Assembly (NCBI RefSeq): GCF_036345155.1
Contig: NZ_CP107772.1
Coordinates: 8,742,001 to 8,806,000, forward strand
From: Streptomyces sp. NBC_00582
GTDB taxonomy: Bacteria > Actinomycetota > Actinomycetes > Streptomycetales > Streptomycetaceae
Direction: 5' to 3'
DNA length: 64,000 bases
Under the pieces are notes generated by a model. The model was not told the origin of the DNA. It did not search any database and saw only the letters and a list, made by a program, of their open reading frames with translations. Position 1 is the stretch's first letter, and every line of letters starts with the position of its first letter. Below are positions 1 to 64,000 of this stretch, piece after piece. A program made the position numbers and the translations under genes.

Positions 1-573
1 AACATCACCGGTCTGATCGCCCTCGTCCTCGGCTGGCGGCGCTCCATCTGGAGCTGGCCCGTCCAGTTCCTGGCCGGCCTGATCCTCTTCGGTGCCTTCT
101 TCGGCCATCTGACCGGCAGCGCGGGCAAGCAGGCGATCGTCATGGCCGTCGCCCTGTTCGGCTGGTGGCAGTGGAAGCGGAAGAAGGGCGAGACCGGCGA
201 CGGCCACATCGCCCCGCGGTTCGCCACCTGGACCGAACGCGGCGCCATGGTCGGCGCGGCCGCCGCCGGCACCGTCGCCGTCGCCCTGCTCTTCAAGGCC
301 TACCCGTCCCTGTCCTGGGACCCCTGGCCGGACGCCTACATCTTCGTCGGCACCGTCGTCGCCATGTACGCCCAGGCACGCGGCATGGTCGAGTTCTGGA
401 TCGCCTGGCTCCTCGTCGACCTGGTCGGCGTCCCCCTCAACTTCGCCAACGGCTACGCCTTCTCCGGCTTCGTCTACGTCATCTACGGCGCGCTCGTCCT
501 GTGGGGCATGCGCGACTGGTGGCTGCGCTCCCGCAAGGACGCGCGGCCCACCCTGGAAGGAGCGCCGGCATGA
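1..573 (+). CDS. ribM: Riboflavin transporter RibM, PnuC family (5' end outside window)
   Basis: The reading frame is open from base 1, so the N-terminus lies outside the window; about 190 residues are visible. They hold several hydrophobic helices, with a basic turn (WQWKRKK) between two of them and a last helix ending [10 protein letters not shown], as in the PnuC transporter family. PnuC proteins usually move nicotinamide riboside, but family members encoded inside riboflavin operons (RibM of Corynebacterium and Streptomyces) import riboflavin. The stop overlaps the ribBA start by ATGA, so the two are translationally coupled. The family call is from sequence; the riboflavin substrate is inferred from the operon. 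Confidence 0.85.
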
Positions 574-1859
574 GCACGGCACCGATCCTGTACAGCACCG
601 ACGGCCTCGACGACCTCACCCTCGACCCCGTCGAGCAGGCCATCGCCGACATCGCGGCCGGCCGCCCGATCGTCGTCGTCGACGACGAGGACCGCGAGAA
701 CGAGGGCGACCTCGTCATCGCCGCCGAGAAGGCCACCCCCGAGATCATCGCGTTCATGATGAGCGAGTGCCGCGGCCTGATCTGCGCCCCCATGGAGAGC
801 GACGAACTCGACCGGCTGAAGCTCCCTCAGATGGTCGAGGACAACACCGAGTCGATGAAGACTGCCTTCACCGTCTCCGTCGACGCCTCCGGGGCCCACG
901 GCGTCACCACCGGCATCTCCGCCGCCGACCGCGCCACCACCCTCCGGCTCCTGGCGAGCGGCGACGCCGAGCCCACGGACTTCGTCCGCCCCGGCCACGT
1001 CTTCCCGCTGCGCGCCCGGTCCGGCGGGGTCCTCACCCGCAACGGCCACACCGAGGCCGCCGTCGACCTCGCCCGTCTCGCGGGGCTGCGCCCGGCCGGC
1101 GCGATCGTCGAGATCGCCGGCGAGGACGGCCGGATGCTCCGCCTGCCCGAACTGATCCCGTTCGCCCGCAAGCACGGCCTGACGATCATCTCCATCGAGG
1201 ACCTGATCGCCTACCGCCGCAGCGCCGAGCCGACCGTCCGCCGCGAGGCCGAGACCCGGCTGCCCACCGCCCACGGCACCTTCACCGCGTACGGCTACCG
1301 CTCCACCGCCGACGGCGTCGAGCACGTCGCCCTCGTCCACGGCGAGATCGGCGACGGCGAGGGCGTCCTGGTCCGGGTCCACTCCGAATGCCTCACCGGC
1401 GACATCTTCGCCTCCCAGCGCTGCGACTGCGGCCCCCAGCTCGACGCCTCGCTCCGGCGCATCCAGGACGAGGGCCGGGGGGTCGTCGTCTACCTGCGCG
1501 GACACGAGGGCCGCGGCATCGGCCTGCTGTCCAAGCTGCGGGCGTACGAACTCCAGGAACAGGGCCACGACACCCTCGACGCCAACCTGGAACTGGGCCT
1601 GCCCGCCGACGCCCGCGACTACGGCGCCGGCGCGCAGATCCTCACCGACCTCGGGGTGCGCAGCGTCCGTCTGATGACCAACAACCCCGAGAAGACCGAC
1701 GCGCTCGTCCGGCACGGCATCGAGGTCACCGAACGCGAGCCGATGCCCGTCCAGGCGGGCGAGCACAACATCCGCTACCTGCGCACCAAGCGGGACCGGA
1801 TGGGCCACGACCTGCCCTGGCTGGACACGGCCCCCGTGTCCCCCTGCGGCAACCAGTAA
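570..1859 (+). CDS. ribBA: Bifunctional 3,4-dihydroxy-2-butanone-4-phosphate synthase / GTP cyclohydrolase II
   Basis: 429 residues. The N-terminal half is the RibB domain, which makes the four-carbon riboflavin precursor from ribulose 5-phosphate; it shows the acidic motif [12 protein letters not shown] and the [14 protein letters not shown] segment. The C-terminal half is GTP cyclohydrolase II (RibA), with the zinc-binding cysteine cluster in [18 protein letters not shown] and the [10 protein letters not shown] and MTNNPEK motifs. The ATG at 570 overlaps the ribM stop and gives the usual RibBA length; longer readings extend into ribM and were not used. Soluble and cytoplasmic, it feeds both substrate branches to RibH and the pyrimidine side of the pathway. 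Confidence 0.97.
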
Positions 1860-1882
1860 GCAAGAACACCTCTAGGAGAGAC

Positions 1883-2368
1883 GTGAGCGGCAAGGGCGCA
1901 CCGGAACTGTCCGTACGCAATGTGGGTGACTTCAGGGTCGCCGTCATCGCGGCGCAGTGGCACGAGAAGGTGATGGACGGTCTGGTCGACGGCGCGCTGC
2001 GCGCCCTGCACGACCTGGGTATCGACGAGCCGACCCTGCTCAGGGTCCCCGGGAGCTGGGAGCTCCCGGTCGTCGCCAAGGTCCTCGCGGGCCGCGGCTA
2101 CGACGCGATCGTCGCCCTCGGTGTCGTCATCCGCGGCGGCACCCCCCACTTCGAGTACGTGTGCCAGGGCGTCACCCAGGGCCTCACCCAGGTCTCCGTC
2201 GAGACCGGCGTCCCCGTCGGCTTCGGCGTCCTCACCTGCGACACCGAGGAGCAGGCCCTGGACCGGGCCGGTCTGGAGGGCTCGAACGAGGACAAGGGAC
2301 ACGAGGCGGTCACCGCCGCCGTGGCCACCGCGGCCACCCTCCGCTCAGTATCTGAACCCTGGAGGTAG
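1883..2368 (+). CDS. ribH: 6,7-dimethyl-8-ribityllumazine synthase
   Basis: 161 residues, the normal length. The enzyme condenses 3,4-dihydroxy-2-butanone 4-phosphate with the ribitylaminouracil intermediate to form lumazine, the penultimate step of riboflavin synthesis. Family motifs are clear: [43 protein letters not shown] and [11 protein letters not shown]. The GTG at 1883 follows an AGGAGA ribosome site at about 1874-1879 and sits 23 bases after ribBA, so it is cotranscribed. Lumazine synthases usually form 60-subunit shells or pentamers; that is family knowledge and is not seen here. Confidence 0.97.
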
Positions 2369-2402
2369 GCGCCCCGGCGTTACGGCTAGGGTGGGACGCA
2401 CC

Positions 2403-2675
2403 ATGTCCAAGAAGACGTTCGAGGAGCTCTTCTCCGAGCTCCAGCAGAAGGCCGCCACCGGCGACCCCGCCACCTCCCGCACCGCCGAACTGGTCGGGAA
2501 GGGCGTCCATGCCATCGGCAAGAAGGTCGTCGAAGAGGCCGCCGAGGTCTGGATGGCCGCCGAGTACGAGGGCAAGGAGGCGGCCGCCGAGGAGATCTCG
2601 CAGCTGCTCTACCACGTCCAGGTGATGATGGTCGCCCGCGGCATCTCGCTGGACGACGTCTACGCCCACCTGTAA
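2403..2675 (+). CDS. hisE: Phosphoribosyl-ATP pyrophosphatase
   Basis: 90 residues, all-alpha MazG-like fold. It hydrolyses phosphoribosyl-ATP to phosphoribosyl-AMP, the second step of histidine synthesis. The signature [27 protein letters not shown] holds the magnesium-binding glutamates. Start chosen at the ATG at 2403 because [14 protein letters not shown] is the usual HisE beginning; the reading frame upstream belongs to overlapping ribH sequence. It stands 34 bases after ribH and 44 bases before hisG, which catalyses the preceding step, so hisE and hisG are very likely one transcript, possibly read through from the riboflavin genes. Confidence 0.95.
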
Positions 2676-2719
2676 GCCGTACACGCACCCATTCCGTACG
2701 AACGAAGGAAGCTCGCCTC

Positions 2720-3574
2720 ATGCTGCGCATCGCCGTCCCCAACAAGGGTTCCCTGTCAGGCCCTGCGGCGGAGATGCTGCATGAGGCCGGCTACCAGCAG
2801 CGCCGCGAGTCCAAGGAACTGCGGATCGTCGACCCGGAGAACGAGGTCGAGTTCTTCTACCTCCGCCCCCGCGACATCGCGATCTACGTCTCCTCCGGCC
2901 GCCTCGACATCGGCATCACCGGCCGCGACCTGCTGATCGACTCCGGCGCCAACGCCGAGGAGATCCTCCCCCTCGGCTTCGCCCGCTCCACCTTCCGCTT
3001 CGCCACCAAGCCCGGCACGGCGAAGACCCTCGAGGACCTGGGCGGCAGGACGGTCGCCACCTCCTACGAGGGCATCGTCGCCAAGCACCTCGCCGAACAG
3101 GGCATCGACGCCTCCGTCGTCCACCTCGACGGTGCCGTCGAGACCGCCATCGAGCTCGGCGTCGCCGAGGTCATCGCCGACGTCGTCGAGACCGGCACCT
3201 CGCTGCGCAACGCCGGCCTGGAGGTCTTCGGCGACCCCATCATGAAGTCCGAGGCCGTCGTGATCCGCCGCACCGGCGCGGAGCCCGACGAGGCCGAGCC
3301 CAAGGTGCAGCAGTTCCTGCGCCGCCTCCAGGGCGTCCTGGTCGCCCGGACCTACGTGATGATGGACTACGACTGCCGCGTCGAACAGCTCGAGAAGGCG
3401 GTCGCGCTCACCCCGGGCCTGGAGTCGCCCACCGTCTCCCCGCTGCACAACGAGGGCTGGGTCGCCGTCCGCGCCATGGTCCCCGCCAAGGAGGCCCAGC
3501 GGATCATGGACGACCTCTACGACATCGGCGCCCGCGCCATCCTCACCACGGCCATCCACGCCTGCCGCCTCTGA
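2720..3574 (+). CDS. hisG: ATP phosphoribosyltransferase, long form
   Basis: 284 residues. It joins ATP and PRPP in the first, committed step of histidine synthesis. The length and the C-terminal stretch (ESPTVSPLHNEGWVAVRAMVPAKEAQRIMDDL and onward) show the long, self-sufficient form with a regulatory ACT-like domain that senses histidine, not the short form that needs HisZ. The catalytic part shows GRLDIGITGRDLLID and VVETGTSLRNAGL, the phosphate-binding loop. An AAGGAAG ribosome site lies about 10 bases before the ATG. It follows hisE directly. Confidence 0.96.
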   Translation: MLRIAVPNKGSLSGPAAEMLHEAGYQQRRESKELRIVDPENEVEFFYLRPRDIAIYVSSGRLDIGITGRDLLIDSGANAEEILPLGFARSTFRFATKPGTAKTLEDLGGRTVATSYEGIVAKHLAEQGIDASVVHLDGAVETAIELGVAEVIADVVETGTSLRNAGLEVFGDPIMKSEAVVIRRTGAEPDEAEPKVQQFLRRLQGVLVARTYVMMDYDCRVEQLEKAVALTPGLESPTVSPLHNEGWVAVRAMVPAKEAQRIMDDLYDIGARAILTTAIHACRL

Positions 3575-3606
3575 CCTCGATCTCCACCACGACCTCCACC
3601 GGGAAC

Positions 3607-4089
3607 ATGTCCGATCTGCCGGGCAGCGAGCTGCCCACCCTCCCCGTCACCTTCCGGCCGGGCCGCACCCGCGCGGTGCTGCTCTCGGCCGGGGTGGCGA
3701 TCTTCCTCGTCATCTCCGGCGTCGCCATGCTGCTGGAGAAGCTCGGCCCGGGGGAGCGGCTCAGCTTCGTCGTCACCGGCGCCCTCATCTTCTGGGCGCT
3801 GGCCCAGCTCGCCCGCGTCCGGGTCGTCGCCGACGACGCCGGGGTCACCGTGGTGAACATCGCGAGCAGGCGGCGCCTCGACTGGGCCGAGATCATCCAG
3901 GTGAACCTCCGTCCGGGCGACCCCTGGGTGTTCCTCAACCTCACCGACGGCACCAGCCTGCCCGCGCTCGGCATCCAGCCCGGCATCAACAAGCAGCAGG
4001 CCATCAGGGACGCCCGGGCGCTCCGCGGGCTCGTCGAGGCACGCTCGCTCCGGGACCCCGAGACCTCCCCCGGGCAAGATCAGGGCTGA
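3607..4089 (+). CDS. Membrane-anchored bacterial PH-domain protein
   Basis: 160 residues. An N-terminal segment of about 25 residues leads into two hydrophobic helices (about residues 22-43 and 52-68), followed by a small beta-rich domain: VRVVADDAGVTVVNIASRRRLDWAEI and the PWVFLNLTDGTSLPAL strands are typical of the bacterial PH domain (bPH6-like). These proteins are usually anchored in the cytoplasmic membrane with the PH fold facing the cytoplasm; their ligand is generally unknown. It starts 32 bases after hisG, so it may share the transcript, although no metabolic link is evident. Confidence 0.8.
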   Translation: MSDLPGSELPTLPVTFRPGRTRAVLLSAGVAIFLVISGVAMLLEKLGPGERLSFVVTGALIFWALAQLARVRVVADDAGVTVVNIASRRRLDWAEIIQVNLRPGDPWVFLNLTDGTSLPALGIQPGINKQQAIRDARALRGLVEARSLRDPETSPGQDQG

Positions 4090-4125
4090 CTCGGGGCCGT
4101 CGCCCCTGCCGCTCAAGCCCCTGTC

Positions 4126-4295
4126 TTGATTAATCTGGTGACGGAGGCGTTCCCCTGCTGCCTCCACCCCTGTGGTGCCCTGCCGGTGCACAGGGGTTTC
4201 CTGCTACCCGAGGAGTGACCCTCTCCGGCGATGGACGGTTCGTCCTGTAGTACCTGCGCCGCCCCCATCCGGCATGTCCCGGAGGCGGCGGCATC
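4126..4295 (+). promoter_or_regulatory. Structured 5' leader upstream of the DUF21-CBS pair, candidate metal-sensing riboswitch
   Basis: The 206-base gap before the first CNNM-like gene holds tandem perfect hairpins: GGAGGC 4143-4148 with GCCTCC 4160-4165, then ACCCCTGTG 4166-4174 with CACAGGGGT 4189-4197. Further on, CGCCGCC at about 4257-4263 can pair with GGCGGCG just before the ATG at 4296, which would hide the ribosome site. Stacked stems ahead of a magnesium/cobalt efflux-type gene resemble a magnesium or manganese sensing leader, but I cannot match it base by base to the M-box or yybP-ykoY consensus. The structure is seen; the ligand is inferred. Confidence 0.4.
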
Positions 4296-5639
4296 ATGAC
4301 CATCCCCCTGCTGCTCCTGGCAGCCGCGTTCCTGCTCATCCTGGCCAACGGCTTCTTCGTGGCCGCCGAGTTCGGCCTCGTCACGGTCGAGCGGCCGGAG
4401 GCCGAGAAGGCCGCCGCCGAAGGCGACAGACGAGCCGGTACGGTCGTGGAGTCGCTCAAGGAGCTGTCCTTCCAGCTCTCCGGCACCCAGCTCGGCATCA
4501 CCATCACCTCGCTCGTCGTCGGCATGCTCGCAGAACCGGCGCTCGCGGAGCTGCTGCGCACCCCGTTCACCGCGATCGGCATCCCCGAGGGCGCGGTCTC
4601 CGGTGTCGCCGTGGTCGTCGGCATGCTGCTGGCCTCCGCCGTCCAGATGGTGGTCGGCGAACTCGTGCCCAAGAACTGGGCGGTGTCCAAGCCCCTCCAG
4701 GTCGCGCGCTTCGTCGCCGGCCCGCAGCACGCCTTCTCCCGGCTGTTCCGGCCGGTGATCTCGGCGCTCAACACGGTCGCCAACCGGCTGGTGCGCGCCC
4801 TCGGCGTCGAGCCCACCGAGGAGCTGGCCTCCGCCCGCACCCCCGGCGAACTGGTCTCCCTGGCCCGTCACTCGGCCCAGGCCGGCGCCCTCGAACAGGA
4901 CACGGCCGACCTGTTCGTACGCACCCTGTCCCTCGCGGAGCTCACGGCGCAGCACGTGATGACCCCGCGGGTGAAGGTCAGCGCCCTGCAGTCCTCGGCC
5001 ACCGCCGAGGACGTGGTCAATCTGACCCGGGCCACCGGCCTGTCCCGTTTCCCCGTCTACCGCGAGAAGATCGACGAGATCGTCGGCATGGCCCACCTCA
5101 AGGACGCCCTGGCCGTCCCCGTCCAGGACCGGCTGCGCACGCCGGTCGCCCGTATCGCCCGCCCGGCGCTGCTGGTCCCGGAGACCCTTCCCGTCCAGCC
5201 CCTGCTGGCCCGGCTGCGCAGCGAGCAGCCCATCGCCGTCGTCGTCGACGAGTACGGCGGCACGGCCGGCGTGGTCACCCTGGAGGACATCGTCGAGGAG
5301 ATCGTCGGCGAGGTCCGCGACGAGCACGACGGCCTGGACATCCCGGAACTGGCCGCGGCCCCGCCCGAGGAGGGCAAGCCCGCCTGGGACGTCGACGGGA
5401 GCTGCCGGGTCGACACCCTGCGGCGGATAGGCCTGGAGGTGCCCGAGGGGCCGTACGAGACGGTCGCGGGTCTCGTCGCCGACCTGCTCGGACGGATCCC
5501 GGCCGTCGGTGACCGGGCGGAACTGCCCGGCTGGCGTCTGTCGGTGCGCCGGGTCGGCCACTACCGGGCCGAACGGGTCCGTCTGGTCCACGTCGGCCGG
5601 CTCGGCCAGGGCACCACGATCGCGGAGGCCGTCCGATGA
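4296..5639 (+). CDS. CNNM/CorC-type membrane protein with DUF21, CBS pair and CorC_HlyC domains
   Basis: 447 residues. The N-terminal ~200 residues form a DUF21 membrane domain starting LLLLAAAFLLILANGFFVAAEFGLV, the hallmark of this family; ELVPKNWA lies within it. Residues ~215-330 are two CBS motifs (MTPRVKVSAL, TGLSRFPVYRE, IAVVVDEYGGTAGVVTLEDIVEEIVGE) that bind adenosine nucleotides and magnesium in relatives. The last ~90 residues are the transporter-associated CorC_HlyC domain. The family includes sodium-driven magnesium exporters (CorC/CNNM). Often labelled hemolysin, but that activity is not supported here. Its stop overlaps the next gene, a shorter paralogue. Confidence 0.9.
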   Translation: MTIPLLLLAAAFLLILANGFFVAAEFGLVTVERPEAEKAAAEGDRRAGTVVESLKELSFQLSGTQLGITITSLVVGMLAEPALAELLRTPFTAIGIPEGAVSGVAVVVGMLLASAVQMVVGELVPKNWAVSKPLQVARFVAGPQHAFSRLFRPVISALNTVANRLVRALGVEPTEELASARTPGELVSLARHSAQAGALEQDTADLFVRTLSLAELTAQHVMTPRVKVSALQSSATAEDVVNLTRATGLSRFPVYREKIDEIVGMAHLKDALAVPVQDRLRTPVARIARPALLVPETLPVQPLLARLRSEQPIAVVVDEYGGTAGVVTLEDIVEEIVGEVRDEHDGLDIPELAAAPPEEGKPAWDVDGSCRVDTLRRIGLEVPEGPYETVAGLVADLLGRIPAVGDRAELPGWRLSVRRVGHYRAERVRLVHVGRLGQGTTIAEAVR

Positions 5640-6721
5640 GCGTCCTGCAACTGGTCTTCGCCGCCCTGCTCGTGCTGACCAACGGCTTCTTCGTCGGCGC
5701 CGAGTTCGCGCTCGTCTCCGTCCGCCGCAGCCAGATCGAGCCCCTCGGCACGGCCCGCGCCCGCCAGGTCCTCTACGGCCTGGAGCGACTGCCGCAGATG
5801 ATGGCCGCCGCCCAGTTCGGCATCACGGTCTGCTCGCTCACCCTCGGCGCGGTCGCCGAGCCGACCGTGGCGGAGCTGCTGGAACCGTTCTTCGAGTGGA
5901 TCCACCTCCCGCACGGCATGATCCACCCGCTGGGCTATGTCATCGCCCTGGCGGCCGTGGTCTTCTTCCATCTCGTCATCGGCGAGATGGTCCCGAAGAA
6001 CCTCGCGATGGCGGCCCCCGAGAAGGCGGCCCTGTGGCTCAGCCCGGGGCTGGTCGCCTTCGCGCGGCTGTGCCGGCCGATCACCGTCGCCCTCGGCGCC
6101 TGCGCCCAGGCCATCCTGCGGGTCTTCCGGGTCGAGCCCAAGGACGAGGTCGAGGCCGTCGTCACCAGCGAGCAGCTCAACCGTCTGCTGGAGGACTCCG
6201 GCCAGGCGGGCCTCCTCGACCCCGAGGAGCAGGAGCGGCTGGAGGACGCGCTGGAACTGGGCTCCCGCCCGGTCACCGACGTCCTCCTCAAGCGCGAGTC
6301 GCTGATCACGGTGCCCCCGTCGGTCACGCCGGGCCAGATCGTCGAGCTCACCGCCCGCACCGGCTACTCCCGCTTCCCCGTCGCCGCCGAGAACGGCGCC
6401 TTCATGGGCTATGTACATGTGAAGGACGTCCTCGACGTGGAGGACTCCGAGCGGGCGGTGCCCCAGCAGGTGTGGCGCCCGATGACGACCCTGCGCTCCG
6501 ACCTCCCCCTGGACGACGCCCTGACGGTGATGCGCCGCGCGGCCACTCACCTGGCCCAGGTCGCGGACGCCTCCGGCAAGGTCCTGGGCCTGGCCGCCCT
6601 GGAGGACGTACTGGAACTCCTGGTCGGCGAGGTGACGGATCCGGCACACCGGGAGGCCCCGGAGGTCAGACTGACGGAACCGAGGGCCAGCGGGACGCCC
6701 GACGAGGTGTTCGCGTCGTAG
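5636..6721 (+). CDS. Second DUF21-CBS membrane protein, lacking the CorC_HlyC tail
   Basis: 361 residues. A DUF21 domain beginning LVFAALLVLTNGFFVGAEFALVSVRRSQIE and containing IGEMVPKNLAMA is followed by a CBS pair (RPVTDVLLKRESLITV, TGYSRFPVAAENGAFMGYVHVKDVLDVE, KVLGLAALEDVLELLVGEVTD). It ends about 30 residues after the second CBS, so the CorC_HlyC domain of its upstream neighbour is missing; this is the common layout for the second gene of such pairs. ATGA overlap with the upstream gene indicates coupled translation and perhaps hetero-oligomers. Likely role is divalent cation transport or its control. Confidence 0.88.
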   Translation: MSVLQLVFAALLVLTNGFFVGAEFALVSVRRSQIEPLGTARARQVLYGLERLPQMMAAAQFGITVCSLTLGAVAEPTVAELLEPFFEWIHLPHGMIHPLGYVIALAAVVFFHLVIGEMVPKNLAMAAPEKAALWLSPGLVAFARLCRPITVALGACAQAILRVFRVEPKDEVEAVVTSEQLNRLLEDSGQAGLLDPEEQERLEDALELGSRPVTDVLLKRESLITVPPSVTPGQIVELTARTGYSRFPVAAENGAFMGYVHVKDVLDVEDSERAVPQQVWRPMTTLRSDLPLDDALTVMRRAATHLAQVADASGKVLGLAALEDVLELLVGEVTDPAHREAPEVRLTEPRASGTPDEVFAS

Positions 6722-6726
6722 GCTGC

Positions 6727-6787
6727 GGCGGCCGTTTCCTCTGCGGGCGCGTGGTGGCTGATCGCGCAGTCCCCGCGCCCCCAGGGG
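6727..6787. repeat. Streptomyces-type dispersed intergenic repeat
   Basis: The gap between the convergent DUF21-CBS and AAA+ genes contains, in order, GCGGCCGTTTCCTCTGCGGG, a GTGGTGGCTG core, and CGCGCAGTCCCCGCGCCCCC. Read on the other strand it matches from memory the repeat found in many Streptomyces 3' regions (GGGGCGCGGGGA-CTGCGCGA-CAGCCACCACG). It probably acts as, or accompanies, a bidirectional terminator. Recognition is from memory, not from a search. Confidence 0.6.
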
Positions 6788-6803
6788 GTTCCGGTCGCCC
6801 CGG

Positions 6804-8669
6804 CTACGTCGCCGACGGGTCCTGCGGTCCCCGCCCGGACAGCACCTCTCCATACGCCTGCATGAGATCCGGGAGCCGCAGGGTGGAGAGGTCGTCCCGG
6901 GTCAGCGCGGTCGGGTAGGTCGACAGCCGCAGATCCCGGTACGCGCAGCTCTTCTCATACAGCGTCCGCAGGAACCGTCCGTTGCCCAGTTCGTCGATCC
7001 ACCCCTGGTCGACGACGTGCCCCGCGATCGAGCGCAGCTCGTCGAGTGCCTCCTCGTCCCACACGTCACCGTTCTCCGCGGCCAGCACCTCGCCGATGGA
7101 GGTGAGTTCGAGGGGGCGGTACGAGGGGAAGTCGACGCGGGTCGTGAAGCGGGAGGACAGCCCCGGGTTGGCGGCGAGGAGACGGTCCATGCCCTCCGGG
7201 TATCCGGCCAGGATCACCACCAGGTGGTCCCGGTTGTCCTCGGCCCGCTTCAGCAGCACCTGGAGCGCCTCGTCGCCGTAGGCGTCCCCCTTGCCGTAGC
7301 CGGAGTTGGAGAGCGAGTACGCCTCGTCCACGAAGAGGACACCGCCGAGGGCGGAGTCGATGAGTTCGTTGGCCTTGACGGCCGTCTGGCCGAGGTACTC
7401 GCCGACCAGGTCGGCCCGCTGGGCCTCCACCAGATGGTCGCCGCCGAGCAGACCGAGGGCGTAGAAGACCCGGCCGAGGATGCGCGCCACCGTGGTCTTG
7501 CCGGTGCCGGACGGGCCGGAGAAGACGAAATGCCGTTTGGGCGGCTGGACCGGAAGGCCCTGCCCGGCCCGCAGCCGGGCCATGTTGAGCTGCGCCGACA
7601 GCGCCTTGACCTGCCGTTTCACCGGCTCCAGGCCCACCATGCGCTCCAGTTCGGCGAGCGCCTCCTCGAGTAAGCCGGGGTCGGTGGGCCCGGCCGGCAG
7701 CGGGGACGGTACGACCGTCTTCGCGCGGACCGCCGGATCGGTGACCGAGGGCAGGGGGCCCACGGGCGGCAGGTCCGCGGGGTCGGTGAGTTTCAGGTCC
7801 CGGCCCTCGGTGCCGAACAGCGGGTCGAGGGCGTCCGGACCGTCCCCCACGTCCTGCCCGATCCCGGTGAGGGTGATCGACGCGAGGTCGGACGGATCGT
7901 CGTAGCCGTCGCCCTCGGCGATCGCGGCGAGCCGGGCCGAGGTGTCCATGAAGGCGGGGTCGACCCGGTGCACCGCCCGGTACAGGGGGAGCGCGGCGGC
8001 CGAGCGGCCGGTGCCCTCATGGGCCCGGGCCAGCCAGTACCGCAGTTCCTTGCGCTGCGGCTGCTCGCTGCGGCAGCGCATCAGGGCGGCCGCGAGCAGC
8101 GGTTCGGCCTGGCCGTACATCTCCAGCCGGACCCGGGCCATCCCGCCGAACAGCCCCGCCTCGATCCCGAGGAGCGGGTCGTCGAGCAGCGGGTCGGTGT
8201 GCCGGACGAGCTGCTCCCAGTCCTTGACCAGATAGGCCCGGCAGGCGTGCAGAAAGCGGACCTGGTGGTCGGCGTCCACGGGCGGGAGCCCGGCGAGCGC
8301 CCGGTCCAGCTCGGGGACGTGCCGGCCGTCCAGCCAGTGGGAGGCGTGCGCGAGCAGCAGATCGCGCGGGCTCTCCAGCACCGGTTGCACCCACCAGCCC
8401 AGCCAGTACCAGGAGTTGAGCGTCCGGCGGTGCCGGGTGCGCTGTTCGCCGAACCGGTCCCGGTGCCGGTACATCCGCAGCAGCGCGGTCGTCGTGTCCA
8501 CGCGCAGCGCGTGCAGCCCGAGCCAGCCGTCGGCCATCCCGGGATCGATCCGTACCGCTGTGCGGAACTCCTCTTCCGCCTGCGGATACGCACCCATGGT
8601 GTAGGCGTCCACGCCTCGTAGCCAGGCGAGGTCGGCCGGGGCCTCGAGGCCCTGCGTGCCGAAGTCCAT
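6804..8669 (-). CDS. EccA/CbxX-like AAA+ ATPase with helical-repeat N-terminus
   Basis: 621 residues from the ATG at 8669; an in-frame GTG lies directly before it, and a GGGGGA ribosome site precedes both. The N-terminal ~280 residues are helical and TPR-like (YPQAEEEFRTAVRIDPGMADGWLGL), as in EccA proteins of type VII secretion. The AAA+ domain has Walker A GPSGTGKT at 385-392, Walker B GVLFVDEAY, and arginine-finger region GLSSRF; it belongs to the CbxX/CfqX-SpoVK group. No EccB-E, EsxA/B or mycosin genes are nearby, so this is an orphan. Leu333 is encoded by TTA (7671-7673), the rare Streptomyces codon read by the bldA tRNA, which suggests developmental control. Substrate unknown. Confidence 0.85.
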   Translation of the reverse strand: MDFGTQGLEAPADLAWLRGVDAYTMGAYPQAEEEFRTAVRIDPGMADGWLGLHALRVDTTTALLRMYRHRDRFGEQRTRHRRTLNSWYWLGWWVQPVLESPRDLLLAHASHWLDGRHVPELDRALAGLPPVDADHQVRFLHACRAYLVKDWEQLVRHTDPLLDDPLLGIEAGLFGGMARVRLEMYGQAEPLLAAALMRCRSEQPQRKELRYWLARAHEGTGRSAAALPLYRAVHRVDPAFMDTSARLAAIAEGDGYDDPSDLASITLTGIGQDVGDGPDALDPLFGTEGRDLKLTDPADLPPVGPLPSVTDPAVRAKTVVPSPLPAGPTDPGLLEEALAELERMVGLEPVKRQVKALSAQLNMARLRAGQGLPVQPPKRHFVFSGPSGTGKTTVARILGRVFYALGLLGGDHLVEAQRADLVGEYLGQTAVKANELIDSALGGVLFVDEAYSLSNSGYGKGDAYGDEALQVLLKRAEDNRDHLVVILAGYPEGMDRLLAANPGLSSRFTTRVDFPSYRPLELTSIGEVLAAENGDVWDEEALDELRSIAGHVVDQGWIDELGNGRFLRTLYEKSCAYRDLRLSTYPTALTRDDLSTLRLPDLMQAYGEVLSGRGPQDPSAT

Positions 8670-8961
8670 CACGTCCCCCACAAACCGTGCCCCCGTCGGT
8701 TTGCCACCGGGCCCGTGCCCGCCGGCTGCCTTGGTCGAACCGCTGTGCCGCGGACCGGAGTTGCAAGGTGCGCGAAGCAGCTGTCCGTAGGTCGCACCGA
8801 GGGCATCGTACCTGCGGAGGAGTGCCTGCCGAAGGGTGCCGCCCAGGCCGTTTGACGAGGTGGGAGCGGACGGGGCGCATCCCGGATTGGTGACCCTCGG
8901 TGAGCGGACGGCGCCGTGGCGCGTCCGGAAAAAGGGGCCGCGGAGGGGCACGAGGGCAGAA
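8670..8961. other. Upstream region of the AAA+ gene; no gene seen
   Basis: Together with the terminator that follows, this makes a 443-base gap. Reading frames exist on both strands but show no family motif and poor third-position bias. The minus-strand promoter of the AAA+ gene should lie here; I could not pick out convincing -35 and -10 boxes. Confidence 0.5.
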
Positions 8962-8999
8962 CGAAGCCCCCGATCACGGGGGAACAACCGGGGGCTTCG
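8962..8999 (-). terminator. Hairpin terminator after the uridine-kinase-like gene
   Basis: CGAAGCCCCCG (8962-8972) pairs perfectly with CGGGGGCTTCG (8989-8999) across a 16-base loop, 114 bases after the kinase stop at 9113. There is no T tract, as is usual in Streptomyces. It could also attenuate transcription into the AAA+ gene downstream. Confidence 0.65.
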
Positions 9000-9112
9000 C
9001 GACTTGGGGGCGGCGTCGATGCCGCACATTGAGAACGTAAGTCCTGTACGGGCCGTCGGTCAAGCGAAGTTGAGGCACTTGGCGAAGTTCGAGCGCAGAC
9101 CCCTTCACACGT

Positions 9113-9733
9113 TCACCACATCGCGGGTGGTCCCTCACGGTGGGTGACATCGGGGTGTCCGGCAGGGTCTCGCAGCGGCCCCGGCAGTACCTCGTACCCC
9201 TCGCTCAACTGCCGTACCAGCAGCCCGGCATAAGGGCGCGAAGGGTCGTCCGAGAAGTGGTGCGTCTCCGCCCGGACCCAGCCGTCCCAGAACTCCCGTT
9301 GCTCCTCCCCGTCCCGCGACCTGCCGCGCTCCCAGGCCTCCTCGCGCGTCATCTCCAGCCACAGCAGACAGGCGAGATGGGGACGCAGGGCGCGGCGGCC
9401 CGCGCCGACCCCCTCGATCAGGACGACCGGGGCCGCGGGCAGCGACCGGGGCGGGCCGAAGCCGCGCTCGCGCCAGTCGTAGGGGGAGTAGTGCGCGGTC
9501 TCGCCGCGGCCGAACGGCTCGATCACCTCGGCCAGCAGTCGCCCGGTCCACGCGAACAGCTCCGCATGGCTCGCGATGTCGTCGAGGTGCAGCACGGGCG
9601 CCCCGCCGAGCGCCTCGGCCAGCCGTCCCGCGAAGGTGGACTTCCCCGAGCCCGCGTGCCCGTCGATCCCGATCAGACGGACCGGGCCGCAGGACGGGGG
9701 CAGGCGGCGGAGCCGGGCGGCGAGCTGGTGGAT
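9113..9733 (-). CDS. Uridine kinase-like P-loop phosphotransferase, start codon unresolved
   Basis: About 207 residues counted from the start of the conserved helix (IHQLAARLRRL). The P-loop GIDGHAGSGKST, the lid region with ETHHFSDDPSRPYAG and the PVVLIEGVGAGRRA strand are those of the uridine kinase / phosphoribulokinase group; the substrate need not be uridine. No ATG, GTG or TTG occurs in this frame between the far upstream region and the P-loop. A GTG at 9767 lies in another frame, and removing one base from the C-rich stretch at about 9735-9755 would join it to this gene. The start is therefore a rare codon, or the sequence carries a real or technical frameshift. The lower boundary is firm, the upper one is arbitrary. 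Confidence 0.75.
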   Translation of the reverse strand: MHQLAARLRRLPPSCGPVRLIGIDGHAGSGKSTFAGRLAEALGGAPVLHLDDIASHAELFAWTGRLLAEVIEPFGRGETAHYSPYDWRERGFGPPRSLPAAPVVLIEGVGAGRRALRPHLACLLWLEMTREEAWERGRSRDGEEQREFWDGWVRAETHHFSDDPSRPYAGLLVRQLSEGYEVLPGPLRDPAGHPDVTHREGPPAMW

Positions 9734-9922
9734 GGCGGGTCCTGGGGGCTTGGAAGGGCGGGGACACCGTATGACCCGGGGTGCCGGAACACGGTGGAGT
9801 ACGGCCCGGAAGTCTAGTGCGACACGGGTGACCTCCGGAGGCCGAGGTGCTGGTGAGCGGGACCCCTCGCGCTCATAGTGGGCGCACGTCGTGCACCGGC
9901 CACCCTGGGGGTCCTTCCGCCC

Positions 9923-11425
9923 ATGAGCAGCTTCGAACAGTCCTCGCGGCAGTCCCGGCCCGCTCAGGCCCCGGGGGGAGCCGAGCAGCCCTCCCGCAGA
10001 ACGCTCCTCGCCGCCGCGGTCGCCGTCGCGGTGGCGGGCGGCCCGGGAGCGGCCGCGGCCCAGGCCGCCCCCGGCCCCGGCGAGATCCCGGACGAGATGT
10101 CGCCGGCCGGGACCCCGGACGCCACGCCCCCGGCCGTGACGCCGGACCCCGCGCCCCTGGCCGAGATCCCGGCCGCGGGGTCCGCCCCCGCCCGGCCCGT
10201 CGACCTCCGCTCCTGGTTCACGTACGCCGACTGGAGCTCCGGCTCGGCCCGGGGCACCCGCGCCGTCGCGGGCGAGCGGCCCGGCCTGGTCCTCGACGGC
10301 TCCCTCGGCACCTTCGCCTACGCCGACCCGCACACCGGGTCCACCGCCGACTGGGAGTACGCGACCTGGACGTCCCCCGTCCACCGGCTCGCCGTGCCCG
10401 CCACCGAGGCGATCGCCTCCTGGAACGCGAGCACCCCGGCCGGCACCTGGCTCCAGGTGGAGCTGCGGGCGACGTACTCCGACGGCGGCGACACCCCCTG
10501 GTACGTGATGGGGCGCTGGGCCTCCGGCGACCAGGACATCAAGAGGACCTCGGTCGACGGCCAGACCGACGGCAGGAGCACGGTCTGGACCGACACCCTC
10601 GCCGTCGACGACACCGCGACGGGCCTGCGCCTCACCTCGTACCGCACCCGGCTGACCCTGTACCGCCGTCCGGGCACGACGGCCGTCCCGACGGTGTGGC
10701 GACTGGGCGTGATGGGTTCCGGCATCCCGGACCGCTTCACCGTCCCGGCCTCGGCCCCCGGTCCGGCGCACGAGCTGGCGGTCCCGCGCTACTCGCAGGA
10801 GATCCACCAGGGGCAGTACCCGCAGTACGACAACGGCGGCGAGGCCTGGTGCAGCCCCACCTCCTCCCAGATGATCATCGAGTACTGGGGCGGCCGGCTC
10901 ACCCCCGCGCAGCTCGAGTGGGTCGATCCGTCCTACGCCGACCCGCAGGTGTGCCACGCCGCCCGGTACACCTACGACCACCAGTACGCCGGCTGCGGCA
11001 ACTGGCCGTTCAACGCCGCCTACGCGGCCACCTTCGACGGACTGCGGGGCGTGGTCACCCGGCTGACCTCCCTCACCGACCTGGAGACGCTGATCGCGGC
11101 CGGCATTCCCGCCATGACCTCCCAGTCCTTCCTCAAGGAGGAGCTCACCGGGGCGGGGTACGGCACCGCCGGTCATCTGATGACCGTGATCGGGTTCACG
11201 GCCGCGGGCGATGTGATCGCCAACGACCCCTACTCGGCGGACGACGCCTCGGTGCGGCGGGTGTACGCGCGGCGGCAGTTCGAGAACATCTGGCTCAGGA
11301 CCAAGCGCCACAACGCGGCGGGCAAGGTCGTCTCCGGGAGCGGCGGGGTGTGCTACCTGTACTTCCCGGTGCGGCCGAGCGCGCGTCAGTGCGCGGCGCT
11401 GAAGGCGGTGGGCGTGGCGGTGTGA
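9923..11425 (+). CDS. Tat-exported C39-like cysteine peptidase
   Basis: 500 residues from the ATG at 9923 (GGGGGT ribosome site at about 9907). The N-terminus has a twin-arginine signal, SRRTLLAAAVAVAVAGG, ending AAAAQA, so the protein is exported folded through Tat. A beta-rich middle (about 95-290) precedes a papain-like C39 domain. Candidate catalytic residues are Cys in GGEAWCSPTSSQMIIEYWGG, His in TAGHLMTVIGF and Asp in IANDPYSADD, in the usual order. The long Pro/Ala linker after the signal suits a cell-wall or secreted protein. Substrate unknown. It is transcribed divergently from the kinase-like gene. Confidence 0.82.
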   Translation: MSSFEQSSRQSRPAQAPGGAEQPSRRTLLAAAVAVAVAGGPGAAAAQAAPGPGEIPDEMSPAGTPDATPPAVTPDPAPLAEIPAAGSAPARPVDLRSWFTYADWSSGSARGTRAVAGERPGLVLDGSLGTFAYADPHTGSTADWEYATWTSPVHRLAVPATEAIASWNASTPAGTWLQVELRATYSDGGDTPWYVMGRWASGDQDIKRTSVDGQTDGRSTVWTDTLAVDDTATGLRLTSYRTRLTLYRRPGTTAVPTVWRLGVMGSGIPDRFTVPASAPGPAHELAVPRYSQEIHQGQYPQYDNGGEAWCSPTSSQMIIEYWGGRLTPAQLEWVDPSYADPQVCHAARYTYDHQYAGCGNWPFNAAYAATFDGLRGVVTRLTSLTDLETLIAAGIPAMTSQSFLKEELTGAGYGTAGHLMTVIGFTAAGDVIANDPYSADDASVRRVYARRQFENIWLRTKRHNAAGKVVSGSGGVCYLYFPVRPSARQCAALKAVGVAV

Positions 11426-11518
11426 GCGCGGTGGGCGGGCCGGTGTCAGCGCGGTGGGCGGGGTCATGTGAGCAAGGTCTCGGCGGCAAAAGCCCTGGCC
11501 GGTGGCAAAGTGGACACC

Positions 11519-11659
11519 ATGACCGCACACGCAGCCCCCGCCGCCCGCACCCGTACCGGCGGCCCGCGCGACGACGGCCCGAAGATCGCCGAGCACCTGA
11601 TGGGCTGGGTCCTCGTCGCGGTCGTCGCGATGCTGGTGACCCGGCTGGGACTGCTCTGA
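11519..11659 (+). CDS. Small single-pass membrane protein
   Basis: 46 residues from the ATG at 11519; an in-frame GTG at 11468 would add 17. A short polar Ala/Arg-rich N-terminus leads to one hydrophobic helix, MGWVLVAVVAMLVTRLGLL, that runs to the C-terminus. Codon bias is typical of real Streptomyces genes. It lies 93 bases after the C39-like gene on the same strand, but no functional link is visible. Unknown function. Confidence 0.6.
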   Translation: MTAHAAPAARTRTGGPRDDGPKIAEHLMGWVLVAVVAMLVTRLGLL

Positions 11660-11696
11660 CCTCTGCTGTTACGGCTGTTGCCGGTGTGAGCGGCCC

Positions 11697-12410
11697 ATGG
11701 TTCGACCTGACATACTGACGTGGTCCCGCCGACCGTTGGAGACCAGGTCGAAATTGAATATCAGCCAACAGCGCGACGCCGTCCGTCCCCGGGCGCGGGG
11801 AACCGAGCGCTCACTGGCGCGCCGCGCCGAACTCATCACCATCGGGCGCAAGTTGTTCGCCGACACGTCCTACGACGCGCTCTCGATGGACGACATCGCC
11901 CGGCAGGCGCATGTCGCCAAGGGGCTGATCTACTACTACTTCCAGTCCAAGCGCGGCTACTACCTGGCCATCGTCCAGGACTCCGTCGCCGATCTGGTCT
12001 CCTTCGCCGCGAGCGGTCTGGAACTGCCCCAGGTGGACCGCGTCCAGCGCACCATCGACGGCTATCTGCGCTACGCCGAGCACAACCAGGCCGCCTTCCG
12101 CACGATCGTCAGTGGCGGAGTCGGCTTCGACACCGAGGTGCACGCCATCCGTGACGGGGTGCGCGCGGCGATCGTCGCGACCATCGCCGAGGGCGCGTAC
12201 GGCGAGAGCGACATCCCGCCGCTGCCCCGGATGGCCCTGCTCTCCTGGGTGTGCAGCGTCGAGGGCGCCACCCTCGACTGGATCGACCGTCCCGAGCTCT
12301 CCCGCGAGGTCATGCGCGACCTGCTGGTGAAGACCCTCGGCGGAGTGCTGCGCGCGATCGAGGAGATCGACCCCGCCTTCCCGGCGCCGAAGCCGGCCCG
12401 CAGGGACTGA
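11697..12410 (+). CDS. TetR-family transcriptional regulator
   Basis: 237 residues from the ATG at 11697; a TTG at 11754 (LNISQQRDAV) with AGG upstream is a plausible shorter start. The helix-turn-helix is clear: ARRAELITIGRKLFADTSYDALSMDDIARQAHVAKGLIYYYFQSKRGYYLAIV. The C-terminal ligand domain, with FRTIVSGGVGFDTEVHAIRDGVRAAIV, resembles TetR_C regulators linked to lipid or xenobiotic sensing. It is convergent with the chitinase gene and shares no promoter with it. Targets unknown. TACTGACG and a TTGGAGA-like stretch just ahead may be its own promoter or operator. Confidence 0.9.
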   Translation: MVRPDILTWSRRPLETRSKLNISQQRDAVRPRARGTERSLARRAELITIGRKLFADTSYDALSMDDIARQAHVAKGLIYYYFQSKRGYYLAIVQDSVADLVSFAASGLELPQVDRVQRTIDGYLRYAEHNQAAFRTIVSGGVGFDTEVHAIRDGVRAAIVATIAEGAYGESDIPPLPRMALLSWVCSVEGATLDWIDRPELSREVMRDLLVKTLGGVLRAIEEIDPAFPAPKPARRD

Positions 12411-12419
12411 GGACGCGGA

Positions 12420-12449
12420 AGGGGCGGAGGCTCGTGGTCCTCCGCCCCT
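12420..12449. terminator. Bidirectional terminator between tetR and chitinase
   Basis: AGGGGCGGAGG (12420-12430) pairs perfectly with CCTCCGCCCCT (12439-12449) across an 8-base loop. It lies between the two convergent stops and can serve both transcripts. Confidence 0.85.
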
Positions 12450-12468
12450 AGTGTGCTGGGGGGCCGGC

Positions 12469-13701
<1,233 letters not shown>

Positions 13702-13783
13702 CGGGTGTCTCCTCGCAGGGACAGGGAGGGGATCGCACGCCGATCGGCATGAACGCGGGGAGCGTTGGAGCGAAACGGTAGGA

Positions 13784-13816
13784 GGACTAGACCAGTCCGG
13801 TCAATGGTTTGGACCA
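13784..13816 (-). promoter_or_regulatory. Tandem DasR (dre) / chitinase direct-repeat boxes
   Basis: Two boxes lie 83-115 bases before the chitinase start. Box 1, GGACTAGACCAGTCC (13784-13798), contains the near-palindrome TGGTCTAG; box 2, TGGTTTGGACCA (13805-13816), reads TGGTCCAAACCA on the coding strand. Both match the known TGGTCTAGACCA-type dre site and the direct repeats of Streptomyces chitinase promoters. Confidence 0.75.
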
Positions 13817-13926
13817 ATCCGGTGGTCGCTCCGCCGTGCGGGGAGGGCGTCGGGCGGGCATACTCACAGCGCGAAGCCGCAGGTCGGAGGGTGCGGCCCC
13901 GGCCCGGCAAGTGAGGAGGCGCCACC

Positions 13927-15099
13927 ATGAGCGAGCGCGCGCGGGCACCGGTGGACCGCCTCCTGCCCACCGAGGAGGCGCGGGAACTGCTCGCCCTCGT
14001 CCGGGACATCGCCCGCCGGGAGATCGCCCCGGTGGCGGCCGAGGAGGAGGACGCGGGACGCTTCCCGCGCGAGCTGTTCACCCTCCTGTCCGCATCCGGG
14101 CTGCTCGGACTGCCGTACGACTCCCGCTACGGCGGTGGCGACCAGCCGTACGAGGTCTACCTCCAGGTCCTGGAGGAACTCGCCGCGGCCCGGCTCACCG
14201 TGGGGCTCGGGGTCAGCGTCCACACCCTGGCCGCCCACGCCCTCGCCGCCCACGGCACGGATGCCCAGCGCGCCGCCCATCTGCCTGCGGTGCTCGGCGG
14301 CGGGCTGCTCGGCGCGTACTGCCTGTCCGAACCGTCCTCCGGATCGGACGCGGCCGCGCTGCGCACCCGGGCCGTGCGGGACGGCGGGGACTGGGTGATC
14401 GACGGCACCAAGGCCTGGACCACCCACGGCGGGATCGCCGACTTCTACACCGTCCTGGCGCGCACCGGCGGCGAGGGCCCGCGCGGGATCACCGCCTTCC
14501 TGGTCCCCGGCGACGCCGACGGCCTCACCGCCGCGCCGCCGGAGCGGAAGATGGGCCTGAAGGGCTCGCCCACCGCCCAGCTCCACTTCGACGGCGTGCG
14601 CGTGTCCGACGCGCGCCGTCTCGGCGAGGAGGGCCAGGGCTTCGCGATCGCGCTGGCCGCCCTGGACTCCGGGCGGCTCGGCATCGCGGCCTGCGCGGTC
14701 GGCCTCGCCCAGGCGGCCCTGGACGAGGCCGTCGCCCACGCCGGCCTGCGCCGGCAGTTCGGACGGCCCCTCGCCGACTTCCAGGGGCTGCGCTTCCTGC
14801 TCGCCGACATGGCGACCCGCGTCGAGTCGGGCCGCGCCCTGTATCTGGCGGCGGCACGGGCGCGGGACGCCGGCCGGCCGTTCGCCCGGCAGGCGGCGAT
14901 GGCGAAACTGCACTGCACGGACGCCGCGATGCAGCTCACCATCGACGCCGTGCAGGTTCTCGGCGGATCCGGCTACACCGCCGACTTCCCCGTGGAACGC
15001 CATCTGCGCGAGGCGAAGGCCCTGCAGATCGTCGAGGGCACGAACCAGATCCAGCGGATGGTCATCGCCCGTCATCTGCTGGGCCCGCAGTCTCGCTGA
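13927..15099 (+). CDS. Acyl-CoA dehydrogenase, FAD-dependent
   Basis: 390 residues, full family length. Motifs include YCLSEPSSGSDAAALRTRA (first signature, flavin/substrate contact), RQFGRPLADFQGLRFLLADMATRVE and the C-terminal VLGGSGYTADFPVERHLREAKALQIVEGTNQIQRMVIARHLL; the Glu in IVEGTN is in the usual catalytic-base region. It forms an alpha,beta double bond in an acyl-CoA. Start at the ATG at 13927 after a GAGGAGG ribosome site. A DUF and an APH-type phosphotransferase follow on the same strand; the pairing of acyl-CoA dehydrogenase and kinase recalls LvaA/LvaC and mammalian ACAD10/11. Confidence 0.93.
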   Translation: MSERARAPVDRLLPTEEARELLALVRDIARREIAPVAAEEEDAGRFPRELFTLLSASGLLGLPYDSRYGGGDQPYEVYLQVLEELAAARLTVGLGVSVHTLAAHALAAHGTDAQRAAHLPAVLGGGLLGAYCLSEPSSGSDAAALRTRAVRDGGDWVIDGTKAWTTHGGIADFYTVLARTGGEGPRGITAFLVPGDADGLTAAPPERKMGLKGSPTAQLHFDGVRVSDARRLGEEGQGFAIALAALDSGRLGIAACAVGLAQAALDEAVAHAGLRRQFGRPLADFQGLRFLLADMATRVESGRALYLAAARARDAGRPFARQAAMAKLHCTDAAMQLTIDAVQVLGGSGYTADFPVERHLREAKALQIVEGTNQIQRMVIARHLLGPQSR

Positions 15100-15346
15100 A
15101 CTGCCCCGGCCGCACCTGGGGAGCCGCCAGCCGCACCCACTCCGGATCGTGCCGCCCGGGCAGGGTGCGGCCGTGATCGGACCAGGTGCGGATCAGGTCG
15201 CGGTAGATGGGCGGGTCCGGTGGGGGAGGAGGGGCGGACGGACCCGGGGGAACCGATTCTGCGGGTCTGTGTCCGGTGCCTCCGGGTTCCGCGGAGGCAC
15301 CGGACCGGTGATGACGTCCGCGCGCCAGGGTGTAGGTGGGGGTCAT
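15062..15346 (-). CDS. Small hypothetical protein overlapping the dehydrogenase 3' end
   Basis: Up to 94 residues from the ATG at 15346. The C-terminal ~50 residues, from PIYRDLIRTWSDHGRTLPGR through HDPEWVRLAAPQVRPGQF, have natural-looking composition and strong G/C third-position bias, so I read this as a real gene transcribed toward the dehydrogenase and overlapping its end by 38 bases. The first ~35 residues are Pro/Gly/Ser-rich and overlap the hairpin at 15271-15305, so the true start may be later, but no other ATG or GTG is in frame. No known domain recognised. Confidence 0.5.
   Translation of the reverse strand: MTPTYTLARGRHHRSGASAEPGGTGHRPAESVPPGPSAPPPPPDPPIYRDLIRTWSDHGRTLPGRHDPEWVRLAAPQVRPGQFSETAGPADDGR
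15271..15305 (+). terminator. Strong hairpin after the acyl-CoA dehydrogenase gene
   Basis: GTCCGGTGCCTCCG (15271-15284) pairs perfectly with CGGAGGCACCGGAC (15292-15305) across a 7-base loop. It lies 172 bases after the dehydrogenase stop and before the next plus-strand gene. It would separate the two transcripts unless it is part of the overlapping minus-strand gene. Confidence 0.6.
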
Positions 15347-15500
15347 ACCGGGGCAACGCCGGGCCGCGAGGGCAGGTCACGGCCCATCCGGTCGAGCGTG
15401 CGTTCGCCCGCCCCCGGCCCCGTTTCGGCCGGTCCCGCATCTGGCCGCGGCGCCGCTGCTGACGTACCGTCAAATCCCTTGCGCCCAGGGAGGTGTGCCC

Positions 15501-16625
15501 GTGGTCGACGACCGCCCCGTGCCGCTCGACGAGTACCCCGTCCACCAGGTGCCCCTGTCGATGAAGCACGTGGCGACCGGGGACCGCAACGCCTACGACC
15601 GCTGCATCTTCCACGTCCTCGACCACCAGGGCCGCTCCCTGCTGATCACCGGCCTCGGCGTCTACCCCAACCTGGGGGTGAGCGACGCCTACGCCACCTT
15701 CCGCTCCGGGGACACCCTCCACGCCGTCCGCGCCTCCGACGCCCTCGGCGAGGACCGGATGCGCCTGGAGGTCGGCCCACTGCGCATCCGCGTCGAGCGC
15801 CCACTGCGGGACTTCGTGCTGAGCTGCGCCGCCGACCCCGAGGACCCGGACGGACTGTCGTACGAGATCCACTGGTCGGCGGACTTCCCCGCGCTGTGGG
15901 AACCGCACCACCAGCAGCGGCGCGGCGGCCGGCTCACCCTTGAGGGGAAGCGGTTCGTGCAGGCCGGCCGGTGCGTGGGGTGGCTGCGGGCCGGCGGGGA
16001 GGCGGTCCGGCTCTCGGCGGGCGCCTGGACGGGGACCCGGGACCGCAGTTGGGGTGTACGCCCGGTCCCGGGGGAGGAGGGCGGCCGGCTGGCCCAGGAG
16101 CATCCGGCCGAGGGTTTCCACTGGATCTGGTGCCCGGTCCGCTTCGACGACCGCTTCCTGATGGTGATCACCCAGGAGGACGCCGACGGCCACCGCTCCC
16201 TCAACGACGCCACCCTGGTCCGCCCCGGCCGCCGCGACCGCCAACTCGGCTGGCCCCAGGCCGAGATCACCTACCGGCCCGGCACCCGCCACCCCGAACG
16301 CGCCCTGATCCACCTCGGGGACATCCGCAAACCCCTGGAGCTGGAGACGGAAATCCTCACCTCCTCCCCGCTCGCGATCGGCGCCGGCTATCCACCCGCC
16401 GAGGACTGGCAGCACGGCACCTGGCGCGGCCCGCGCTGGACCGACCGCCGCACCTACGACCTGACGGCCCCGCACCCCCGGGCCGCCTACGGGGTGACCG
16501 ACCACGCGGCCCGCTTCCGGCTCGACGGCCAGACCGGCTACGGCGTCTTCGAGCACGGCTCCTTCGGCCGGCACGACCCGAGCGGCTTCTCCGGCTTCGA
16601 CGCGGTCGCCCCGCAAGGGAGTTGA
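15501..16625 (+). CDS. Conserved hypothetical beta-rich protein of the dehydrogenase/kinase module
   Basis: 374 residues from the GTG at 15501, which follows the ribosome site GGGAGG at 15488-15493. No signal peptide or membrane helix. The sequence alternates strands and charged turns, with conserved-looking HHQQRRGGRLTLEGKRFVQAG, a TGTRDRSWGVRPVP segment and FEHGSFGRHDPSGFSGF near the end. SWGVRP resembles motifs of lipocalin-like hydroxyneurosporene synthase/CrtC relatives, so a calycin-like fold is possible but unproven. It sits 4 bases before the phosphotransferase gene, so the two are cotranscribed. Function unknown; context suggests acyl or terpenoid metabolism. Confidence 0.7.
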   Translation: MVDDRPVPLDEYPVHQVPLSMKHVATGDRNAYDRCIFHVLDHQGRSLLITGLGVYPNLGVSDAYATFRSGDTLHAVRASDALGEDRMRLEVGPLRIRVERPLRDFVLSCAADPEDPDGLSYEIHWSADFPALWEPHHQQRRGGRLTLEGKRFVQAGRCVGWLRAGGEAVRLSAGAWTGTRDRSWGVRPVPGEEGGRLAQEHPAEGFHWIWCPVRFDDRFLMVITQEDADGHRSLNDATLVRPGRRDRQLGWPQAEITYRPGTRHPERALIHLGDIRKPLELETEILTSSPLAIGAGYPPAEDWQHGTWRGPRWTDRRTYDLTAPHPRAAYGVTDHAARFRLDGQTGYGVFEHGSFGRHDPSGFSGFDAVAPQGS

Positions 16626-16629
16626 CGCC

Positions 16630-17733
16630 ATGACCACGGCACCGCGACCCCGCACCACCACCCGGGACCCCGAGGAGCTGACCCGCCGGCTCACCGCCTG
16701 GCTCGGCACCCGGCTGCCGGGCGCCCGGGCGGCCCGCGTGACCGTACCCGCCTCCAACGGACTGTCCAGCGAGACCCTGCTCTTCGACGTCGAGCATCCC
16801 GAACCACCGTTGCTCCGCTGCGCGTTGCGGCTCGCGGCGGACCCGGCGGCGTACACCGTGTTCCCCGTGTACGACATGGTCCGCCAGTACCGCACCCTGC
16901 GGCTGGTGGCCGAGCACACCGACGTACCCGTACCGCGCGTGCTGTGGCTGGAGGAGGACCCGGGCCCGCTCGGCGCGCCCTTCTTCGTGATGGAACGCGT
17001 CGAGGGACGGGTCCCGCCCGATGTGATGCCCTACACCTACGAGGGGAACTGGCTGCACGCCGCGAGCGACGCGGAGCGCGAGCGGCTGGAGGCCGCGACG
17101 ATCGGCCTGTTGGCCCGGCTCCATGACCAAGTACCGCTGAGCGAGGCCGAGTTCCTCGCGCATCCCGGTGAGGGCGACGCCCTGCGCCGCCATGTCACGG
17201 CCCAACGTGCCTACTACGACTGGGTGATCGGCGGACTCGCCCGGTCACCGCTGATCGAGGACGCCTTCGACCGGCTGGAGGACCTGTGGCCCAAGGACCC
17301 GGGCCCACCCGTCCTCAGCTGGGGCGACGCACGCATCGGCAACATCGTCTACGACGGCTTCGAGCCCGCCGCCGTCCTCGACTGGGAGATGGCGGCGCTC
17401 GCCCCGCGCGAGGTCGACCTCGGCTGGACGGTCTACCTGCACCGCTTCTTCCAGGATCTGACGGTCGCCTCGGGACAGCGCGGACTGCCCGGCTTCCTGC
17501 GCCGCGACCGGGTGGAGGAGCGGTACGCGCGGCTCACCGGGCATCCGCCCCGCGACATGGACTTCCACACCCTGTACGCGGCGCTGCGGCACGCCGTCGT
17601 CATGCTGCGGATCGCCTACCGCCAGGTCCACTTCGGCGAGGTGGCCGTCCCGGCGGACCCGGACACACTGATCCTGCACCACGGCAGCCTGCGGGCCATG
17701 GTGCAGGGCAGCTACTGGGAAGCGGGCTCCTGA
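16630..17733 (+). CDS. APH-family phosphotransferase (FadE36/LvaA-like)
   Basis: 367 residues of the protein-kinase-like fold. Nucleotide-loop region VTVPASNGLSSETLLFDV, a conserved FFVMERVEGRVPPD hinge, the Brenner motif LSWGDARIGNIVYDG with the catalytic Asp, and AAVLDWEMAALAPREVDLGW with the metal-binding Asp are all present. Relatives phosphorylate small hydroxylated substrates; those next to acyl-CoA dehydrogenases (LvaA, ACAD10/11 kinase domains) phosphorylate 4-hydroxyacyl-CoAs. The dehydrogenase 1.5 kb upstream makes that role attractive here. Aminoglycoside resistance is unlikely. Overall confidence high for fold, moderate for role. Confidence 0.85.
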   Translation: MTTAPRPRTTTRDPEELTRRLTAWLGTRLPGARAARVTVPASNGLSSETLLFDVEHPEPPLLRCALRLAADPAAYTVFPVYDMVRQYRTLRLVAEHTDVPVPRVLWLEEDPGPLGAPFFVMERVEGRVPPDVMPYTYEGNWLHAASDAERERLEAATIGLLARLHDQVPLSEAEFLAHPGEGDALRRHVTAQRAYYDWVIGGLARSPLIEDAFDRLEDLWPKDPGPPVLSWGDARIGNIVYDGFEPAAVLDWEMAALAPREVDLGWTVYLHRFFQDLTVASGQRGLPGFLRRDRVEERYARLTGHPPRDMDFHTLYAALRHAVVMLRIAYRQVHFGEVAVPADPDTLILHHGSLRAMVQGSYWEAGS

Positions 17734-17749
17734 GAGCGGGCGACGCGGA

Positions 17750-18193
17750 TCAGGCCGCGTGGCGGCGCATCGCCGGTACGCGCATCGGGCGCGAGCCCGG
17801 GCCGCCGACGTGCGAGAACGGCTGCATACGCCAGTCGAGCCCCTGAGGGAGCGTCAGCAGGAGCGCGGTCTCCTGCTCCTGCGGCGTGTCGGACTCGTCC
17901 GCCGAGCGGGCCTGTGACGCCGGACGTCCGGTGCCGGCGCAGACCGTCAGCCCGAACGGGTTCCACGGCGAGGCGCACAGCGCGTGCTCCGGCAGGACCT
18001 GCTCGTCCGCCAGCAGCGCGATGGACTGCGCGCAGTCCGGGCAGATCACCCGGTACATCTCGAAGGTGTCGTACGCGTCGAGCTCGTCCGTGTCGTCGTA
18101 CTCGGCGAAGCCGGGTTCGACGCCCTCCGGCTCGGACTCGACCAGGGACAGCCGCTTGGGCGCGGTGCGACCAGGGCGCTTAAGACTCTGCAT
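17750..18193 (-). CDS. Conserved hypothetical protein with CPDC motif
   Basis: 147 residues from the ATG at 18193, preceded by a GGGGGAG ribosome site. A basic start (MQSLKRPGRTAPKRL) leads to an acidic stretch (FAEYDDTDELDAYDTFEMYR), then VICPDCAQSIALLADEQVLPEHALCASPWNPFGLTVC with four cysteines that could bind a metal. The C-terminus is low in features. It overlaps no neighbour and is convergent with the phosphotransferase, 16 bases away. Not recognised beyond this; probably a lineage-specific Streptomyces protein. Confidence 0.7.
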   Translation of the reverse strand: MQSLKRPGRTAPKRLSLVESEPEGVEPGFAEYDDTDELDAYDTFEMYRVICPDCAQSIALLADEQVLPEHALCASPWNPFGLTVCAGTGRPASQARSADESDTPQEQETALLLTLPQGLDWRMQPFSHVGGPGSRPMRVPAMRRHAA

Positions 18194-18433
18194 GGGATTC
18201 TCCCCCTCGGGCTGGGCCGTGAAGGCACTGCGGCCTCGACCACAGCAAGCACTTCCCAGCACGTCTCGGCGGTAATCACGAGGACATCACGAAGCCGTGA
18301 CGGGCCCTGTGGTCTTCGTCACATGCCACGTGCAGGTGACAACCCGCCGCGGCGGCCCGGCAGATCACAAACCGGGTATGACCTGGGGCGCATAGGTATC
18401 CGGGAGATCACACGCACTGTAGGTTCTTGCGTC

Positions 18434-18874
18434 ATGGAGGAGCTGGACCGCCACATCGTGCAGCTGCTCGTCAAGGACGGGCGGATGAGTTACACCGACC
18501 TGGGCAAGGCCACGGGCCTGTCCACGTCGGCCGTGCACCAGCGGGTGCGCCGGCTGGAACAGCGCGGCGTGATCCGGGGCTACGCGGCCGTCGTCGATCC
18601 CGAGGCCGTCGGACTGCCCCTGACCGCCTTCATCTCGGTGAAACCGTTCGACCCCAGCGCGCCCGACGACATCTCCGACCGACTGGCCGGCGTGCCCGAG
18701 ATCGAGGCCTGTCACAGCGTGGCGGGCGACGAGAACTACATCCTCAAGGTGCGGGTGGCCACCCCGCACGAGCTGGAGGAGCTGCTCAGCCGGATCCGCG
18801 CCCTCGCTGGGGTGTCGACCCGGACGACCGTCGTGCTCTCCACTCCCTATGAGGCGCGGCCGCCGCGTATCTGA
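18434..18874 (+). CDS. Lrp/AsnC-family transcriptional regulator
   Basis: 146 residues, the normal length. Helix-turn-helix MEELDRHIVQLLVKDGRMSYTDLGKATGLSTSAVHQRVRRLEQRGVIRGY, then the RAM (Lrp-ligand) domain with GVPEIEACHSVAGDENYILKVRV and TVVLST. Such proteins sense amino acids and form octamers. Start at the ATG at 18434; longer reading in the same frame runs through the divergent promoter region and is rejected. It lies 67 bases before the amidohydrolase on the same strand and is a candidate local regulator. Confidence 0.93.
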   Translation: MEELDRHIVQLLVKDGRMSYTDLGKATGLSTSAVHQRVRRLEQRGVIRGYAAVVDPEAVGLPLTAFISVKPFDPSAPDDISDRLAGVPEIEACHSVAGDENYILKVRVATPHELEELLSRIRALAGVSTRTTVVLSTPYEARPPRI

Positions 18875-18941
18875 CGCGTTCCACGGGCGCCGGCCCGCCC
18901 CGTGTGCGGCTTCGGGGCCGGGGCGCGAGAAACTGTCGGAC

Positions 18942-20558
18942 ATGAGTGAGCGCACACCCGAGCCGAAGACCGTCCTGCTCCGCCGCGGCGAGGTCCACAG
19001 CCCCGCCGATCCGTTCGCGACCGCGATGGTCGTCGAGCGCGGCCAGGTCGCCTGGGTCGGCTCGGAGGGCGCGGCCGACGCCTTCGCCGACGGCGTCGAC
19101 GAGGTGGTCGACCTGGACGGCGCCCTCGTCACCCCCGCCTTCACCGACGCCCACGTCCACACCACCTCGACGGGCCTCGCCCTGACCGGCCTCGACCTGT
19201 CGAGCGCCCCCACCCTCACGGCGGCCCTCGCCCTCGTCCGGGACTTCGCCGCCGCCCGCCCGCAGGACAAGGTGCTGCTCGGGCACGGCTGGGACGCCTC
19301 CCGCTGGCCCGAGGGGCGCGCCCCCCGGCGGGACGAGCTGGACGAGGCCGCCGGTGGCCGGCCGCTCTACCTCAGCCGGATCGACGTCCACTCGGCCGTG
19401 GTGACCACCGCCCTGCTGGAGCTGGCGCCCCGGGCCCGCACCGAGCCCGGCTACGCGGACCGCGAGCCGCTCACCCGGGACGCCCATCACGCCGTACGGG
19501 CCGCCGCGTTCGCAGCCGTGACGCCCGCGCAGCGCGCCGAGGCCCAGCGGGCCGCCCTCGCGCACGCCGCCTCCCTCGGTATCGGTTCCGTCCACGAGTG
19601 CGGCGGCCCCGAGATCTCCTCCGAGGACGACTTCACCGGCCTGCTCCGGCTCGCCGCCGAGGAGAGCGGCCCGAGGGTCGTCGGATACTGGGCCGCCCGC
19701 GATGTCGACCGGGCCCGGGAGCTGGGCGCGCTCGGCGCCGCCGGGGACCTGTTCGTCGACGGCGCCCTCGGCTCCCACACGGCCTGTCTGCACAGCCCCT
19801 ACACCGACGCCGCCCACACCGGCACCGCCTACCTGACCGCCGCCGACGTCGCCGCCCATGTGGTCGCCTGCACCGAGGCGGGCCTCCAGGCGGGCTTCCA
19901 CGCGATCGGCGACGCCGCCGTGACCACCGTCGTCGACGGCACGCGGGCGGCCGCCGAGAAGATCGGCCTCGCCCGGATCCGCGCCGCCCGCCACCGCGTC
20001 GAGCACGCCGAGATGCTGACGCCCGAGACCGTCGCCGCCTTCGCCGAACTGGCCCTGACCGCCTCCGTGCAGCCCGCCTTCGACTCCCTGTGGGGCGGCG
20101 AGGACGGCATGTACGCCCGGCGGCTGGGCGCGGAGCGGGCCCGCACCCTCAACCCCTTCGCGGCCCTGCTGCGGGCCGGCGTCCCGCTCGCCTTCGGCTC
20201 CGACAGCCCGGTCACCCCGCTCGACCCCTGGGGCACGGTCCGCGCCGCCGCCTTCCACCGCACCCCCGAACACCGCGTCTCCGTACGCGCCGCCTTCACC
20301 GCCCACACCCGGGGCGGCTGGCGGGCCGTCGGCCGGGACGACGCGGGCGTCCTCGTCCCCGGCGCACCCGCCGACTACGCGGTCTGGCGCACCGACGAAC
20401 TGATCGTCCAGGCCCCCGACGACCGGGTCGCCCGCTGGTCCACCGACCCCCGCTCGGGCACCCCCGGCCTGCCCGACCTCACCCCCGGCACCGACCTGCC
20501 CGTGTGCCTGCGCACGGTGGTCGCCGGGAGGACGGTGTTCGTACGGCCGGGCGAGTGA
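18942..20558 (+). CDS. YtcJ-like metal-dependent amidohydrolase
   Basis: 538 residues, typical for the amidohydrolase 3 / YtcJ group. After a beta-sandwich start, PAFTDAHVHTTSTGLAL carries the HxH metal ligands; HAIGDAAV and HRVEHAEML supply histidines, and LAFGSDSPVTPLDPWGT holds the catalytic Asp. RDVDRARELGALGAAGDLFVDGALGSHTA is the region where this family usually carries a metal-bridging lysine; here the equivalent is not obvious. These enzymes hydrolyse formamide, hydantoin-like or exoenzyme substrates; the true substrate is unknown. Start at the ATG at 18942, 41 bases before which an in-frame extension would enter the lrp gene. Confidence 0.88.
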   Translation: MSERTPEPKTVLLRRGEVHSPADPFATAMVVERGQVAWVGSEGAADAFADGVDEVVDLDGALVTPAFTDAHVHTTSTGLALTGLDLSSAPTLTAALALVRDFAAARPQDKVLLGHGWDASRWPEGRAPRRDELDEAAGGRPLYLSRIDVHSAVVTTALLELAPRARTEPGYADREPLTRDAHHAVRAAAFAAVTPAQRAEAQRAALAHAASLGIGSVHECGGPEISSEDDFTGLLRLAAEESGPRVVGYWAARDVDRARELGALGAAGDLFVDGALGSHTACLHSPYTDAAHTGTAYLTAADVAAHVVACTEAGLQAGFHAIGDAAVTTVVDGTRAAAEKIGLARIRAARHRVEHAEMLTPETVAAFAELALTASVQPAFDSLWGGEDGMYARRLGAERARTLNPFAALLRAGVPLAFGSDSPVTPLDPWGTVRAAAFHRTPEHRVSVRAAFTAHTRGGWRAVGRDDAGVLVPGAPADYAVWRTDELIVQAPDDRVARWSTDPRSGTPGLPDLTPGTDLPVCLRTVVAGRTVFVRPGE

Positions 20559-20667
20559 TCTCCGGGGCAGGTGCGGGGAAGATCACCCGTCCGCACGCCG
20601 AGGTGCCCGGGGCACCGCCTCCCCGCTGACCAGGGCATTGACCGGAAACCCGCAGGTCATACGGCTG

Positions 20668-20698
20668 TTGACAGGCGATGGCGGAGGGCCGGTAGGTT
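20668..20698 (+). promoter_or_regulatory. Candidate vegetative promoter, far upstream of ppm1
   Basis: TTGACA at 20668-20673 and TAGGTT at 20693-20698 are separated by 19 bases, close to the main sigma factor (HrdB) consensus. Transcription would start near 20705, about 420 bases before ppm1, giving a long leader or a separate small RNA. Confidence 0.45.
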
Positions 20699-21125
20699 CG
20701 GCCGGGTCCACCACCGGACGCCCCGCCGCAGAACGTCCGCGCACTCGCGGCGGCGCCGCTGGGTCAGGGACGGTGTGCCGCACCGGGGCACCGCCACTGG
20801 CAGCCAGGCTCAGCGCCAGCGCCGCAGCGAGGGAACGTTCCGTCCGGCCGGGGAGGTGTGACCCGGGTGGGGCCCGGGCGCTCAGTAGACAACGGCTTTC
20901 GGTCGACCCGCAGCCAGCGGGCCCCAGGTCGGCCCGAAGGGCGCCGGGCCCCCATCCGCAGCACGCTTCGATGCCTCCGGACGGGGTACGTACGTACACA
21001 CAGGCCAAAGGCCTACTCTTACCCCGCTCTTGGGGAATCGACACCACCATTCGAACGTCCTGTCACGTCATCGCAGGCGGTGGCCACTATGGTGGTGCCC
21101 TGCGTACGGACACGAAGGGGCAGCA
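20699..21125 (+). other. Long non-coding stretch before ppm1; possible leader or small RNA
   Basis: About 430 bases with no convincing gene on either strand: frames are Arg/Pro/Gly-rich shadows. It contains several G/C-rich potential stems and an AGGCCAAAGGCCT inverted repeat at about 21002-21014. An AAGGGG ribosome site at 21115-21120 serves ppm1. No known riboswitch class was recognised. Confidence 0.35.
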
Positions 21126-22232
21126 GTGAACGACGGCGACGGGACCCTCGCGGCACAGAAGCGGGGGCGGCAGTTCGGCCCGCTCGGCACCGCCTTGGTG
21201 ATCATCCCGACCTACAACGAGGCGGAGAACGTCAAGAGCATCGTCGGCCGGGTGCGCGAGGCCGTTCCCGAGGCCCATGTCCTCGTGGCCGACGACAACA
21301 GCCCCGACGGCACCGGCAAGCTCGCCGACGAGCTGGCCGCCGAGGACGACCACGTCCAGGTCCTGCACCGCAAGGGCAAGGAGGGTCTCGGCGCCGCCTA
21401 CCTCGCGGGCTTCCGCTGGGGCCTGGAGAACGGCTACGGCGTCCTCATCGAGATGGACGCCGACGGCTCCCACCAGCCCGAGGAACTGCCCCGGCTGCTC
21501 ACCGCGCTCAAGGGTGCCGACCTGGTACTCGGCTCCCGCTGGGTCCCCGGCGGCCGGGTGGTGAACTGGCCGAAGTCCCGCGAGTTCATCTCACGCGGCG
21601 GCAGCCTCTACTCCCGGCTCGCCCTGGACCTGCCCCTGCGGGACATCACCGGCGGCTACCGGGCCTTCCGCCGCGAGACCCTCGAGGGCCTCGGCCTCGG
21701 CGAGGTCTCCTCCCAGGGCTACTGCTTCCAGGTCGACCTCGCCCGCCGTGCCGTCAAGGCCGGCTTCCATGTCGTCGAGGTCCCCATCACCTTCGTCGAG
21801 CGCGAACTCGGCGACTCCAAGATGAGTCGCGACATCCTCGTCGAGGCGCTGTGGCGGGTCACCGCATGGGGCGTCGGGGAGCGAGTGGGCAAGATCACGG
21901 GCCGGACCGCGGACCAGCCCGCCCCCGCCCGGGCCCCGTCCGGGCCGCCCACGACGACGCCGGCGCCGTCCGACGAGGCACCCGCGAGGGCCTCGTCCGA
22001 GGCACCCGCGACGGCTTCGTCCGACGAGGCGTCCGTGAAGGCTTCGTCCGGCGAGGCGTCCGTGAAGGCTTCGTCCGGCGAGGTGCCCGCGAAGATTTCG
22101 TCCGAAGACGCGCCCGCGACGGCTTCGTCCGACGAGGTGCCCGTGAAGGCTTCGTCCGACGAGGTGCCCGCGAAGGCTTCGTCCGAAGACGCGCCCGCGA
22201 CGGCTTCTTCCGAAGAGGCGCCCGGGAAGTAG
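21126..22232 (+). CDS. ppm1: Polyprenol-phosphate mannosyltransferase Ppm1 with repetitive C-terminal tail
   Basis: 368 residues from the GTG at 21126. A GT2 domain (about residues 18-250) shows VIIPTYNEAENV, VADDNSPDGTGKLAD, the metal-binding DxD in MDADGSHQ, and SQGYCFQVDLARRAVKAGF. It transfers mannose from GDP-mannose to polyprenol phosphate on the cytoplasmic membrane face, donor for protein O-mannosylation by Pmt. As in S. coelicolor, and unlike mycobacterial Ppm1, there is no fused apolipoprotein N-acyltransferase domain. From about residue 280 the tail is a nine-residue repeat (SSDEVPAKA-like), charged and probably disordered. The DNA repeat continues past the stop. Confidence 0.9.
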   Translation: MNDGDGTLAAQKRGRQFGPLGTALVIIPTYNEAENVKSIVGRVREAVPEAHVLVADDNSPDGTGKLADELAAEDDHVQVLHRKGKEGLGAAYLAGFRWGLENGYGVLIEMDADGSHQPEELPRLLTALKGADLVLGSRWVPGGRVVNWPKSREFISRGGSLYSRLALDLPLRDITGGYRAFRRETLEGLGLGEVSSQGYCFQVDLARRAVKAGFHVVEVPITFVERELGDSKMSRDILVEALWRVTAWGVGERVGKITGRTADQPAPARAPSGPPTTTPAPSDEAPARASSEAPATASSDEASVKASSGEASVKASSGEVPAKISSEDAPATASSDEVPVKASSDEVPAKASSEDAPATASSEEAPGK

Positions 22233-22310
22233 CTGGCCGGCGAGGCGTCCGGAGGGACGTCGTCCGGGACGAGCTGTCTGGGAAGACGTCGTCCGGTGAG
22301 GCGCCCGCTC
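21967..22310 (+). repeat. 27-nt tandem repeat in and beyond the ppm1 3' end
   Basis: At least eight coding units of nine residues: SSDEASVKA, SSGEASVKA, SSGEVPAKI, SSEDAPATA, SSDEVPVKA, SSDEVPAKA, SSEDAPATA, SSEEAPGK. After the TAG at 22230-22232 degenerate copies (GGCGAGGCGTCC, ACGTCGTCCGG) go on to about 22310, so the array once ran further. Confidence 0.8.
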
Positions 22311-22376
22311 GGTCCCACGGTGACGGCTGATCGTCCCCTTATGCCGCTCTGAGCCGGGTCCGGGCACACTGGGAGC

Positions 22377-22913
22377 ATGACGACTGGCGCTCCGATCCCG
22401 ACGTACCCCGTTTCCGGCCCCGGCCCCGGCTCCGCTCCCGCCCGCCCCCGGCGCTCCCGCCTGCGGACGTTCCTGCCGCTGGGGCTCGCCGCGTGGCTGG
22501 TGCTGGAGATCTGGCTGCTGTCCACGGTGGCGGCCGCGACGAGCGGGTTCGTGGTCTTCCTGCTCCTCGTCGCCGGTTTCGTCCTCGGCTCCGTGGTCAT
22601 CAAGCGCGCGGGCCGCCGCGCCTTCCGCAACCTGAACGAGGCCCTCCAGCGCGGTGGTTCCCCGTCGAAGGGCTCCGGCAACGGCCTGATGATGCTCGGC
22701 GGTCTGCTCCTGATGATCCCGGGCCTGCTCTCCGACGCGGCCGGCCTGCTCCTGCTGCTCCCTCCGGTCCAGAAGGCGGTCAGCTCCTACACCGAACGCA
22801 AGCTCCTCGCCGCCGCCACCCCCGGCTCCCTGGGCGACGCCTTCCAGCAGGCCCGCATCCACCGCCCGGACGGCAAGGTGGTCCAGGGCGAGGTCGTCAG
22901 GGACGAGGAGTAA
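22377..22913 (+). CDS. fxsA: FxsA-family membrane protein
   Basis: 178 residues. A Pro/Gly-rich cytoplasmic start (about 30 residues) precedes helices TFLPLGLAAWLVLEIWLLSTVAA, GFVVFLLLVAGFVLGSVVIK and a third, MMLGGLLLMIPGLLSDAAGLLLLLPPV, whose PGLLSDAAG loop is the FxsA hallmark. In E. coli FxsA overproduction relieves F-plasmid exclusion of phage T7; the native role is unknown. It lies 145 bases after ppm1 and is followed by a bidirectional terminator. In Streptomyces it stands between ppm1 and rbpA, as here. Confidence 0.9.
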   Translation: MTTGAPIPTYPVSGPGPGSAPARPRRSRLRTFLPLGLAAWLVLEIWLLSTVAAATSGFVVFLLLVAGFVLGSVVIKRAGRRAFRNLNEALQRGGSPSKGSGNGLMMLGGLLLMIPGLLSDAAGLLLLLPPVQKAVSSYTERKLLAAATPGSLGDAFQQARIHRPDGKVVQGEVVRDEE

Positions 22914-22929
22914 CCCTCGAGAACGCACA

Positions 22930-22978
22930 ACGACCGCGGGCGCCGTACGTATCTTTCACGTACGGCGCCCGCGGTCGT
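22930..22978. terminator. Very strong bidirectional terminator between fxsA and rbpA
   Basis: A perfect 21-bp stem (22930-22950 with 22958-22978), core GACCGCGGGCGCCGTACGT, closes a 7-base loop ATCTTTC. It lies between the convergent fxsA and rbpA stops. Confidence 0.95.
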
Positions 22979-23015
22979 CAACGTGGGCCGATGGGCCGGT
23001 CCCAGCCCCGCAGGG

Positions 23016-23390
23016 CTACGCCGACTTGCGGCTGTCCCGGGGATGCACCGCAAGGTTCATCGCCCCGGACCGCAGAACGGCCAGCCGCTCCTCGAGGACC
23101 TCTTCGAGTTCCTCGCGGGTCCGCCGCTCCATCAGCATGTCCCAATGCGTACGCGCGGGCTTGGCCTTCTTCTCCTCAGGGCCGTCGCCGTCCACGAGGA
23201 GTGCGGTGGCACCACAGACCTTGCACTCCCACTCCGGCGGGATCTCCGCCTCGACCGAGAAGGGCATCTCGAACCGGTGCCCCTTCTCGCATGCGTACTC
23301 CACGGCCTGGCGCGGGGCCAGGTCGATACCGCGGTCCGTCTCGTAGCTGGTCACCACGAGGCGCGTGCCGCGAAGAGCTCGCTCACTCAT
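23016..23390 (-). CDS. rbpA: RNA polymerase-binding protein RbpA
   Basis: 124 residues, the full family length. RbpA binds the principal sigma factor and RNA polymerase in actinobacteria, stabilises open promoter complexes and affects rifampicin sensitivity. Recognisable segments: RGTRLVVTSYETDRGIDLAPRQAVEYACEKGHRFEMPFSVEAEIPPEWECKVCG (core domain with cysteines CEKG and CKVCG) and the sigma-interacting C-terminal helix THWDMLMERRTREELEEVLEERLAVLR. A perfect SigR-type promoter lies 62 bases upstream, in line with known thiol-stress induction in S. coelicolor. Confidence 0.98.
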   Translation of the reverse strand: MSERALRGTRLVVTSYETDRGIDLAPRQAVEYACEKGHRFEMPFSVEAEIPPEWECKVCGATALLVDGDGPEEKKAKPARTHWDMLMERRTREELEEVLEERLAVLRSGAMNLAVHPRDSRKSA

Positions 23391-23451
23391 GAATCGTGCC
23401 TCCCGGGCTTGTCGCCCACAGGACAGGTGTCGCTGTCGTCGTCATCCGGTC

Positions 23452-23477
23452 AACGTCCGGTCGGCGGTAAAGATTCC
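23452..23477 (-). promoter_or_regulatory. SigR-type promoter of rbpA
   Basis: On the minus strand GGAAT (23477-23473) and GTT (23454-23452) are separated by exactly 18 bases, the ECF sigma-R consensus GGAAT-N18-GTT. A start site near 23445 gives a leader of about 55 bases. Two GGAAC motifs just upstream may be additional -35 elements. Confidence 0.85.
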
Positions 23478-23668
23478 CGTTCCGAGTCCCGTTCCGGGTC
23501 ATGCGTCGCCGTCGTAGCCGCAGCCTTGTCAACCAGTGCAGTACCCACCGGCGCCCGGTTTGTCACATCTGCAAGGAGATGTCACCCAGCGTTTCGGCAT
23601 CTTTGACGCGCAGTAACGGTACGCCTGGCAGGCCAAACGCGTACACTACCGCCCTTTCGCGTTGAGCG

Positions 23669-25039
23669 CTAAATCTTCTCGGGGACCGGATTGCCGGCGG
23701 CCCCGATCGCCCGTCGCACCGGAACCCGCGCGAGCAGCAGGAACCCCAGGACGAAGAAGGCCACCAGGGAGATGATCGCGTCCCGATAACTCCCGGTGAG
23801 CTGGTACGTCAGCCCGAACAGCAGCGGCCCGAGCCAGCTCATCCCGCGGTCGCTCATCTCGTACGCGGAGAAGTACTCGGCCTCCTTGCCCGGTGGGACG
23901 AGGTGGGAGAACAGGGACCGGGACAGCGCCTGGCTGCCGCCGAGGACCAGTCCGATCGCGGAGGCCAGCAGGAAGAAACCCACCGGGGCCCCGGCCGGCA
24001 GGAAGTACCCGGCCCCCAGTGTGAGCGTCCAGGCCACCAGCGAGCCGAGGATCGTCCGCTTCGCGCCGTACGTCCGAGCCAGCCGCCCCATCGCGAGGGC
24101 GCCCGCGACGGCCAGCACCTGGACCAGCAGCACGGCGCCGATGAGCGTGGACTGGCCGAGGCCGAGTTCCTCGGAGCCGTACACCGACGCCTGGGAGATC
24201 ACGGTCTGGATGCCGTCGTTGTAGATGAGGTACGCGAGAAGGAAGGAGAGGGTGAGGGGATGGCGGCGCATGTCGCGGATCGTCGCCGCGAGCTGCCGCA
24301 GTCCCGGAGCGGTCGCCTCCCCGCCGGCCCGCTCGGTGGCCGCCCGCTCGGCGCGGCCCCGGTCGCGCAGCCGTCGTAGCGGGATGATCGCGAACGCGCC
24401 CCACCAGACACCCGCCGACGCCAGACAGATGCGCACCGCCGTCGACTCCGAGACGCCGAAGGAGTCGTGGGCGAGATAGAGGACCAGGTTCACGACCAGC
24501 ATCAGTGAGCCGGCCGCGTAGCCGAAGGCCCAGCCGCGCGAGGAGACCGCGTCGCGTTCCTCGGGCGGGGCGATCTGCGGGAGATAGGAGTTGTAGAGCA
24601 TGGTGCCGACCGCCATGGCGGCGTTCGCCACGACGAGGAGCGCCCCGCCGAGCAGATAGCGGTCGCCGTCCAGGAAGAACATGCCGGTCGTCGCCGCGGC
24701 GCCCACATAGGCCGCGACGCCCAGCAGCGGCTTCTTGCGGCCCGTGCGGTCTGCGGCGGCGCCCACCAGGGGCATCACCACCACCGCCAGGATGACCGAC
24801 AGGGACACCGAGTAGGCGAAGAAGGAGCCCGCCCGAACCGGCAGGCCGAGCGGATGCACATACCCGTCGGCGTCCGCCGCCTCCTTGGCGACGGACGTCA
24901 GATACGGCCCCAGGAACACGGTGAGGACGCTCGCCGAGTAGACGGAGCAGGCCCAGTCGTAGAAGTACCAGCCGCGCTGTTCGCGCCGCCGCCCGGCGGC
25001 CTCGTCGGACGCCGCCGTCCGCACGGTGTCGGTGCCCAC
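23669..25039 (-). CDS. MFS transporter, Atg22-like vacuole effluxer group
   Basis: 456 residues from a GTG at 25039. About 12 membrane helices; the start YFYDWACSVYSASVLTVFLGPYLTSVAKEAADADG and the AADRTGRKKPLLGVAAYVGA loop are characteristic of the UMF1/Atg22 branch, whose yeast member exports amino acids from the vacuole. GAKRTILGSLVAW and LFSHLVPPGKEAEYFSAYEMSDRGMSWLGPLLF follow in the second half. The bacterial substrate is unknown. It lies 55 bases after the GDPD gene on the same strand and about 280 bases before rbpA, which has its own promoter. Confidence 0.88.
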   Translation of the reverse strand: MGTDTVRTAASDEAAGRRREQRGWYFYDWACSVYSASVLTVFLGPYLTSVAKEAADADGYVHPLGLPVRAGSFFAYSVSLSVILAVVVMPLVGAAADRTGRKKPLLGVAAYVGAAATTGMFFLDGDRYLLGGALLVVANAAMAVGTMLYNSYLPQIAPPEERDAVSSRGWAFGYAAGSLMLVVNLVLYLAHDSFGVSESTAVRICLASAGVWWGAFAIIPLRRLRDRGRAERAATERAGGEATAPGLRQLAATIRDMRRHPLTLSFLLAYLIYNDGIQTVISQASVYGSEELGLGQSTLIGAVLLVQVLAVAGALAMGRLARTYGAKRTILGSLVAWTLTLGAGYFLPAGAPVGFFLLASAIGLVLGGSQALSRSLFSHLVPPGKEAEYFSAYEMSDRGMSWLGPLLFGLTYQLTGSYRDAIISLVAFFVLGFLLLARVPVRRAIGAAGNPVPEKI

Positions 25040-25093
25040 CCGTGCCCTCGCTTCCCGCTGGTGCGAAGGCGTGCGATGACGGTGTGCGGCGGG

Positions 25094-25861
25094 TCAGACC
25101 CAGACGCCCCGGTCCTCCATGACCTTGCGCAACGTGTCGATGTGATCGGTCATGATGCCATCGACTCCCAGGTCCAGGAGCCGGTGCATGGCATCGGGAT
25201 CATTGATGGTCCACACGTGCACCTGCAGCCCCCGCGCGTGGGCGGCCCGTACGAAGCGCCGGTCCACCACCTGGATGCCCGACTGCGTCTCGGGGACCTG
25301 CGCGGCCACCGCCGAGGGCCGCAGCGCCGCGGGGACCCCCCAGGACCGCAGCCGCAGATTCAGCACACCCCGGGTGCCGTACGACGTCGCCAGGCGCGGT
25401 CCGGCCAGCCGCTGGGCGCGCACGACCCGCGCCTCGGAGAACGAGCCCACGCAGATCCGGTCCCAGGCGCCGGTGCGCGCGATGAGGTTGAGCAGGGGAT
25501 GCAGCGCCGGTTCCGCCTTGATGTCCACGTTCCAGCGCACATCGGGGAAGGTCTCCAGCAGCTCCTCGAAGAGCGGCACCGGCTCCTGGCCCGCCACGCG
25601 CGCGTGGCGCACGTCCGCCCAGGGCAGCTCGGCGATCCGGCCGGCACCGTCGGTCACCCGGTCCAGCGTCCCGTCGTGGAAGGCGACCAGCTTGCCGTCC
25701 CGGGTGGCGTGCACATCGGTCTCGATGTAGCGGTAACCCGTCTCCACCGCGCGCCGGAACTGCGCCACGGTGTTCTCCAGACCGTCCGCGGCCCCGCCGC
25801 GGTGCGCGAACGGGATGGGCCCCGGATGGTCGAGGTAGGGGTGGCGTATCGAGGTGGTCAC
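25094..25861 (-). CDS. Glycerophosphodiester phosphodiesterase
   Basis: 255 residues from the GTG at 25861. It cleaves glycerophosphodiesters to glycerol 3-phosphate and an alcohol. Catalytic motifs of the family are complete: IPFAHRGGAADGLENT (His-Arg), YIETDVHATRDGKLVAFHDGTLDRVTDG (metal Glu/Asp and second His), WNVDIKAE, and VWTINDPDAMHRLLDLGVDGIMTDHID. No signal peptide, so cytoplasmic. GTGA overlap with the upstream YczE-like gene shows coupled translation. Confidence 0.95.
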   Translation of the reverse strand: MTTSIRHPYLDHPGPIPFAHRGGAADGLENTVAQFRRAVETGYRYIETDVHATRDGKLVAFHDGTLDRVTDGAGRIAELPWADVRHARVAGQEPVPLFEELLETFPDVRWNVDIKAEPALHPLLNLIARTGAWDRICVGSFSEARVVRAQRLAGPRLATSYGTRGVLNLRLRSWGVPAALRPSAVAAQVPETQSGIQVVDRRFVRAAHARGLQVHVWTINDPDAMHRLLDLGVDGIMTDHIDTLRKVMEDRGVWV

Positions 25862-26562
25862 CTGCGCAGTATCGCCCCATGGGGTGTCCCCGTGGCAACG
25901 ACCGTACTGCCGTCGGATGCCGGTGCGGCGGCGAACATCCGCAGGAAGAACTGGGCGAGAGGGCCGATGCAGAGCGCGTAGAGCACGGTGCCGACGCCGA
26001 TGGTGCCGCCCAGCGTGAAACCGGTCACGACGACGGCCACCTCGATCGCCGTCCGCATCAGCCGGATCGAGCGGCCGGTGCGCCGGTGCAGCCCCGTCAT
26101 CAGCCCGTCCCGCGGGCCCGGCCCGAAGTCGGCGGCGATGTACAGCCCGGTGGCCACACCGTTGAGCACGACACCGGCGACCAGCAGGGGAACGCGCACG
26201 GCCAGGGAGCGCACCTCCGGGACCAGGGCCAGTGTGCCGTCCATCGCGAGCCCCACGACGAAGACATTGGAGACCGTGCCGAGGCCGGGCCGCTGGCGCA
26301 GCGGTATCCACAGCAGCAGCACCACCGCGCCCACGACGATCGACACGGCACCGATCGTCACACCGGTGAGCTCGGCCAGGCCCTGGTGCAGCACGCCCCA
26401 GGGTTCCAGGCCGAGGCCCGCCTCGACGAGCAGAGCCGAGCTGGCGCCGTAGAGGGCGAGACCGGCGTACAGCTGGAGCAGTCGTCGGACGAGAGGTCCC
26501 CTGGTGGACCGGGCCGGCGTGGACAAGGGGAGCCCCCTGGTGGTGGTAGTGGCCTGACTCAT
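25858..26562 (-). CDS. YczE-like integral membrane protein
   Basis: 234 residues from the ATG at 26562; an in-frame upstream start near 26590 is possible. Five or six hydrophobic helices, including LLQLYAGLALYGASSALLVEAGLGLEPWGVLHQGLAELTGVTIG and VLNGVATGLYIAADFGPGPRDGLMTGLHRRTGRSIRLMRTAIEV; the GPGPRDGLMTGL loop is the YczE family mark. Function unknown; in Bacillus, yczE genes stand divergent from a MocR regulator, exactly the arrangement here. The stop overlaps the GDPD start. Confidence 0.85.
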   Translation of the reverse strand: MSQATTTTRGLPLSTPARSTRGPLVRRLLQLYAGLALYGASSALLVEAGLGLEPWGVLHQGLAELTGVTIGAVSIVVGAVVLLLWIPLRQRPGLGTVSNVFVVGLAMDGTLALVPEVRSLAVRVPLLVAGVVLNGVATGLYIAADFGPGPRDGLMTGLHRRTGRSIRLMRTAIEVAVVVTGFTLGGTIGVGTVLYALCIGPLAQFFLRMFAAAPASDGSTVVATGTPHGAILRR

Positions 26563-26625
26563 GACACTCTGTGGCTTGGAACGAATCCTCATCCATGGCC
26601 AATTCGGGGAAGGTGGACTGTAACC

Positions 26626-28125
26626 ATGGCTCAGTGGACCTCCGCAGTGGGGGCCGCCCAGCTCGCACGGCTGCTCACGTCCCAGCAGGACCGCCCGGCG
26701 GGCCCGGGCACCCGCCGCCCGCCCGCCTACCGGGCGCTCGCCGACGGTATCCGGCTGCTCGTCCTGGAGGGCAGGGTCCCGGTGGCCGCGCGGCTGCCCG
26801 CCGAACGTGAACTGGCCCTCGCCTGCTCCGTGAGCCGTACGACGGTCGCCGCCGCCTACGAGGCACTGCGCGCGGAGGGCTTCCTGGAGTCCCGGCGCGG
26901 GGCCGGCAGCTGGACGGCCGTCCCGGCCGGCAACCCGCTGCCCGCGCGCGGACTGGAACCGCTGCCGCCCGAGGCCCTCGGCTCGATGATCGACCTGGGC
27001 TGCGCCGCCCTCCCGGCACCCGAGCCCTGGCTCACCCGTGCCGTCCGGGGAGCCCTGGAGGAACTGCCCCCGTACGCCCACACGCACGGCGACTACCCGG
27101 CGGGCCTGCCCGCCCTGCGCTCGATGATCGCCGACCGCTACACCGCGCGCGGGATCCCGACGATGCCCGAGCAGATCATGGTGACGACCGGTGCCATGGG
27201 AGCCATCGACGCCATCTGTCATCTCTTCGGGGGGCGCGGTGAGCGCATCGCCGTCGAGTCGCCCTCCTATGCCAACATCCTCCAGCTCATGCGGGAGGCG
27301 GGCGCCCGGCTGGTGCCCGTCGCCATGGCGGAGGGGCTCGCCGGGTGGGACATGGACCGCTGGCGCCAGGTGCTGCGCGAGGCCGCGCCGCGGATCGCGT
27401 ACGTCGTCGCCGACTTCCACAACCCGACCGGTGCCCTGGCCGACGAGGACCAGCGGCGGCGGCTGGTGGAGGCGGCCCGGTCCGCCGGGACCGTGCTGGT
27501 CGCCGACGAGACGATGACCGAGCTGTGGCTGGACGACGACGTCGAGATGCCCCGGCCGGTGTGCGGGTTCGACCCCGCCGGATCGACGGTCATCACGGTC
27601 GGTTCGGCGAGCAAGGCCTTCTGGGCGGGCATGCGCATCGGCTGGGTGCGGGCGGCGCCGGACGTCATCCGCAGCCTGGTCGCGGCCCGGGCCTACGCCG
27701 ACCTGGGCACCCCCGTGCTGGAGCAGCTCGCGGTGAACTGGCTGTTCAGCACCGGCGGCTGGGAGCAGGCCGTCGACCTGCGGCGCGACCAGGCCCGGGA
27801 GAACCGGCAGGCGCTGGTGGCGGCGCTCCGGCGGGAGCTGCCCGACTGGGAGTTCGCCGTACCGAAGGGCGGGCTGACGCTCTGGGTCAGGGCCGGCGGT
27901 CTGTCCGGCTCGCGCCTCGCCGAGGCGGGCGAGCGGGTCGGCGTCCGTGTCCCCTCAGGGCCGCGCTTCGGGGTCGACGGCGCGTTCGAGGGGTACGTCC
28001 GCCTCCCCTTCACGGTGGGCGGCGCGGTCGCGGACGAGGCGGCGGCCCGCTTGGCGGCGGCGGCGAAGATCGTGCGGAGCGGGGGGACGGCGGGAACGGA
28101 GAGCCCTCGCACCTTCGTCGCCTAG
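26626..28125 (+). CDS. MocR-type GntR regulator with aminotransferase domain
   Basis: 499 residues. N-terminal winged helix of the GntR type (AYRALADGIRLLVLEGRVPVAARLPAERELALACSVSRTTVAAAYEALRAEGFLESRRGAGS), then a fold-type I aminotransferase domain: NPTGA, VADETMTELWL, and the pyridoxal-phosphate lysine in VGSASKAFWAGMRIGWVR. Such proteins use PLP as an effector to control transcription rather than as a catalyst. The divergent YczE-like gene, 63 bases away, is the likely target (YczR/YczE pairing). Two CCATGGC copies 32 bases apart lie in and at the edge of the shared region. Confidence 0.92.
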   Translation: MAQWTSAVGAAQLARLLTSQQDRPAGPGTRRPPAYRALADGIRLLVLEGRVPVAARLPAERELALACSVSRTTVAAAYEALRAEGFLESRRGAGSWTAVPAGNPLPARGLEPLPPEALGSMIDLGCAALPAPEPWLTRAVRGALEELPPYAHTHGDYPAGLPALRSMIADRYTARGIPTMPEQIMVTTGAMGAIDAICHLFGGRGERIAVESPSYANILQLMREAGARLVPVAMAEGLAGWDMDRWRQVLREAAPRIAYVVADFHNPTGALADEDQRRRLVEAARSAGTVLVADETMTELWLDDDVEMPRPVCGFDPAGSTVITVGSASKAFWAGMRIGWVRAAPDVIRSLVAARAYADLGTPVLEQLAVNWLFSTGGWEQAVDLRRDQARENRQALVAALRRELPDWEFAVPKGGLTLWVRAGGLSGSRLAEAGERVGVRVPSGPRFGVDGAFEGYVRLPFTVGGAVADEAAARLAAAAKIVRSGGTAGTESPRTFVA

Positions 28126-28140
28126 CAAAACCACCTGTGG

Positions 28141-28175
28141 CTGCGGGCAGCCGGCGTCAGACTCTCCGCCCGCAG
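28141..28175. terminator. Weak hairpin between convergent mocR and FtsK-like genes
   Basis: CTGCGGGC (28141-28148) pairs with GCCCGCAG (28168-28175) over a 19-base loop in the 108-base convergent gap. Plausible shared terminator. Confidence 0.4.
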
Positions 28176-28233
28176 CGGCACCCCGCCGGCGCGGGCGAGC
28201 GAACCCCCTGCCCGCACCGACGGGGCCGACTCC

Positions 28234-29796
28234 TCACGCTTCGGCCACGACAGCCGCCTCCACCGGCACCGGCCCCTCGTCCGCAGGCGTACTCCGAGGT
28301 GGCAGCAGCTCCAGCACCGCCTGCCGCTGCACCTCGCTCGTGGCGTCGTCGTACGGATCCGGGGTGGCCGGAACCTGGAGCCGATGCACCGGCCCCGCCC
28401 CCAGCCGCGCATACCCCCGCCCCGGCGGGACCTGCTCGACGGGAGTGGTGTGCGGGGGAGCCCCGAGGACGGCTGCCAGGCGCCCGGCCGAGGCGGGGCC
28501 GAGCACGACACGCGCGCGCGTGTGCTGCCGTACGGCGTCGTCCAGCAGGTCCAGGCTGTCGAACTGTTCGGCCACGACCACCGTCACCGAGGCCGCGCGG
28601 CCGTGCCGCAGGGGAACCTGGAGCAGGGACTGCGGATCCTTGCGCCCGTCGGCCTCGGCGAGCGGGGCGAAGGCGGTGGGCCGGTCGAGGACGATCCACA
28701 GCGGGCGCCTGGTGTCGTCCGGCGGCGTCCGGCCCGCCTGACGTGCCTGGTTGGCGGCGATCAGCCGGCGCTCGGTCTCCTGGGCCGCCCATTCCAGGGC
28801 GTTCAGCGCCCCGGCCAGCCCGACCTCGACGCCCAGGACGCCGTCCCGGCCGGTCAGGCAGGCGTACTCGCCGGTGCCGCCGCCCTCGACGATCAGGACG
28901 TCGCCGTACTGGAGCGCCTGGAGCACGATGGAGCGCAGCAGGGTGGAGGTGCCGCTGCCGGGCTGGCCGACGACCAGCAGATGCGGCTCGGTGGAGCGGG
29001 CGCCGTGACGCCAGACGACCGGCGGGACGTCACGCTGTTCCTCGCCGTAGGTGAGGGGGAGGGTGCGCTGGACGCGCATGGGGTCGGTGAAGCCGAGGAC
29101 CGTCTCGCCCGGCGCGGTGACGAAGCGCTGGGCGGCGATGTCGGTGGGGAGCGGGGCGAGGACGCCGACCGTGAGTTCGTTGCCCTCCTCGTCCCAGGTG
29201 AAGAGGTACTCGCGGCCGCGGCCCGACTTCGCGGTGAGCAGCAGCTCGACCCGCGCGCGGGCTTCGGTCTCGCCGTCCGGGAAGTAGGCGGGGTAGCGGA
29301 TCACGAGCTGGGTGATGCGGCCCGAGGTGTCGAACTCGTACGCCGGGAAGGCCTCCTCCCACTCGCCGCCGTGGGCGTAGAGGGGAGAAGGGTCCTCGGC
29401 CGTCGAGAAGTACGGGACCAGGGCCTCGTACAGCGACTGGAGCCGTTGGGCCTGCGACTCGTCGGGGCCGTCGGGAGCCGGTGGGGTGCGGTCCCGGCCC
29501 TGCCAGGCCGCCGCCGCCATCAGGGTGATGACGGCGAGCAGCGGGCCGTACGGCATGAGCGCCACGACCAGGATCAGCGAGGCCACCAGGAACAGCAGCG
29601 GACCGCGCTTGTCCTTGGGGGTCTCGGCCCATCTGCGCCGCCCGGCCGAGGCCAGCCGGCGCAGACCGCGCGTGATCGTGATCAGTGGATGGAGGACATC
29701 GGTGGCGCTGTCGGCTGCCGTCCGGGCCAGCTCCCGGCTCCGGGCGATCTGCGCGCTGCCTGTGCTCAGGATGCGGGGGAGGGGGCGCCGGGCCAC
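28234..29796 (-). CDS. FtsK/SpoIIIE-like membrane protein with degenerate Walker A
   Basis: 520 residues from a GTG at 29796 preceded by AGGAG. Two hydrophobic helices (about 66-98: LLFLVASLILVVALMPYGPLLAVITLMAAAAW) precede a domain (115-260) and an ATPase-like domain. The P-loop position reads VVGQPGSGTSTLLRS (277-284 GQPGSGTS): the usual Lys of GxxxxGK[S/T] is replaced by Thr. Later blocks (PLWIVLDRPTAFAPLAEADG, VTVVVAEQFDSLDLLDD, RVVLGPAS) follow the order of FtsK/TraB/EccC ATPases, but the Walker B acidic pair is not clear. It may be a nucleotide-binding or structural relative rather than an active motor. A small membrane protein is encoded just upstream. Confidence 0.75.
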   Translation of the reverse strand: MARRPLPRILSTGSAQIARSRELARTAADSATDVLHPLITITRGLRRLASAGRRRWAETPKDKRGPLLFLVASLILVVALMPYGPLLAVITLMAAAAWQGRDRTPPAPDGPDESQAQRLQSLYEALVPYFSTAEDPSPLYAHGGEWEEAFPAYEFDTSGRITQLVIRYPAYFPDGETEARARVELLLTAKSGRGREYLFTWDEEGNELTVGVLAPLPTDIAAQRFVTAPGETVLGFTDPMRVQRTLPLTYGEEQRDVPPVVWRHGARSTEPHLLVVGQPGSGTSTLLRSIVLQALQYGDVLIVEGGGTGEYACLTGRDGVLGVEVGLAGALNALEWAAQETERRLIAANQARQAGRTPPDDTRRPLWIVLDRPTAFAPLAEADGRKDPQSLLQVPLRHGRAASVTVVVAEQFDSLDLLDDAVRQHTRARVVLGPASAGRLAAVLGAPPHTTPVEQVPPGRGYARLGAGPVHRLQVPATPDPYDDATSEVQRQAVLELLPPRSTPADEGPVPVEAAVVAEA

Positions 29797-29848
29797 TGCT
29801 GTCTCCTGATCATGCGTACGGAAGGGATGTTCGGCGGGTCGGGCGGCG

Positions 29849-30043
29849 TCAGAACTTGATGCCGCCCAGCAGGCCGGCCAGGCTCTCGCCGCCCGCCTTG
29901 ATGCTCGGGGCGATGGCCGTGCTCGCCAGGTAGAAGCCGAACAGGGCCGAGACGCAGGCGTGCGACGCCTTCAGTCCGTCCTTCCGGAAGAACAGGAAGA
30001 CGATGATGCCGAGCAGGACGACGCCTGAGATGGACAGGATCAT
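29849..30043 (-). CDS. Small membrane protein, partner of the FtsK-like protein
   Basis: 64 residues, ATG at 30043 after AGGAGA. The start MILSISGVVLLGIIVFLFFRK is one membrane helix; a second hydrophobic stretch, HACVSALFGFYLASTAIAPSI, follows, then a Gly-rich end. The layout resembles small hydrophobic pore-like or holin-like subunits. It is 52 bases upstream of the FtsK-like gene on the same strand, so the two are probably cotranscribed. Function unknown. Confidence 0.75.
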   Translation of the reverse strand: MILSISGVVLLGIIVFLFFRKDGLKASHACVSALFGFYLASTAIAPSIKAGGESLAGLLGGIKF

Positions 30044-30293
30044 TTGAGATCTCCTGGTTCGTGGGGACAGTCACCATGAGTACTTCCAGGATCACAGGAT
30101 GTATCCATACGATAAAAGGTGCAACTGAGTGATTTTCCGTAGATTTCCCCTGAGTGGCGGTATGTCTGATGAGCTGCGTGAGCAGGAGAATTGCGGCGAA
30201 CGGGTCGCTCCGTGATCTTTGCCTCGGAGAGGACCACCCATGTGCGCGACGAGCCAGTACCCTGGCGATTCACCTGAACGGTGGAGTCGAGCT
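30044..30293. other. Divergent upstream region, unusually AT-rich
   Basis: The 250 bases between the small membrane gene and the ankyrin gene hold an AT-rich block at about 30085-30150, marked against its surroundings. On the minus strand TTGCAC and TACATC about 15 bases apart resemble a promoter. No gene is seen. Confidence 0.4.
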
Positions 30294-30710
30294 GTGAGCG
30301 AGAGGCGGTCCAGGCCGATGAGTGAAGCCCCCGACCCCGAGGTCGTGGAGCTGGCGACCAAGATCTTCGATCTGGCCCGGCAGGGGCGGACCGAGGAGCT
30401 CGTGGCGTACGTCGACGCGGGAGTTCCGGCGAACCTCACCAATGACCGCGGGGACTGTCTCGTGATGCTCGCCGCCTACCACGGTCACGCCGACGCGGTG
30501 CGGGCCCTGCTCACCCGTGGCGCCGAGGCCGACCGGATCAACGACCGGGGGCAGACCCCGCTCGCCGGGGCCGCCTTCAAGGGCGAGACGGGTGTGATCA
30601 AGGTCCTTCTGGAGGCGGGCGCCGACCCGTCCGCGGGCACCCCCTCGGCCGTCGACACGGCCCGGATGTTCGCCCGGGCCGAGCTGCTGGAACTGTTCGG
30701 CGCACGGTGA
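30294..30710 (+). CDS. Ankyrin-repeat protein
   Basis: 138 residues from the GTG at 30294 (GGAG ribosome site at 30282); an ATG at 30318 is an alternative. It consists of about three to four ankyrin repeats: QGRTEELVAYVDAGVPANLTNDRGDCLVMLAAYHGHADAVRALLTRGAEADRINDRGQTPLAGAAFKGETGVIKVLLEAGADPSAG. No other domain. Ankyrin repeats bind partner proteins; the partner is unknown. Cytoplasmic. Confidence 0.9.
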   Translation: MSERRSRPMSEAPDPEVVELATKIFDLARQGRTEELVAYVDAGVPANLTNDRGDCLVMLAAYHGHADAVRALLTRGAEADRINDRGQTPLAGAAFKGETGVIKVLLEAGADPSAGTPSAVDTARMFARAELLELFGAR

Positions 30711-30717
30711 ACCGCAC

Positions 30718-30930
30718 CGACTCCGATCAGGTAATGGGAAGTTCCTGACCAGGTAAATCAACGACCACGGGGGAGGCGGTACAAGGCCGCCGGAAATATC
30801 GGTCGCGGCAGGCAGAAGCGCCGGGTCATCATGACGACGTGATTCACGGACGCGAGGGCTGGGCAGGTGTTGCCGCACCGCGCGGGCCGTGATGCGGTCC
30901 GCATGGGCCACCGACGAGAGGCAGAGGAAG
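30718..30930. other. Upstream region of the small ORF, with short repeats
   Basis: Contains CAGGTAAT and CAGGTAAA as direct repeats and TCAGG...CCTGA as an inverted repeat at about 30727-30755, then an AT-richer island (GGAAATATCGG). These could be operator or promoter elements for the small ORF that follows. No longer gene is seen. Confidence 0.3.
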
Positions 30931-30990
30931 ATGGTCTACAGCAAGCAGGAAACGGCGGGCGCCCCGACGTGTTGTCACGCGGCCAGGTAG
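30931..30990 (+). CDS. 19-residue small peptide with CC motif
   Basis: ATG at 30931 after the strong ribosome site AGAGGAAG encodes MVYSKQETAGAPTCCHAAR, then TAG. The paired cysteines, the ribosome site and its place ahead of the HEAT-repeat gene suggest a leader peptide or a genuine microprotein. I have an impression of similar short Streptomyces peptides but cannot confirm it. It lies 45 bases before the next gene start. Confidence 0.5.
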   Translation: MVYSKQETAGAPTCCHAAR

Positions 30991-31035
30991 TGCACGTCCC
31001 CGGTTGCGTCGACGCTTGATGTGAGGCTGTTTCCC

Positions 31036-32457
31036 ATGTTCGATCCGGTCATAGCGCCCAGCGGTACCCTGCTCGGCCTCCTCCAGAGGGGCCGAGGCGA
31101 CGGTACGCTGCACGCGCTCACCGCCCCGCGCGCCGAAGCGCTCGCGGCACTGAACCACTGTGTGCTGCGCGATCCCCGCCACGACTGGCAGGTCGAGAAC
31201 CGCTCCCTCTACTACGCCCGTCTCTACCTCGACCTCGGTGGCGAGCTGGACGAGATCGAGGCGCACCTCTTCGACGTCGAGGACGCCTTCGACACCGAGG
31301 AGTCACGCACGGGCCTCGCCCTGGCCGTCCTCGGCCACCTCGCCTCCTACGGCAGGCGGGACGCCCTCGAACTGCTGCGCAGGTACGCCACCACGGGCGC
31401 CAACTGGGCCTGGGCCCTGGACGAACTCGCCCTGCGCGACGACGACGCCGCACTGCGCGCCCTCGCCGCACCGGTGCTCGCCCGGTTCGCCACGGATCCC
31501 GAGGGCGAGGCCGAACTGGCGACCGCCGTCCGGGACGCCTTCGAGCCACGGCCCTGGCGGCTGTGGGCCGAGGATCCCCGCGAATACGTCTCCACGCGCG
31601 TGCGTGCCGCCCAGGAAGCCGGCTGTTTCGACCGCTGGCAACGCCAGATGAGTCCCAGCGGCCCGCGCCCGGGATGGAGCGTCCGCGCCGTGTTCGAATG
31701 GGCGCAACAGGGACTGGAGCGCGGCGCCGCCCTCCATGTCCCCGCCGCCCGCTGCCTCACCGCCGTGGCCGGCCCCGAGGACCGGCCGGAGATCGTGCAG
31801 GCGGCCAAGGACGGCACCGACGGCGCCCGGTGCACCGCCCTGCGCTATCTCGCCGACTGCAACGACCCCGACGCCCTGCTCCTGATCGAGCAGGCCGTGG
31901 CCACCGGGTCCGCAGCCGTCGTGGAAGCCGGCGTCGACGCCTTCGAACGCATGCGCAGCATCGCCGCCGTCGAGCGGGCCCGCGGCTGGGCCCACCGGCC
32001 CGACGCCCTCGGCGCCGCCGCGGGCCGCATGCTCGCCTGCCGTGGTGGTACCAGGGACAGCGAACTCGTCCTCGGCGCCCTGCGTGAGGCCGTGCGCGGC
32101 GAAGGCTGCGACGCGCCGACCCTGTGGACCCTCGTCGACGGCGCCGGCCGCCTCGGCATCGTCTGCGCGGCCCCGGTGCTCCGCCACATCTACCGCGAGA
32201 CGGCCTCCTCCCATCTCCGCGGGCGCTGCGCCCGCGCCCTCGCCGCCACCGACCCCTCCTTCGCCACCGGCTTCGCCGTCGAATGCCTGTGGGACTGCGA
32301 GGAGGCCACCCGGGAGATCGCCGCCCGGCACGCCGAGACCGGTGACGCGCGGGTCGTGGAACGCCTTCGGCGGCTCGCCGCCGACCCCGCCGAGGAGGCC
32401 GAGGTCCAGACGGCCGTACGCAGCCGCATCGGCCCCGACGCGACCTCGGCGATGTAG
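31036..32457 (+). CDS. HEAT-repeat protein
   Basis: 473 residues from the ATG at 31036 (MFDPVIAPSG); a GTG at 31021 would add five. The whole chain is alpha-helical, with repeating pairs such as GLALAVLGHLASYGRRDALELLRRYA, ARCTALRYLADCNDPDALLLIEQAV and GRCARALAATDPSFATGFAVECLWDCEEATREIAARHAETGDARVVERLRRLAAD typical of HEAT-like scaffolds. No catalytic motif, signal or membrane helix. Such proteins form binding platforms. Role unknown. Confidence 0.85.
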   Translation: MFDPVIAPSGTLLGLLQRGRGDGTLHALTAPRAEALAALNHCVLRDPRHDWQVENRSLYYARLYLDLGGELDEIEAHLFDVEDAFDTEESRTGLALAVLGHLASYGRRDALELLRRYATTGANWAWALDELALRDDDAALRALAAPVLARFATDPEGEAELATAVRDAFEPRPWRLWAEDPREYVSTRVRAAQEAGCFDRWQRQMSPSGPRPGWSVRAVFEWAQQGLERGAALHVPAARCLTAVAGPEDRPEIVQAAKDGTDGARCTALRYLADCNDPDALLLIEQAVATGSAAVVEAGVDAFERMRSIAAVERARGWAHRPDALGAAAGRMLACRGGTRDSELVLGALREAVRGEGCDAPTLWTLVDGAGRLGIVCAAPVLRHIYRETASSHLRGRCARALAATDPSFATGFAVECLWDCEEATREIAARHAETGDARVVERLRRLAADPAEEAEVQTAVRSRIGPDATSAM

Positions 32458-32685
32458 ACACACGACCGGGCCCGGCGCCGCCGGAGCGGCCGACGCGCGC
32501 CCGCTCGGTGAACACCGGATGACCCACGGGTCAGGCGGGCATGGACACCGTCTGACCTGCGCGGTCACCGGGGGCGCGGGCCGTCCGCGGTGCGCCGGCG
32601 CACGCAGCGCAACGCTCATGGGACGTTTGTCGTCAGGAAAGATCCACGTTGACGCGGCCACGTCCAAGGCGGCGACAACACGGGT

Positions 32686-33813
32686 ATGCGTGTCGTCATC
32701 GTGACCGAATCCTTTCCCCCCGACGTGAACGGCGTGGCCCACTGCGCGCTCCAGACCGCCCGGCACCTCGTAGATCGCGGTCACTCCCCGCTCGTCGTCG
32801 CACCGGCCACCGCGGCCGGTACCGGGCCCGACGCCTCCGCGCCGTGCCCCGTCGTCCGTGTCCCCTCCCTTCCGCTCCCGGGCTACCCGCAGGTCCGCGT
32901 CGCCCTCCCCAGCCGACGCGTCGCCGCGGCGATGGCCGAGCACCGCGCCGACGTGGTGCACCTGGCCAGCCCGTTCGTCCTCGGTGTGCGGGGCATGGCG
33001 GCCGCCGCCAGACTCGGCATCCCCGCCGTCGCCGTCTACCAGACCGACCTGGCCGGATACGCCCGCACCTACATGGGCGTCGGCGAGGCCACCGCCTGGC
33101 GGCGCATCCGCTCCGTGCACGCCGCCGCCGACCTCACCCTGGCTCCCTCCAGCGCCGCCCTGCACGACCTGGAGACGCACGGCATACCCCGGGTCAAGCT
33201 GTGGCAGCGCGGAGTGGACACCGTCCGCTTCCGCCCCGAGCACCGCGACGCGAACCTGCGCCGCGAACTCGCGCCCCACGGTGAACTGATCGTCGGCTAC
33301 GTCGGCCGCCTCGCCCCCGAGAAGCAGGTCGAACTGCTGTCCGGGGTGTGCGGACTGGAGGGCGTGAAGGTCGTGGTCGTGGGCGACGGACCCAGCCGAG
33401 CCCACCTCGACGAGGCCCTGCCCGGCGCGGTCCTCCTCGGCCGCCGCACCGGCGACGACCTCGCCAGGATCTTCGCCTCGCTGGACGTCTTCGTGCACAC
33501 GGGCCCCTTCGAGACGTTCTGCCAGACCGTGCAGGAGGCCATGGCCAGCGGGGTGCCGGTCGTCGCGCCGGCCGCCGGAGGCCCGCTGGACCTGGTCGCC
33601 CACGGACGCACCGGCCTGCTCTTCCCGCCGCGCGACACGGCCGCCGTACGGGACGCGGTGGCGACCCTGGCGGCCGGCCCGGCCCTGCGCACGGCGTACG
33701 GCGAGGCGGGGCGGGCCATGGTCGAGGGGCGGACCTGGGCCGCCGTCGGCGACCAGCTCATCGGCCACTACGGGGACGTACTGGCCGCGCGCCGACTGGT
33801 GGTGGCGGCGTGA
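32686..33813 (+). CDS. GT4 glycosyltransferase, probable alpha-mannosyltransferase
   Basis: 375 residues. GT-B fold: the N-terminal MRVVIVTESFPPDVNGVAHCALQTARHL carries the glycine-rich acceptor loop, and the C-terminal half has VGYVGRLAPEKQVELL and the E-x7-E motif in HTGPFETFCQTVQEAMASGVPVVAP. The closest family style is that of MgtA/PimB mannosyltransferases acting on glycolipids of actinobacterial envelopes. Membrane-associated from the cytoplasmic face. Its stop overlaps the second glycosyltransferase (GTGA), so both may build one glycan. Confidence 0.88.
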   Translation: MRVVIVTESFPPDVNGVAHCALQTARHLVDRGHSPLVVAPATAAGTGPDASAPCPVVRVPSLPLPGYPQVRVALPSRRVAAAMAEHRADVVHLASPFVLGVRGMAAAARLGIPAVAVYQTDLAGYARTYMGVGEATAWRRIRSVHAAADLTLAPSSAALHDLETHGIPRVKLWQRGVDTVRFRPEHRDANLRRELAPHGELIVGYVGRLAPEKQVELLSGVCGLEGVKVVVVGDGPSRAHLDEALPGAVLLGRRTGDDLARIFASLDVFVHTGPFETFCQTVQEAMASGVPVVAPAAGGPLDLVAHGRTGLLFPPRDTAAVRDAVATLAAGPALRTAYGEAGRAMVEGRTWAAVGDQLIGHYGDVLAARRLVVAA

Positions 33814-34973
33814 GCGGCGGGCCGCTGCGGATCGTCCGCCTGGCGAACTTCGTGGCGCCCGCCTCGGGCGGACTGCGCACCGCGCTGCGCGAACTCGGCA
33901 AGGGCTACCGCGCGGCGGGCCACGAACCCGTCCTGATCGTCCCGGGCGAGCGGGCGGGCGACCGTGACACCGAGCAGGGCCGGGTGATCACCCTGCCCGG
34001 ACCGCTGCTGCCCGGCACCGGCGGCTACCGCGTCCTCACCGACAAGCGCCGCCTCGCCCGCCTCCTGGAGGACCTCGCGCCCGACCGCCTGGAGGTCTCC
34101 GACCGTACGACGCTGCGCTGGACCGGCAAGTGGGCCCGCCGGGCCCGCGTCCCCGCCGTGATGGTCTCCCACGAGACCGCCGACGGGGTGCTGCGCACCT
34201 GGGGGCTGTCCGAGGCCACCGCCCGGCGCACCGCCGACGCCCTCAACATCCGTACGGCGCACACCTACGCGCGCGTGGTGTGCACGACCGAGTTCGCCGA
34301 ACGGGAGTTCGTCCGCATCGGGGCGCGCAACGTCGTGCGCGCCCCGCTCGGCGTCGACCTCGTCGAACGGCATCCCTCGCTGTACGACGCGGCCGTGCGG
34401 GCCCGGTACGCGCGCGAGGACGAGATCCTGCTCGTCACGTGCACCCGGCTGTCCGTGGAGAAGCGGCCCGGTACCGCGCTGGACGCCCTGGAGGCGCTGG
34501 TGGGGCGGGGCGTGCGAGCCGTGCTGGTGATCGCCGGCGACGGGCCGCTGCGGCCGCGCCTGGAGCAGCGCGCCCGGGAGCGCGGGCTGCCGGTGACCTT
34601 CCTGGGGCATGTCGCCGACCGGGGCGCCCTGGGCGCGTTGCAGGCCTGCGCCGACGTGTGCCTGGCACCGGGGCCCGCCGAGACGTTCGGGCTGGCCGCG
34701 CTGGAGGCGATGGCCTGCGGGACGCCGGTGGTCGTCAGCGCGTCCTCCGCGCTGCCCGAGGTGATCGGTGAGGCGGGCGCGGTCGCGGCCGACCGCGGCA
34801 CGGCCTTCGCCGACGCGGTGGAGTGCCTGCTCGAGCGCTGCTCGGCCGAGCGCCGGGAGGTCGCACGCGCGCGTGCGGAGTGTTTCGGGTGGGGCGCGTC
34901 GGTGGAGGCGTTCCTGGCGGCACACGACGCGACGGTACGGGTGCGTTCCGTCGTGACCGGAGGCGTCGGATGA
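33810..34973 (+). CDS. Second GT4 glycosyltransferase
   Basis: 387 residues from the GTG at 33810 overlapping the upstream stop. RIVRLANFVAPASGGLRTALRELGKGYRAAGHEP is the N-terminal GT-B loop; the donor-binding half has VTCTRLSVEKRPGTALDALEAL, VIAGDGPLRPRLEQRA and E-x7-E in PGPAETFGLAALEAMACGTPVVVS. Acceptor and donor are unknown; neighbours suggest mannosyl glycolipid synthesis. Its last 22 bases take part in a perfect 23-bp tandem duplication that covers its stop codon. Confidence 0.88.
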   Translation: MSGGPLRIVRLANFVAPASGGLRTALRELGKGYRAAGHEPVLIVPGERAGDRDTEQGRVITLPGPLLPGTGGYRVLTDKRRLARLLEDLAPDRLEVSDRTTLRWTGKWARRARVPAVMVSHETADGVLRTWGLSEATARRTADALNIRTAHTYARVVCTTEFAEREFVRIGARNVVRAPLGVDLVERHPSLYDAAVRARYAREDEILLVTCTRLSVEKRPGTALDALEALVGRGVRAVLVIAGDGPLRPRLEQRARERGLPVTFLGHVADRGALGALQACADVCLAPGPAETFGLAALEAMACGTPVVVSASSALPEVIGEAGAVAADRGTAFADAVECLLERCSAERREVARARAECFGWGASVEAFLAAHDATVRVRSVVTGGVG

Positions 34974-34997
34974 GCGTGACCGGAGGCGTCGGATGAG
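34952..34997 (+). repeat. 23-bp perfect tandem duplication at a gene junction
   Basis: Bases 34952-34974 are repeated exactly at 34975-34997. Each copy includes GGCGTCGGATGAG, so the stop of the glycosyltransferase and the start of the next gene are both duplicated. Between them a new eight-codon frame, MSVTGGVG, links the two genes by ATGA overlaps. Confidence 0.95.
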
Positions 34998-35895
34998 ACG
35001 GGTCCGTTTCGTAGCCCTCGGTGACTCCCTCACCGAGGGGGTGGGCGACCCGGCCGGTGAGGGGTGGCGCGGCTGGGCCGCGCTGCTCGCCGCGGGGCTT
35101 GCCGACAGGGGCGCGGGGTCCGGGGAGCCTGCCGAGGGGGTCGCGGAGTCCGGGGAGTTTGCCGAGGCGTTCACCAACCTCGCGGTCAGCGGGGCGCAGA
35201 CGCGGGACGTGCTGGAGCGGCAGCTCCCGGCCGGGCTGGCGCTGCGGCCCGACCTCGTGTCCGTCGTCGTGGGCGTCAACGACACACTGCGCTGCACCTT
35301 CGACATCCACGCCGTCGCGGCCCGGCTCGACACGGTGTACGCCGCTTTCGCCGAGCAGGGGGCGGTCCTGCTCACCGCGTGCCTGCCCGACCCCGGCGCC
35401 ATGCTCGGCCTCCCCGGAGCCCTCGCCCGGCCGCTGGCCCGGCGGCAGCGCGCGGTCAACGCCGTCGTCCACGCGCTGTCCGAGCGCTACGGAGCCGTCC
35501 ATCTGCACGCGGCCGAGGGCGCCTGGCTGACGGACCGCGCGATGTGGAGCGCCGACCGGCTGCACCCGGGCGAGCGGGGACACCGGCAACTCGCCGTGCG
35601 CTTCCACGCCCTGCTGGTTGAGGCGGGTCTGGCCACCGGCCCCGCGCCCTCACCGGAGCCCGAGTTCCCGGCGCCGACGACCGCGGCGAGCCTGTGGTGG
35701 CTGGCGACCGCCGGCACCGGCTGGGTGGCCCGGCGCTGCACCGACCTGCTGCCGCAACTGCTCCGGCTGGCCGCCGACGAGACGCGCCACCGCGCGCGGG
35801 GCACGAGCGCGCGGCTCGACCTGCGGGCCTCGGCGGCGGTCTCCGCGGCCCTGGCGGCGCTGTCGGTGACCGAGCCGCAGCCGGACGCCGCCTAG
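34993..35895 (+). CDS. SGNH/GDSL-family hydrolase
   Basis: 300 residues. Block I FVALGDSLTEGVGD has the nucleophile Ser, the Gly block is NLAVSGAQTRDV, block III VVVGVNDTLR has Asn, and block V SADRLHPGERGHRQLA supplies Asp and His. No signal peptide, so intracellular esterase/lipase or acetyl-transfer-related activity. After about residue 215 an extra C-terminal part (about 85 residues, Ala/Arg rich) is unusual for the family. It was probably coupled to the upstream glycosyltransferase before the 23-bp duplication. Confidence 0.9.
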   Translation: MRRVRFVALGDSLTEGVGDPAGEGWRGWAALLAAGLADRGAGSGEPAEGVAESGEFAEAFTNLAVSGAQTRDVLERQLPAGLALRPDLVSVVVGVNDTLRCTFDIHAVAARLDTVYAAFAEQGAVLLTACLPDPGAMLGLPGALARPLARRQRAVNAVVHALSERYGAVHLHAAEGAWLTDRAMWSADRLHPGERGHRQLAVRFHALLVEAGLATGPAPSPEPEFPAPTTAASLWWLATAGTGWVARRCTDLLPQLLRLAADETRHRARGTSARLDLRASAAVSAALAALSVTEPQPDAA

Positions 35896-35929
35896 GGACA
35901 CGGCGGCCGACGTACGTCACCCACGTGCG

Positions 35930-36799
35930 TCACCGTCGTCGTACCGCCACGAAACGGACCGGTGTGCCCGGGACCGCCTGCGCGGCGGACGGGAGGTCGG
36001 CCGTACGGACGACCCCGATCACCGGGTAGCCCCCGGTGGTCGGATGGTCGGCGAGGAAGACCACCGGCTGGCCGTCGGGGGGCACCTGGACGGCGCCCAG
36101 GACCATGCCCTCGCTGGCCAGTTCGCCGTGCACGGCACGCTCCAGAGTGGGGCCCGCGGTGCGCAGTCCGATGCGGTTGCTCGCCGGGGACACGCGGTAC
36201 GCGCGCGTGGTGAACACACGGACGGCTTCCGGCGAGAACCAGTCGTCCCGGGGGCCGAGCGTGACCCGCAGGACGAGTTCGGCCGGGGGAGCGGCCTGCG
36301 GGGCGACGTCCACGCGCGCGTGCGCGGCGGGTTCGGGGCCCAGCGGCAGGACCGTACCGTCCGTGAGGGGTTCGGGGCCGAGTCCCGACAGCAGGTCCGT
36401 CGAACGGCTGCCGAGGACCGGTTCGACGGTGACACCGCCGGACACGCCGACGTAGCTGCGCAGCCCGGACACGGCGGGGCCGACGTCGAGAACCGCCCCG
36501 GCGGGCAGCCGCACCGGCGCGCCCCAGGCGGCCGGGCGTCCGTTCACCGTCACCCGGCAGGGTGCGCCCCCGACCGCGACGGTCACGGCCGAACGGGGCC
36601 GCAGGGCGCAGCCGTTGACGGTGGTCTCCAGGACCGCCGCCTCGGGAGGGTTGCCGACGAGCCGGTTGACGAGGGCCGCGGCGGGCGCGTCCAGCGCGCC
36701 CGAGCGCGGCACGCCGAGGTGGGCGTGCCCGGGCCGTCCCCGGTCCTGCACGGTGGTCAGGGCCCCCGCCCGGACGACGCAGAGCGCGCGGTCCGTCAC
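35930..36799 (-). CDS. pxpC: 5-oxoprolinase subunit C (biotin-dependent carboxylase-like)
   Basis: 289 residues from the GTG at 36799, overlapping the pxpB stop. KipA/PxpC hallmarks: VVRAGALTTVQDRGRPGHAHLGVPRSGALDAPAAALVNRLVGN, ETTVNGCALRP, and SNRIGLRTAGPTLERAV with FLADHPTTGGYPVIGVV near the end. With PxpA and PxpB it forms the ATP-dependent prokaryotic 5-oxoprolinase that opens 5-oxo-L-proline to glutamate. Last gene of the operon. Confidence 0.95.
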   Translation of the reverse strand: MTDRALCVVRAGALTTVQDRGRPGHAHLGVPRSGALDAPAAALVNRLVGNPPEAAVLETTVNGCALRPRSAVTVAVGGAPCRVTVNGRPAAWGAPVRLPAGAVLDVGPAVSGLRSYVGVSGGVTVEPVLGSRSTDLLSGLGPEPLTDGTVLPLGPEPAAHARVDVAPQAAPPAELVLRVTLGPRDDWFSPEAVRVFTTRAYRVSPASNRIGLRTAGPTLERAVHGELASEGMVLGAVQVPPDGQPVVFLADHPTTGGYPVIGVVRTADLPSAAQAVPGTPVRFVAVRRR

Positions 36800-37428
36800 C
36801 CGGCACCCCCCGGATCCGCCGCGACGAACCGCACGCGCGTGCCCGGCGAGAGCAAAGCGGCCGGTACGCGCGCGTGGTCCCACAGCACGACGTCCGTGCT
36901 GCCGATGAGCTGCCAGCCGCCCGGCGACGAGCGCGGGTACACGCCCGTGTACGGCCCGGCCAGCGCCACCGCACCGGCCGGCACCGCGGTGCGCGGCGTG
37001 GCCCGGCGCGGGACGTCGTAGCGCGCGGGCAGTCCGGTGAGATAGCCGAAGCCCGGCGCGAACCCGCAGAAGGCGACCCGGAACTCGGTGTCCGCGTGGA
37101 TCCGGGCCACCTCGCGCGCGGAGACACCCCAGTGGGCGGCGACGTCCGCGAGGTCGGGGCCGTCGTAGCGCACCGGCAGCTCGATCACCTCGCGCGCCCG
37201 CGGGGGAGCGGGCGGGACGTCGGCGGCGGTCAGTTCGGAAGTCAAACGGACCGGGTCGGGCACACCGTCCAGGAGTACCGTCCGGGCCGCCGGGACGATC
37301 TCCCGGGCCGTCAGCAGTCCGGCCGCCCGACGACGCACCAGCTCCGCGTGCAGCGCCTCCGCCTCGGTGCCCGAGGCCACCTCGACGAGCAGGGCGTCGT
37401 CCCCGACCGGCAGGACACGCAGGCTCAT
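36796..37428 (-). CDS. pxpB: 5-oxoprolinase subunit B
   Basis: 210 residues from the ATG at 37428, overlapping the pxpA stop. KipI/PxpB family: start SLRVLPVGDDALLVEVASG, core VIELPVRYDGPDLADVAAHWGVSAREVARIHADTEFRVAFCGFAPGFGYLTGLP and ATPRTAVPAGAVALAGPYTGVYPRSSPGGWQLIG. Works with PxpC as the ATP-using half of 5-oxoprolinase. In Bacillus the relatives KipI/KipA also affect a sporulation kinase; no such target is evident here. Confidence 0.95.
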   Translation of the reverse strand: MSLRVLPVGDDALLVEVASGTEAEALHAELVRRRAAGLLTAREIVPAARTVLLDGVPDPVRLTSELTAADVPPAPPRAREVIELPVRYDGPDLADVAAHWGVSAREVARIHADTEFRVAFCGFAPGFGYLTGLPARYDVPRRATPRTAVPAGAVALAGPYTGVYPRSSPGGWQLIGSTDVVLWDHARVPAALLSPGTRVRFVAADPGGAG

Positions 37429-38183
37429 GCGAAGGCCTCCACGCGCACCCCGGACGCCTCCAGTCGCCGTCGGACCCGGCGCGCCAGCTCCACCGCGCCG
37501 GGCGTGTCGCCGTGCAGACACAGGGAACGCGCGCGTACCTCGATGACCGGCCCGGCCGCGGAGGCGACCGTGCCGGAACGGGCCAGGCTCACCGACCGTT
37601 CGACGACGGTGACCGGATCGGTGACCACGGCCCCGTCCAGGCCGCGCGGCACGAGTGTGCCCTGCTCGGTGTACGCGCGGTCCGCGAACGCCTCGGGGAC
37701 GGCCGGCAGACCCGCCGTGCGGGCCGCGTCCAGCAGACGCGAGCCGGGCAGCCCGAGCACCGGCAGCGTGGCGTCCGCGAGCAGCACCCCGTCCACCACC
37801 GCGCCGGCCTGCTCCTCGTCGTGCACGACCCGGTTGTAGAGCGCCCCGTGCGGCTTGACGTACGCCACGCGCGCGCCCGCCGCCCGGGCGAAGACCTCCA
37901 GGGCGCCGATCTGGTACGCCACCTCGGCGGCCAGTTCGGCGGGCGGCACGTCCATGGCGCGCCGCCCGAACCCGGCCAGGTCCCGGTAGGAGACCTGTGC
38001 GCCGATCGTCACGCCCCGCTCGGCCGCCAGCTCGCACACCCGCCGCATGGTGGCCGCGTCCCCGGCGTGGAAGCCGCAGGCCACATTGGCGCTCGTCACG
38101 ACGGACAGGAGCTGTTCGTCGTCGGTGAGCCGCCAGCGGCCGAAGCCCTCGCCGAGGTCGGCGTTCAGATCGATCGCGGTCAT
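37425..38183 (-). CDS. pxpA: 5-oxoprolinase subunit A (LamB/YcsF family)
   Basis: 252 residues, full length. TAIDLNADLGEGFGRWRLTDDEQLLSVVTSANVACGFHAGDAATMRRVCELAAERGVTIGAQVSYRDLAGFGRR contains the family metal/active-site residues, followed by VKPHGALYNRV and CLHGDTPGAVELARRVR. It hydrolyses the activated lactam to glutamate. It starts 32 bases after the DUF1445 gene and overlaps pxpB, so the order transporter, cyclase, A, B, C is one operon. Confidence 0.96.
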   Translation of the reverse strand: MTAIDLNADLGEGFGRWRLTDDEQLLSVVTSANVACGFHAGDAATMRRVCELAAERGVTIGAQVSYRDLAGFGRRAMDVPPAELAAEVAYQIGALEVFARAAGARVAYVKPHGALYNRVVHDEEQAGAVVDGVLLADATLPVLGLPGSRLLDAARTAGLPAVPEAFADRAYTEQGTLVPRGLDGAVVTDPVTVVERSVSLARSGTVASAAGPVIEVRARSLCLHGDTPGAVELARRVRRRLEASGVRVEAFA

Positions 38184-38215
38184 GGTTCCTTCCTGATGTC
38201 TGGCCGTGTCCTGTG

Positions 38216-39130
38216 TCAGGCCACGCGGTACTGCTCATCGCGGGCGTCGGTGAGGAACATCTGTCCCGGTGCGTGGGTGAGGGCGAACGGGGGGCGCGAG
38301 GCCATCACCGCGGCCTGCGGGGTCACACCGCAGGCCCAGAACACCGGGATGTCGTCCGGCTCGGCGTCCACCGGGTCGCCGAAGTCGGGCCGGCCGAGGT
38401 CGTCGATGCCGAGTCCCGACGGATCGCCGCAGTGTACGGGGCTGCCGTGCACCGCCGGGAGCAGACTGCTCTCCCGGATGGCGGCCGCCAGGTGCCGCGG
38501 CGGCACCGGACGCATCGACACCACCATCGGGCCGTGCAGCCTGCCCGCCGGCCGGCACGGACGATTCGTCACGTACATGGGGACGTTGCGCCCCTGTTCG
38601 AGGTGGCGGATCGGGACGCCCGCCCCGGACAGCGCCCACTCGAAGGTGAAGCTGCAGCCGATCAGGAACGACACCAGATCCTCGCGCCAGTACGCGCGCA
38701 CGTCCCTCGGCTCGGCCACCAGCTCGCCGTGCTCCCACACCCGGTAGCGCGGCAGATCCGTGCGCAGATCGGCGCCCTCGGCGAGGACGGTCGTCCAGGA
38801 ACCGGCGTCGGTGACGTCGAGCACCGGACACGGCTTCGGGTTGCGCTGGCAGAACAACAGCATGTCGTACGCCCAGTCCGCGGGCACCGCGATCAGATTG
38901 ACCTGGGTGTGGCCCGCCGCGACCCCGGCCGTGGGGCCCGCGAGGCCCTCCCGGAAGCGGGCTCTCGCGGTCTCGGGGCTCCACGCGTGCGCGTGCTCGT
39001 CCACGAGGGTCAGGGGGACGTCTTCCGTGACGCTGTTTTCCGGGACGCCGTCCCGCGGGACGCCCGACGGTGTGCGGGGAGGCGGAAGAGGGGCCGAGAG
39101 GCGCTCCTCGGCGAGGATCGGACGGTTCAC
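38216..39130 (-). CDS. DUF1445 protein, D-glutamate cyclase-like
   Basis: 304 residues from the GTG at 39130, which overlaps the transporter stop. The family core begins around residue 55 ([55 protein letters not shown]) and includes [31 protein letters not shown] and [12 protein letters not shown]. The mammalian homologue DGLUCY cyclises D-glutamate to 5-oxo-D-proline; bacterial members are often called putative hydro-lyases. The first ~50 residues are an extension beyond the usual family start, so a later start is possible. Context with pxpABC supports a 5-oxoproline link. Confidence 0.85.
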
Positions 39131-40428
39131 TCCAGTTCCTTCCCGCGTGTCTCCGGCAGCCCCAGCAGCGCGAGGGCGGCGATCCCGTAGCCGAGTGCGC
39201 CGAAGACCAGCGCGCCGCCCACCCCCCAGCTGTCGGCCAGATAGCCGACCGTGGTGGGGAAGACGGCGCCGACGGCGCGCCCGGTGTTGTACGTGAAGCC
39301 CTGCCCGGTGCCGCGCACGGCCGTCGGGTACAGCTCGCTCAGATAGGACCCGAAGCCGCTGAAGATCGCCGACATGCAGAACCCCAGCGGGAAGCCGAGG
39401 ACCAGGAGCAGAGTGTTGGCGCCGTCGGGGATGTGGGCGTACGCCAGGATGCAGAGCGCCGACAGCAGGGCGAACAGCCAGATGTTGCGGCGCCGGCCCA
39501 GCCGGTCGGTGAGATGGCCGCCGGTCAGGTAGCCGAGGAAGGCGCCCGAGATCAGGAAGCTCAGATAGCCGCCGGTGCCGACCACCGACAGGCCCCGGTC
39601 CGACTTCAGATAGGTCGGCACCCAGGTCGCCAGGGTGTAGTAGCCGCCCTGGACGCCGGTGGACAGCAGCCCGGCGAAGAGCGTCGTGCGCAGCAGCGGG
39701 CCCTTGAAGATGGCCGGGAACGAGCCCTTCACCGCGCTCTGCTCACGGGCGGCGGCCGCCTCCGGCGCGTCCTTCACCCGGCGCCGCACCCACACCACGA
39801 GCAGCGCGGGCAGCGCGCCCGTCCAGAACATCACCCGCCAGGCCACGTCGTCGCCGAAGAACGAGAAGACCAGCGTGTAGACGATCACCGCGAGCCCCCA
39901 GCCGACGGCCCAGGAGCTCTGGACCGCGCCGAGGGTGCGGCCCCGGTGCCGGGCGCTCGCGTACTCGGCGACCAGGATGGCGCCGACCGCCCACTCGCCG
40001 CCGAAGCCGAGGCCCTGCAGGGCGCGGAAGACCAGCAGCGTCTCGTAGTTCGGCGCGAAGCCGCAGGCGACGGTGAACACGGCGTACGTGATCACCGTGA
40101 TCATCAGGGCCCTGACCCGGCCGATCCGGTCGGCCACGACGCCCGCGACGGCGCCGCCGATCGCGGACACGACCAGGGTGACCGTGGTGAACAGCCCGGT
40201 CTGGCCGTTGTCCAGGCCGAAGTACGCGGTCAGGGCGACCATGCTCAGCGGCAGCGTGAAGTAGTCGTAGGAGTCGAGGGCGTAGCCGCCGAACGCGCCG
40301 GCGAAGGCGCGACGGCCCCGCGGGCCGAGGGCGCGCAGCCAGGCGAACGCCCCGTCATCGGGGGCAGGGGCGGCGGTGGCGGGGCGCTTGTCGTCGGGCG
40401 GGGCCTGCGGTGGAGGGGTCGAGCTCAT
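39127..40428 (-). CDS. MFS transporter, SHS/aromatic-carboxylate type
   Basis: 433 residues, 12 helices. [41 protein letters not shown] and [33 protein letters not shown] are the sugar-porter/SHS carboxylate-transporter signatures. [17 protein letters not shown] repeats the motif in the second half. Head gene of the pxp operon, so 5-oxoproline, glutamate derivatives or a related acid is the likely substrate (inference). The regulator and operator lie directly upstream. Confidence 0.88.
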
Positions 40429-40540
40429 GGGGCACCTCGCAGAGGGATGACGAAGGGTGCGGGAGTGAGCGGGTCGTGCGCCGTGCGTGCGGCGCGTGCG
40501 GTACGTGCCGTGGACGAGAAGGTACGCGACAGGAAGGTAG

Positions 40541-40559
40541 AGGATCGTTGAACGATCCT
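40541..40559. promoter_or_regulatory. Palindromic operator between pxp operon and gntR
   Basis: AGGATCGTTGAACGATCCT is a perfect 19-base palindrome around a central G. It lies 50 bases before the gntR start and 113 before the transporter start. This is the best candidate binding site for the FadR-type regulator. Confidence 0.75.
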
Positions 40560-40608
40560 TCAATACCCGTGTTGGTTCGTTCTCGTGTTCTGCGGTTGAA
40601 TTCCGGGC

Positions 40609-41319
40609 ATGGCAGAGCAGCTTGCGGGACTGGCCGACGACCGCACCCTCCTCGGGCGCACCAGCACGGCCGAGCGGGTTTCGGACATCCTCAGGAGCCG
40701 TATCGCCGAGGGCTTCTTCCCTCCGGGAACCCGGCTGTCGGAGGACAGCATCGGCGGGGCGCTCGGGGTCTCCCGCAACACGCTCCGCGAGGCGTTCCGG
40801 CTGCTCACCCATGAGCGGCTGCTCGTCCACGAGCTGAACCGGGGCGTGTTCGTGCGGGTCCTGACCGTCGAGGACGTCGAGGACATCTACCGCACACGCG
40901 CGCTCGTCGAGTGCGCCGTCGTACGCGGGCTGGGCGAGCCGCCGTACGGGCTGGACGCCCTGCGCGCGGCCGTCACCGAGGGCCAGGTGGCCTCCATCGA
41001 AAATGACTGGAAAGCAGTGGGTACCGCCAACATCCACTTCCACCGCGAACTGGTCGCCCTGGCCGGCAGCGCCCGCACCGACGAACTGATGCGCAGCGTC
41101 TTCGCCGAGCTGCGCCTCGCCTTCCACGTGGTCGACGACCCGCGCCAACTGCACGAGCCGTACCTCATGCGCAACCGCCAGATCCTCCAGGCCCTGGAGG
41201 CCGGCGACCGGGCCGGGGCGGAGCGGCTGCTCGACATCTATCTGCGGGACTCCCTGGCCCGGGTCGTCGAGGTCTACCGGAGCCGGGTGGGCGAAGGCAC
41301 CGGCAAGGGCGAGGCCTGA
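40609..41319 (+). CDS. FadR/VanR-type GntR transcriptional regulator
   Basis: 236 residues. Winged helix: TAERVSDILRSRIAEGFFPPGTRLSEDSIGGALGVSRNTLREAFRLLTHERLLVHELNRGVFV. The C-terminal FCD domain (TVEDVEDIYRTRALVECAVVRGL, IHFHRELVALAGSARTDELMRSVFAELRLAF, YLMRNRQILQALEAGDRAGAERLLDIYLRDS) binds carboxylate ligands through a metal. Divergent from the pxp operon, it is the likely repressor, with 5-oxoproline or a related acid as inducer (inference). Confidence 0.93.
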   Translation: MAEQLAGLADDRTLLGRTSTAERVSDILRSRIAEGFFPPGTRLSEDSIGGALGVSRNTLREAFRLLTHERLLVHELNRGVFVRVLTVEDVEDIYRTRALVECAVVRGLGEPPYGLDALRAAVTEGQVASIENDWKAVGTANIHFHRELVALAGSARTDELMRSVFAELRLAFHVVDDPRQLHEPYLMRNRQILQALEAGDRAGAERLLDIYLRDSLARVVEVYRSRVGEGTGKGEA

Positions 41320-41413
41320 GGCCGTCCGGCGCCCTCGTCGACGGCCGTCACGGCCCCGGTCGCTTCTGCGGTCGTTTGGGTCGTTGTCAGACCGAGGACC
41401 TACTCTGTGCACC

Positions 41414-42940
41414 GTGACTTCGCCTGCATCGACGGACCGTGTTCCGCCCCAGCTCAGCGCGGGGCCGCGCCCGGCTCCGGGCCCGGCCGCCGACGAGGGC
41501 CTGGCGCGGCGCCTGCGCGCGCTCGCCTGCACCGCGCCCCTCCACGACCTCGACGCACGCAAGGCGAACCTCGCCGGTGAGTACTCGGTCTACGGCATGG
41601 CGGAGGTCGCCCTCGCCGCCATCGACCTCGTCACCCTGAACATGGACTTCGACACGGGCGCCGACCACGACCAGATAGTGGCCCGCCTCATCCCGCGCAT
41701 CGCCGCCCAGGCCCCGCACCGGCCCGTCGCCGAGCACGAGCGCGTGGCCCGCTGGGTCCTGGAGAACCTGATCAACGTCGGCAGCGTCGACCGCGGCTTC
41801 CGCGCCGTGTACGGCACCTTCACGGCGGACGGCACCTATGTGCGCCGCGACTACGACTTCAAGCTGATCGAGGAGGTCCCCGGCTACGGCGGCACGGTCT
41901 ATCTGCGGACCACCGACGAGGCGGTCAACGTCCTCGTCGGGGCCCTCGACACCGACGTCACCAGCGCCCAGATCGCCGCCGAGGTCAAGCTCGAGGTCCT
42001 CATCCGCCGCGGCCGCCTCGCCGACGCCCAACTCGCCGCCGAACAGGCCCGCTACCGCACCGTGCAGTACTCCGAGACCCTCCGCCGGGCCCTGGAGGCC
42101 ACCCGGCGCAACGTCCGCGCGGTGGACTGGCTCAACGCCGTGCCCGACATGATCGCCGAGGCCCTCGACCACGTGGCCGACCGCTACCGCCACGAGAACG
42201 CGATCCTCACCAACATCCGCAGGGCCCGCGACGAGATCGAGGACGCCGACAACAAGCGGCGCGCCGCCGAACTCGTCGACATCGTCAAGGACTGCATCCG
42301 CCGCCACACCCAGCTCCAGTCCCGCCTCCTGGAGGCCGGCCCGCTCTTCCGCGCCGAACAGGACCGGCAGGCCTTCGCCACGCCCATGACGTCCTCGGGC
42401 ATCGACCTCTACGGCCATCTCGTCACCCCCGTGCTCCCGTTGCCGCTGGAACAGGCGGCCCGGGTCACCGGCGCGTTCTTCGCGCGCGGGACGGGATTCC
42501 GGACCCCGGCGTCCGTCCGGATGGGCGACCTCGTCGACCTGCTGCTGACCCCACCGGTGGAGCGGGAGCACCTGGGCGCGGAGATGCCGGAGCCCGACCT
42601 CATCGCGACCCCGGACGACAGCCGCTTCAGCGAGGAACAACTGGCCGCCGCGAAGCAACTGCTCGACCTCCCGGCGGACGCGCCCCGCAGACTCTCGGGA
42701 CTGCTGGCCGAGGCCCGGCGGTCCGATCCCGATCTGCCCTACCTGGTGGCGCTGCTGGCCGTGCACGCGGCGAGCCCCGCCGTCGGCACGGCCTACCGGC
42801 AGGGCGAGGAGAAGCTGCTGTTCGCCGTGGACGACGGGACGGAGCTGGACGACCCCGAGTTCGGCGGCGCCGACCTCATCGTCGGCACCGCCCTGCTGGA
42901 CGCCGCGGGGATGGCGGCGGACCGCACGGAGGCGGCATGA
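41414..42940 (+). CDS. MukF/JetA-like kleisin candidate of the SMC locus
   Basis: 508 residues from the GTG at 41414; no strong ribosome site, so leaderless translation or the TTG at 41384 are alternatives. Residues ~30-150 look like a winged-helix module (ARRLRALACTAPLHDLDARKANLAGEYSVYGMAEVALAAIDLVTLNMDF, HERVARWVLENLINVGSVDRGF). The middle is long helical, with heptads in LAAEQARYRTVQYSETLRRALEATRRNVRAVDWLN and IRRARDEIEDADNKRRAAELVDIVKDCIRRHTQLQSRLLEAG. The order before a MukE-like and an SMC-like gene matches MksF/JetA. Homology is inferred from organisation and shape; no specific motif proves it. Confidence 0.6.
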   Translation: MTSPASTDRVPPQLSAGPRPAPGPAADEGLARRLRALACTAPLHDLDARKANLAGEYSVYGMAEVALAAIDLVTLNMDFDTGADHDQIVARLIPRIAAQAPHRPVAEHERVARWVLENLINVGSVDRGFRAVYGTFTADGTYVRRDYDFKLIEEVPGYGGTVYLRTTDEAVNVLVGALDTDVTSAQIAAEVKLEVLIRRGRLADAQLAAEQARYRTVQYSETLRRALEATRRNVRAVDWLNAVPDMIAEALDHVADRYRHENAILTNIRRARDEIEDADNKRRAAELVDIVKDCIRRHTQLQSRLLEAGPLFRAEQDRQAFATPMTSSGIDLYGHLVTPVLPLPLEQAARVTGAFFARGTGFRTPASVRMGDLVDLLLTPPVEREHLGAEMPEPDLIATPDDSRFSEEQLAAAKQLLDLPADAPRRLSGLLAEARRSDPDLPYLVALLAVHAASPAVGTAYRQGEEKLLFAVDDGTELDDPEFGGADLIVGTALLDAAGMAADRTEAA

Positions 42941-42996
42941 GCCGACCACGACCTCACCCGAACGACCACGAGAACACCGAGGAGCCGAACCCGTGA
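42937..42996 (+). CDS. 19-codon linking ORF between the kleisin-like and MukE-like genes
   Basis: ATG at 42937 overlaps the upstream stop (ATGA); TGA at 42994-42996 overlaps the downstream GTG (GTGA). It encodes MSRPRPHPNDHENTEEPNP. It may simply couple translation across the gap, or be a microprotein; composition is not informative. Confidence 0.35.
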   Translation: MSRPRPHPNDHENTEEPNP

Positions 42997-43871
42997 GCGA
43001 GCACGTCGAGTGGAGCGAGCCGGACACGGGACCCGCGCCGGTGTCCGCGCCGCTCACCCCCGCCGACGCCGCCGACGCGGCGCGGCTCGTCGCCTTCGGC
43101 CTGCAGCCCAAACTGCAGCCCGCGCGTGACCAGGAGTACGCCGACCTGCTGCGCCGGTACCGCGAGGACCCGGCGTTCGCCCGGCTCGCCGACGCCGTCG
43201 CCGCCGGACTCGGCCTGATCGTGCTGGAGGTGTCCCCGCGCGCGGGGATGGCCGTGACCGCCGCCGAGGACTCGGTGTTCGCCGTGCGCATGGGTGACTA
43301 CGCGCGTCGCACCTCCGCCGACGGCGGCGACCGCTTCCTGCACGGCCTCGCCCATCTCGCGGTCGCTGCGCTGGCGTTCCCGCGCCCCGAGGACCTCGCC
43401 GACGACGGATACATCGGGAGGGTCAGCGTCAACGGCGTCGACGCCTTCGTCCGCCAGGCCTGCCGCCGGCTGGAGGAGCGCGCCGAGGAACAGGGCGAGA
43501 ACACCGACCCGGCCACCGACGCGCCCGGTCTCGAGGCCGCCTGGCGGATCTGGGCCAGACGCAGCGCCGCCGGAGCCACCAAGGACGCCCGCAGACTCGC
43601 CGGCTCCACCACCGGCATCGTCGGCAAGGCCGTCGCCTTCCTCACCGACTCAGGCTTCCTCCAGCGCACCGGCGACGACAACGGCGGGACGTACCGCACC
43701 ACGGCCCGCTACCAGCTCCAGGTCCGTGACATGGCGGGCAGCGCCGCCCTGGCCGAACTGCTGGAACTGGGCGTCGTCCCGGTCACCGACGGCACACCGA
43801 CCCTGCTGCCCCCGGACGAGACGGACGACCTGGACCTGGTGGCCGACGCCGGACTGCCGTTCCACTCCTGA
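42993..43871 (+). CDS. MukE/JetB-like winged-helix protein
   Basis: 292 residues from the GTG at 42993 (GAGGAG at 42980). Residues ~25-165 are a first helical/WHD module (DQEYADLLRRYREDPAFARLADAVAAGLGLIVLEVSPRAGMAVTAAEDSVFAVR, RFLHGLAHLAVAALAFPRPEDLADDGYIGRVSVNGVDAFVRQACRRLEE). A second winged helix lies at ~195-250 (GIVGKAVAFLTDSGFLQRTGDDNGGTYRTTARYQLQVRDM). Tandem WHDs are the architecture of MukE and DUF4194/JetB. The last 40 residues are acidic. It is the middle gene of the SMC cassette. Confidence 0.65.
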   Translation: MSEHVEWSEPDTGPAPVSAPLTPADAADAARLVAFGLQPKLQPARDQEYADLLRRYREDPAFARLADAVAAGLGLIVLEVSPRAGMAVTAAEDSVFAVRMGDYARRTSADGGDRFLHGLAHLAVAALAFPRPEDLADDGYIGRVSVNGVDAFVRQACRRLEERAEEQGENTDPATDAPGLEAAWRIWARRSAAGATKDARRLAGSTTGIVGKAVAFLTDSGFLQRTGDDNGGTYRTTARYQLQVRDMAGSAALAELLELGVVPVTDGTPTLLPPDETDDLDLVADAGLPFHS

Positions 43872-43932
43872 CGGCTGCTCGCAGCCACCGAACCCCTGAA
43901 CCGCCGAAGACGAAGACTTACGAGAGTCCGCC

Positions 43933-46900
43933 ATGTACGAGCTGTCCCGGGTCCGCCTCTACTCCATCGGGCCCGCCGGTGCGCGCTATGCCGACACCGT
44001 GCTTGACCTGCGGGGCGTCGGCGACGTCGTACCCGACCCCGCCCCCACGCAGGCGGAGTTCTTCGAGGAGGAGCCCGTCGGTCCGCCACGCCGGCCCGCG
44101 CCCGCCGGTGTGCTCTTCCTGGAGAACGGCGGCGGCAAGTCCGTCCTGCTCAAGCTGATCTTCTCGGTGATGCTGCCGGGCCACCGCAACACCCTCGGCG
44201 GCGCCAGCTCCGGCGTGCTGCGCAAGTTCCTGCTCGCCGACGACTGCGGGCACGTGGCGCTGGAATGGCAGCACGTCCTCACCGGCGAGTGTGTCGTCGT
44301 CGGCAAGGCCAGCGAGTGGCGGGGACGGCAGGTCTCCAACGACCCGAGGAAGTTCGCCGAGGCCTGGTACTCCTTCCGGCCCGGCCCGGGGCTCAGCCTC
44401 GACAACCTCCCCGTCGCCGAGTCCACCGCCGTACGCCCGCCCGTCGAGGGTGCCTCCGGTGCCCAGGGGCGGCGACGCACCATGAAGGGCTTCCGCGACG
44501 CGCTCACCGAGGCGGGCAAGGCGTATCCGCACCTGGAGGTGCACTGGGAGGAGATCCACGACCGGTGGGTGGAACACCTCACCGAACTCGGGCTCGACCC
44601 CGAACTCTTCCGCTACCAGCGGGAGATGAACGCCGACGAGGGCGAGGCGGCCGGCCTGTTCGCGGTCAAGAAGGACGCGGACTTCACCGACCTGCTGCTG
44701 CGGGCGGTGACGGACACCCGCGACACCGACGGACTCGCCGACCTCGTCAGCGGCTTCGGCAACAAGCTCGGCCGACGTGCCGAACTGATCGCCGAACGCG
44801 ACTTCACCGCCGGGTCCGTGGACCTGCTCGGACGGATCGTGGAGGCCGCCGAGGGCCGCTCACGCGCGCGTGACATCCACACCGGCGCCGAGCGCCGTAC
44901 CCGCACGCTGGCCCGCCGACTGTCCTCGCGGGGCGTGCGGGAGCGGATGCGGGCCGCCGACCTCGCCCAGCGGGTCACGGCCGCCGCCTACGCCGTCACG
45001 CACTCCGAGGGAGGACGCGAGCGCAGCGCGCTGATCGCCGCCGAACTCGCCTTCCGGCACGCCTCGCTGGCGCTCGCCGCCGCGGAGAAGTCCGCCGCCG
45101 CGCAGAAGCGCGAACTCGCCGACGCGCGCACCCTGCACTCCGCCTGGCAGGCCGCCGAGGCCGTCCTGCGCCACCGTGCCGCCGCCGACCGCGTCGCGCG
45201 CGTCTCCGCCGCGATCCAGGAGGCCGAGCGCGACGCCGCCCCGGCCCTCGCCGCCCGCGCCAAGGCCGCCGTCGACCTCGTACGGGCCCTGCACGCGGCG
45301 GCCGAGAGCGCCGAGACCCTCGCCAACGAGGAGGAGGAACGCTCGGCCGCCCTGCAGGAGGTCGGGGAGACCGCCCACCGGGACTCCACCTCCGCCGCGA
45401 CCGAGGCGCAGCGCGCCCGCAGCGAGATCGGTCATCTGCGCCAGCGGCTCACCGAGGTCGAGCAGGAGACCGCCGAGGCCGTCCGGGCCGGCTGGCTGGA
45501 CGACAGCGCTCCCGACGCCGACCCGGCACGCGCGGCCCTCGCCGCCAGTGACGCCGAGAAGACGGCCGTGGCCGCCTGGGACACCGCCCGGGAGGTGTCC
45601 CGCAGGGCCACCGAGCACGCGCGCGAGGCCGCCTCCGCCGAGTCCCGCGCCGAGCTGACCGCAGCCCGCGCCGCCGACGCGGCCGCCGCCGCGCAACGCT
45701 CGTACGAGGCCGAACGCCGGCTCGCCGAGGCCCTGGCCGAGGAGGAGCGGCTCACCGAGCTGCTCGGCCTCACCGGTGGAACCGGCCGCGGACCCGTTCC
45801 GCGGCCCCGCCAGGACGAGGACGCCGACGCGGACGACGGCGCCTCCCTCACCCCCGAGGACCTCGACCGCTGCGCCGACGAGCTGCGCGGGCTGCTCGAC
45901 GACGCCGTCTCCTCCGCCGAACGCCAGCTCTTCGACCTGCGCACCGCGGCCGCCGACGACTCCCGCATCCTCGGCGCGCTCGGCGACGGCGGGCTGCTGC
46001 CGCCCGGCCCCGACGTGCTGGCCACCGTCGAGTTCCTCGGCGAACACGGCATCCCCGCCCTGCCCGGCTGGCGCTACCTCGCCCAGGCCGTCGACCCCGC
46101 CGACCACGCGCGCGTGCTCGCCGCCCGCCCCGAACTGGTCGACGGCGTGATCATCACCGACCCCGACTCGCACGCACGCGCGCGGGAGGCCCTCAGCGAC
46201 GCCGCCCTGCTGCCGCGCTCGGCCGTCGCGGTGGGCACGGCCGCCGCGCTGCTCGCACCGACCCCGGCCGCCGACGCGCAGCACGGTGATGTCTTCCTCG
46301 TACCGCCGAACCCCGCCATGCACGACGAGCACGCCGCCGACGAGGAACGCCAGGCGCTGCGCGCACGGGCCACCGAACGGGACGAGGACATCCGCCGGCT
46401 CGCCGCGCGGCTCGGCAAGGACCGGGAACTGTCGGCCCGGCTCGCGTCCTGGCGCACCGGCTGTCCCGCGGGACGGCTCACCGAGCTCGCCCGGGCCGCC
46501 GGGGAGGCGCGCGCCTTCGCCGAGGAGTCCGAGGGCGAACTCGCCGAGGCCCGCACCGTGCGCGCCGAGGCGGAGGAGGCCGCCGCCGAGGCCGCCCAGG
46601 TCCGCGACGAGAAGCAGGAGACCGCCCAGAAGGCCCGGCGCGCCGCCGACGCCCTCGCCGGGCTCGGCTTCCGCCTGCGGGAACGCGCGGGCTGGCAGGT
46701 CAAGCTCCGCGAACTCGCCGACGAGGCCGCCGAGTCGGAGGCCCGCGCGCAGTCCTGCCTGGAGCGCGCCCGCGCCGCCGACGAGGACCGCCGCGCCGCC
46801 CAGCGCGCTGCGGACGACGCCCGCCGCACCGCGCGGGCGCTGCGTGCCGAGCGCTCCGAGATCGCCGGCGCCCCCGACGACGTACCGGAGGGCGATCCGC

Positions 46901-48567
46901 AGGCGCCGAAGGCGTCCCTGCCGGCCCTGCGCGAGGCATACCGGGCCGCCTCCCAGGTCTATGAGAAGGTCGGTGTCGGCGCCGACCTGCGGGCCGAGCA
47001 GGCGCGCGCGGAGAGCGACGAGAGCGCCGCCCGCGCGGAGCTGGACCGGCTGAGCAACAAGGTCCGCACGCGTGCCGAGCAGCTCCTGCAGTCGCCCGAG
47101 GGCTCCGACGGGCCGTCCCGGCAGGCCGCCGCCGCCCGCGCCGAGGAACTCGTCCAGCTCCTCGAGACCCGTATGTCCACCGCGAGCGAGCAGCTCGGCC
47201 GGCTGCGCGGCGAGGCCGAGCGGCACGCACCCGAGGACGGCGAGACGCACACCGAGCTCACCGAGGAGCTCCAGCCACGCGACGCCGAGCACGCCCAGGC
47301 CCTGCTGCGCACCGCGACGGCCGAACTCGCCTCCCGCACCGAGGCGCTGGCCCAGGCCCGCGAGGCGCACGCCGAACTCCTCGACGCCCACCGGGCCGCC
47401 GAGGGCGCGGCGGGCGGCTTCGACGAGATCGCCGCGATGCTCCGTGATCTGATGCGCGAGCAGACCCGTGAGCCTTCCGAGGAGGAACAGGAGGCCCCCG
47501 AGCCCTACCCCGGGACGCTGGAGGAGGCCAGGCAGTCGGCCGCCGAGGCCCGCCGCTCGCTGCGCGGCTGCGCCGCCGACCTCTCCGCCGCCGAGTCCGC
47601 CGTACGCGAGGCCAGTGATGTGCTTGTGCGGCACGCCAACTCCACGCGCTACGAACAGGTCCGTACGCCCGCCCGGCAGCAGATCCGCGAACTGCCCGCC
47701 TCCGCGCTGCCCGAGCACGCCCAGAAGTGGGCGGACGCCTTCGCCCCCCGGCTCCGCGTGCTCACCGACGAGTTGGAACAGCTCGAACGCAACCGCGACT
47801 CGATCGTGGACCGGCTGCGCGGACTCGTCGAGTCGGCGCTCGCCACGCTCCGCTCGGCCCAGCGGCTCTCGCGGCTGCCCGAGGGCCTCGGCGAGTGGTC
47901 CGGCCAGGAGTTCCTTCGCATCCGCTTCGAGGAGCCCGACCAGGCCACCCTCACCGAGCGGCTCGGCGAGGTCATCGACGAGGCGACCCGCGCCGCCGTG
48001 AAGAAGAACTCCGACCTGCGGCGTGACGGCATGTCCCTGCTGCTGCGGGGCGTGGGCGCCGCTCTGCAGCCCAAGGGCATCGCGGTCGAGATCCTCAAGC
48101 CGGACGCCGTGCTCCGGGCCGAGCGGGTCCCGGTCGGACAGATGGGTGACGTGTTCTCCGGCGGTCAGCTGCTCACCGCCGCCATCGCCCTGTACTGCAC
48201 GATGGCGGCGCTGCGCTCCAACGACCGGGGCCGGGACAAGCACCGGCACGCCGGCACGCTGTTTCTCGACAACCCCATCGGCCGGGCCAACGCGACCTAT
48301 CTGCTGGAACTCCAGCGGGCCGTGTCCGACGCGCTCGGTGTCCAGTTGCTGTACACCACCGGACTGTTCGACACGACGGCGCTGGCGGAGTTCCCCCTCG
48401 TCATCCGGCTCCGCAACGACGCCGACCTCAGGGCCGGCCTGAAGTACATCAGCGTCGAGGAACACCTGCGACCCGGTCTGCCCCAGCCACCCCGGTCGGA
48501 CGAGGCCGTGCACAGCGAGATCACTGCGACCCGGATGTACAAGCGCCCGGCCGTCGGCGCTTCGTAG
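43933..48567 (+). CDS. SMC/MukB-like coiled-coil ATPase
   Basis: 1544 residues. Head halves are at the two ends: Walker A FLENGGGKSVLLKL (ENGGGKS at 64-70), ABC signature VFSGGQLLTAAIAL (1408-1412 FSGGQ) and Walker B TLFLDNPIG (Asp1446), then VQLLYTTGLFD. Between them lie two long Ala/Glu/Arg coiled coils (about 330-620 and 800-1250). A globular centre at ~630-790 (LGALGDGGLLPPGPDVLATVEFLGEHGIPALPGWRYLAQAVDPADHARVLAARPELVDGVIIT) fits a hinge. Size and layout match MukB/MksB/JetC. The residue after the Walker B Asp is Asn, where SMC ATPases normally have the catalytic Glu. Third gene of the cassette; no JetD-like nuclease follows. Confidence 0.82.
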   Translation: MYELSRVRLYSIGPAGARYADTVLDLRGVGDVVPDPAPTQAEFFEEEPVGPPRRPAPAGVLFLENGGGKSVLLKLIFSVMLPGHRNTLGGASSGVLRKFLLADDCGHVALEWQHVLTGECVVVGKASEWRGRQVSNDPRKFAEAWYSFRPGPGLSLDNLPVAESTAVRPPVEGASGAQGRRRTMKGFRDALTEAGKAYPHLEVHWEEIHDRWVEHLTELGLDPELFRYQREMNADEGEAAGLFAVKKDADFTDLLLRAVTDTRDTDGLADLVSGFGNKLGRRAELIAERDFTAGSVDLLGRIVEAAEGRSRARDIHTGAERRTRTLARRLSSRGVRERMRAADLAQRVTAAAYAVTHSEGGRERSALIAAELAFRHASLALAAAEKSAAAQKRELADARTLHSAWQAAEAVLRHRAAADRVARVSAAIQEAERDAAPALAARAKAAVDLVRALHAAAESAETLANEEEERSAALQEVGETAHRDSTSAATEAQRARSEIGHLRQRLTEVEQETAEAVRAGWLDDSAPDADPARAALAASDAEKTAVAAWDTAREVSRRATEHAREAASAESRAELTAARAADAAAAAQRSYEAERRLAEALAEEERLTELLGLTGGTGRGPVPRPRQDEDADADDGASLTPEDLDRCADELRGLLDDAVSSAERQLFDLRTAAADDSRILGALGDGGLLPPGPDVLATVEFLGEHGIPALPGWRYLAQAVDPADHARVLAARPELVDGVIITDPDSHARAREALSDAALLPRSAVAVGTAAALLAPTPAADAQHGDVFLVPPNPAMHDEHAADEERQALRARATERDEDIRRLAARLGKDRELSARLASWRTGCPAGRLTELARAAGEARAFAEESEGELAEARTVRAEAEEAAAEAAQVRDEKQETAQKARRAADALAGLGFRLRERAGWQVKLRELADEAAESEARAQSCLERARAADEDRRAAQRAADDARRTARALRAERSEIAGAPDDVPEGDPQAPKASLPALREAYRAASQVYEKVGVGADLRAEQARAESDESAARAELDRLSNKVRTRAEQLLQSPEGSDGPSRQAAAARAEELVQLLETRMSTASEQLGRLRGEAERHAPEDGETHTELTEELQPRDAEHAQALLRTATAELASRTEALAQAREAHAELLDAHRAAEGAAGGFDEIAAMLRDLMREQTREPSEEEQEAPEPYPGTLEEARQSAAEARRSLRGCAADLSAAESAVREASDVLVRHANSTRYEQVRTPARQQIRELPASALPEHAQKWADAFAPRLRVLTDELEQLERNRDSIVDRLRGLVESALATLRSAQRLSRLPEGLGEWSGQEFLRIRFEEPDQATLTERLGEVIDEATRAAVKKNSDLRRDGMSLLLRGVGAALQPKGIAVEILKPDAVLRAERVPVGQMGDVFSGGQLLTAAIALYCTMAALRSNDRGRDKHRHAGTLFLDNPIGRANATYLLELQRAVSDALGVQLLYTTGLFDTTALAEFPLVIRLRNDADLRAGLKYISVEEHLRPGLPQPPRSDEAVHSEITATRMYKRPAVGAS

Positions 48568-48586
48568 CCGGGCCGACCGCATGAGA

Positions 48587-48618
48587 TGGGTGCCGGGCGC
48601 CAAGGGGCCCGGCACCCA
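48587..48618. terminator. Bidirectional terminator after the SMC gene
   Basis: GGGTGCCGGGC (48588-48598) pairs with GCCCGGCACCC (48607-48617), plus a flanking T-A pair, over an 8-base loop. It lies between the convergent SMC stop (48567) and the small membrane gene stop (48626). Confidence 0.85.
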
Positions 48619-48625
48619 CGGGTGC

Positions 48626-49084
48626 TCAGGAGTGCGAGAGCTGCCCGGTGCCGCCCTGACGGCGTATCCGCTCCTGCGCCCGCTCCATGGCCCTGGCCTG
48701 GCGCCGCGCCCGGCGGCGCTCACGGCGCAGCGAGCGGGCCGTGCTGCTGGGTGCCGACACCACGCCGTTGCGCTGGTTCCACACCTGGCGGGTCACCCAG
48801 ACGTCCAGCACCGACCACGTGGCCACCACGGTGCTGACCACACTGCTGATCACCATCGGGAAGGCCAGCCAGGACTCGGCGAGGGTGCACAGGAACGCCA
48901 CCATCGCCTGAAGCAGCGTCACGGAGGCGATGAGGACCGCGCGTACGGCCGCCGTACGCACCGGATCCGGCAGCCGGCGCCGTCGCGCGGGCTCCTCCAC
49001 CCACAACGGCCGGTAGGACACCCGCTCCTGTGTCGTGATCGCCACACCCTCTTCGGACGCCTCACGCCGCTCCGCCGTGCCCAT
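48626..49084 (-). CDS. Small two-helix membrane protein with basic tail
   Basis: 152 residues from the ATG at 49084 (GGGGAG ribosome site). After a soluble Arg/Glu start of about 45 residues, AVLIASVTLLQAMVAFLCTLAESWLAFPMVISSVVSTVVATWSVLDVWVTRQVW forms two membrane helices. The C-terminus is very basic and helical (RSLRRERRRARRQARAMERAQERIRRQGG), facing the cytoplasm. No family recognised. Transcribed divergently from the conservon. Confidence 0.75.
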   Translation of the reverse strand: MGTAERREASEEGVAITTQERVSYRPLWVEEPARRRRLPDPVRTAAVRAVLIASVTLLQAMVAFLCTLAESWLAFPMVISSVVSTVVATWSVLDVWVTRQVWNQRNGVVSAPSSTARSLRRERRRARRQARAMERAQERIRRQGGTGQLSHS

Positions 49085-49469
49085 CAACGTGTCACTCCCC
49101 ACCGCCGGCAGACCGCTCACTTCCGGGTCGAAGACCCGGCTCCCCAGTGGCTGCCCGGCTTGCTCTGTTTTACGCCGCCGGGGGACAGCCTGCGGCTCCT
49201 GTGGCCGATTCCGCCCCCGTTTCCCAATGATGAAGACGCACGAGAAGCCGTGAAGATTCCCAAGTTGCGAAAAATTCTGGCCAAGTCCACGACGTGGCCG
49301 ATCGATTCCGGTCTTCTCGGGAAGGCGGGTTTCAGGGTCGCAATCCCCCGTATTGCCCGGACAACTCACCATGTCCGGACGCTGGTGCGGAAGTTCGGCT
49401 TCCGGACCGCTCTTCGAGTTAACCGCGCGTCGGTAGTAGGCTCGCGCCGTTTGTTGACGCACATGCGTA
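49085..49469. other. Divergent upstream region of the conservon
   Basis: About 385 bases, with a comparatively AT-rich stretch at 49220-49340 and no convincing gene. GTTAACC (about 49417) and TTGACG (about 49454) near the 3' side are possible promoter parts for cvnA. One frame on the plus strand is open but Arg-rich and lacks bias. Confidence 0.4.
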
Positions 49470-49486
49470 CCCCCTGACGCAGGGGG
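49470..49486 (+). promoter_or_regulatory. Short perfect hairpin just before cvnA
   Basis: CCCCCTG (49470-49476) pairs with CAGGGGG (49480-49486) around ACG, ending about 8 bases before the GGGGGAGG ribosome site of cvnA. It could control translation initiation or be an operator. Confidence 0.4.
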
Positions 49487-49504
49487 TTCGAGCTGGGGGA
49501 GGCC

Positions 49505-52420
49505 ATGCGCTTTCGCGGGAAGTCGATCCGCCGGAAGATCGTGGCGCTGCTTCTCGTGCCGCTGGTGTCCCTGACCGCGATCTGGGGCTTCGCCACGGTA
49601 CTGACGGGCCGTGAGGCGAACCGTCTGTTCACCGTGTCGTCCCTCGTGGAGAAGGTCGGCTACCCCATCGAGGACACGGTCCGCGTCGTCCAGCAGGAGC
49701 GCCGCCAGACCCTCGTCTACCTCGCCGACCCCCGCGCCTCCGACGCGCTCTCCGCCCTGCGTCGCACCCGGACCGCCACGGACGAGGCGCTCGCCGAGAT
49801 CCGCCGCAACGCCCGGGACTCCGATGTCCGCGAGGTCCTGGACCAGGACGACGGCGAGGGCCTGACCGCGGTCCTCGACGCCTTCGACGGACTCGACTCC
49901 CTGCGCGGCAGTGTCGAGGAGGGCACCGTCACCCGGGCCCAGGCGCTGGACCTCTACAACCGGCTCATCGACCCCTGCTACGCGCTGCTGGCCAAGCTGG
50001 ACGTGGTCGACAGCGTGGAGATGGACAAGCAGTACCGGGCTCTCGTCAGCGTCGCCCTCGCCCGCGAGCTGCTCTCCCGGGAGGACGCCCTGCTCGGCTC
50101 CGCCCTGGTCGTCGGCCGGCTCACCCGCGAGGAGATCCGCGAGGTCTCCGACTTCCAGGCGCAGCGCGACGTCGTCTACGACACCAGCCTGGCCCAGTTG
50201 CCCTCCGCCGAGCGCGAGCGCTACGAGAGCTTCTGGAAGAACGCCACCACCGCCCCCCTGCGCACCGCCGAACAGGCCGTCGTCGCCGCCGCGCCCGGCA
50301 CCCCGCCCAAGGGCGTCACCGCCAGGAACTGGGACACGGCGGCCGGAGACGTCCTCCAAGAGCTCGGCACCCTGGACGAACAGGCCAACGACCGCTACCA
50401 GGACCGCGTCCGGCCGGTGGCGATCGAGGTCATCGTCAAGGCGGTCTTCGCCGGCGTCTTCGGTCTGGTCGCCCTGATCGTCTCCCTCGTCCTGTCCGTG
50501 CGCATCGGCCGCGGCCTCATCCGCGACCTGCGCCAGTTGCGGCTGGAGGCCCACGAGGCGTCCGGTGTGCGGCTGCCCAGCGTGATGCGGCGTCTGTCCG
50601 CGGGCGAACAGGTCGACGTGGAGACCGAGGTGCCGCAACTGGAGTACGACAAGAACGAGATGGGCGAGGTCGGCCAGGCCCTCAACACCCTCCAGCGCGC
50701 CGCGGTCGAGGCCGCCGTGAAGCAGGCCGAACTGCGGGCCGGGGTCTCCGAGGTCTTCGTCAACCTGGCCCGACGCAGCCAGGTCCTGCTCCACAAGCAG
50801 CTCACCCTGCTCGACACCATGGAGCGCCGCACCGAGGACGCCGAGGAACTCGCCGACCTCTTCCGGCTCGACCACCTCACCACCCGCATGCGCCGTCACG
50901 CCGAGGGCCTGGTGATCCTCTCCGGCGCGGCCCCCTCCCGGCAGTGGCGCAAACCCGTCCAGCTCATGGACATCGTGCGCGCCGCCGTCGCCGAGGTCGA
51001 GGACTACGAGCGCATCGAGGTCCGCCGCCTGCCGCGCCTCGCCGTCACCGGACCCGCCGTCGCCGACCTCACCCACCTCGTGGCCGAGCTCCTGGAGAAC
51101 GCCACGGTGTTCTCCCCGCCGCACACCGCCGTCCAGGTCCTGGGCGAGCGGGTCGCCAACGGATTCACCCTGGAGATCCACGACCGAGGCCTCGGCATGG
51201 CCCCCGAAGCGCTCCTGGAGGCCAACCTCCGTCTCGCGGAGACCCCGGAGTTCGAGCTGTCCGACACCGACCGCCTCGGACTGTTCGTGGTCAGCCGCCT
51301 CGCCCAGCGCCAGAACGTCCGTGTCTCCCTGCAGCCCTCCCCCTACGGCGGCACGACCGCCGTCGTCTTCATCCCCGACGCCCTCCTGACCGACGACGTC
51401 CCCGACACCAACGGCATCGGCTTCCGCCTCGACCGCCCCCGCGCGCCGAAGGCGGCCGAGTCCGACGACACCCGCAGGCCCGCGCTGACCCCGTCCGTGC
51501 AGCTTCCCGGCATGCCCGTGCTGGACGGCCCGGTCGAGCTGGAGGCCCCCGTCGACCTCGACGCCCTCGGCGGCTTCCCGGCCCCCCTGGACGACGAGGA
51601 CGACAGCGGTGCCCTCTTCCGCCCGCGCCGCTCCCTCACCCGACCCGAGGACGCCCCGGCCGTCACCGCCGCCGACCCGCACCGCAGGCTGCCCGACACC
51701 CCCGGTGAGCCGGGCCACGGGACCGGGGACCCGGCCGCCCTGCTGCCGCTGCCCGGCCGCCCTACACCCAAGCTGGTCAGCTCGCACGGCCGCCCGGTCG
51801 TCGACCCGCGCTCCCCGCGCGCGGAAACGGACGAGGACGCCGCGCACCGCGCCGCACAGCACCGGACGGACTCCGGCGGGCCGGCTCCCCTGCCCTCGCG
51901 CCGCCGGGGAAGCGGGGCGCAGATCCCGAGGAGCACCGGCGCGAACGAGCCCCCGGCGCCGCCGGCCCGCCCCGGACACGGCACCGGCGAGCCGTGGCAG
52001 GCCCCCGCCCTCCCGCAGCGCGCCCGCCAGGCGGCGTCCGACGGCGGGCACGACCCGGCCGCACGCCCGCGCCCGATACCCGACCCACGCGCGAGTGGCG
52101 CGGGCGGCCCAGCGGAGCGCAGGCTGGAAAGCGGCCCCCAGGACCGCGCCCCGGGCAGCGGGCCTCATGACACCGGCTCCGCGCCCGCGGCGCTGCCCCG
52201 CCGGGTACGGCAGGCCAACCTCGCCCCGCAACTGAGGCAGGGGCCCGCGCCGCGCCCGGGAACCCGCTCCGACCTTGAGGACCGGGACGCCGACGAGGTA
52301 CGCAGCCGCATGGCATCGCTCCAGCGAGGCTGGCAGCGCGGCCGCGCAGAGAACGCCGCGGGCGACGAGACCCACAGCGGCACAGCACCACAACGAACGA
52401 CTAAGGGGGACGGTCGATGA
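49505..52420 (+). CDS. cvnA: Conservon sensor kinase-like protein CvnA
   Basis: 971 residues. Membrane helices at about 12-33 and 308-332 flank an extracellular, helical NIT-type sensor domain. Next comes a HAMP-like segment, a dimerisation helix (LFRLDHLTTRMRRHAEGLVIL), and a GHKL ATPase with N-box LVAELLENATVFSPP, G1 IHDRGLGMAP and GLFVVSRLA. From about residue 640 a proline/charged, disordered tail of 330 residues makes it longer than usual. In Streptomyces, CvnA sits in a membrane complex with CvnB-D, likened to eukaryotic G-protein coupled signalling. Stop overlaps cvnB. Confidence 0.93.
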   Translation: MRFRGKSIRRKIVALLLVPLVSLTAIWGFATVLTGREANRLFTVSSLVEKVGYPIEDTVRVVQQERRQTLVYLADPRASDALSALRRTRTATDEALAEIRRNARDSDVREVLDQDDGEGLTAVLDAFDGLDSLRGSVEEGTVTRAQALDLYNRLIDPCYALLAKLDVVDSVEMDKQYRALVSVALARELLSREDALLGSALVVGRLTREEIREVSDFQAQRDVVYDTSLAQLPSAERERYESFWKNATTAPLRTAEQAVVAAAPGTPPKGVTARNWDTAAGDVLQELGTLDEQANDRYQDRVRPVAIEVIVKAVFAGVFGLVALIVSLVLSVRIGRGLIRDLRQLRLEAHEASGVRLPSVMRRLSAGEQVDVETEVPQLEYDKNEMGEVGQALNTLQRAAVEAAVKQAELRAGVSEVFVNLARRSQVLLHKQLTLLDTMERRTEDAEELADLFRLDHLTTRMRRHAEGLVILSGAAPSRQWRKPVQLMDIVRAAVAEVEDYERIEVRRLPRLAVTGPAVADLTHLVAELLENATVFSPPHTAVQVLGERVANGFTLEIHDRGLGMAPEALLEANLRLAETPEFELSDTDRLGLFVVSRLAQRQNVRVSLQPSPYGGTTAVVFIPDALLTDDVPDTNGIGFRLDRPRAPKAAESDDTRRPALTPSVQLPGMPVLDGPVELEAPVDLDALGGFPAPLDDEDDSGALFRPRRSLTRPEDAPAVTAADPHRRLPDTPGEPGHGTGDPAALLPLPGRPTPKLVSSHGRPVVDPRSPRAETDEDAAHRAAQHRTDSGGPAPLPSRRRGSGAQIPRSTGANEPPAPPARPGHGTGEPWQAPALPQRARQAASDGGHDPAARPRPIPDPRASGAGGPAERRLESGPQDRAPGSGPHDTGSAPAALPRRVRQANLAPQLRQGPAPRPGTRSDLEDRDADEVRSRMASLQRGWQRGRAENAAGDETHSGTAPQRTTKGDGR

Positions 52421-52848
52421 CCGCACCGCAGGCGACCGGCCACATGAGCAACAACGGCGAACTGAACTGGCTCCTCGACGAACTCGTCGACCGGGTCGCC
52501 AGCATCCGCAAGGCCGTCGTGCTCTCCGGCGACGGTCTGGCGACCGGGGCGTCCAGGGACCTGACCAGGGAGGACAGCGAGCACCTCGCCGCCGTCGCCT
52601 CGGGCTTCCACAGCCTCGCCAAGGGCGTCGGCCGGCACTTCGAGGCCGGTGACGTCCGTCAGACCGTCGTCGAACTCGACGAGGCGTTCCTGTTCGTCAC
52701 GGCCGCCGGTGACGGCAGTTGCCTCGCCGTCCTCTCGGACGCCGACTCGGACGTGGGCCAGGTGGCGTACGAGATGACCCTGCTGGTCAAGCGGGTCGGC
52801 GTACATCTGGGCACCGTCCCGCGCACCGATCTGCCCTCGGGCGGGTAG
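52417..52848 (+). CDS. cvnB: Conservon Roadblock/LC7 protein CvnB
   Basis: 143 residues from the ATG at 52417 (AAGGGGG ribosome site), overlapping the cvnA stop; an ATG at 52444 is also possible. A Roadblock/LC7 fold: ELNWLLDELVDRVASIRKAVVLSGDGLATGASRDLTREDSEHLAAVASGFHSLAKGVGRHF, VVELDEAFLFVTAAGDGSCLAVLSDADSDVGQVAYEMTLLVKRVG. Related to MglB and dynein light chain proteins that control small GTPases; its likely partner is CvnD. Confidence 0.94.
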   Translation: MTAPQATGHMSNNGELNWLLDELVDRVASIRKAVVLSGDGLATGASRDLTREDSEHLAAVASGFHSLAKGVGRHFEAGDVRQTVVELDEAFLFVTAAGDGSCLAVLSDADSDVGQVAYEMTLLVKRVGVHLGTVPRTDLPSGG

Positions 52849-52857
52849 TGGGATGGC

Positions 52858-53253
52858 ATGAGCACAGACGGTCAGGGAAGCAGCCACTGGTTCGACGACG
52901 ACGCCGGACCGGTCGTCCGTCCCTACGCCATGACACGGGGCCGCACCACCAGTGCGGTCCAGCACCGTCTCGATCTGATCGCAGTCGTCGTCGCCGAGCC
53001 CCACGCCGAGGATGCCGAAACCGACCCGTCGCTCTCCCCGGAACACGTGCACATCGTGGACCTGTGCCGCCGGGCGCCGCAGTCGGTCGCCGAGCTCTCC
53101 GCCGAGCTCGATCTGCCCATCGGCGTGGTACGGGTCCTCGTCGGCGACCTCGTGGACACGGAATTCGTCCATGTGAACCGGCCCGTACCCCCTGCCGAAC
53201 TGGTGGACGAGAGCATCCTCCGCGACGTGATCAACGGCCTCCGGGCGCTGTGA
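52858..53253 (+). CDS. cvnC: Conservon DUF742 protein CvnC
   Basis: 131 residues. DUF742 family: VRPYAMTRGRTTSAVQHRLDLIAVVVAEPH, then a winged-helix-like HIVDLCRRAPQSVAELSAELDLPIGVVRVLVGDLVDTEFVHVNRP, ending ESILRDVINGLRAL. It may link the sensor to transcription or to the GTPase; the biochemical role is unsettled. Nine bases separate it from cvnB. In a normal conservon cvnD follows directly, but here a 3.6-kb enzyme gene stands between. Confidence 0.94.
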   Translation: MSTDGQGSSHWFDDDAGPVVRPYAMTRGRTTSAVQHRLDLIAVVVAEPHAEDAETDPSLSPEHVHIVDLCRRAPQSVAELSAELDLPIGVVRVLVGDLVDTEFVHVNRPVPPAELVDESILRDVINGLRAL

Positions 53254-53277
53254 GCAGCACGGAAGCGAGGTGAGGAC

Positions 53278-56200
53278 GTGAGCGGCTGGCAGTTCTGGGT
53301 GGACCGGGGCGGTACCTTCACCGACATCGTCGCGCGCCGCCCGGACGGCCGGCTGCTGACGCACAAGCTCCTGTCGGACAACCCCGCGCGGTACACCGAC
53401 GCGGCCGTCGCCGGTGTCCGCGCCCTGCTGGCCGACTCGGACGACCCCGTCGACGCCGTCCGCATGGGCACGACGGTCGCCACCAACGCCCTGCTGGAAC
53501 GCACGGGCGAACGCACCCTGCTCGTCATCACCCGGGGCTTCCGCGACGCCCTGCGGATCGCCTACCAGAACCGCCCGCACATCTTCGCCCGCCGGATCGA
53601 GCTCCCCGAGCTGCTCTACGAGCGGGTCGTGGAGGTGGACGAGCGCATCGCGGCCGACGGCACCGTCCTGCGCGCCCCGGACCTGGACGCCCTCGCCGCC
53701 CCCCTGCGGCAGGCGTACGACGACGGAATCCGGGCCGTCGCCGTCGTGTGCATGCACAGCCATCTCCACCCCGAGCACGAGCGGGCCGTCGGACGGCTGG
53801 CCGCCCGGACCGGCTTCCCGCAGATCTCGCTGTCCAGCGAGGTCAGCCCCCTCATGAAACTCGTCCCGCGCGGGGACACCGCCGTCGTCGACGCCTACCT
53901 GTCGCCCGTGCTGCGCCGCTACGTCCGCCATGTCGCCGACGAACTGCGCGATGTACGGCTGATGTTCATGCAGTCCAACGGCGGCCTGGCCGAGGCCCAC
54001 CAGTTCCGCGGCAAGGACGCCGTCCTGTCCGGTCCGGCCGGCGGCATCGTGGGCATGGCCCGTATGTCCCAGCTCGCCGGTTTCGACCGCGTCATCGGGT
54101 TCGACATGGGCGGCACCTCCACCGACGTCTCCCACTTCGCGGGAGACCACGAGCGCGTGTTCACCACGCAGATCGCCGGCGTCCGGCTGCGCGCCCCGAT
54201 GCTGGACATCCACACCGTCGCCGCGGGCGGCGGCTCCGTCCTGCGCTTCGACGGCTCCCGCTACCGCGTGGGGCCGGACTCGGCCGGCGCGGACCCCGGC
54301 CCGGCCTGCTACCGCGCGGGCGGCCCGCTCGCCGTCACCGACGCCAATGTGATGCTCGGCCGCATCCAACCCGCCCACTTCCCCAAGGTGTTCGGCCCCG
54401 ACGGCGACCGGCCCCTGGACGCCGCCCTGGTCCACGACCGCTTCACCGCCCTCGCGCAGGAGATCCGCGAGCGGACCGGGGACGACCGCACCCCCGAGCA
54501 GGTGGCCGAGGGCTTTTTGCGGATCGCCGTGGCGAACATCGCCAACGCCGTGAAGCGGATCTCCGTCCAGAAGGGCCACGACGTCACCCGCTACGCCCTC
54601 ACGACCTTCGGCGGCGCCGGAGGCCAGCACGCGTGCATGGTCGCCGACTCGCTCGGTATCCGCACCGTCCTCGTGCCGCCCATGGCCGGTGTCCTGTCCG
54701 CGCTCGGCATGGGGCTCGCCGACACCACCGCCATGCGCGAACAGTCCGCCGAGTCGCCCCTCGAAGCCGGCGCGATGCCGAGCATCCACAAGACCGCCGA
54801 CGACCTCGAATCGGCGGCCCGCGCGGAGCTGCGCGCCGAGGACGTCCCCGACGACCGGGTCCGCGTCACCCGCCGCGCACAGCTGCGCTACGACGGCACC
54901 GACACCACCCTCACCGTCGAACTCACCGAACCCGCCACGATGACCCGCGCCTTCGAAGAACGTCATCGCGCCACGTACTCCTTCACGCTCGACCGCCCGA
55001 TCGTCGTCGAAGCGCTCTCCGTGGAAGCGACCGGCATCACACAACCCCCCGATCTGTCCGCCCTCGCCCCGTACGAGGGCCGTACCGCCACGCCGCTGAC
55101 CGTCCGCCTCCACACCGGCGGCGTCTGGCGCGACGTACCTCTCCACCGCCGCGAGGACCTTCCTCCCGGCGAGTCCGTCACCGGCCCCGCGATCATCACC
55201 GAGGCCAGTGCCACGACCGTGGTCGACGACGGCTGGGAAGCCGCGGCGAGCCACGACGGGCATCTGGTCATGGAACGCACGGCGATTACGGAGAGTTCCG
55301 ATCTCGCCACACAAGTCGATCCGGTTCTCCTCGAGGTCTTCAACAACCTGTTCATGTCCATCGCCGAGCAGATGGGCGCCCGACTGGAGTCCACGGCGCA
55401 GTCCGTCAACATCAAGGAACGCCTCGATTTCTCCTGCGCCCTGTTCGACCCGGACGGAAACCTCGTGGCCAACGCCCCTCACATCCCCGTCCACCTGGGC
55501 TCCATGGGCACCAGCGTCAAGGAGGTCATCCGCCGCCGCGGCACAGGGATGCGGCCCGGGGACACCTACGCGGTCAACGACCCGTATCACGGCGGCACCC
55601 ATCTGCCCGACGTCACCGTCATCACCCCGGTCTTCGACACCCGCGGGAACGGCGACACGGAGAGTGACCCCGAGATCCTCTTCTACGTGGCGTCCCGCGG
55701 CCACCACGCCGAGATCGGCGGCATCACTCCCGGCTCCATGCCCGCAGACAGCCGCACCATCGACGAGGAAGGCGTCCTCTTCGACAACTGGCTGCTCGCC
55801 GAGAACGGGCGCTTCCGCGAGGAGGAGACCCTGCGCCTGCTCACCGAAGCGGCGTACCCCTCCCGCAACCCCACGACCAACCTAGCCGACCTGCGTGCCC
55901 AGATCGCCGCCAACCGGAAGGGCGTCGACGAAGTCGCCCGCATGATCGAGGACTTCGGGCTCGACGTCGTACAGGCCTACATGCGCCACGTCCAGGACAA
56001 CGCCGAGGAAGCGGTACGGCGCGTCATCGACGCCCTCGACGACGGCGCGTACGCCTACGAGACCGACTCGGGCGCCGTCATCCGCGTCCGCGTCCGCGTG
56101 GACCGCGAAAACCGGTCGGCGACCGTCGACTTCACCGGCACGTCACCGCAGCTCGCCACCAACTTCAACGCGCCCTACTCGGTCGTCAACGCGGCCGTCC

Positions 56201-56901
56201 TCTACGTCTTCCGCACCCTCGTCGCCGACGACATCCCCCTCAACGACGGCTGCCTGCGCCCCCTCGGGATCGTCGTGCCGCACGGCTCCCTGCTCGCTCC
56301 CGAACCGCCAGCCGCCGTGGTCGCCGGCAACGTCGAGACGTCCCAGGCGATCACCGGCGCCCTCTACGCGGCCCTGGGCGTCCAGGCCGAGGGCTCCGGC
56401 ACCATGAACAACGTCACCTTCGGCAACGCACGCCACCAGTACTACGAGACCGTGGCCTCCGGATCCGGCGCGGGCGACGGCTTCCACGGCGCCGCCGTCG
56501 TCCAGACCCACATGACGAACTCCCGGCTCACCGACCCCGAGGTGCTGGAGTGGCGACTTCCGGTACAACTGGACGAGTTCGCCGTCCGGTTCGGCAGCGG
56601 AGGGGCGGGACAATGGCACGGCGGGGACGGTGCCGTCCGCCGCATCCGCTTCCACGAGCCCATGACCGTGTCCACCCTCTCCCAGCACCGCCGAGTTCCC
56701 CCGTACGGTATGGCCGGGGGCGCATCCGGCGCGCTGGGCGCCAATCGGGTGGAGCGGGCCGACGGCACCGTCGTCCGGCTCGGAGGGAGCGATTCCGTGG
56801 ACGTCGCCCCCGGTGACGTACTCGTCGTCGAGACCCCCGGCGGCGGGGGCTACGGCTCCCCGCCCCACACCCCCAGTCAAGCCATCAAGCAGGAGAAGTG
56901 A
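53278..56901 (+). CDS. Fused hydantoinase A/B-type 5-oxoprolinase inside the conservon
   Basis: 1207 residues from the GTG at 53278 (GAGGTGAGGA ribosome site). HyuA half, about 1-680: [75 protein letters not shown], and [24 protein letters not shown]. HyuB half, about 690-1200: [74 protein letters not shown] and GGGGYGSPP at the end. The fused layout is that of eukaryotic-type ATP-dependent 5-oxoprolinase; hydantoinase or carboxylase relatives have separate subunits. Substrate not proven. It lies 24 bases after cvnC and 3 bases before cvnD, so it is cotranscribed with them. Confidence 0.9.
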
Positions 56902-56904
56902 ACG

Positions 56905-57510
56905 ATGATCTTCGGGCGTTCTGAGCGCGGCAAGCCCCAGGTCGAGCCCGTCACGCTCAAGATCCTGGTCGCCGGCGGTTTCGGGGTGGGCAAGACCACC
57001 CTCGTCGGCGCCGTCAGCGAGATCAGGCCGCTGCGCACCGAGGAGTACCTCACCGAGGCCGGCCGCCCGGTCGACGACCTCACCGGCGTCGAGCGCAAGC
57101 ACACGACCACCGTCGCCATGGACTTCGGCCGCATCACCCTGCGCGAGGACCTGGTGCTGTACCTGTTCGGCACACCCGGCCAGGAGCGGTTCTGGTTCAT
57201 GTGGGACGAGCTCTCCGAGGGCGCGCTCGGCGCCGTCGTGCTCGCCGACACCCGCCGCCTGGAGGACTGCTTCGCCGCCGTCGACTACTTCGAGCGCCGC
57301 GACATACCGTTCCTCATCGGCGTCAACTGCTTCGAGGGCGCCGACCGTTACCCCGAGGCGGATGTGCGCAGGGCCCTCGACCTCGACGACGACGTCCCGG
57401 TGATCCTGTGCGACGCGCGCGACCGGCTCTCGGTCAGGGACGTCCTGGTCGGTGTCGTCCAGCACGCGATGGACTACGGCACCGAACGCCGTCAGACCGT
57501 CACCACCTGA
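56905..57510 (+). CDS. cvnD: Conservon small GTPase CvnD
   Basis: 201 residues. Ras-like P-loop KILVAGGFGVGKTTLVGAVSEI, switch region RKHTTTVAMDFGRITLREDLVLYLFGTPGQERFWFMWDEL (DFG and GTPGQ switch II), and GVNCFEGA in place of the classical NKxD guanine motif. The family is MglA-like. Three bases after the 5-oxoprolinase-like gene, its start follows AGGAGAAG. Likely controlled by CvnB. Last gene of the operon. Confidence 0.94.
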   Translation: MIFGRSERGKPQVEPVTLKILVAGGFGVGKTTLVGAVSEIRPLRTEEYLTEAGRPVDDLTGVERKHTTTVAMDFGRITLREDLVLYLFGTPGQERFWFMWDELSEGALGAVVLADTRRLEDCFAAVDYFERRDIPFLIGVNCFEGADRYPEADVRRALDLDDDVPVILCDARDRLSVRDVLVGVVQHAMDYGTERRQTVTT

Positions 57511-57517
57511 GCCGGCA

Positions 57518-57551
57518 CGGCCCGTACCCTCGCCGACCGGGGGACGGGCCG
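57518..57551. terminator. Bidirectional terminator between cvnD and glpK
   Basis: CGGCCCGT (57518-57525) pairs with ACGGGCCG (57544-57551) over an 18-base loop, between the convergent stops. Confidence 0.6.
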
Positions 57552-57587
57552 CTGCCTCGCGGCTCCACGGGGACGCACACGCGCGTA

Positions 57588-59108
57588 CTAGCCCTCGCCG
57601 TCCTCCACCCAGCGGAGGCTCTTCTCCACGGCCTTGCGCCAGTTGTGGTACTCGCGGTCCCGCACCGACGCCTCCATCGCGGGAGTCCACTCGGCGTCCT
57701 TCTGCCAGTGCGCCTTCAGCTCGTCCAGGTCGTTCCACACCCCGGTGGCCAGTCCCGCCGCGTACGCCGCGCCGAGGCAGGTCGTCTCGGAGACCCTGGG
57801 GCGGATCACGGGCACGCCGAGGACGTCCGCCTGATGCTGCATGAGCAGGTTGTTCTTCGTCATGCCGCCGTCCACCTTCAGGGTCGTGATCTGCACCCCG
57901 GAGTCCTGGTACATGGCGTCCACGACCTCCCGCGTCTGCCAGCTCGTCGCCTCCAGCACCGCACGGGCGAGATGCGCCTTCGTGACGTAGCGGGTCAGCC
58001 CGGTGACCACACCGCGCGCGTCCGAACGCCAGTACGGCGCGAACAGTCCGGAGAACGCGGGCACGATGTACGCGCCGCCGTTGTCCTCGACGCTCGCCGC
58101 CAGTGTCTCGATCTCGTCAGCCGAACGGATGATGCCGAGCTGGTCCCGGAACCACTGCACGAGCGCACCCGTTATGGCGATCGAACCCTCCAGACAGTAG
58201 ACCGGCGCCTCCTCGCCGATCTTGTAGCCCATCGTCGTCAGCAGACCGCTCTTCGACGGCACCGGCCGGGTGCCGGTGTTGAGCAGCAGGAAACTGCCCG
58301 TCCCGTACGTGTTCTTCGCCGTCCCCACGTCGTAGCAGGCCTGCCCGAACACCGCCGCCTGCTGGTCGCCCAGCGCCGAGGCGACCGGCACCCCGCCGAG
58401 CTGTCCCACGGCGGTGCCGTACACCTCGGCCGAGGACCTGATCTCGGGCAGCACGGCCTCGGGCACGTTCATCGCCGACAGAATCGAGGTGTCCCATTGA
58501 AGGGTCTCCAGGTTCATCAGCATGGTCCGGCCGGCGTTGGTCACATCGGTCACGTGCCGGCCGCCGGCGGTGCCGCCGGTGAGGTTCCAGATCAGCCAGG
58601 AGTCGATCGTGCCGAAAGCGATCTCGCCCCGCTCGGCCCGGTCCCTGAGCCCCGGCACGTTGTCCAGCAGCCAGGCAGCCTTCGGCCCCGAGAAGTAACT
58701 GGCCAGCGGCAGCCCCGTCTGCTCACGGAACCGGTCCTGCCCGTCCGGGCCGCCCAGTTCGTTGCAGAGGGCGGCCGTCCGGGTGTCCTGCCACACGATC
58801 GCGTTGTGCACGGGTTTGCCCGTGGCGCGGTCCCACAGCACGGTCGTCTCGCGCTGGTTGGTGATGCCGAGCGCGCTGATCTGATCGGCCCGCAGCCCCG
58901 CCTTCGCGATCGCCCCGGCGACCACGGCCTGCACCTTGGACCAGATCTCGGTGGCGTCGTGCTCCACCCAGCCGGGCTTGGGGAAGATCTGGCGGTGCTC
59001 GCGCTGGTCGACGGCGACGATCGCGCCGTGCCGGTCGAAGACGATGCAGCGGCTGGAGGTGGTGCCCTGGTCGATTGCGGCGACGTACTTCTCGGCGTTG
59101 TCCGTCAT
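57588..59108 (-). CDS. glpK: Glycerol kinase
   Basis: 506 residues, normal length. FGGY family: [31 protein letters not shown] at the start, [29 protein letters not shown] with substrate contacts, [38 protein letters not shown] and [18 protein letters not shown]. It phosphorylates glycerol to glycerol 3-phosphate. It follows glpF by 32 bases in the same operon; no glpD is seen before the window's neighbouring genes. Regulator not visible nearby. Confidence 0.97.
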
Positions 59109-59140
59109 TGCTACCCCTTGGGCTGGGTTCAGAAGTCGGA

Positions 59141-59890
59141 TCAGAAGGCCACGTTGTAGATGAGGCCCGCGAGCACTCCGCCGATCAGCGGGCCGACCAC
59201 GGGGATCCAGGCGTAACCCCAGTCGGAGGTCCCCTTGTTCGGGATCGGCAGGAAGGTGTGCACGATCCGCGGGCCCAGGTCGCGCGCCGGGTTGATGGCA
59301 TAGCCCGTCGGCCCGCCCAGGGAGAGTCCGATACCGACGACGAGCAGCGACACGATCAGCACGAGCGTGCCGGACTCACCGAGTCCCTTCGTCAGCCCGA
59401 AGGCGAGGATCGGCAGGACGAGCGCGATCGTCGCGATGATCTCCGTGATCAGGTTGGCAACCGGGTTCCGGATCTCGGGGATGGTGGAGAAGATCCCCAG
59501 CGTCGGCGTCGGCTCCTCCGCCGTGCCCTCCGTGGTGCCCGTCTGCCGTACGTTCGCCTGGAACTGTGCGAGATACACCAGATAGGCCAGCACGGCACCG
59601 AGCATCGCACCGACCATCTGGCCCAGCAGATAGACCCAGACCTTGTCCCACTTGCCCGTGTCGACGGCGATCCCGACGGTCACGGCGGGGTTGAGCTGCC
59701 CGCCCGACAGCGGCGCGGCCGTGTACGCCCCCGCCAGCACGCCGAACCCCCAGCCGAAGGCGATCACCACCCAACCCGACGCCCGTGCCTTGGAGTATCT
59801 GAGGGTGACGGCGGCGCAGACCCCCGCGCCGAACAGGATGAGGATCGCGGTACCGATGACCTCGCCGACGAATATGTCTCCGTTTGTCAT
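59141..59890 (-). CDS. glpF: Glycerol uptake facilitator, MIP family
   Basis: 249 residues from the ATG at 59890; longer in-frame readings cross into GC-rich upstream sequence and lack membrane character. Six helices and both half-helix NPA motifs: [17 protein letters not shown] and [15 protein letters not shown], the Asp-Leu-Gly after the second NPA-R being typical of glycerol-conducting members. A polar loop ([14 protein letters not shown]) of about 30 residues lies between helices 3 and 4. Works with glpK, which traps glycerol by phosphorylation. Confidence 0.95.
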
Positions 59891-60188
59891 GGCGGCTCCT
59901 GGGCCCGGCCCGGGGCGATTCGGCCCCGGTGCGCTGTGCAGGGTGCGGTTCGCGTGGCTGCTTCGGCCATGGCAGGGAGATCCCGCGCCCCGCCCGGCGT
60001 CCGTGACGAGCGTGCCGTCAGCGCCGCATCGCCCTTGGGGGAGTGGCCGCGGTGAGAGAGGTCCGCGTGGCGCATGCCTGGATACGCCGAGAATGTACGG
60101 CGATGTCGGCTGACACCGGGAAGTGTTCACCGGCACCCAGGGAGCGTCAAGGAGGCGGACGGCAATGGTTGGTCCTCGTGACGCCCGC
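59891..60188. other. Upstream region of glpF; no gene seen
   Basis: Just under 300 bases. Open frames are Arg/Pro-rich shadows. On the minus strand TGTCAG and TACATTCT about 12 bases apart near 60090-60115 are a weak promoter-like pair. The glpFK promoter should be here. Confidence 0.35.
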
Positions 60189-60792
60189 TCACACCACGCC
60201 CGGCTCCACCCCCACCGCCTCCGCCGCCGACGGCGACCCCCGCCGCACCTCATGACCGGAGAACCCCGCCTGCCCCGTCACCCAACTCGCCCCGCGCAGC
60301 GCCTTCGCGGCCTTCTTCAGCGGGGCCAGACACGCGGCCGCGGCCCGGTGGTCGGTGACGCTGCCCGGCGGGCACTGCACCGTGGCCAGGGACACCGTGA
60401 CCGGACGCCCGCCCGCCGACCACGGCGCGTCCAGCACGGACACCGCCAGCGGATCCAGCGCCTCCGGATCGGCCAGCACCAGGAAGTCGTCCCCGCCGAT
60501 GTGCCCCACCCGGATGCTCCCGGACGCCGCGACCCGCAGCGCCCGCCCCACCGACCGGATCGGCTCGTCGCCCGCCGCGAAGCCCGCGCTGTCGTTGACC
60601 TGCTTGATGGTCCACGTCCAGCCAGCTCAGCGCGAACGCCCGGCCCTCCGCGATCCGTCGGTCCACCTCCGAGGTGATCGCGTCCGAACCCGGCAGCCGC
60701 GTCAGCGGATTGGAAGGCGAAGCGGAGAGTATCCGTCCAGGAGGGCACGGGAGCATGATGGCGCCGTCGGCGCACGCCCAGGCCCAGTTCAT
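60189..60792 (-). pseudogene. Decayed GGDEF-domain protein with frameshift
   Basis: The 5' part (60792-60620) reads NPLTRLPGSDAITSEVDRRIAEGRAFALSWLDVDH, a worn form of the GGDEF start (usual DPLTGLPNR ... DxDxFK). At about 60618 the frame is lost; two bases appear missing between GGACCA and TCAAGCAG. The second part continues in another frame as IKQVNDSAGFAAGDEPIRSVGRALR and GHIGGDDFLVLADPE, i.e. GGDD instead of GGDEF. A diguanylate cyclase is unlikely from such a gene. Its neighbours are glpF and the thiolase, both on the same strand. Confidence 0.75.
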
Positions 60793-60880
60793 GAGACGTT
60801 CACGCAGGATTCCGGCCCCTCACGGACGGTGCCGGACGACCCCCGGGAGCGCGCCTCGACCGCCCGTGCCCGGCCGCTCC

Positions 60881-62071
60881 TCACCGCACCGCGATCACCG
60901 CCGACCCGTGCCCGAACAGCCCCTGGTTCGCCGTGATGCCCACGCGTGCGTGCGGGATCTGACGCTCTCCCGCCTGCCCCCGCAACTGCCATGTCAGCTC
61001 GCACACCTGGGCGATCGCCTGCGCCGGCACCGCCTCCCCGAACGAGGCCAGCCCTCCGCTCGTGTTGACCGGCGTACGACCGCCCGGCGCGGTCGCGCCG
61101 TCCCGCAACAGCTTGGCGCCCTCCCCGTCGCCGCACAGGCCGAGGTCCTCGTACCACTGGAGCTCCAGCGCGGTGGACAGGTCGTAGACCTCGGCCAGCG
61201 ACAGATCCTCGGGGCCGACGCCGGCCTCCTCGTAGGCCGCGCGGGCGATCGACGCACGGAACGGCTCACCGGGCGGGTCCACCGCGACCGCCGAGTCGGT
61301 GGCGATGTCCGGCAGATCCAGGACCGTGCTGGGATAACGGGGCGTCACGGTGGACACGGCCCGGATCCGCACCGGCTCCGCCGCGCCGTGCCGACGGGCG
61401 AACTCCATGCTCGACAGCACCAGGGCGGCCCCGCCGTCCGAGGTCGCGCAGATGTCCAGCAGCCGCAGCGGATCCGCGACCACCGCGGAGGCGGCGACCT
61501 CCTCTGCCGTGACCCGCCTGCGGTAGCGCGCGTTCGGGTTCAGCGCCCCCATGGCGGCGTTCTTCACCTTGACCCGGGCGAAGTCGTCCAGGGTGTCCCC
61601 GTGCACCGCCATGCGTCTGCGCGCGTACAGCCCGAAGTACGTCGGATTGGTGGCGCCGAGGACCCGGAACCGCAGCCAGTCCGGGTCGTCCGGCCGGTCC
61701 CCGCCCGCGGGCCGGAAGAAGCCCTTGGGCGCCGCGTCCGCCCCCACCACGAGCGCCACGTCCGTCAGACCGGCGAGGATCCGCGCCCGCGCCGCGTCGA
61801 TCGCCTGCGCCCCCGACGCGCACGCCGCGTACACGCTCGTCACCCGGGCACCCTGCCAGCCCAGGGCCTTCGCGAACGTCGCCCCGGCCACATAGCCCGG
61901 GTAGCCGCCACGCACCGTGTCCGCGCCGACGACCGAGCCCACGTCCCGCCACTGCAGACCGGCGTCGGCCAGAGCCGCCCGCGCGGCCGCCACGCCGTAC
62001 TCCACGAAGCCGCGTCCCCACTTGCCCCACGGATGCATTCCCGCGCCGAGCACCGCCACCTCTGTCGTCAT
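60881..62071 (-). CDS. Thiolase-family protein, lipid-transfer (SCP-x) type
   Basis: 396 residues. Thiolase fold: VAVLGAGMHPWGKWGRGFVEYGVAAARAAL, then the nucleophile region TSVYAACASGAQAIDAARARILAG with Cys, and NTSGGLASFGEAVPAQAIAQVCELTWQLRG plus GITANQGLFGHGSAVIAV with the usual His-containing C-terminal motifs altered. This branch (with a DUF35 partner) acts in side-chain degradation of sterols or other acyl-CoAs in actinobacteria. Its ATG overlaps the OB-fold gene stop, so the two form a complex pair. Confidence 0.9.
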   Translation of the reverse strand: MTTEVAVLGAGMHPWGKWGRGFVEYGVAAARAALADAGLQWRDVGSVVGADTVRGGYPGYVAGATFAKALGWQGARVTSVYAACASGAQAIDAARARILAGLTDVALVVGADAAPKGFFRPAGGDRPDDPDWLRFRVLGATNPTYFGLYARRRMAVHGDTLDDFARVKVKNAAMGALNPNARYRRRVTAEEVAASAVVADPLRLLDICATSDGGAALVLSSMEFARRHGAAEPVRIRAVSTVTPRYPSTVLDLPDIATDSAVAVDPPGEPFRASIARAAYEEAGVGPEDLSLAEVYDLSTALELQWYEDLGLCGDGEGAKLLRDGATAPGGRTPVNTSGGLASFGEAVPAQAIAQVCELTWQLRGQAGERQIPHARVGITANQGLFGHGSAVIAVR

Positions 62072-62514
62072 CCCGCCACCCCCGTCGGCCGCCACTGCCA
62101 GGTCGTCCACGTCGTCTCCGCGTCCTCGCCGAGCACGCCCGCGACGACCTCCACCTCCATGCCCACCGCCAGATCGGCGACGGTGACCCCGGGAACCGCC
62201 TGTCCCAGCACCACGATCCGCTCGGACTCCAGCTCCACAGCGATCAACGCGTACGGCACCCACGGAAGTTCCGGATCGGTCACATAGGGTGACGGAGGGC
62301 GGTAGCGGCTGTCCGTGTACGACCAGACGCGTCCACGCCGCGACAGCGGGACCTCCTCCAGGTCCCCGCCGAGGCAGCCCGGGTTGCGGCAGTGCGTGTC
62401 CTCGCGAGGGAAGAAGACCGAGCGGCAGACCGAGCAGCATGTCCCGAGCAGCCGGAAGTCGTCACCGTCCCCCGTGAACCAGCCGGCGACCACAGGTGTG
62501 CGTGTACGTGACAA
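62068..62514 (-). CDS. DUF35/OB-fold zinc-ribbon partner of the thiolase
   Basis: 148 residues if translation starts at the TTG at 62514, which has a perfect GGAGGAGG ribosome site; a GTG a few codons later (VVAGWF) is weaker. N-terminal rubredoxin-like zinc ribbon: CCSVCRSVFFPREDTHCRNPGC (four cysteines), then an OB fold (GRVWSYTDSRYRPPSPYVTDPELPWVPYALIAVELE, ERIVVLGQAVPGVTVADLAVGMEVEVVAGVL). Such proteins bind acyl-CoA and pair with thiolases in steroid degradation. The stop overlaps the thiolase start. Confidence 0.9.
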   Translation of the reverse strand: MSRTRTPVVAGWFTGDGDDFRLLGTCCSVCRSVFFPREDTHCRNPGCLGGDLEEVPLSRRGRVWSYTDSRYRPPSPYVTDPELPWVPYALIAVELESERIVVLGQAVPGVTVADLAVGMEVEVVAGVLGEDAETTWTTWQWRPTGVAG

Positions 62515-62534
62515 CGGTCCTCCTCCGCAGGCAA

Positions 62535-62551
62535 TCTGACGGACAATCAGA
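62535..62551 (-). promoter_or_regulatory. Palindromic operator before the DUF35/thiolase operon
   Basis: TCTGACGGACAATCAGA has arms TCTGA and TCAGA separated by seven bases, ending 21 bases before the TTG start. This size and place suit a TetR-family repressor site. The operator gene is not in the window. Confidence 0.55.
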
Positions 62552-62590
62552 ATTTTGGCACGGGTGCCTAGCCTTGGGCAGGGTGTGGGC

Positions 62591-63400
62591 ATGACACGCC
62601 CCTTCAGTGCGGTCCGCGGCCTCGTCGCCGTCCTCGTGGCCTTACTCACCGTGACCGCGGCGTCCGCCACCGCGCGCGCGTCCACCGACGGCCGAGCCCC
62701 CGCGGACTTCGTGGCCCTCTCCACCGTGGACCCGACGATCCTTCAGGACATCCGCTACTTCACTCCGCACAACTTCGTGGGAGCACCCGTCGACGGCTAC
62801 CGGCAGCCGATCTGCATCCTCACCCGCCCGGCGGCCGAAGCCCTGCACCGCGCACAGAGCCGGCTGCTCCGCCAGGGCTACTCGCTCAAGGTGTACGACT
62901 GCTACCGGCCCCAGCGCGCCGTCGACCACTTCGTCCGCTGGGCCGAAGACCTGGACGACCAGGCCATGAAGGACGAGTTCTACCCGGACGTCGACAAGAC
63001 CCGCCTGTTCGACGACGGCTACATCGCGGCCAAGTCCGGCCACAGCCGCGGCTCCACCATGGACCTCACCCTGGTGAAGCTCCCCGCCCACCCGACCAGG
63101 CCGTACGTCCCCGGCGAGACCCTCGTGCCCTGTTACGCGGCCCAGGACGAGCGTTTCCCGGACAACTCCGTCGACATGGGGACCGGCTACGACTGCTTCG
63201 ACACGCTCGCCCACACCCTGGACCCGCGCATCCAGGGCCCGCAGCTCGCCAACCGGCTGCTCCTGAAGAACACCCTGGAGGAACTCGGCTTCGTGAACCT
63301 CGCCGAGGAATGGTGGCACTACACCTTCAAACCCGAGCCCTACCCGGACACCTACTTCGACTTCCCCGTCTCCGCCGCGTCCCTGACCACCGCGTCCTGA
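62591..63400 (+). CDS. Secreted D-alanyl-D-alanine dipeptidase, VanX-like
   Basis: 269 residues from the ATG at 62591. Signal peptide FSAVRGLVAVLVALLTVTAASATARAS, cleaved near residue 30. M15 zinc peptidase motifs: KVYDCYRPQRAVDHF (catalytic Arg), SGHSRGSTMDLTL (SxHxxGxxxD zinc ligands) and EEWWHYTF (ExxWH catalytic Glu and zinc His). Target: D-Ala-D-Ala released from cell-wall precursors, outside the membrane; no VanH/VanA are near, so a role in wall turnover rather than resistance is likelier. Leu18 is a TTA codon (62642-62644) in the signal peptide, which makes it a bldA-dependent candidate. Confidence 0.92.
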   Translation: MTRPFSAVRGLVAVLVALLTVTAASATARASTDGRAPADFVALSTVDPTILQDIRYFTPHNFVGAPVDGYRQPICILTRPAAEALHRAQSRLLRQGYSLKVYDCYRPQRAVDHFVRWAEDLDDQAMKDEFYPDVDKTRLFDDGYIAAKSGHSRGSTMDLTLVKLPAHPTRPYVPGETLVPCYAAQDERFPDNSVDMGTGYDCFDTLAHTLDPRIQGPQLANRLLLKNTLEELGFVNLAEEWWHYTFKPEPYPDTYFDFPVSAASLTTAS

Positions 63401-63447
63401 GCCGGTCGCGCACGACGCCCTCCCCAAGATCGGATACGCTCCGCCGC

Positions 63448-63984
63448 GTGTCCGAATCTCTGCACTCCAAGTCGAACTCCGCGCGCGACTCCCACTGTTC
63501 GAGCTGTGGAGCGCCCTACGGGGAGGGCGTCACCGGCTGGCCCCGCACCTGCCCGGCCTGCGCCACCGTCGCCTACCGCAACCCGCTGCCGGTGGCCGTC
63601 GCACTCCAGCCGGTGTACGACGCGCAGGGCACCGGCCTGGTCGTCATCACCCGAACCGTCGCTCCCGCGCGCGGGGGAGTCGCCCTGCCCGGCGGCTTCA
63701 TCGACGACCGCGAGGACTGGCGGCAGGCCGTCGTCCGCGAACTCAGGGAGGAGACGGGCATCGAGGCCGCGGGCCGCGACGTACGCCTCGCCGACGCCAT
63801 GAGCTCGCCCGACGGCCACCTGCTGCTGTTCGGCCTCCTCCCGGAGCGCCCCGCCGACCGCCTCCCGGAGTCCGCGCGCACCGACGAGACGGAGGGCTGG
63901 CACGTGCTGCGCGGGCCGCAGGAACTCGCGTTCCCGCTGCACACCCACGCCGTGCGGGCGTTCTTCGAGGGCCGCTACATCTGA
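63448..63984 (+). CDS. Nudix hydrolase with zinc ribbon
   Basis: 178 residues from the GTG at 63448. An N-terminal zinc ribbon (CSSCGAPYGEGVTGWPRTCPAC) precedes the Nudix domain with the box GGFIDDREDWRQAVVRELREETGI, complete in G, E, RE and EExG residues. The architecture is that of NudC/NADH pyrophosphatase-like and other zinc-ribbon Nudix proteins; the substrate is not determined. It follows the VanX-like gene by 47 bases on the same strand but is predicted cytoplasmic, so the functional link is weak. Confidence 0.9.
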   Translation: MSESLHSKSNSARDSHCSSCGAPYGEGVTGWPRTCPACATVAYRNPLPVAVALQPVYDAQGTGLVVITRTVAPARGGVALPGGFIDDREDWRQAVVRELREETGIEAAGRDVRLADAMSSPDGHLLLFGLLPERPADRLPESARTDETEGWHVLRGPQELAFPLHTHAVRAFFEGRYI

Positions 63985-64000
63985 CCCCCGCCCGGCCGGG

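Follow-up and report, generated by a model that had tools for sequence, protein, structure and literature searches.

The described systems closest to the locus considered here are Wadjet type III (JetABCD), which possesses the nuclease JetD, and the nuclease-free MukBEF and MksBEF complexes, of which MksBEF of Pseudomonas aeruginosa represents another Wadjet type. Among Actinobacteria, the MukBEF-like complexes MksBEFG/EptABCD of Corynebacterium and Mycobacterium smegmatis have been described (in the accessible part of PMC10123090); these include the MksG/JetD nuclease and are directed against plasmids. The authors of a review (PMC10586767, in the portion available) propose that a defence system gave rise to MksBEF, and possibly also to MukBEF, through loss of its nuclease, and MksBEF is a published precedent for a nuclease-free complex. 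No JetD-less type III complex was found in print within the accessible open-licence literature. In Streptomyces, SMC is regarded as the condensin, and a second complex is not named in the available text of two papers on the subject (PMC13121528; PMC8410768).

The window analysed here, a stretch of 64,000 nucleotides of Streptomyces DNA, contains three same-strand open reading frames between 41414 and 48567, namely jetA (41414..42940, + strand; 508 residues), encoding the kleisin subunit, jetB (42993..43871, + strand; 292 residues), encoding a KITE/MukE-like subunit, and jetC (43933..48567, + strand), encoding a 1544-residue SMC-like ATPase. The genes are separated by only 52 nt (jetA-jetB) and 61 nt (jetB-jetC) and therefore likely form one operon. 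The GC content at third codon positions is 0.93-0.94 in all three, as is usual for Streptomyces, and GC content ranges from 0.69 to 0.78 across 36000-54000 in 1.5-kb steps, which bears out an earlier remark that the composition is not foreign. The kleisin and SMC families and the gene order A-B-C are those of Wadjet type III: JetA matches the PADLOC JetA3 profile PDLC00567 with 621 bits (E 5.7e-187), and JetC matches the JetC3 profile PDLC00588 with 1409 bits and displays a Walker A motif (ENGGGKS), a signature motif (FSGGQ) and a Walker B motif (LFLDNP). JetB has no significant family in Pfam, PADLOC or NCBIfam, but shares 41% identity with the gene that occupies the JetB position in a JetABCD locus of the same genome, itself likewise free of any HMM match, and is by place and homology the predicted JetB subunit of Wadjet type III. 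These assignments uphold the preliminary description of a three-gene SMC cassette in the MksFEB/JetABC order that lacks JetD.

The top fold matches of the JetA model are MukF and Muk complexes and those of the JetB model are JetABC and MukE entries, although the models are weak (pLDDT 58 and 71 for JetA and JetB, respectively), the Foldseek E-values of 0.04-0.3 are not significant and the JetA superpositions have an rmsd of 12-35 Å; kleisin and KITE folds may thus be suggested for JetA and JetB from weak models. At the sequence level, neither Pfam nor the PDB links the cassette to MukB or MksB; a sequence search of the PDB returned nothing relevant, also with both alignments, and the 'MukB-like' JetC1 model matches just the JetC paralogue of the JetABCD locus (E 0.12). 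JetC likewise matches no Pfam family at E<=1 and hence no SMC family domain, which distinguishes it from Smc-ScpAB. The cassette also differs from MksBEF and MukBEF in that JetD-bearing relatives still exist, and in that it presumably coexists with Smc-ScpAB.

A feature that sets the cassette apart from Wadjet type III is the absence of JetD. No JetD was detected by HMM within 6 kb downstream of jetC, in agreement with the initial view that no nuclease gene follows, and the single tblastn match in this region (E 7e-4) lies inside the end of jetC itself. A complete JetABCD-III locus is located 6.2 Mb away in the same genome and serves as an internal control, the JetD of this genome adjoining this second JetABC rather than the cassette. 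When loci were sorted into those of the cassette's own jetA/jetC type (window-type) and those of the JetABCD type (second-type), JetD3 adjoined 12/12 second-type jetA loci and no JetD was found beside the 120 window-type Streptomyces loci, some of which end at contig edges. Since the JetD3 profile detects the nuclease gene at all 12 second-type loci, an oversight through low sensitivity is ruled out. Decay of JetD in place was also rejected, as no remnant was seen in 102 JetD-less downstream stretches; tblastn matches at two loci (L137 and L042, the latter being the window's own) fall inside the 300 bp that form the end of jetC itself and are not JetD remnants. It had been suggested that the nuclease might be elsewhere or replaced: a JetD does lie elsewhere in the genome, beside the second JetABC, but replacement within the operon does not hold, the next gene being a small convergent ORF (48626-49084, - strand). 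Two hydrophobic stretches in this ORF, judged by eye, agree with its proposed membrane location. The terminator proposed in front of it is borne out in part: a strong GC-rich hairpin (48587..48618, + strand; -39.2 kcal/mol for 71 nt, z -3.3) is a possible operon end, while no T-run was found behind jetC. An Rfam search gave no match.

The cassette is almost certainly a JetD-less core complex derived from Wadjet type III, and its nearest relatives, the JetABCD loci, lend some weight to a continued role in defence, whereby JetABC would find small circles of plasmids or phages and a nuclease encoded elsewhere, either a JetD acting in trans or some other nuclease of the host, would cut them. Such a nuclease could act in trans in the 22/121 Streptomyces genomes that have some JetD-like match. 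The other 99 have no match to PF09983 (E<=0.1) or JetD3 (E<=0.01), and strong JetD3 matches, present in 11 genomes, are without exception located behind a second-type jetA locus. Distribution speaks against this explanation as well. Window-type jetA occurs in 120/121 Streptomyces genomes (best match 80-100% identity), the remaining genome having jetC, and window-type jetC, counted through its HMM, occurs in 119/121. An order-wide draw, which shares 12 genomes with this set, gave jetA in 134/134 genomes of the genus. The chromosomal site is largely conserved, as a synteny check called for at the outset has confirmed. Among 72,556 plasmids only four distant matches were found, all with JetD, and 50,697 phages gave none; no window-type copy is present in either collection, and recent transfer was rejected on this basis. 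Occurrence in nearly all genomes at one site, together with absence from the plasmid and phage collections, departs from both Wadjet type III and the pattern of a defence system, patchy spread having been reported for most rare defence systems in the accessible part of PMC10482375, and a defensive role with a nuclease supplied in trans is accordingly unlikely. Wider afield, a class-wide draw of 296 genomes, in which few candidates were scored per genome, placed relatives in 5/105 genera (31 Streptomyces-genus and 18 Frankiaceae genomes), while a contig scan, unlike this draw, also recovered relatives in Pseudonocardiaceae.

Selection on the three genes is purifying, with median dN/dS values of 0.134, 0.173 and 0.237 (253 pairs from 23 loci). 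Walker A and Walker B are identical in 23/23 core loci and FSGGQ was seen in 18/23, the motif search having reported an earlier SGG in the other five. These values leave it very improbable that the cassette is a decaying defence remnant retained by chance, a view which might draw on the few damaged copies: jetA lies ~1.2 Mb away from jetC in one genome (G011), jetC appears in pieces in two more (G009 and G325), and a stop interrupts the jetA match in 2/120 genomes (G084 and G027). Given the split or broken copies, the complex is dispensable in G011, G009 and G325, or these assemblies are faulty. A further explanation holds that JetABC leaves incoming circular DNA uncut but restricts or silences it, by compaction or by blocking replication or transcription. 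Smc5/6 recognises and restricts extrachromosomal circular DNA, according to the part of PMC10586767 available, and the shedding of a self-harming nuclease with retention of JetABC would be a plausible path to such a state. Near-universality, synteny and purifying selection exceed what would be expected of a defence gene, however, and silencing without cutting appears quite unlikely. The preferred reading is that this type III JetABC without JetD has become a core SMC complex of the Streptomycetaceae that is handed down vertically and serves the host chromosome; as a whole, this reading is assigned a probability of about 0.65.

A further clue is the promoter. An element of the form TTGTCA-N11-TACTCT (41384..41406, + strand) fits the capitals of tTGTCRgtg-8nt-TannnT, the mycobacterial RecA-independent (PafBC) damage consensus (in the accessible text of PMC5656591), with only the first base of the lower-case 'gtg' kept. 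The pattern occurs once in the 64 kb against 0.05 expected. Of the two candidate jetA starts in the same frame, TTG 41384 and GTG 41414, the latter is preferred because the former coincides with the first base of the element; the -10 end lies 7 nt before GTG 41414, and the jetABC message is therefore probably leaderless. At least 8/9 fixed bases of the mycobacterial consensus are retained in 59/65 Streptomycetaceae loci, and 55/65 have an in-frame start 6-7 nt behind the element. The whole genome contains 50 sites compared to nine for the reversed pattern; some precede recA, as in the mycobacterial PafBC regulon, uvrB, ruvC, xseA and an ogt-type methyltransferase gene, and many of the genes behind the 50 sites are of unknown or non-repair function. 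The element, with no mismatch, is likewise found before the JetABCD copy of this genome and before three more of 22 JetD-bearing or other loci, but before none of the JetD-less loci of Frankiaceae (0/17) or Pseudonocardiaceae (0/31; 3/17 and 1/31, respectively, with one mismatch allowed), so the promoter is not tied to the loss of JetD. It is likely, as judged from these sites, that jetABC is DNA-damage-inducible, which would link the complex to DNA repair. The element also bears on whether Streptomyces has a PafBC-type response, a question left open in the available part of PMC9380542, where a motif search suggested a lack of conservation of the PafBC motif in S. venezuelae.

The best reading is a nuclease-free, condensin-like complex for which we infer a function in chromosome maintenance under DNA damage, and which probably serves the host chromosome, not defence. 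Together with the JetC dimer, the kleisin and KITE proteins would form a closed ring that spends ATP to extrude or hold loops of chromosomal DNA, and a loop that stalls or is extruded to completion would, in the absence of JetD, stay uncut. DNA damage would raise jetABC transcription, and the complex, working alongside the ordinary Smc-ScpAB, may, in the multigenomic hyphae, compact or tether chromosomes that are broken or incompletely replicated, or help in their segregation. Chances are even that Wadjet was domesticated at least two times in mycelial Actinobacteria by loss of JetD and became, in the Streptomycetaceae, a universal, damage-inducible second condensin acting on the cell's own multigenomic chromosomes, of a lineage independent of Smc-ScpAB and MukBEF/MksBEF and with a nuclease-bearing relative still in the same genome. 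This suggests a bacterial immune machine turned to everyday chromosome care, and the proposal that complexes such as MksBEF arose from a defence system by nuclease loss becomes testable, since JetD-bearing and JetD-less states coexist in one genome and across the tree.

Frankiaceae and Pseudonocardiaceae also have JetD-less JetABC. One shared loss uniting all JetD-less loci together with L165 was rejected (p-AU 3.7e-83; 6.8e-5 without L184). For Streptomycetaceae and Frankiaceae alone, the p-AU of a single loss was 0.0167 with 32 rows versus 0.095 with 45, the answer thus varying with the rows included, and the sequences point to at least two losses of JetD, three not being claimed. When residue shifts were compared between JetD-bearing and JetD-less proteins, which gave no clear JetD-contact signature, a few states were common to Streptomycetaceae and Frankiaceae.

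The window cassette comprises three genes on the same strand, jetA (41414-42940; PADLOC model JetA3, 621 bits), jetB (42993-43871) and jetC (43933-48567; JetC3, 1409 bits), separated by gaps of 52 nt (jetA-jetB) and 61 nt (jetB-jetC). JetC bears Walker A (ENGGGKS), signature (FSGGQ) and Walker B (LFLDNP) motifs, and jetB, for which PADLOC, Pfam and NCBIfam returned no significant family, is named by its place in the cassette. A GntR/FCD regulator gene (40609-41319) lies 5' of jetA. Behind jetC follow a hairpin, a small convergent gene on the minus strand (48626-49084; its product, judged by eye, has two hydrophobic segments and a basic C-terminus) and a nitrate/nitrite-sensing kinase gene (49505-52420), the latter belonging to a conservon-like cluster (49505-57510) with genes for a small protein (52417-52848) and a GTPase-like protein (56905-57510), both named by eye. 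The window (contig C1:8742001-8806000) has a GC content of 72.5%, in a host genome of 11.1 Mb.

Searches with PF09983 and JetC3 located a second cassette in the same genome (contig C1:2566384-2574278; fetched locus L006, 6385-14278), in which jetA, jetB and jetC are accompanied by a JetD3 gene (418 bits). This is a complete type III Wadjet, and its proteins share 35% (JetA), 41% (JetB) and 33% (JetC, second half) identity with those of the window.

The window-type cassette is near-universal among the Streptomyces genomes sampled. Window-type jetA was found in 120 of 121 Streptomyces-genus genomes of at least 90% completeness, at 80-100% identity, and the remaining genome (G071) has jetC; JetC3 was detected in 119, both misses (G109 and G113) being fragmented assemblies with jetA present. 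An order-wide sample of 147 genomes gave the same picture, with window-type jetA in 134/134 Streptomyces-genus genomes (12 common to the first sample) and no window-type copy found in 13 sister-family genomes, one of which carries a 32% relative. In a class-wide sample of 296 genomes, the relatives detected were confined to 31 genomes of the genus Streptomyces and 18 of Frankiaceae. Among 72,556 plasmids there were four distant matches (28-53%), all with JetD, and a collection of 50,697 phages yielded no matches.

JetD3 was detected beside none of the 120 window-type jetA loci of the first sample, nor is JetD found behind jetC in any of 35 named Streptomycetaceae loci. It does lie 6-8 kb behind each of 12 additional jetA loci (25-52% identity), carried by 11 of the 121 genomes. 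Any match to PF09983 (E ≤ 0.1) or JetD3 (E ≤ 0.01) was confined to 22 genomes, leaving 99 without one. Where such a match shares a contig with the window-type locus it is always at least 278 kb away; in 10 of the 22 genomes it is on a different contig, so that adjacency cannot be judged in fragmented assemblies such as G099, with its tiny jetA contig. In one genome (G087; fetched locus L114), loci running from jetA to jetD lie close to each end of the chromosome (C1:8876 and C1:9230258), apparently in terminal repeats, the far-end JetD match being the shorter one. Excerpts of PMC10482375 describe Wadjet as enriched in Actinobacteria and, in Streptomyces, as lying mostly towards chromosome ends; no mention of a JetD-less core cassette was found in them.

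Cassettes lacking JetD recur outside the genus. Among 29 Frankiaceae genomes (assigned by protein names), 18 carry a close type with 73-100% identity to locus L089 and about 61-64% to the window, and JetD is absent from the 10 of 18 fetched loci having at least 1.5 kb behind jetC. From genome contigs, 80 named loci were taken as the best of more than 528; JetD occurs in five of them, from Actinoallomurus, a Streptosporangiaceae MAG, Nocardiopsis, a Micromonosporaceae MAG and Amycolatopsis rifamycinica. Of the 32 Pseudonocardiaceae loci with the jetC end available, 31 are JetD-less. When 29 genomes carrying JetD-less copies, 28 from Pseudonocardiaceae and one from Cellulomonas, were searched in their entirety, a full JetD3 turned up elsewhere in two and weak matches in four. 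The sole keeper among the 32 Pseudonocardiaceae loci, A. rifamycinica (L165; JetD at 16692-17774), has very close sisters without JetD (branches 0.01-0.03), a pair suited to studying loss. Its JetD clusters with that of loci L099, L059 and L111 (support 100/98). Those three loci also form the sister group of the Pseudonocardiaceae JetA+C clade in which the A. rifamycinica JetABC falls (SH-aLRT 99). Since both trees point to the same relatives, co-inheritance of an ancestral JetD in this clade is suggested; that JetD-bearing loci instead re-acquired the nuclease is still formally conceivable. An ancestral JetD would imply a minimum of two losses, of which Streptomycetaceae and Frankiaceae may share one or have undergone theirs separately. 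A single grouping of all JetD-less loci was rejected by tree test.

The surroundings of the window-type cassette are largely conserved. Of the first 19 window-type stretches fetched, two of them short, 17 contain all three genes; 13 have the convergent gene, 11 the kinase and nine GntR. Among named Streptomycetaceae, the convergent gene (28/35) and kinase (25/34) follow jetC, and GntR (21/38) and a LamB/YcsF-like gene (31/38; named by eye) precede jetA. In six of nine Pseudonocardiaceae loci inspected (L135, L136, L139, L145, L149 and L150), JetD-less jetABC is at a housekeeping site, within 4.5 kb of a GapA-like gene (by eye). Median dN/dS (253 pairs, 23 loci) is 0.134 for jetA, 0.173 for jetB and 0.237 for jetC. 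By analogy with the nuclease-free MksBEF discussed in excerpts of PMC10586767, JetABC retained genus-wide without JetD would most simply work on the chromosome as a DNA-loop motor.

A damage-type promoter element, TTGTCA-N11-TACTCT, ends 7 bases 5' of the GTG at 41414. It corresponds to the LexA/RecA-independent mycobacterial consensus tTGTCRgtg-8nt-TannnT, as given in excerpts of PMC5656591, which matches once in the 64-kb window against 0.05 expected. Among 65 Streptomycetaceae loci, related by descent and thus not independent counts, all nine fixed bases are present in 35 and eight in 24 (mononucleotide-shuffled regions, 0.1% and 0.9%); a narrower scan, for eight or nine fixed bases followed 6 or 7 nt later by an in-frame start, retained 55. 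In these sites, picked by their fixed bases, mismatches fall exclusively at positions 1 or 6; the spacer is variable at positions 8-11 and 13-15 and nearly invariant at 7, 12, 16 and 17. Exact matches elsewhere number 0/17 in Frankiaceae, 0/31 in Pseudonocardiaceae and 4/22 in JetD-bearing or other loci, with three, one and seven more, respectively, when one mismatch is allowed. The four plasmid copies have nine, eight, eight and eight of the nine fixed bases near the start, and the complete JetABCD of the host genome has its own such promoter (C1:2566323-2566345; fetched locus L222). As the element also occurs at JetD-bearing and plasmid loci, it may predate the loss of JetD.

Genome-wide, the host has 50 motif matches compared with nine for the reversed pattern. 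Downstream regions were inspected for 46, the window included, and 45 are followed within 120 nt by an ORF of at least 90 aa, a number of these ORFs being doubtful. When 26 of the encoded proteins were scanned for families, RecA, UvrB, RuvC, XseA, an ogt-type methyltransferase and ribosomal protein S6, whose gene is usually followed by ssb, scored above curated cut-offs. Helicases of DinG/YoaA, UvrD/PcrA (two) and Hel308 types and a uracil-DNA-glycosylase-like protein scored below them, partly because fetched stretches stop inside genes; the remainder were unassigned or unrelated (sigma factor, TerD, MFS and GNAT proteins). The RecA-independent, PafBC-like motif lies 5' of recA, uvrB, ruvC and xseA, among others, and the promoter of JetABC would place this complex among repair genes. 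A published motif search, as excerpted from PMC9380542, suggested that the PafBC motif is not conserved in S. venezuelae.

Several loci depart from the common arrangement. About 1.2 Mb separates jetA from jetC in G011 (L049 and L106), as if the operon had been broken by rearrangement where jetA ends, possibly a natural mutant. In two further genomes (G009, L048; G325, L091) jetC appears split into two open pieces, through frameshift, insertion or assembly error. In the window, a hydantoinase/5-oxoprolinase gene (53278-56901) seems to interrupt the conservon-like cluster, and in some other genomes this gene lies 5' of jetA.
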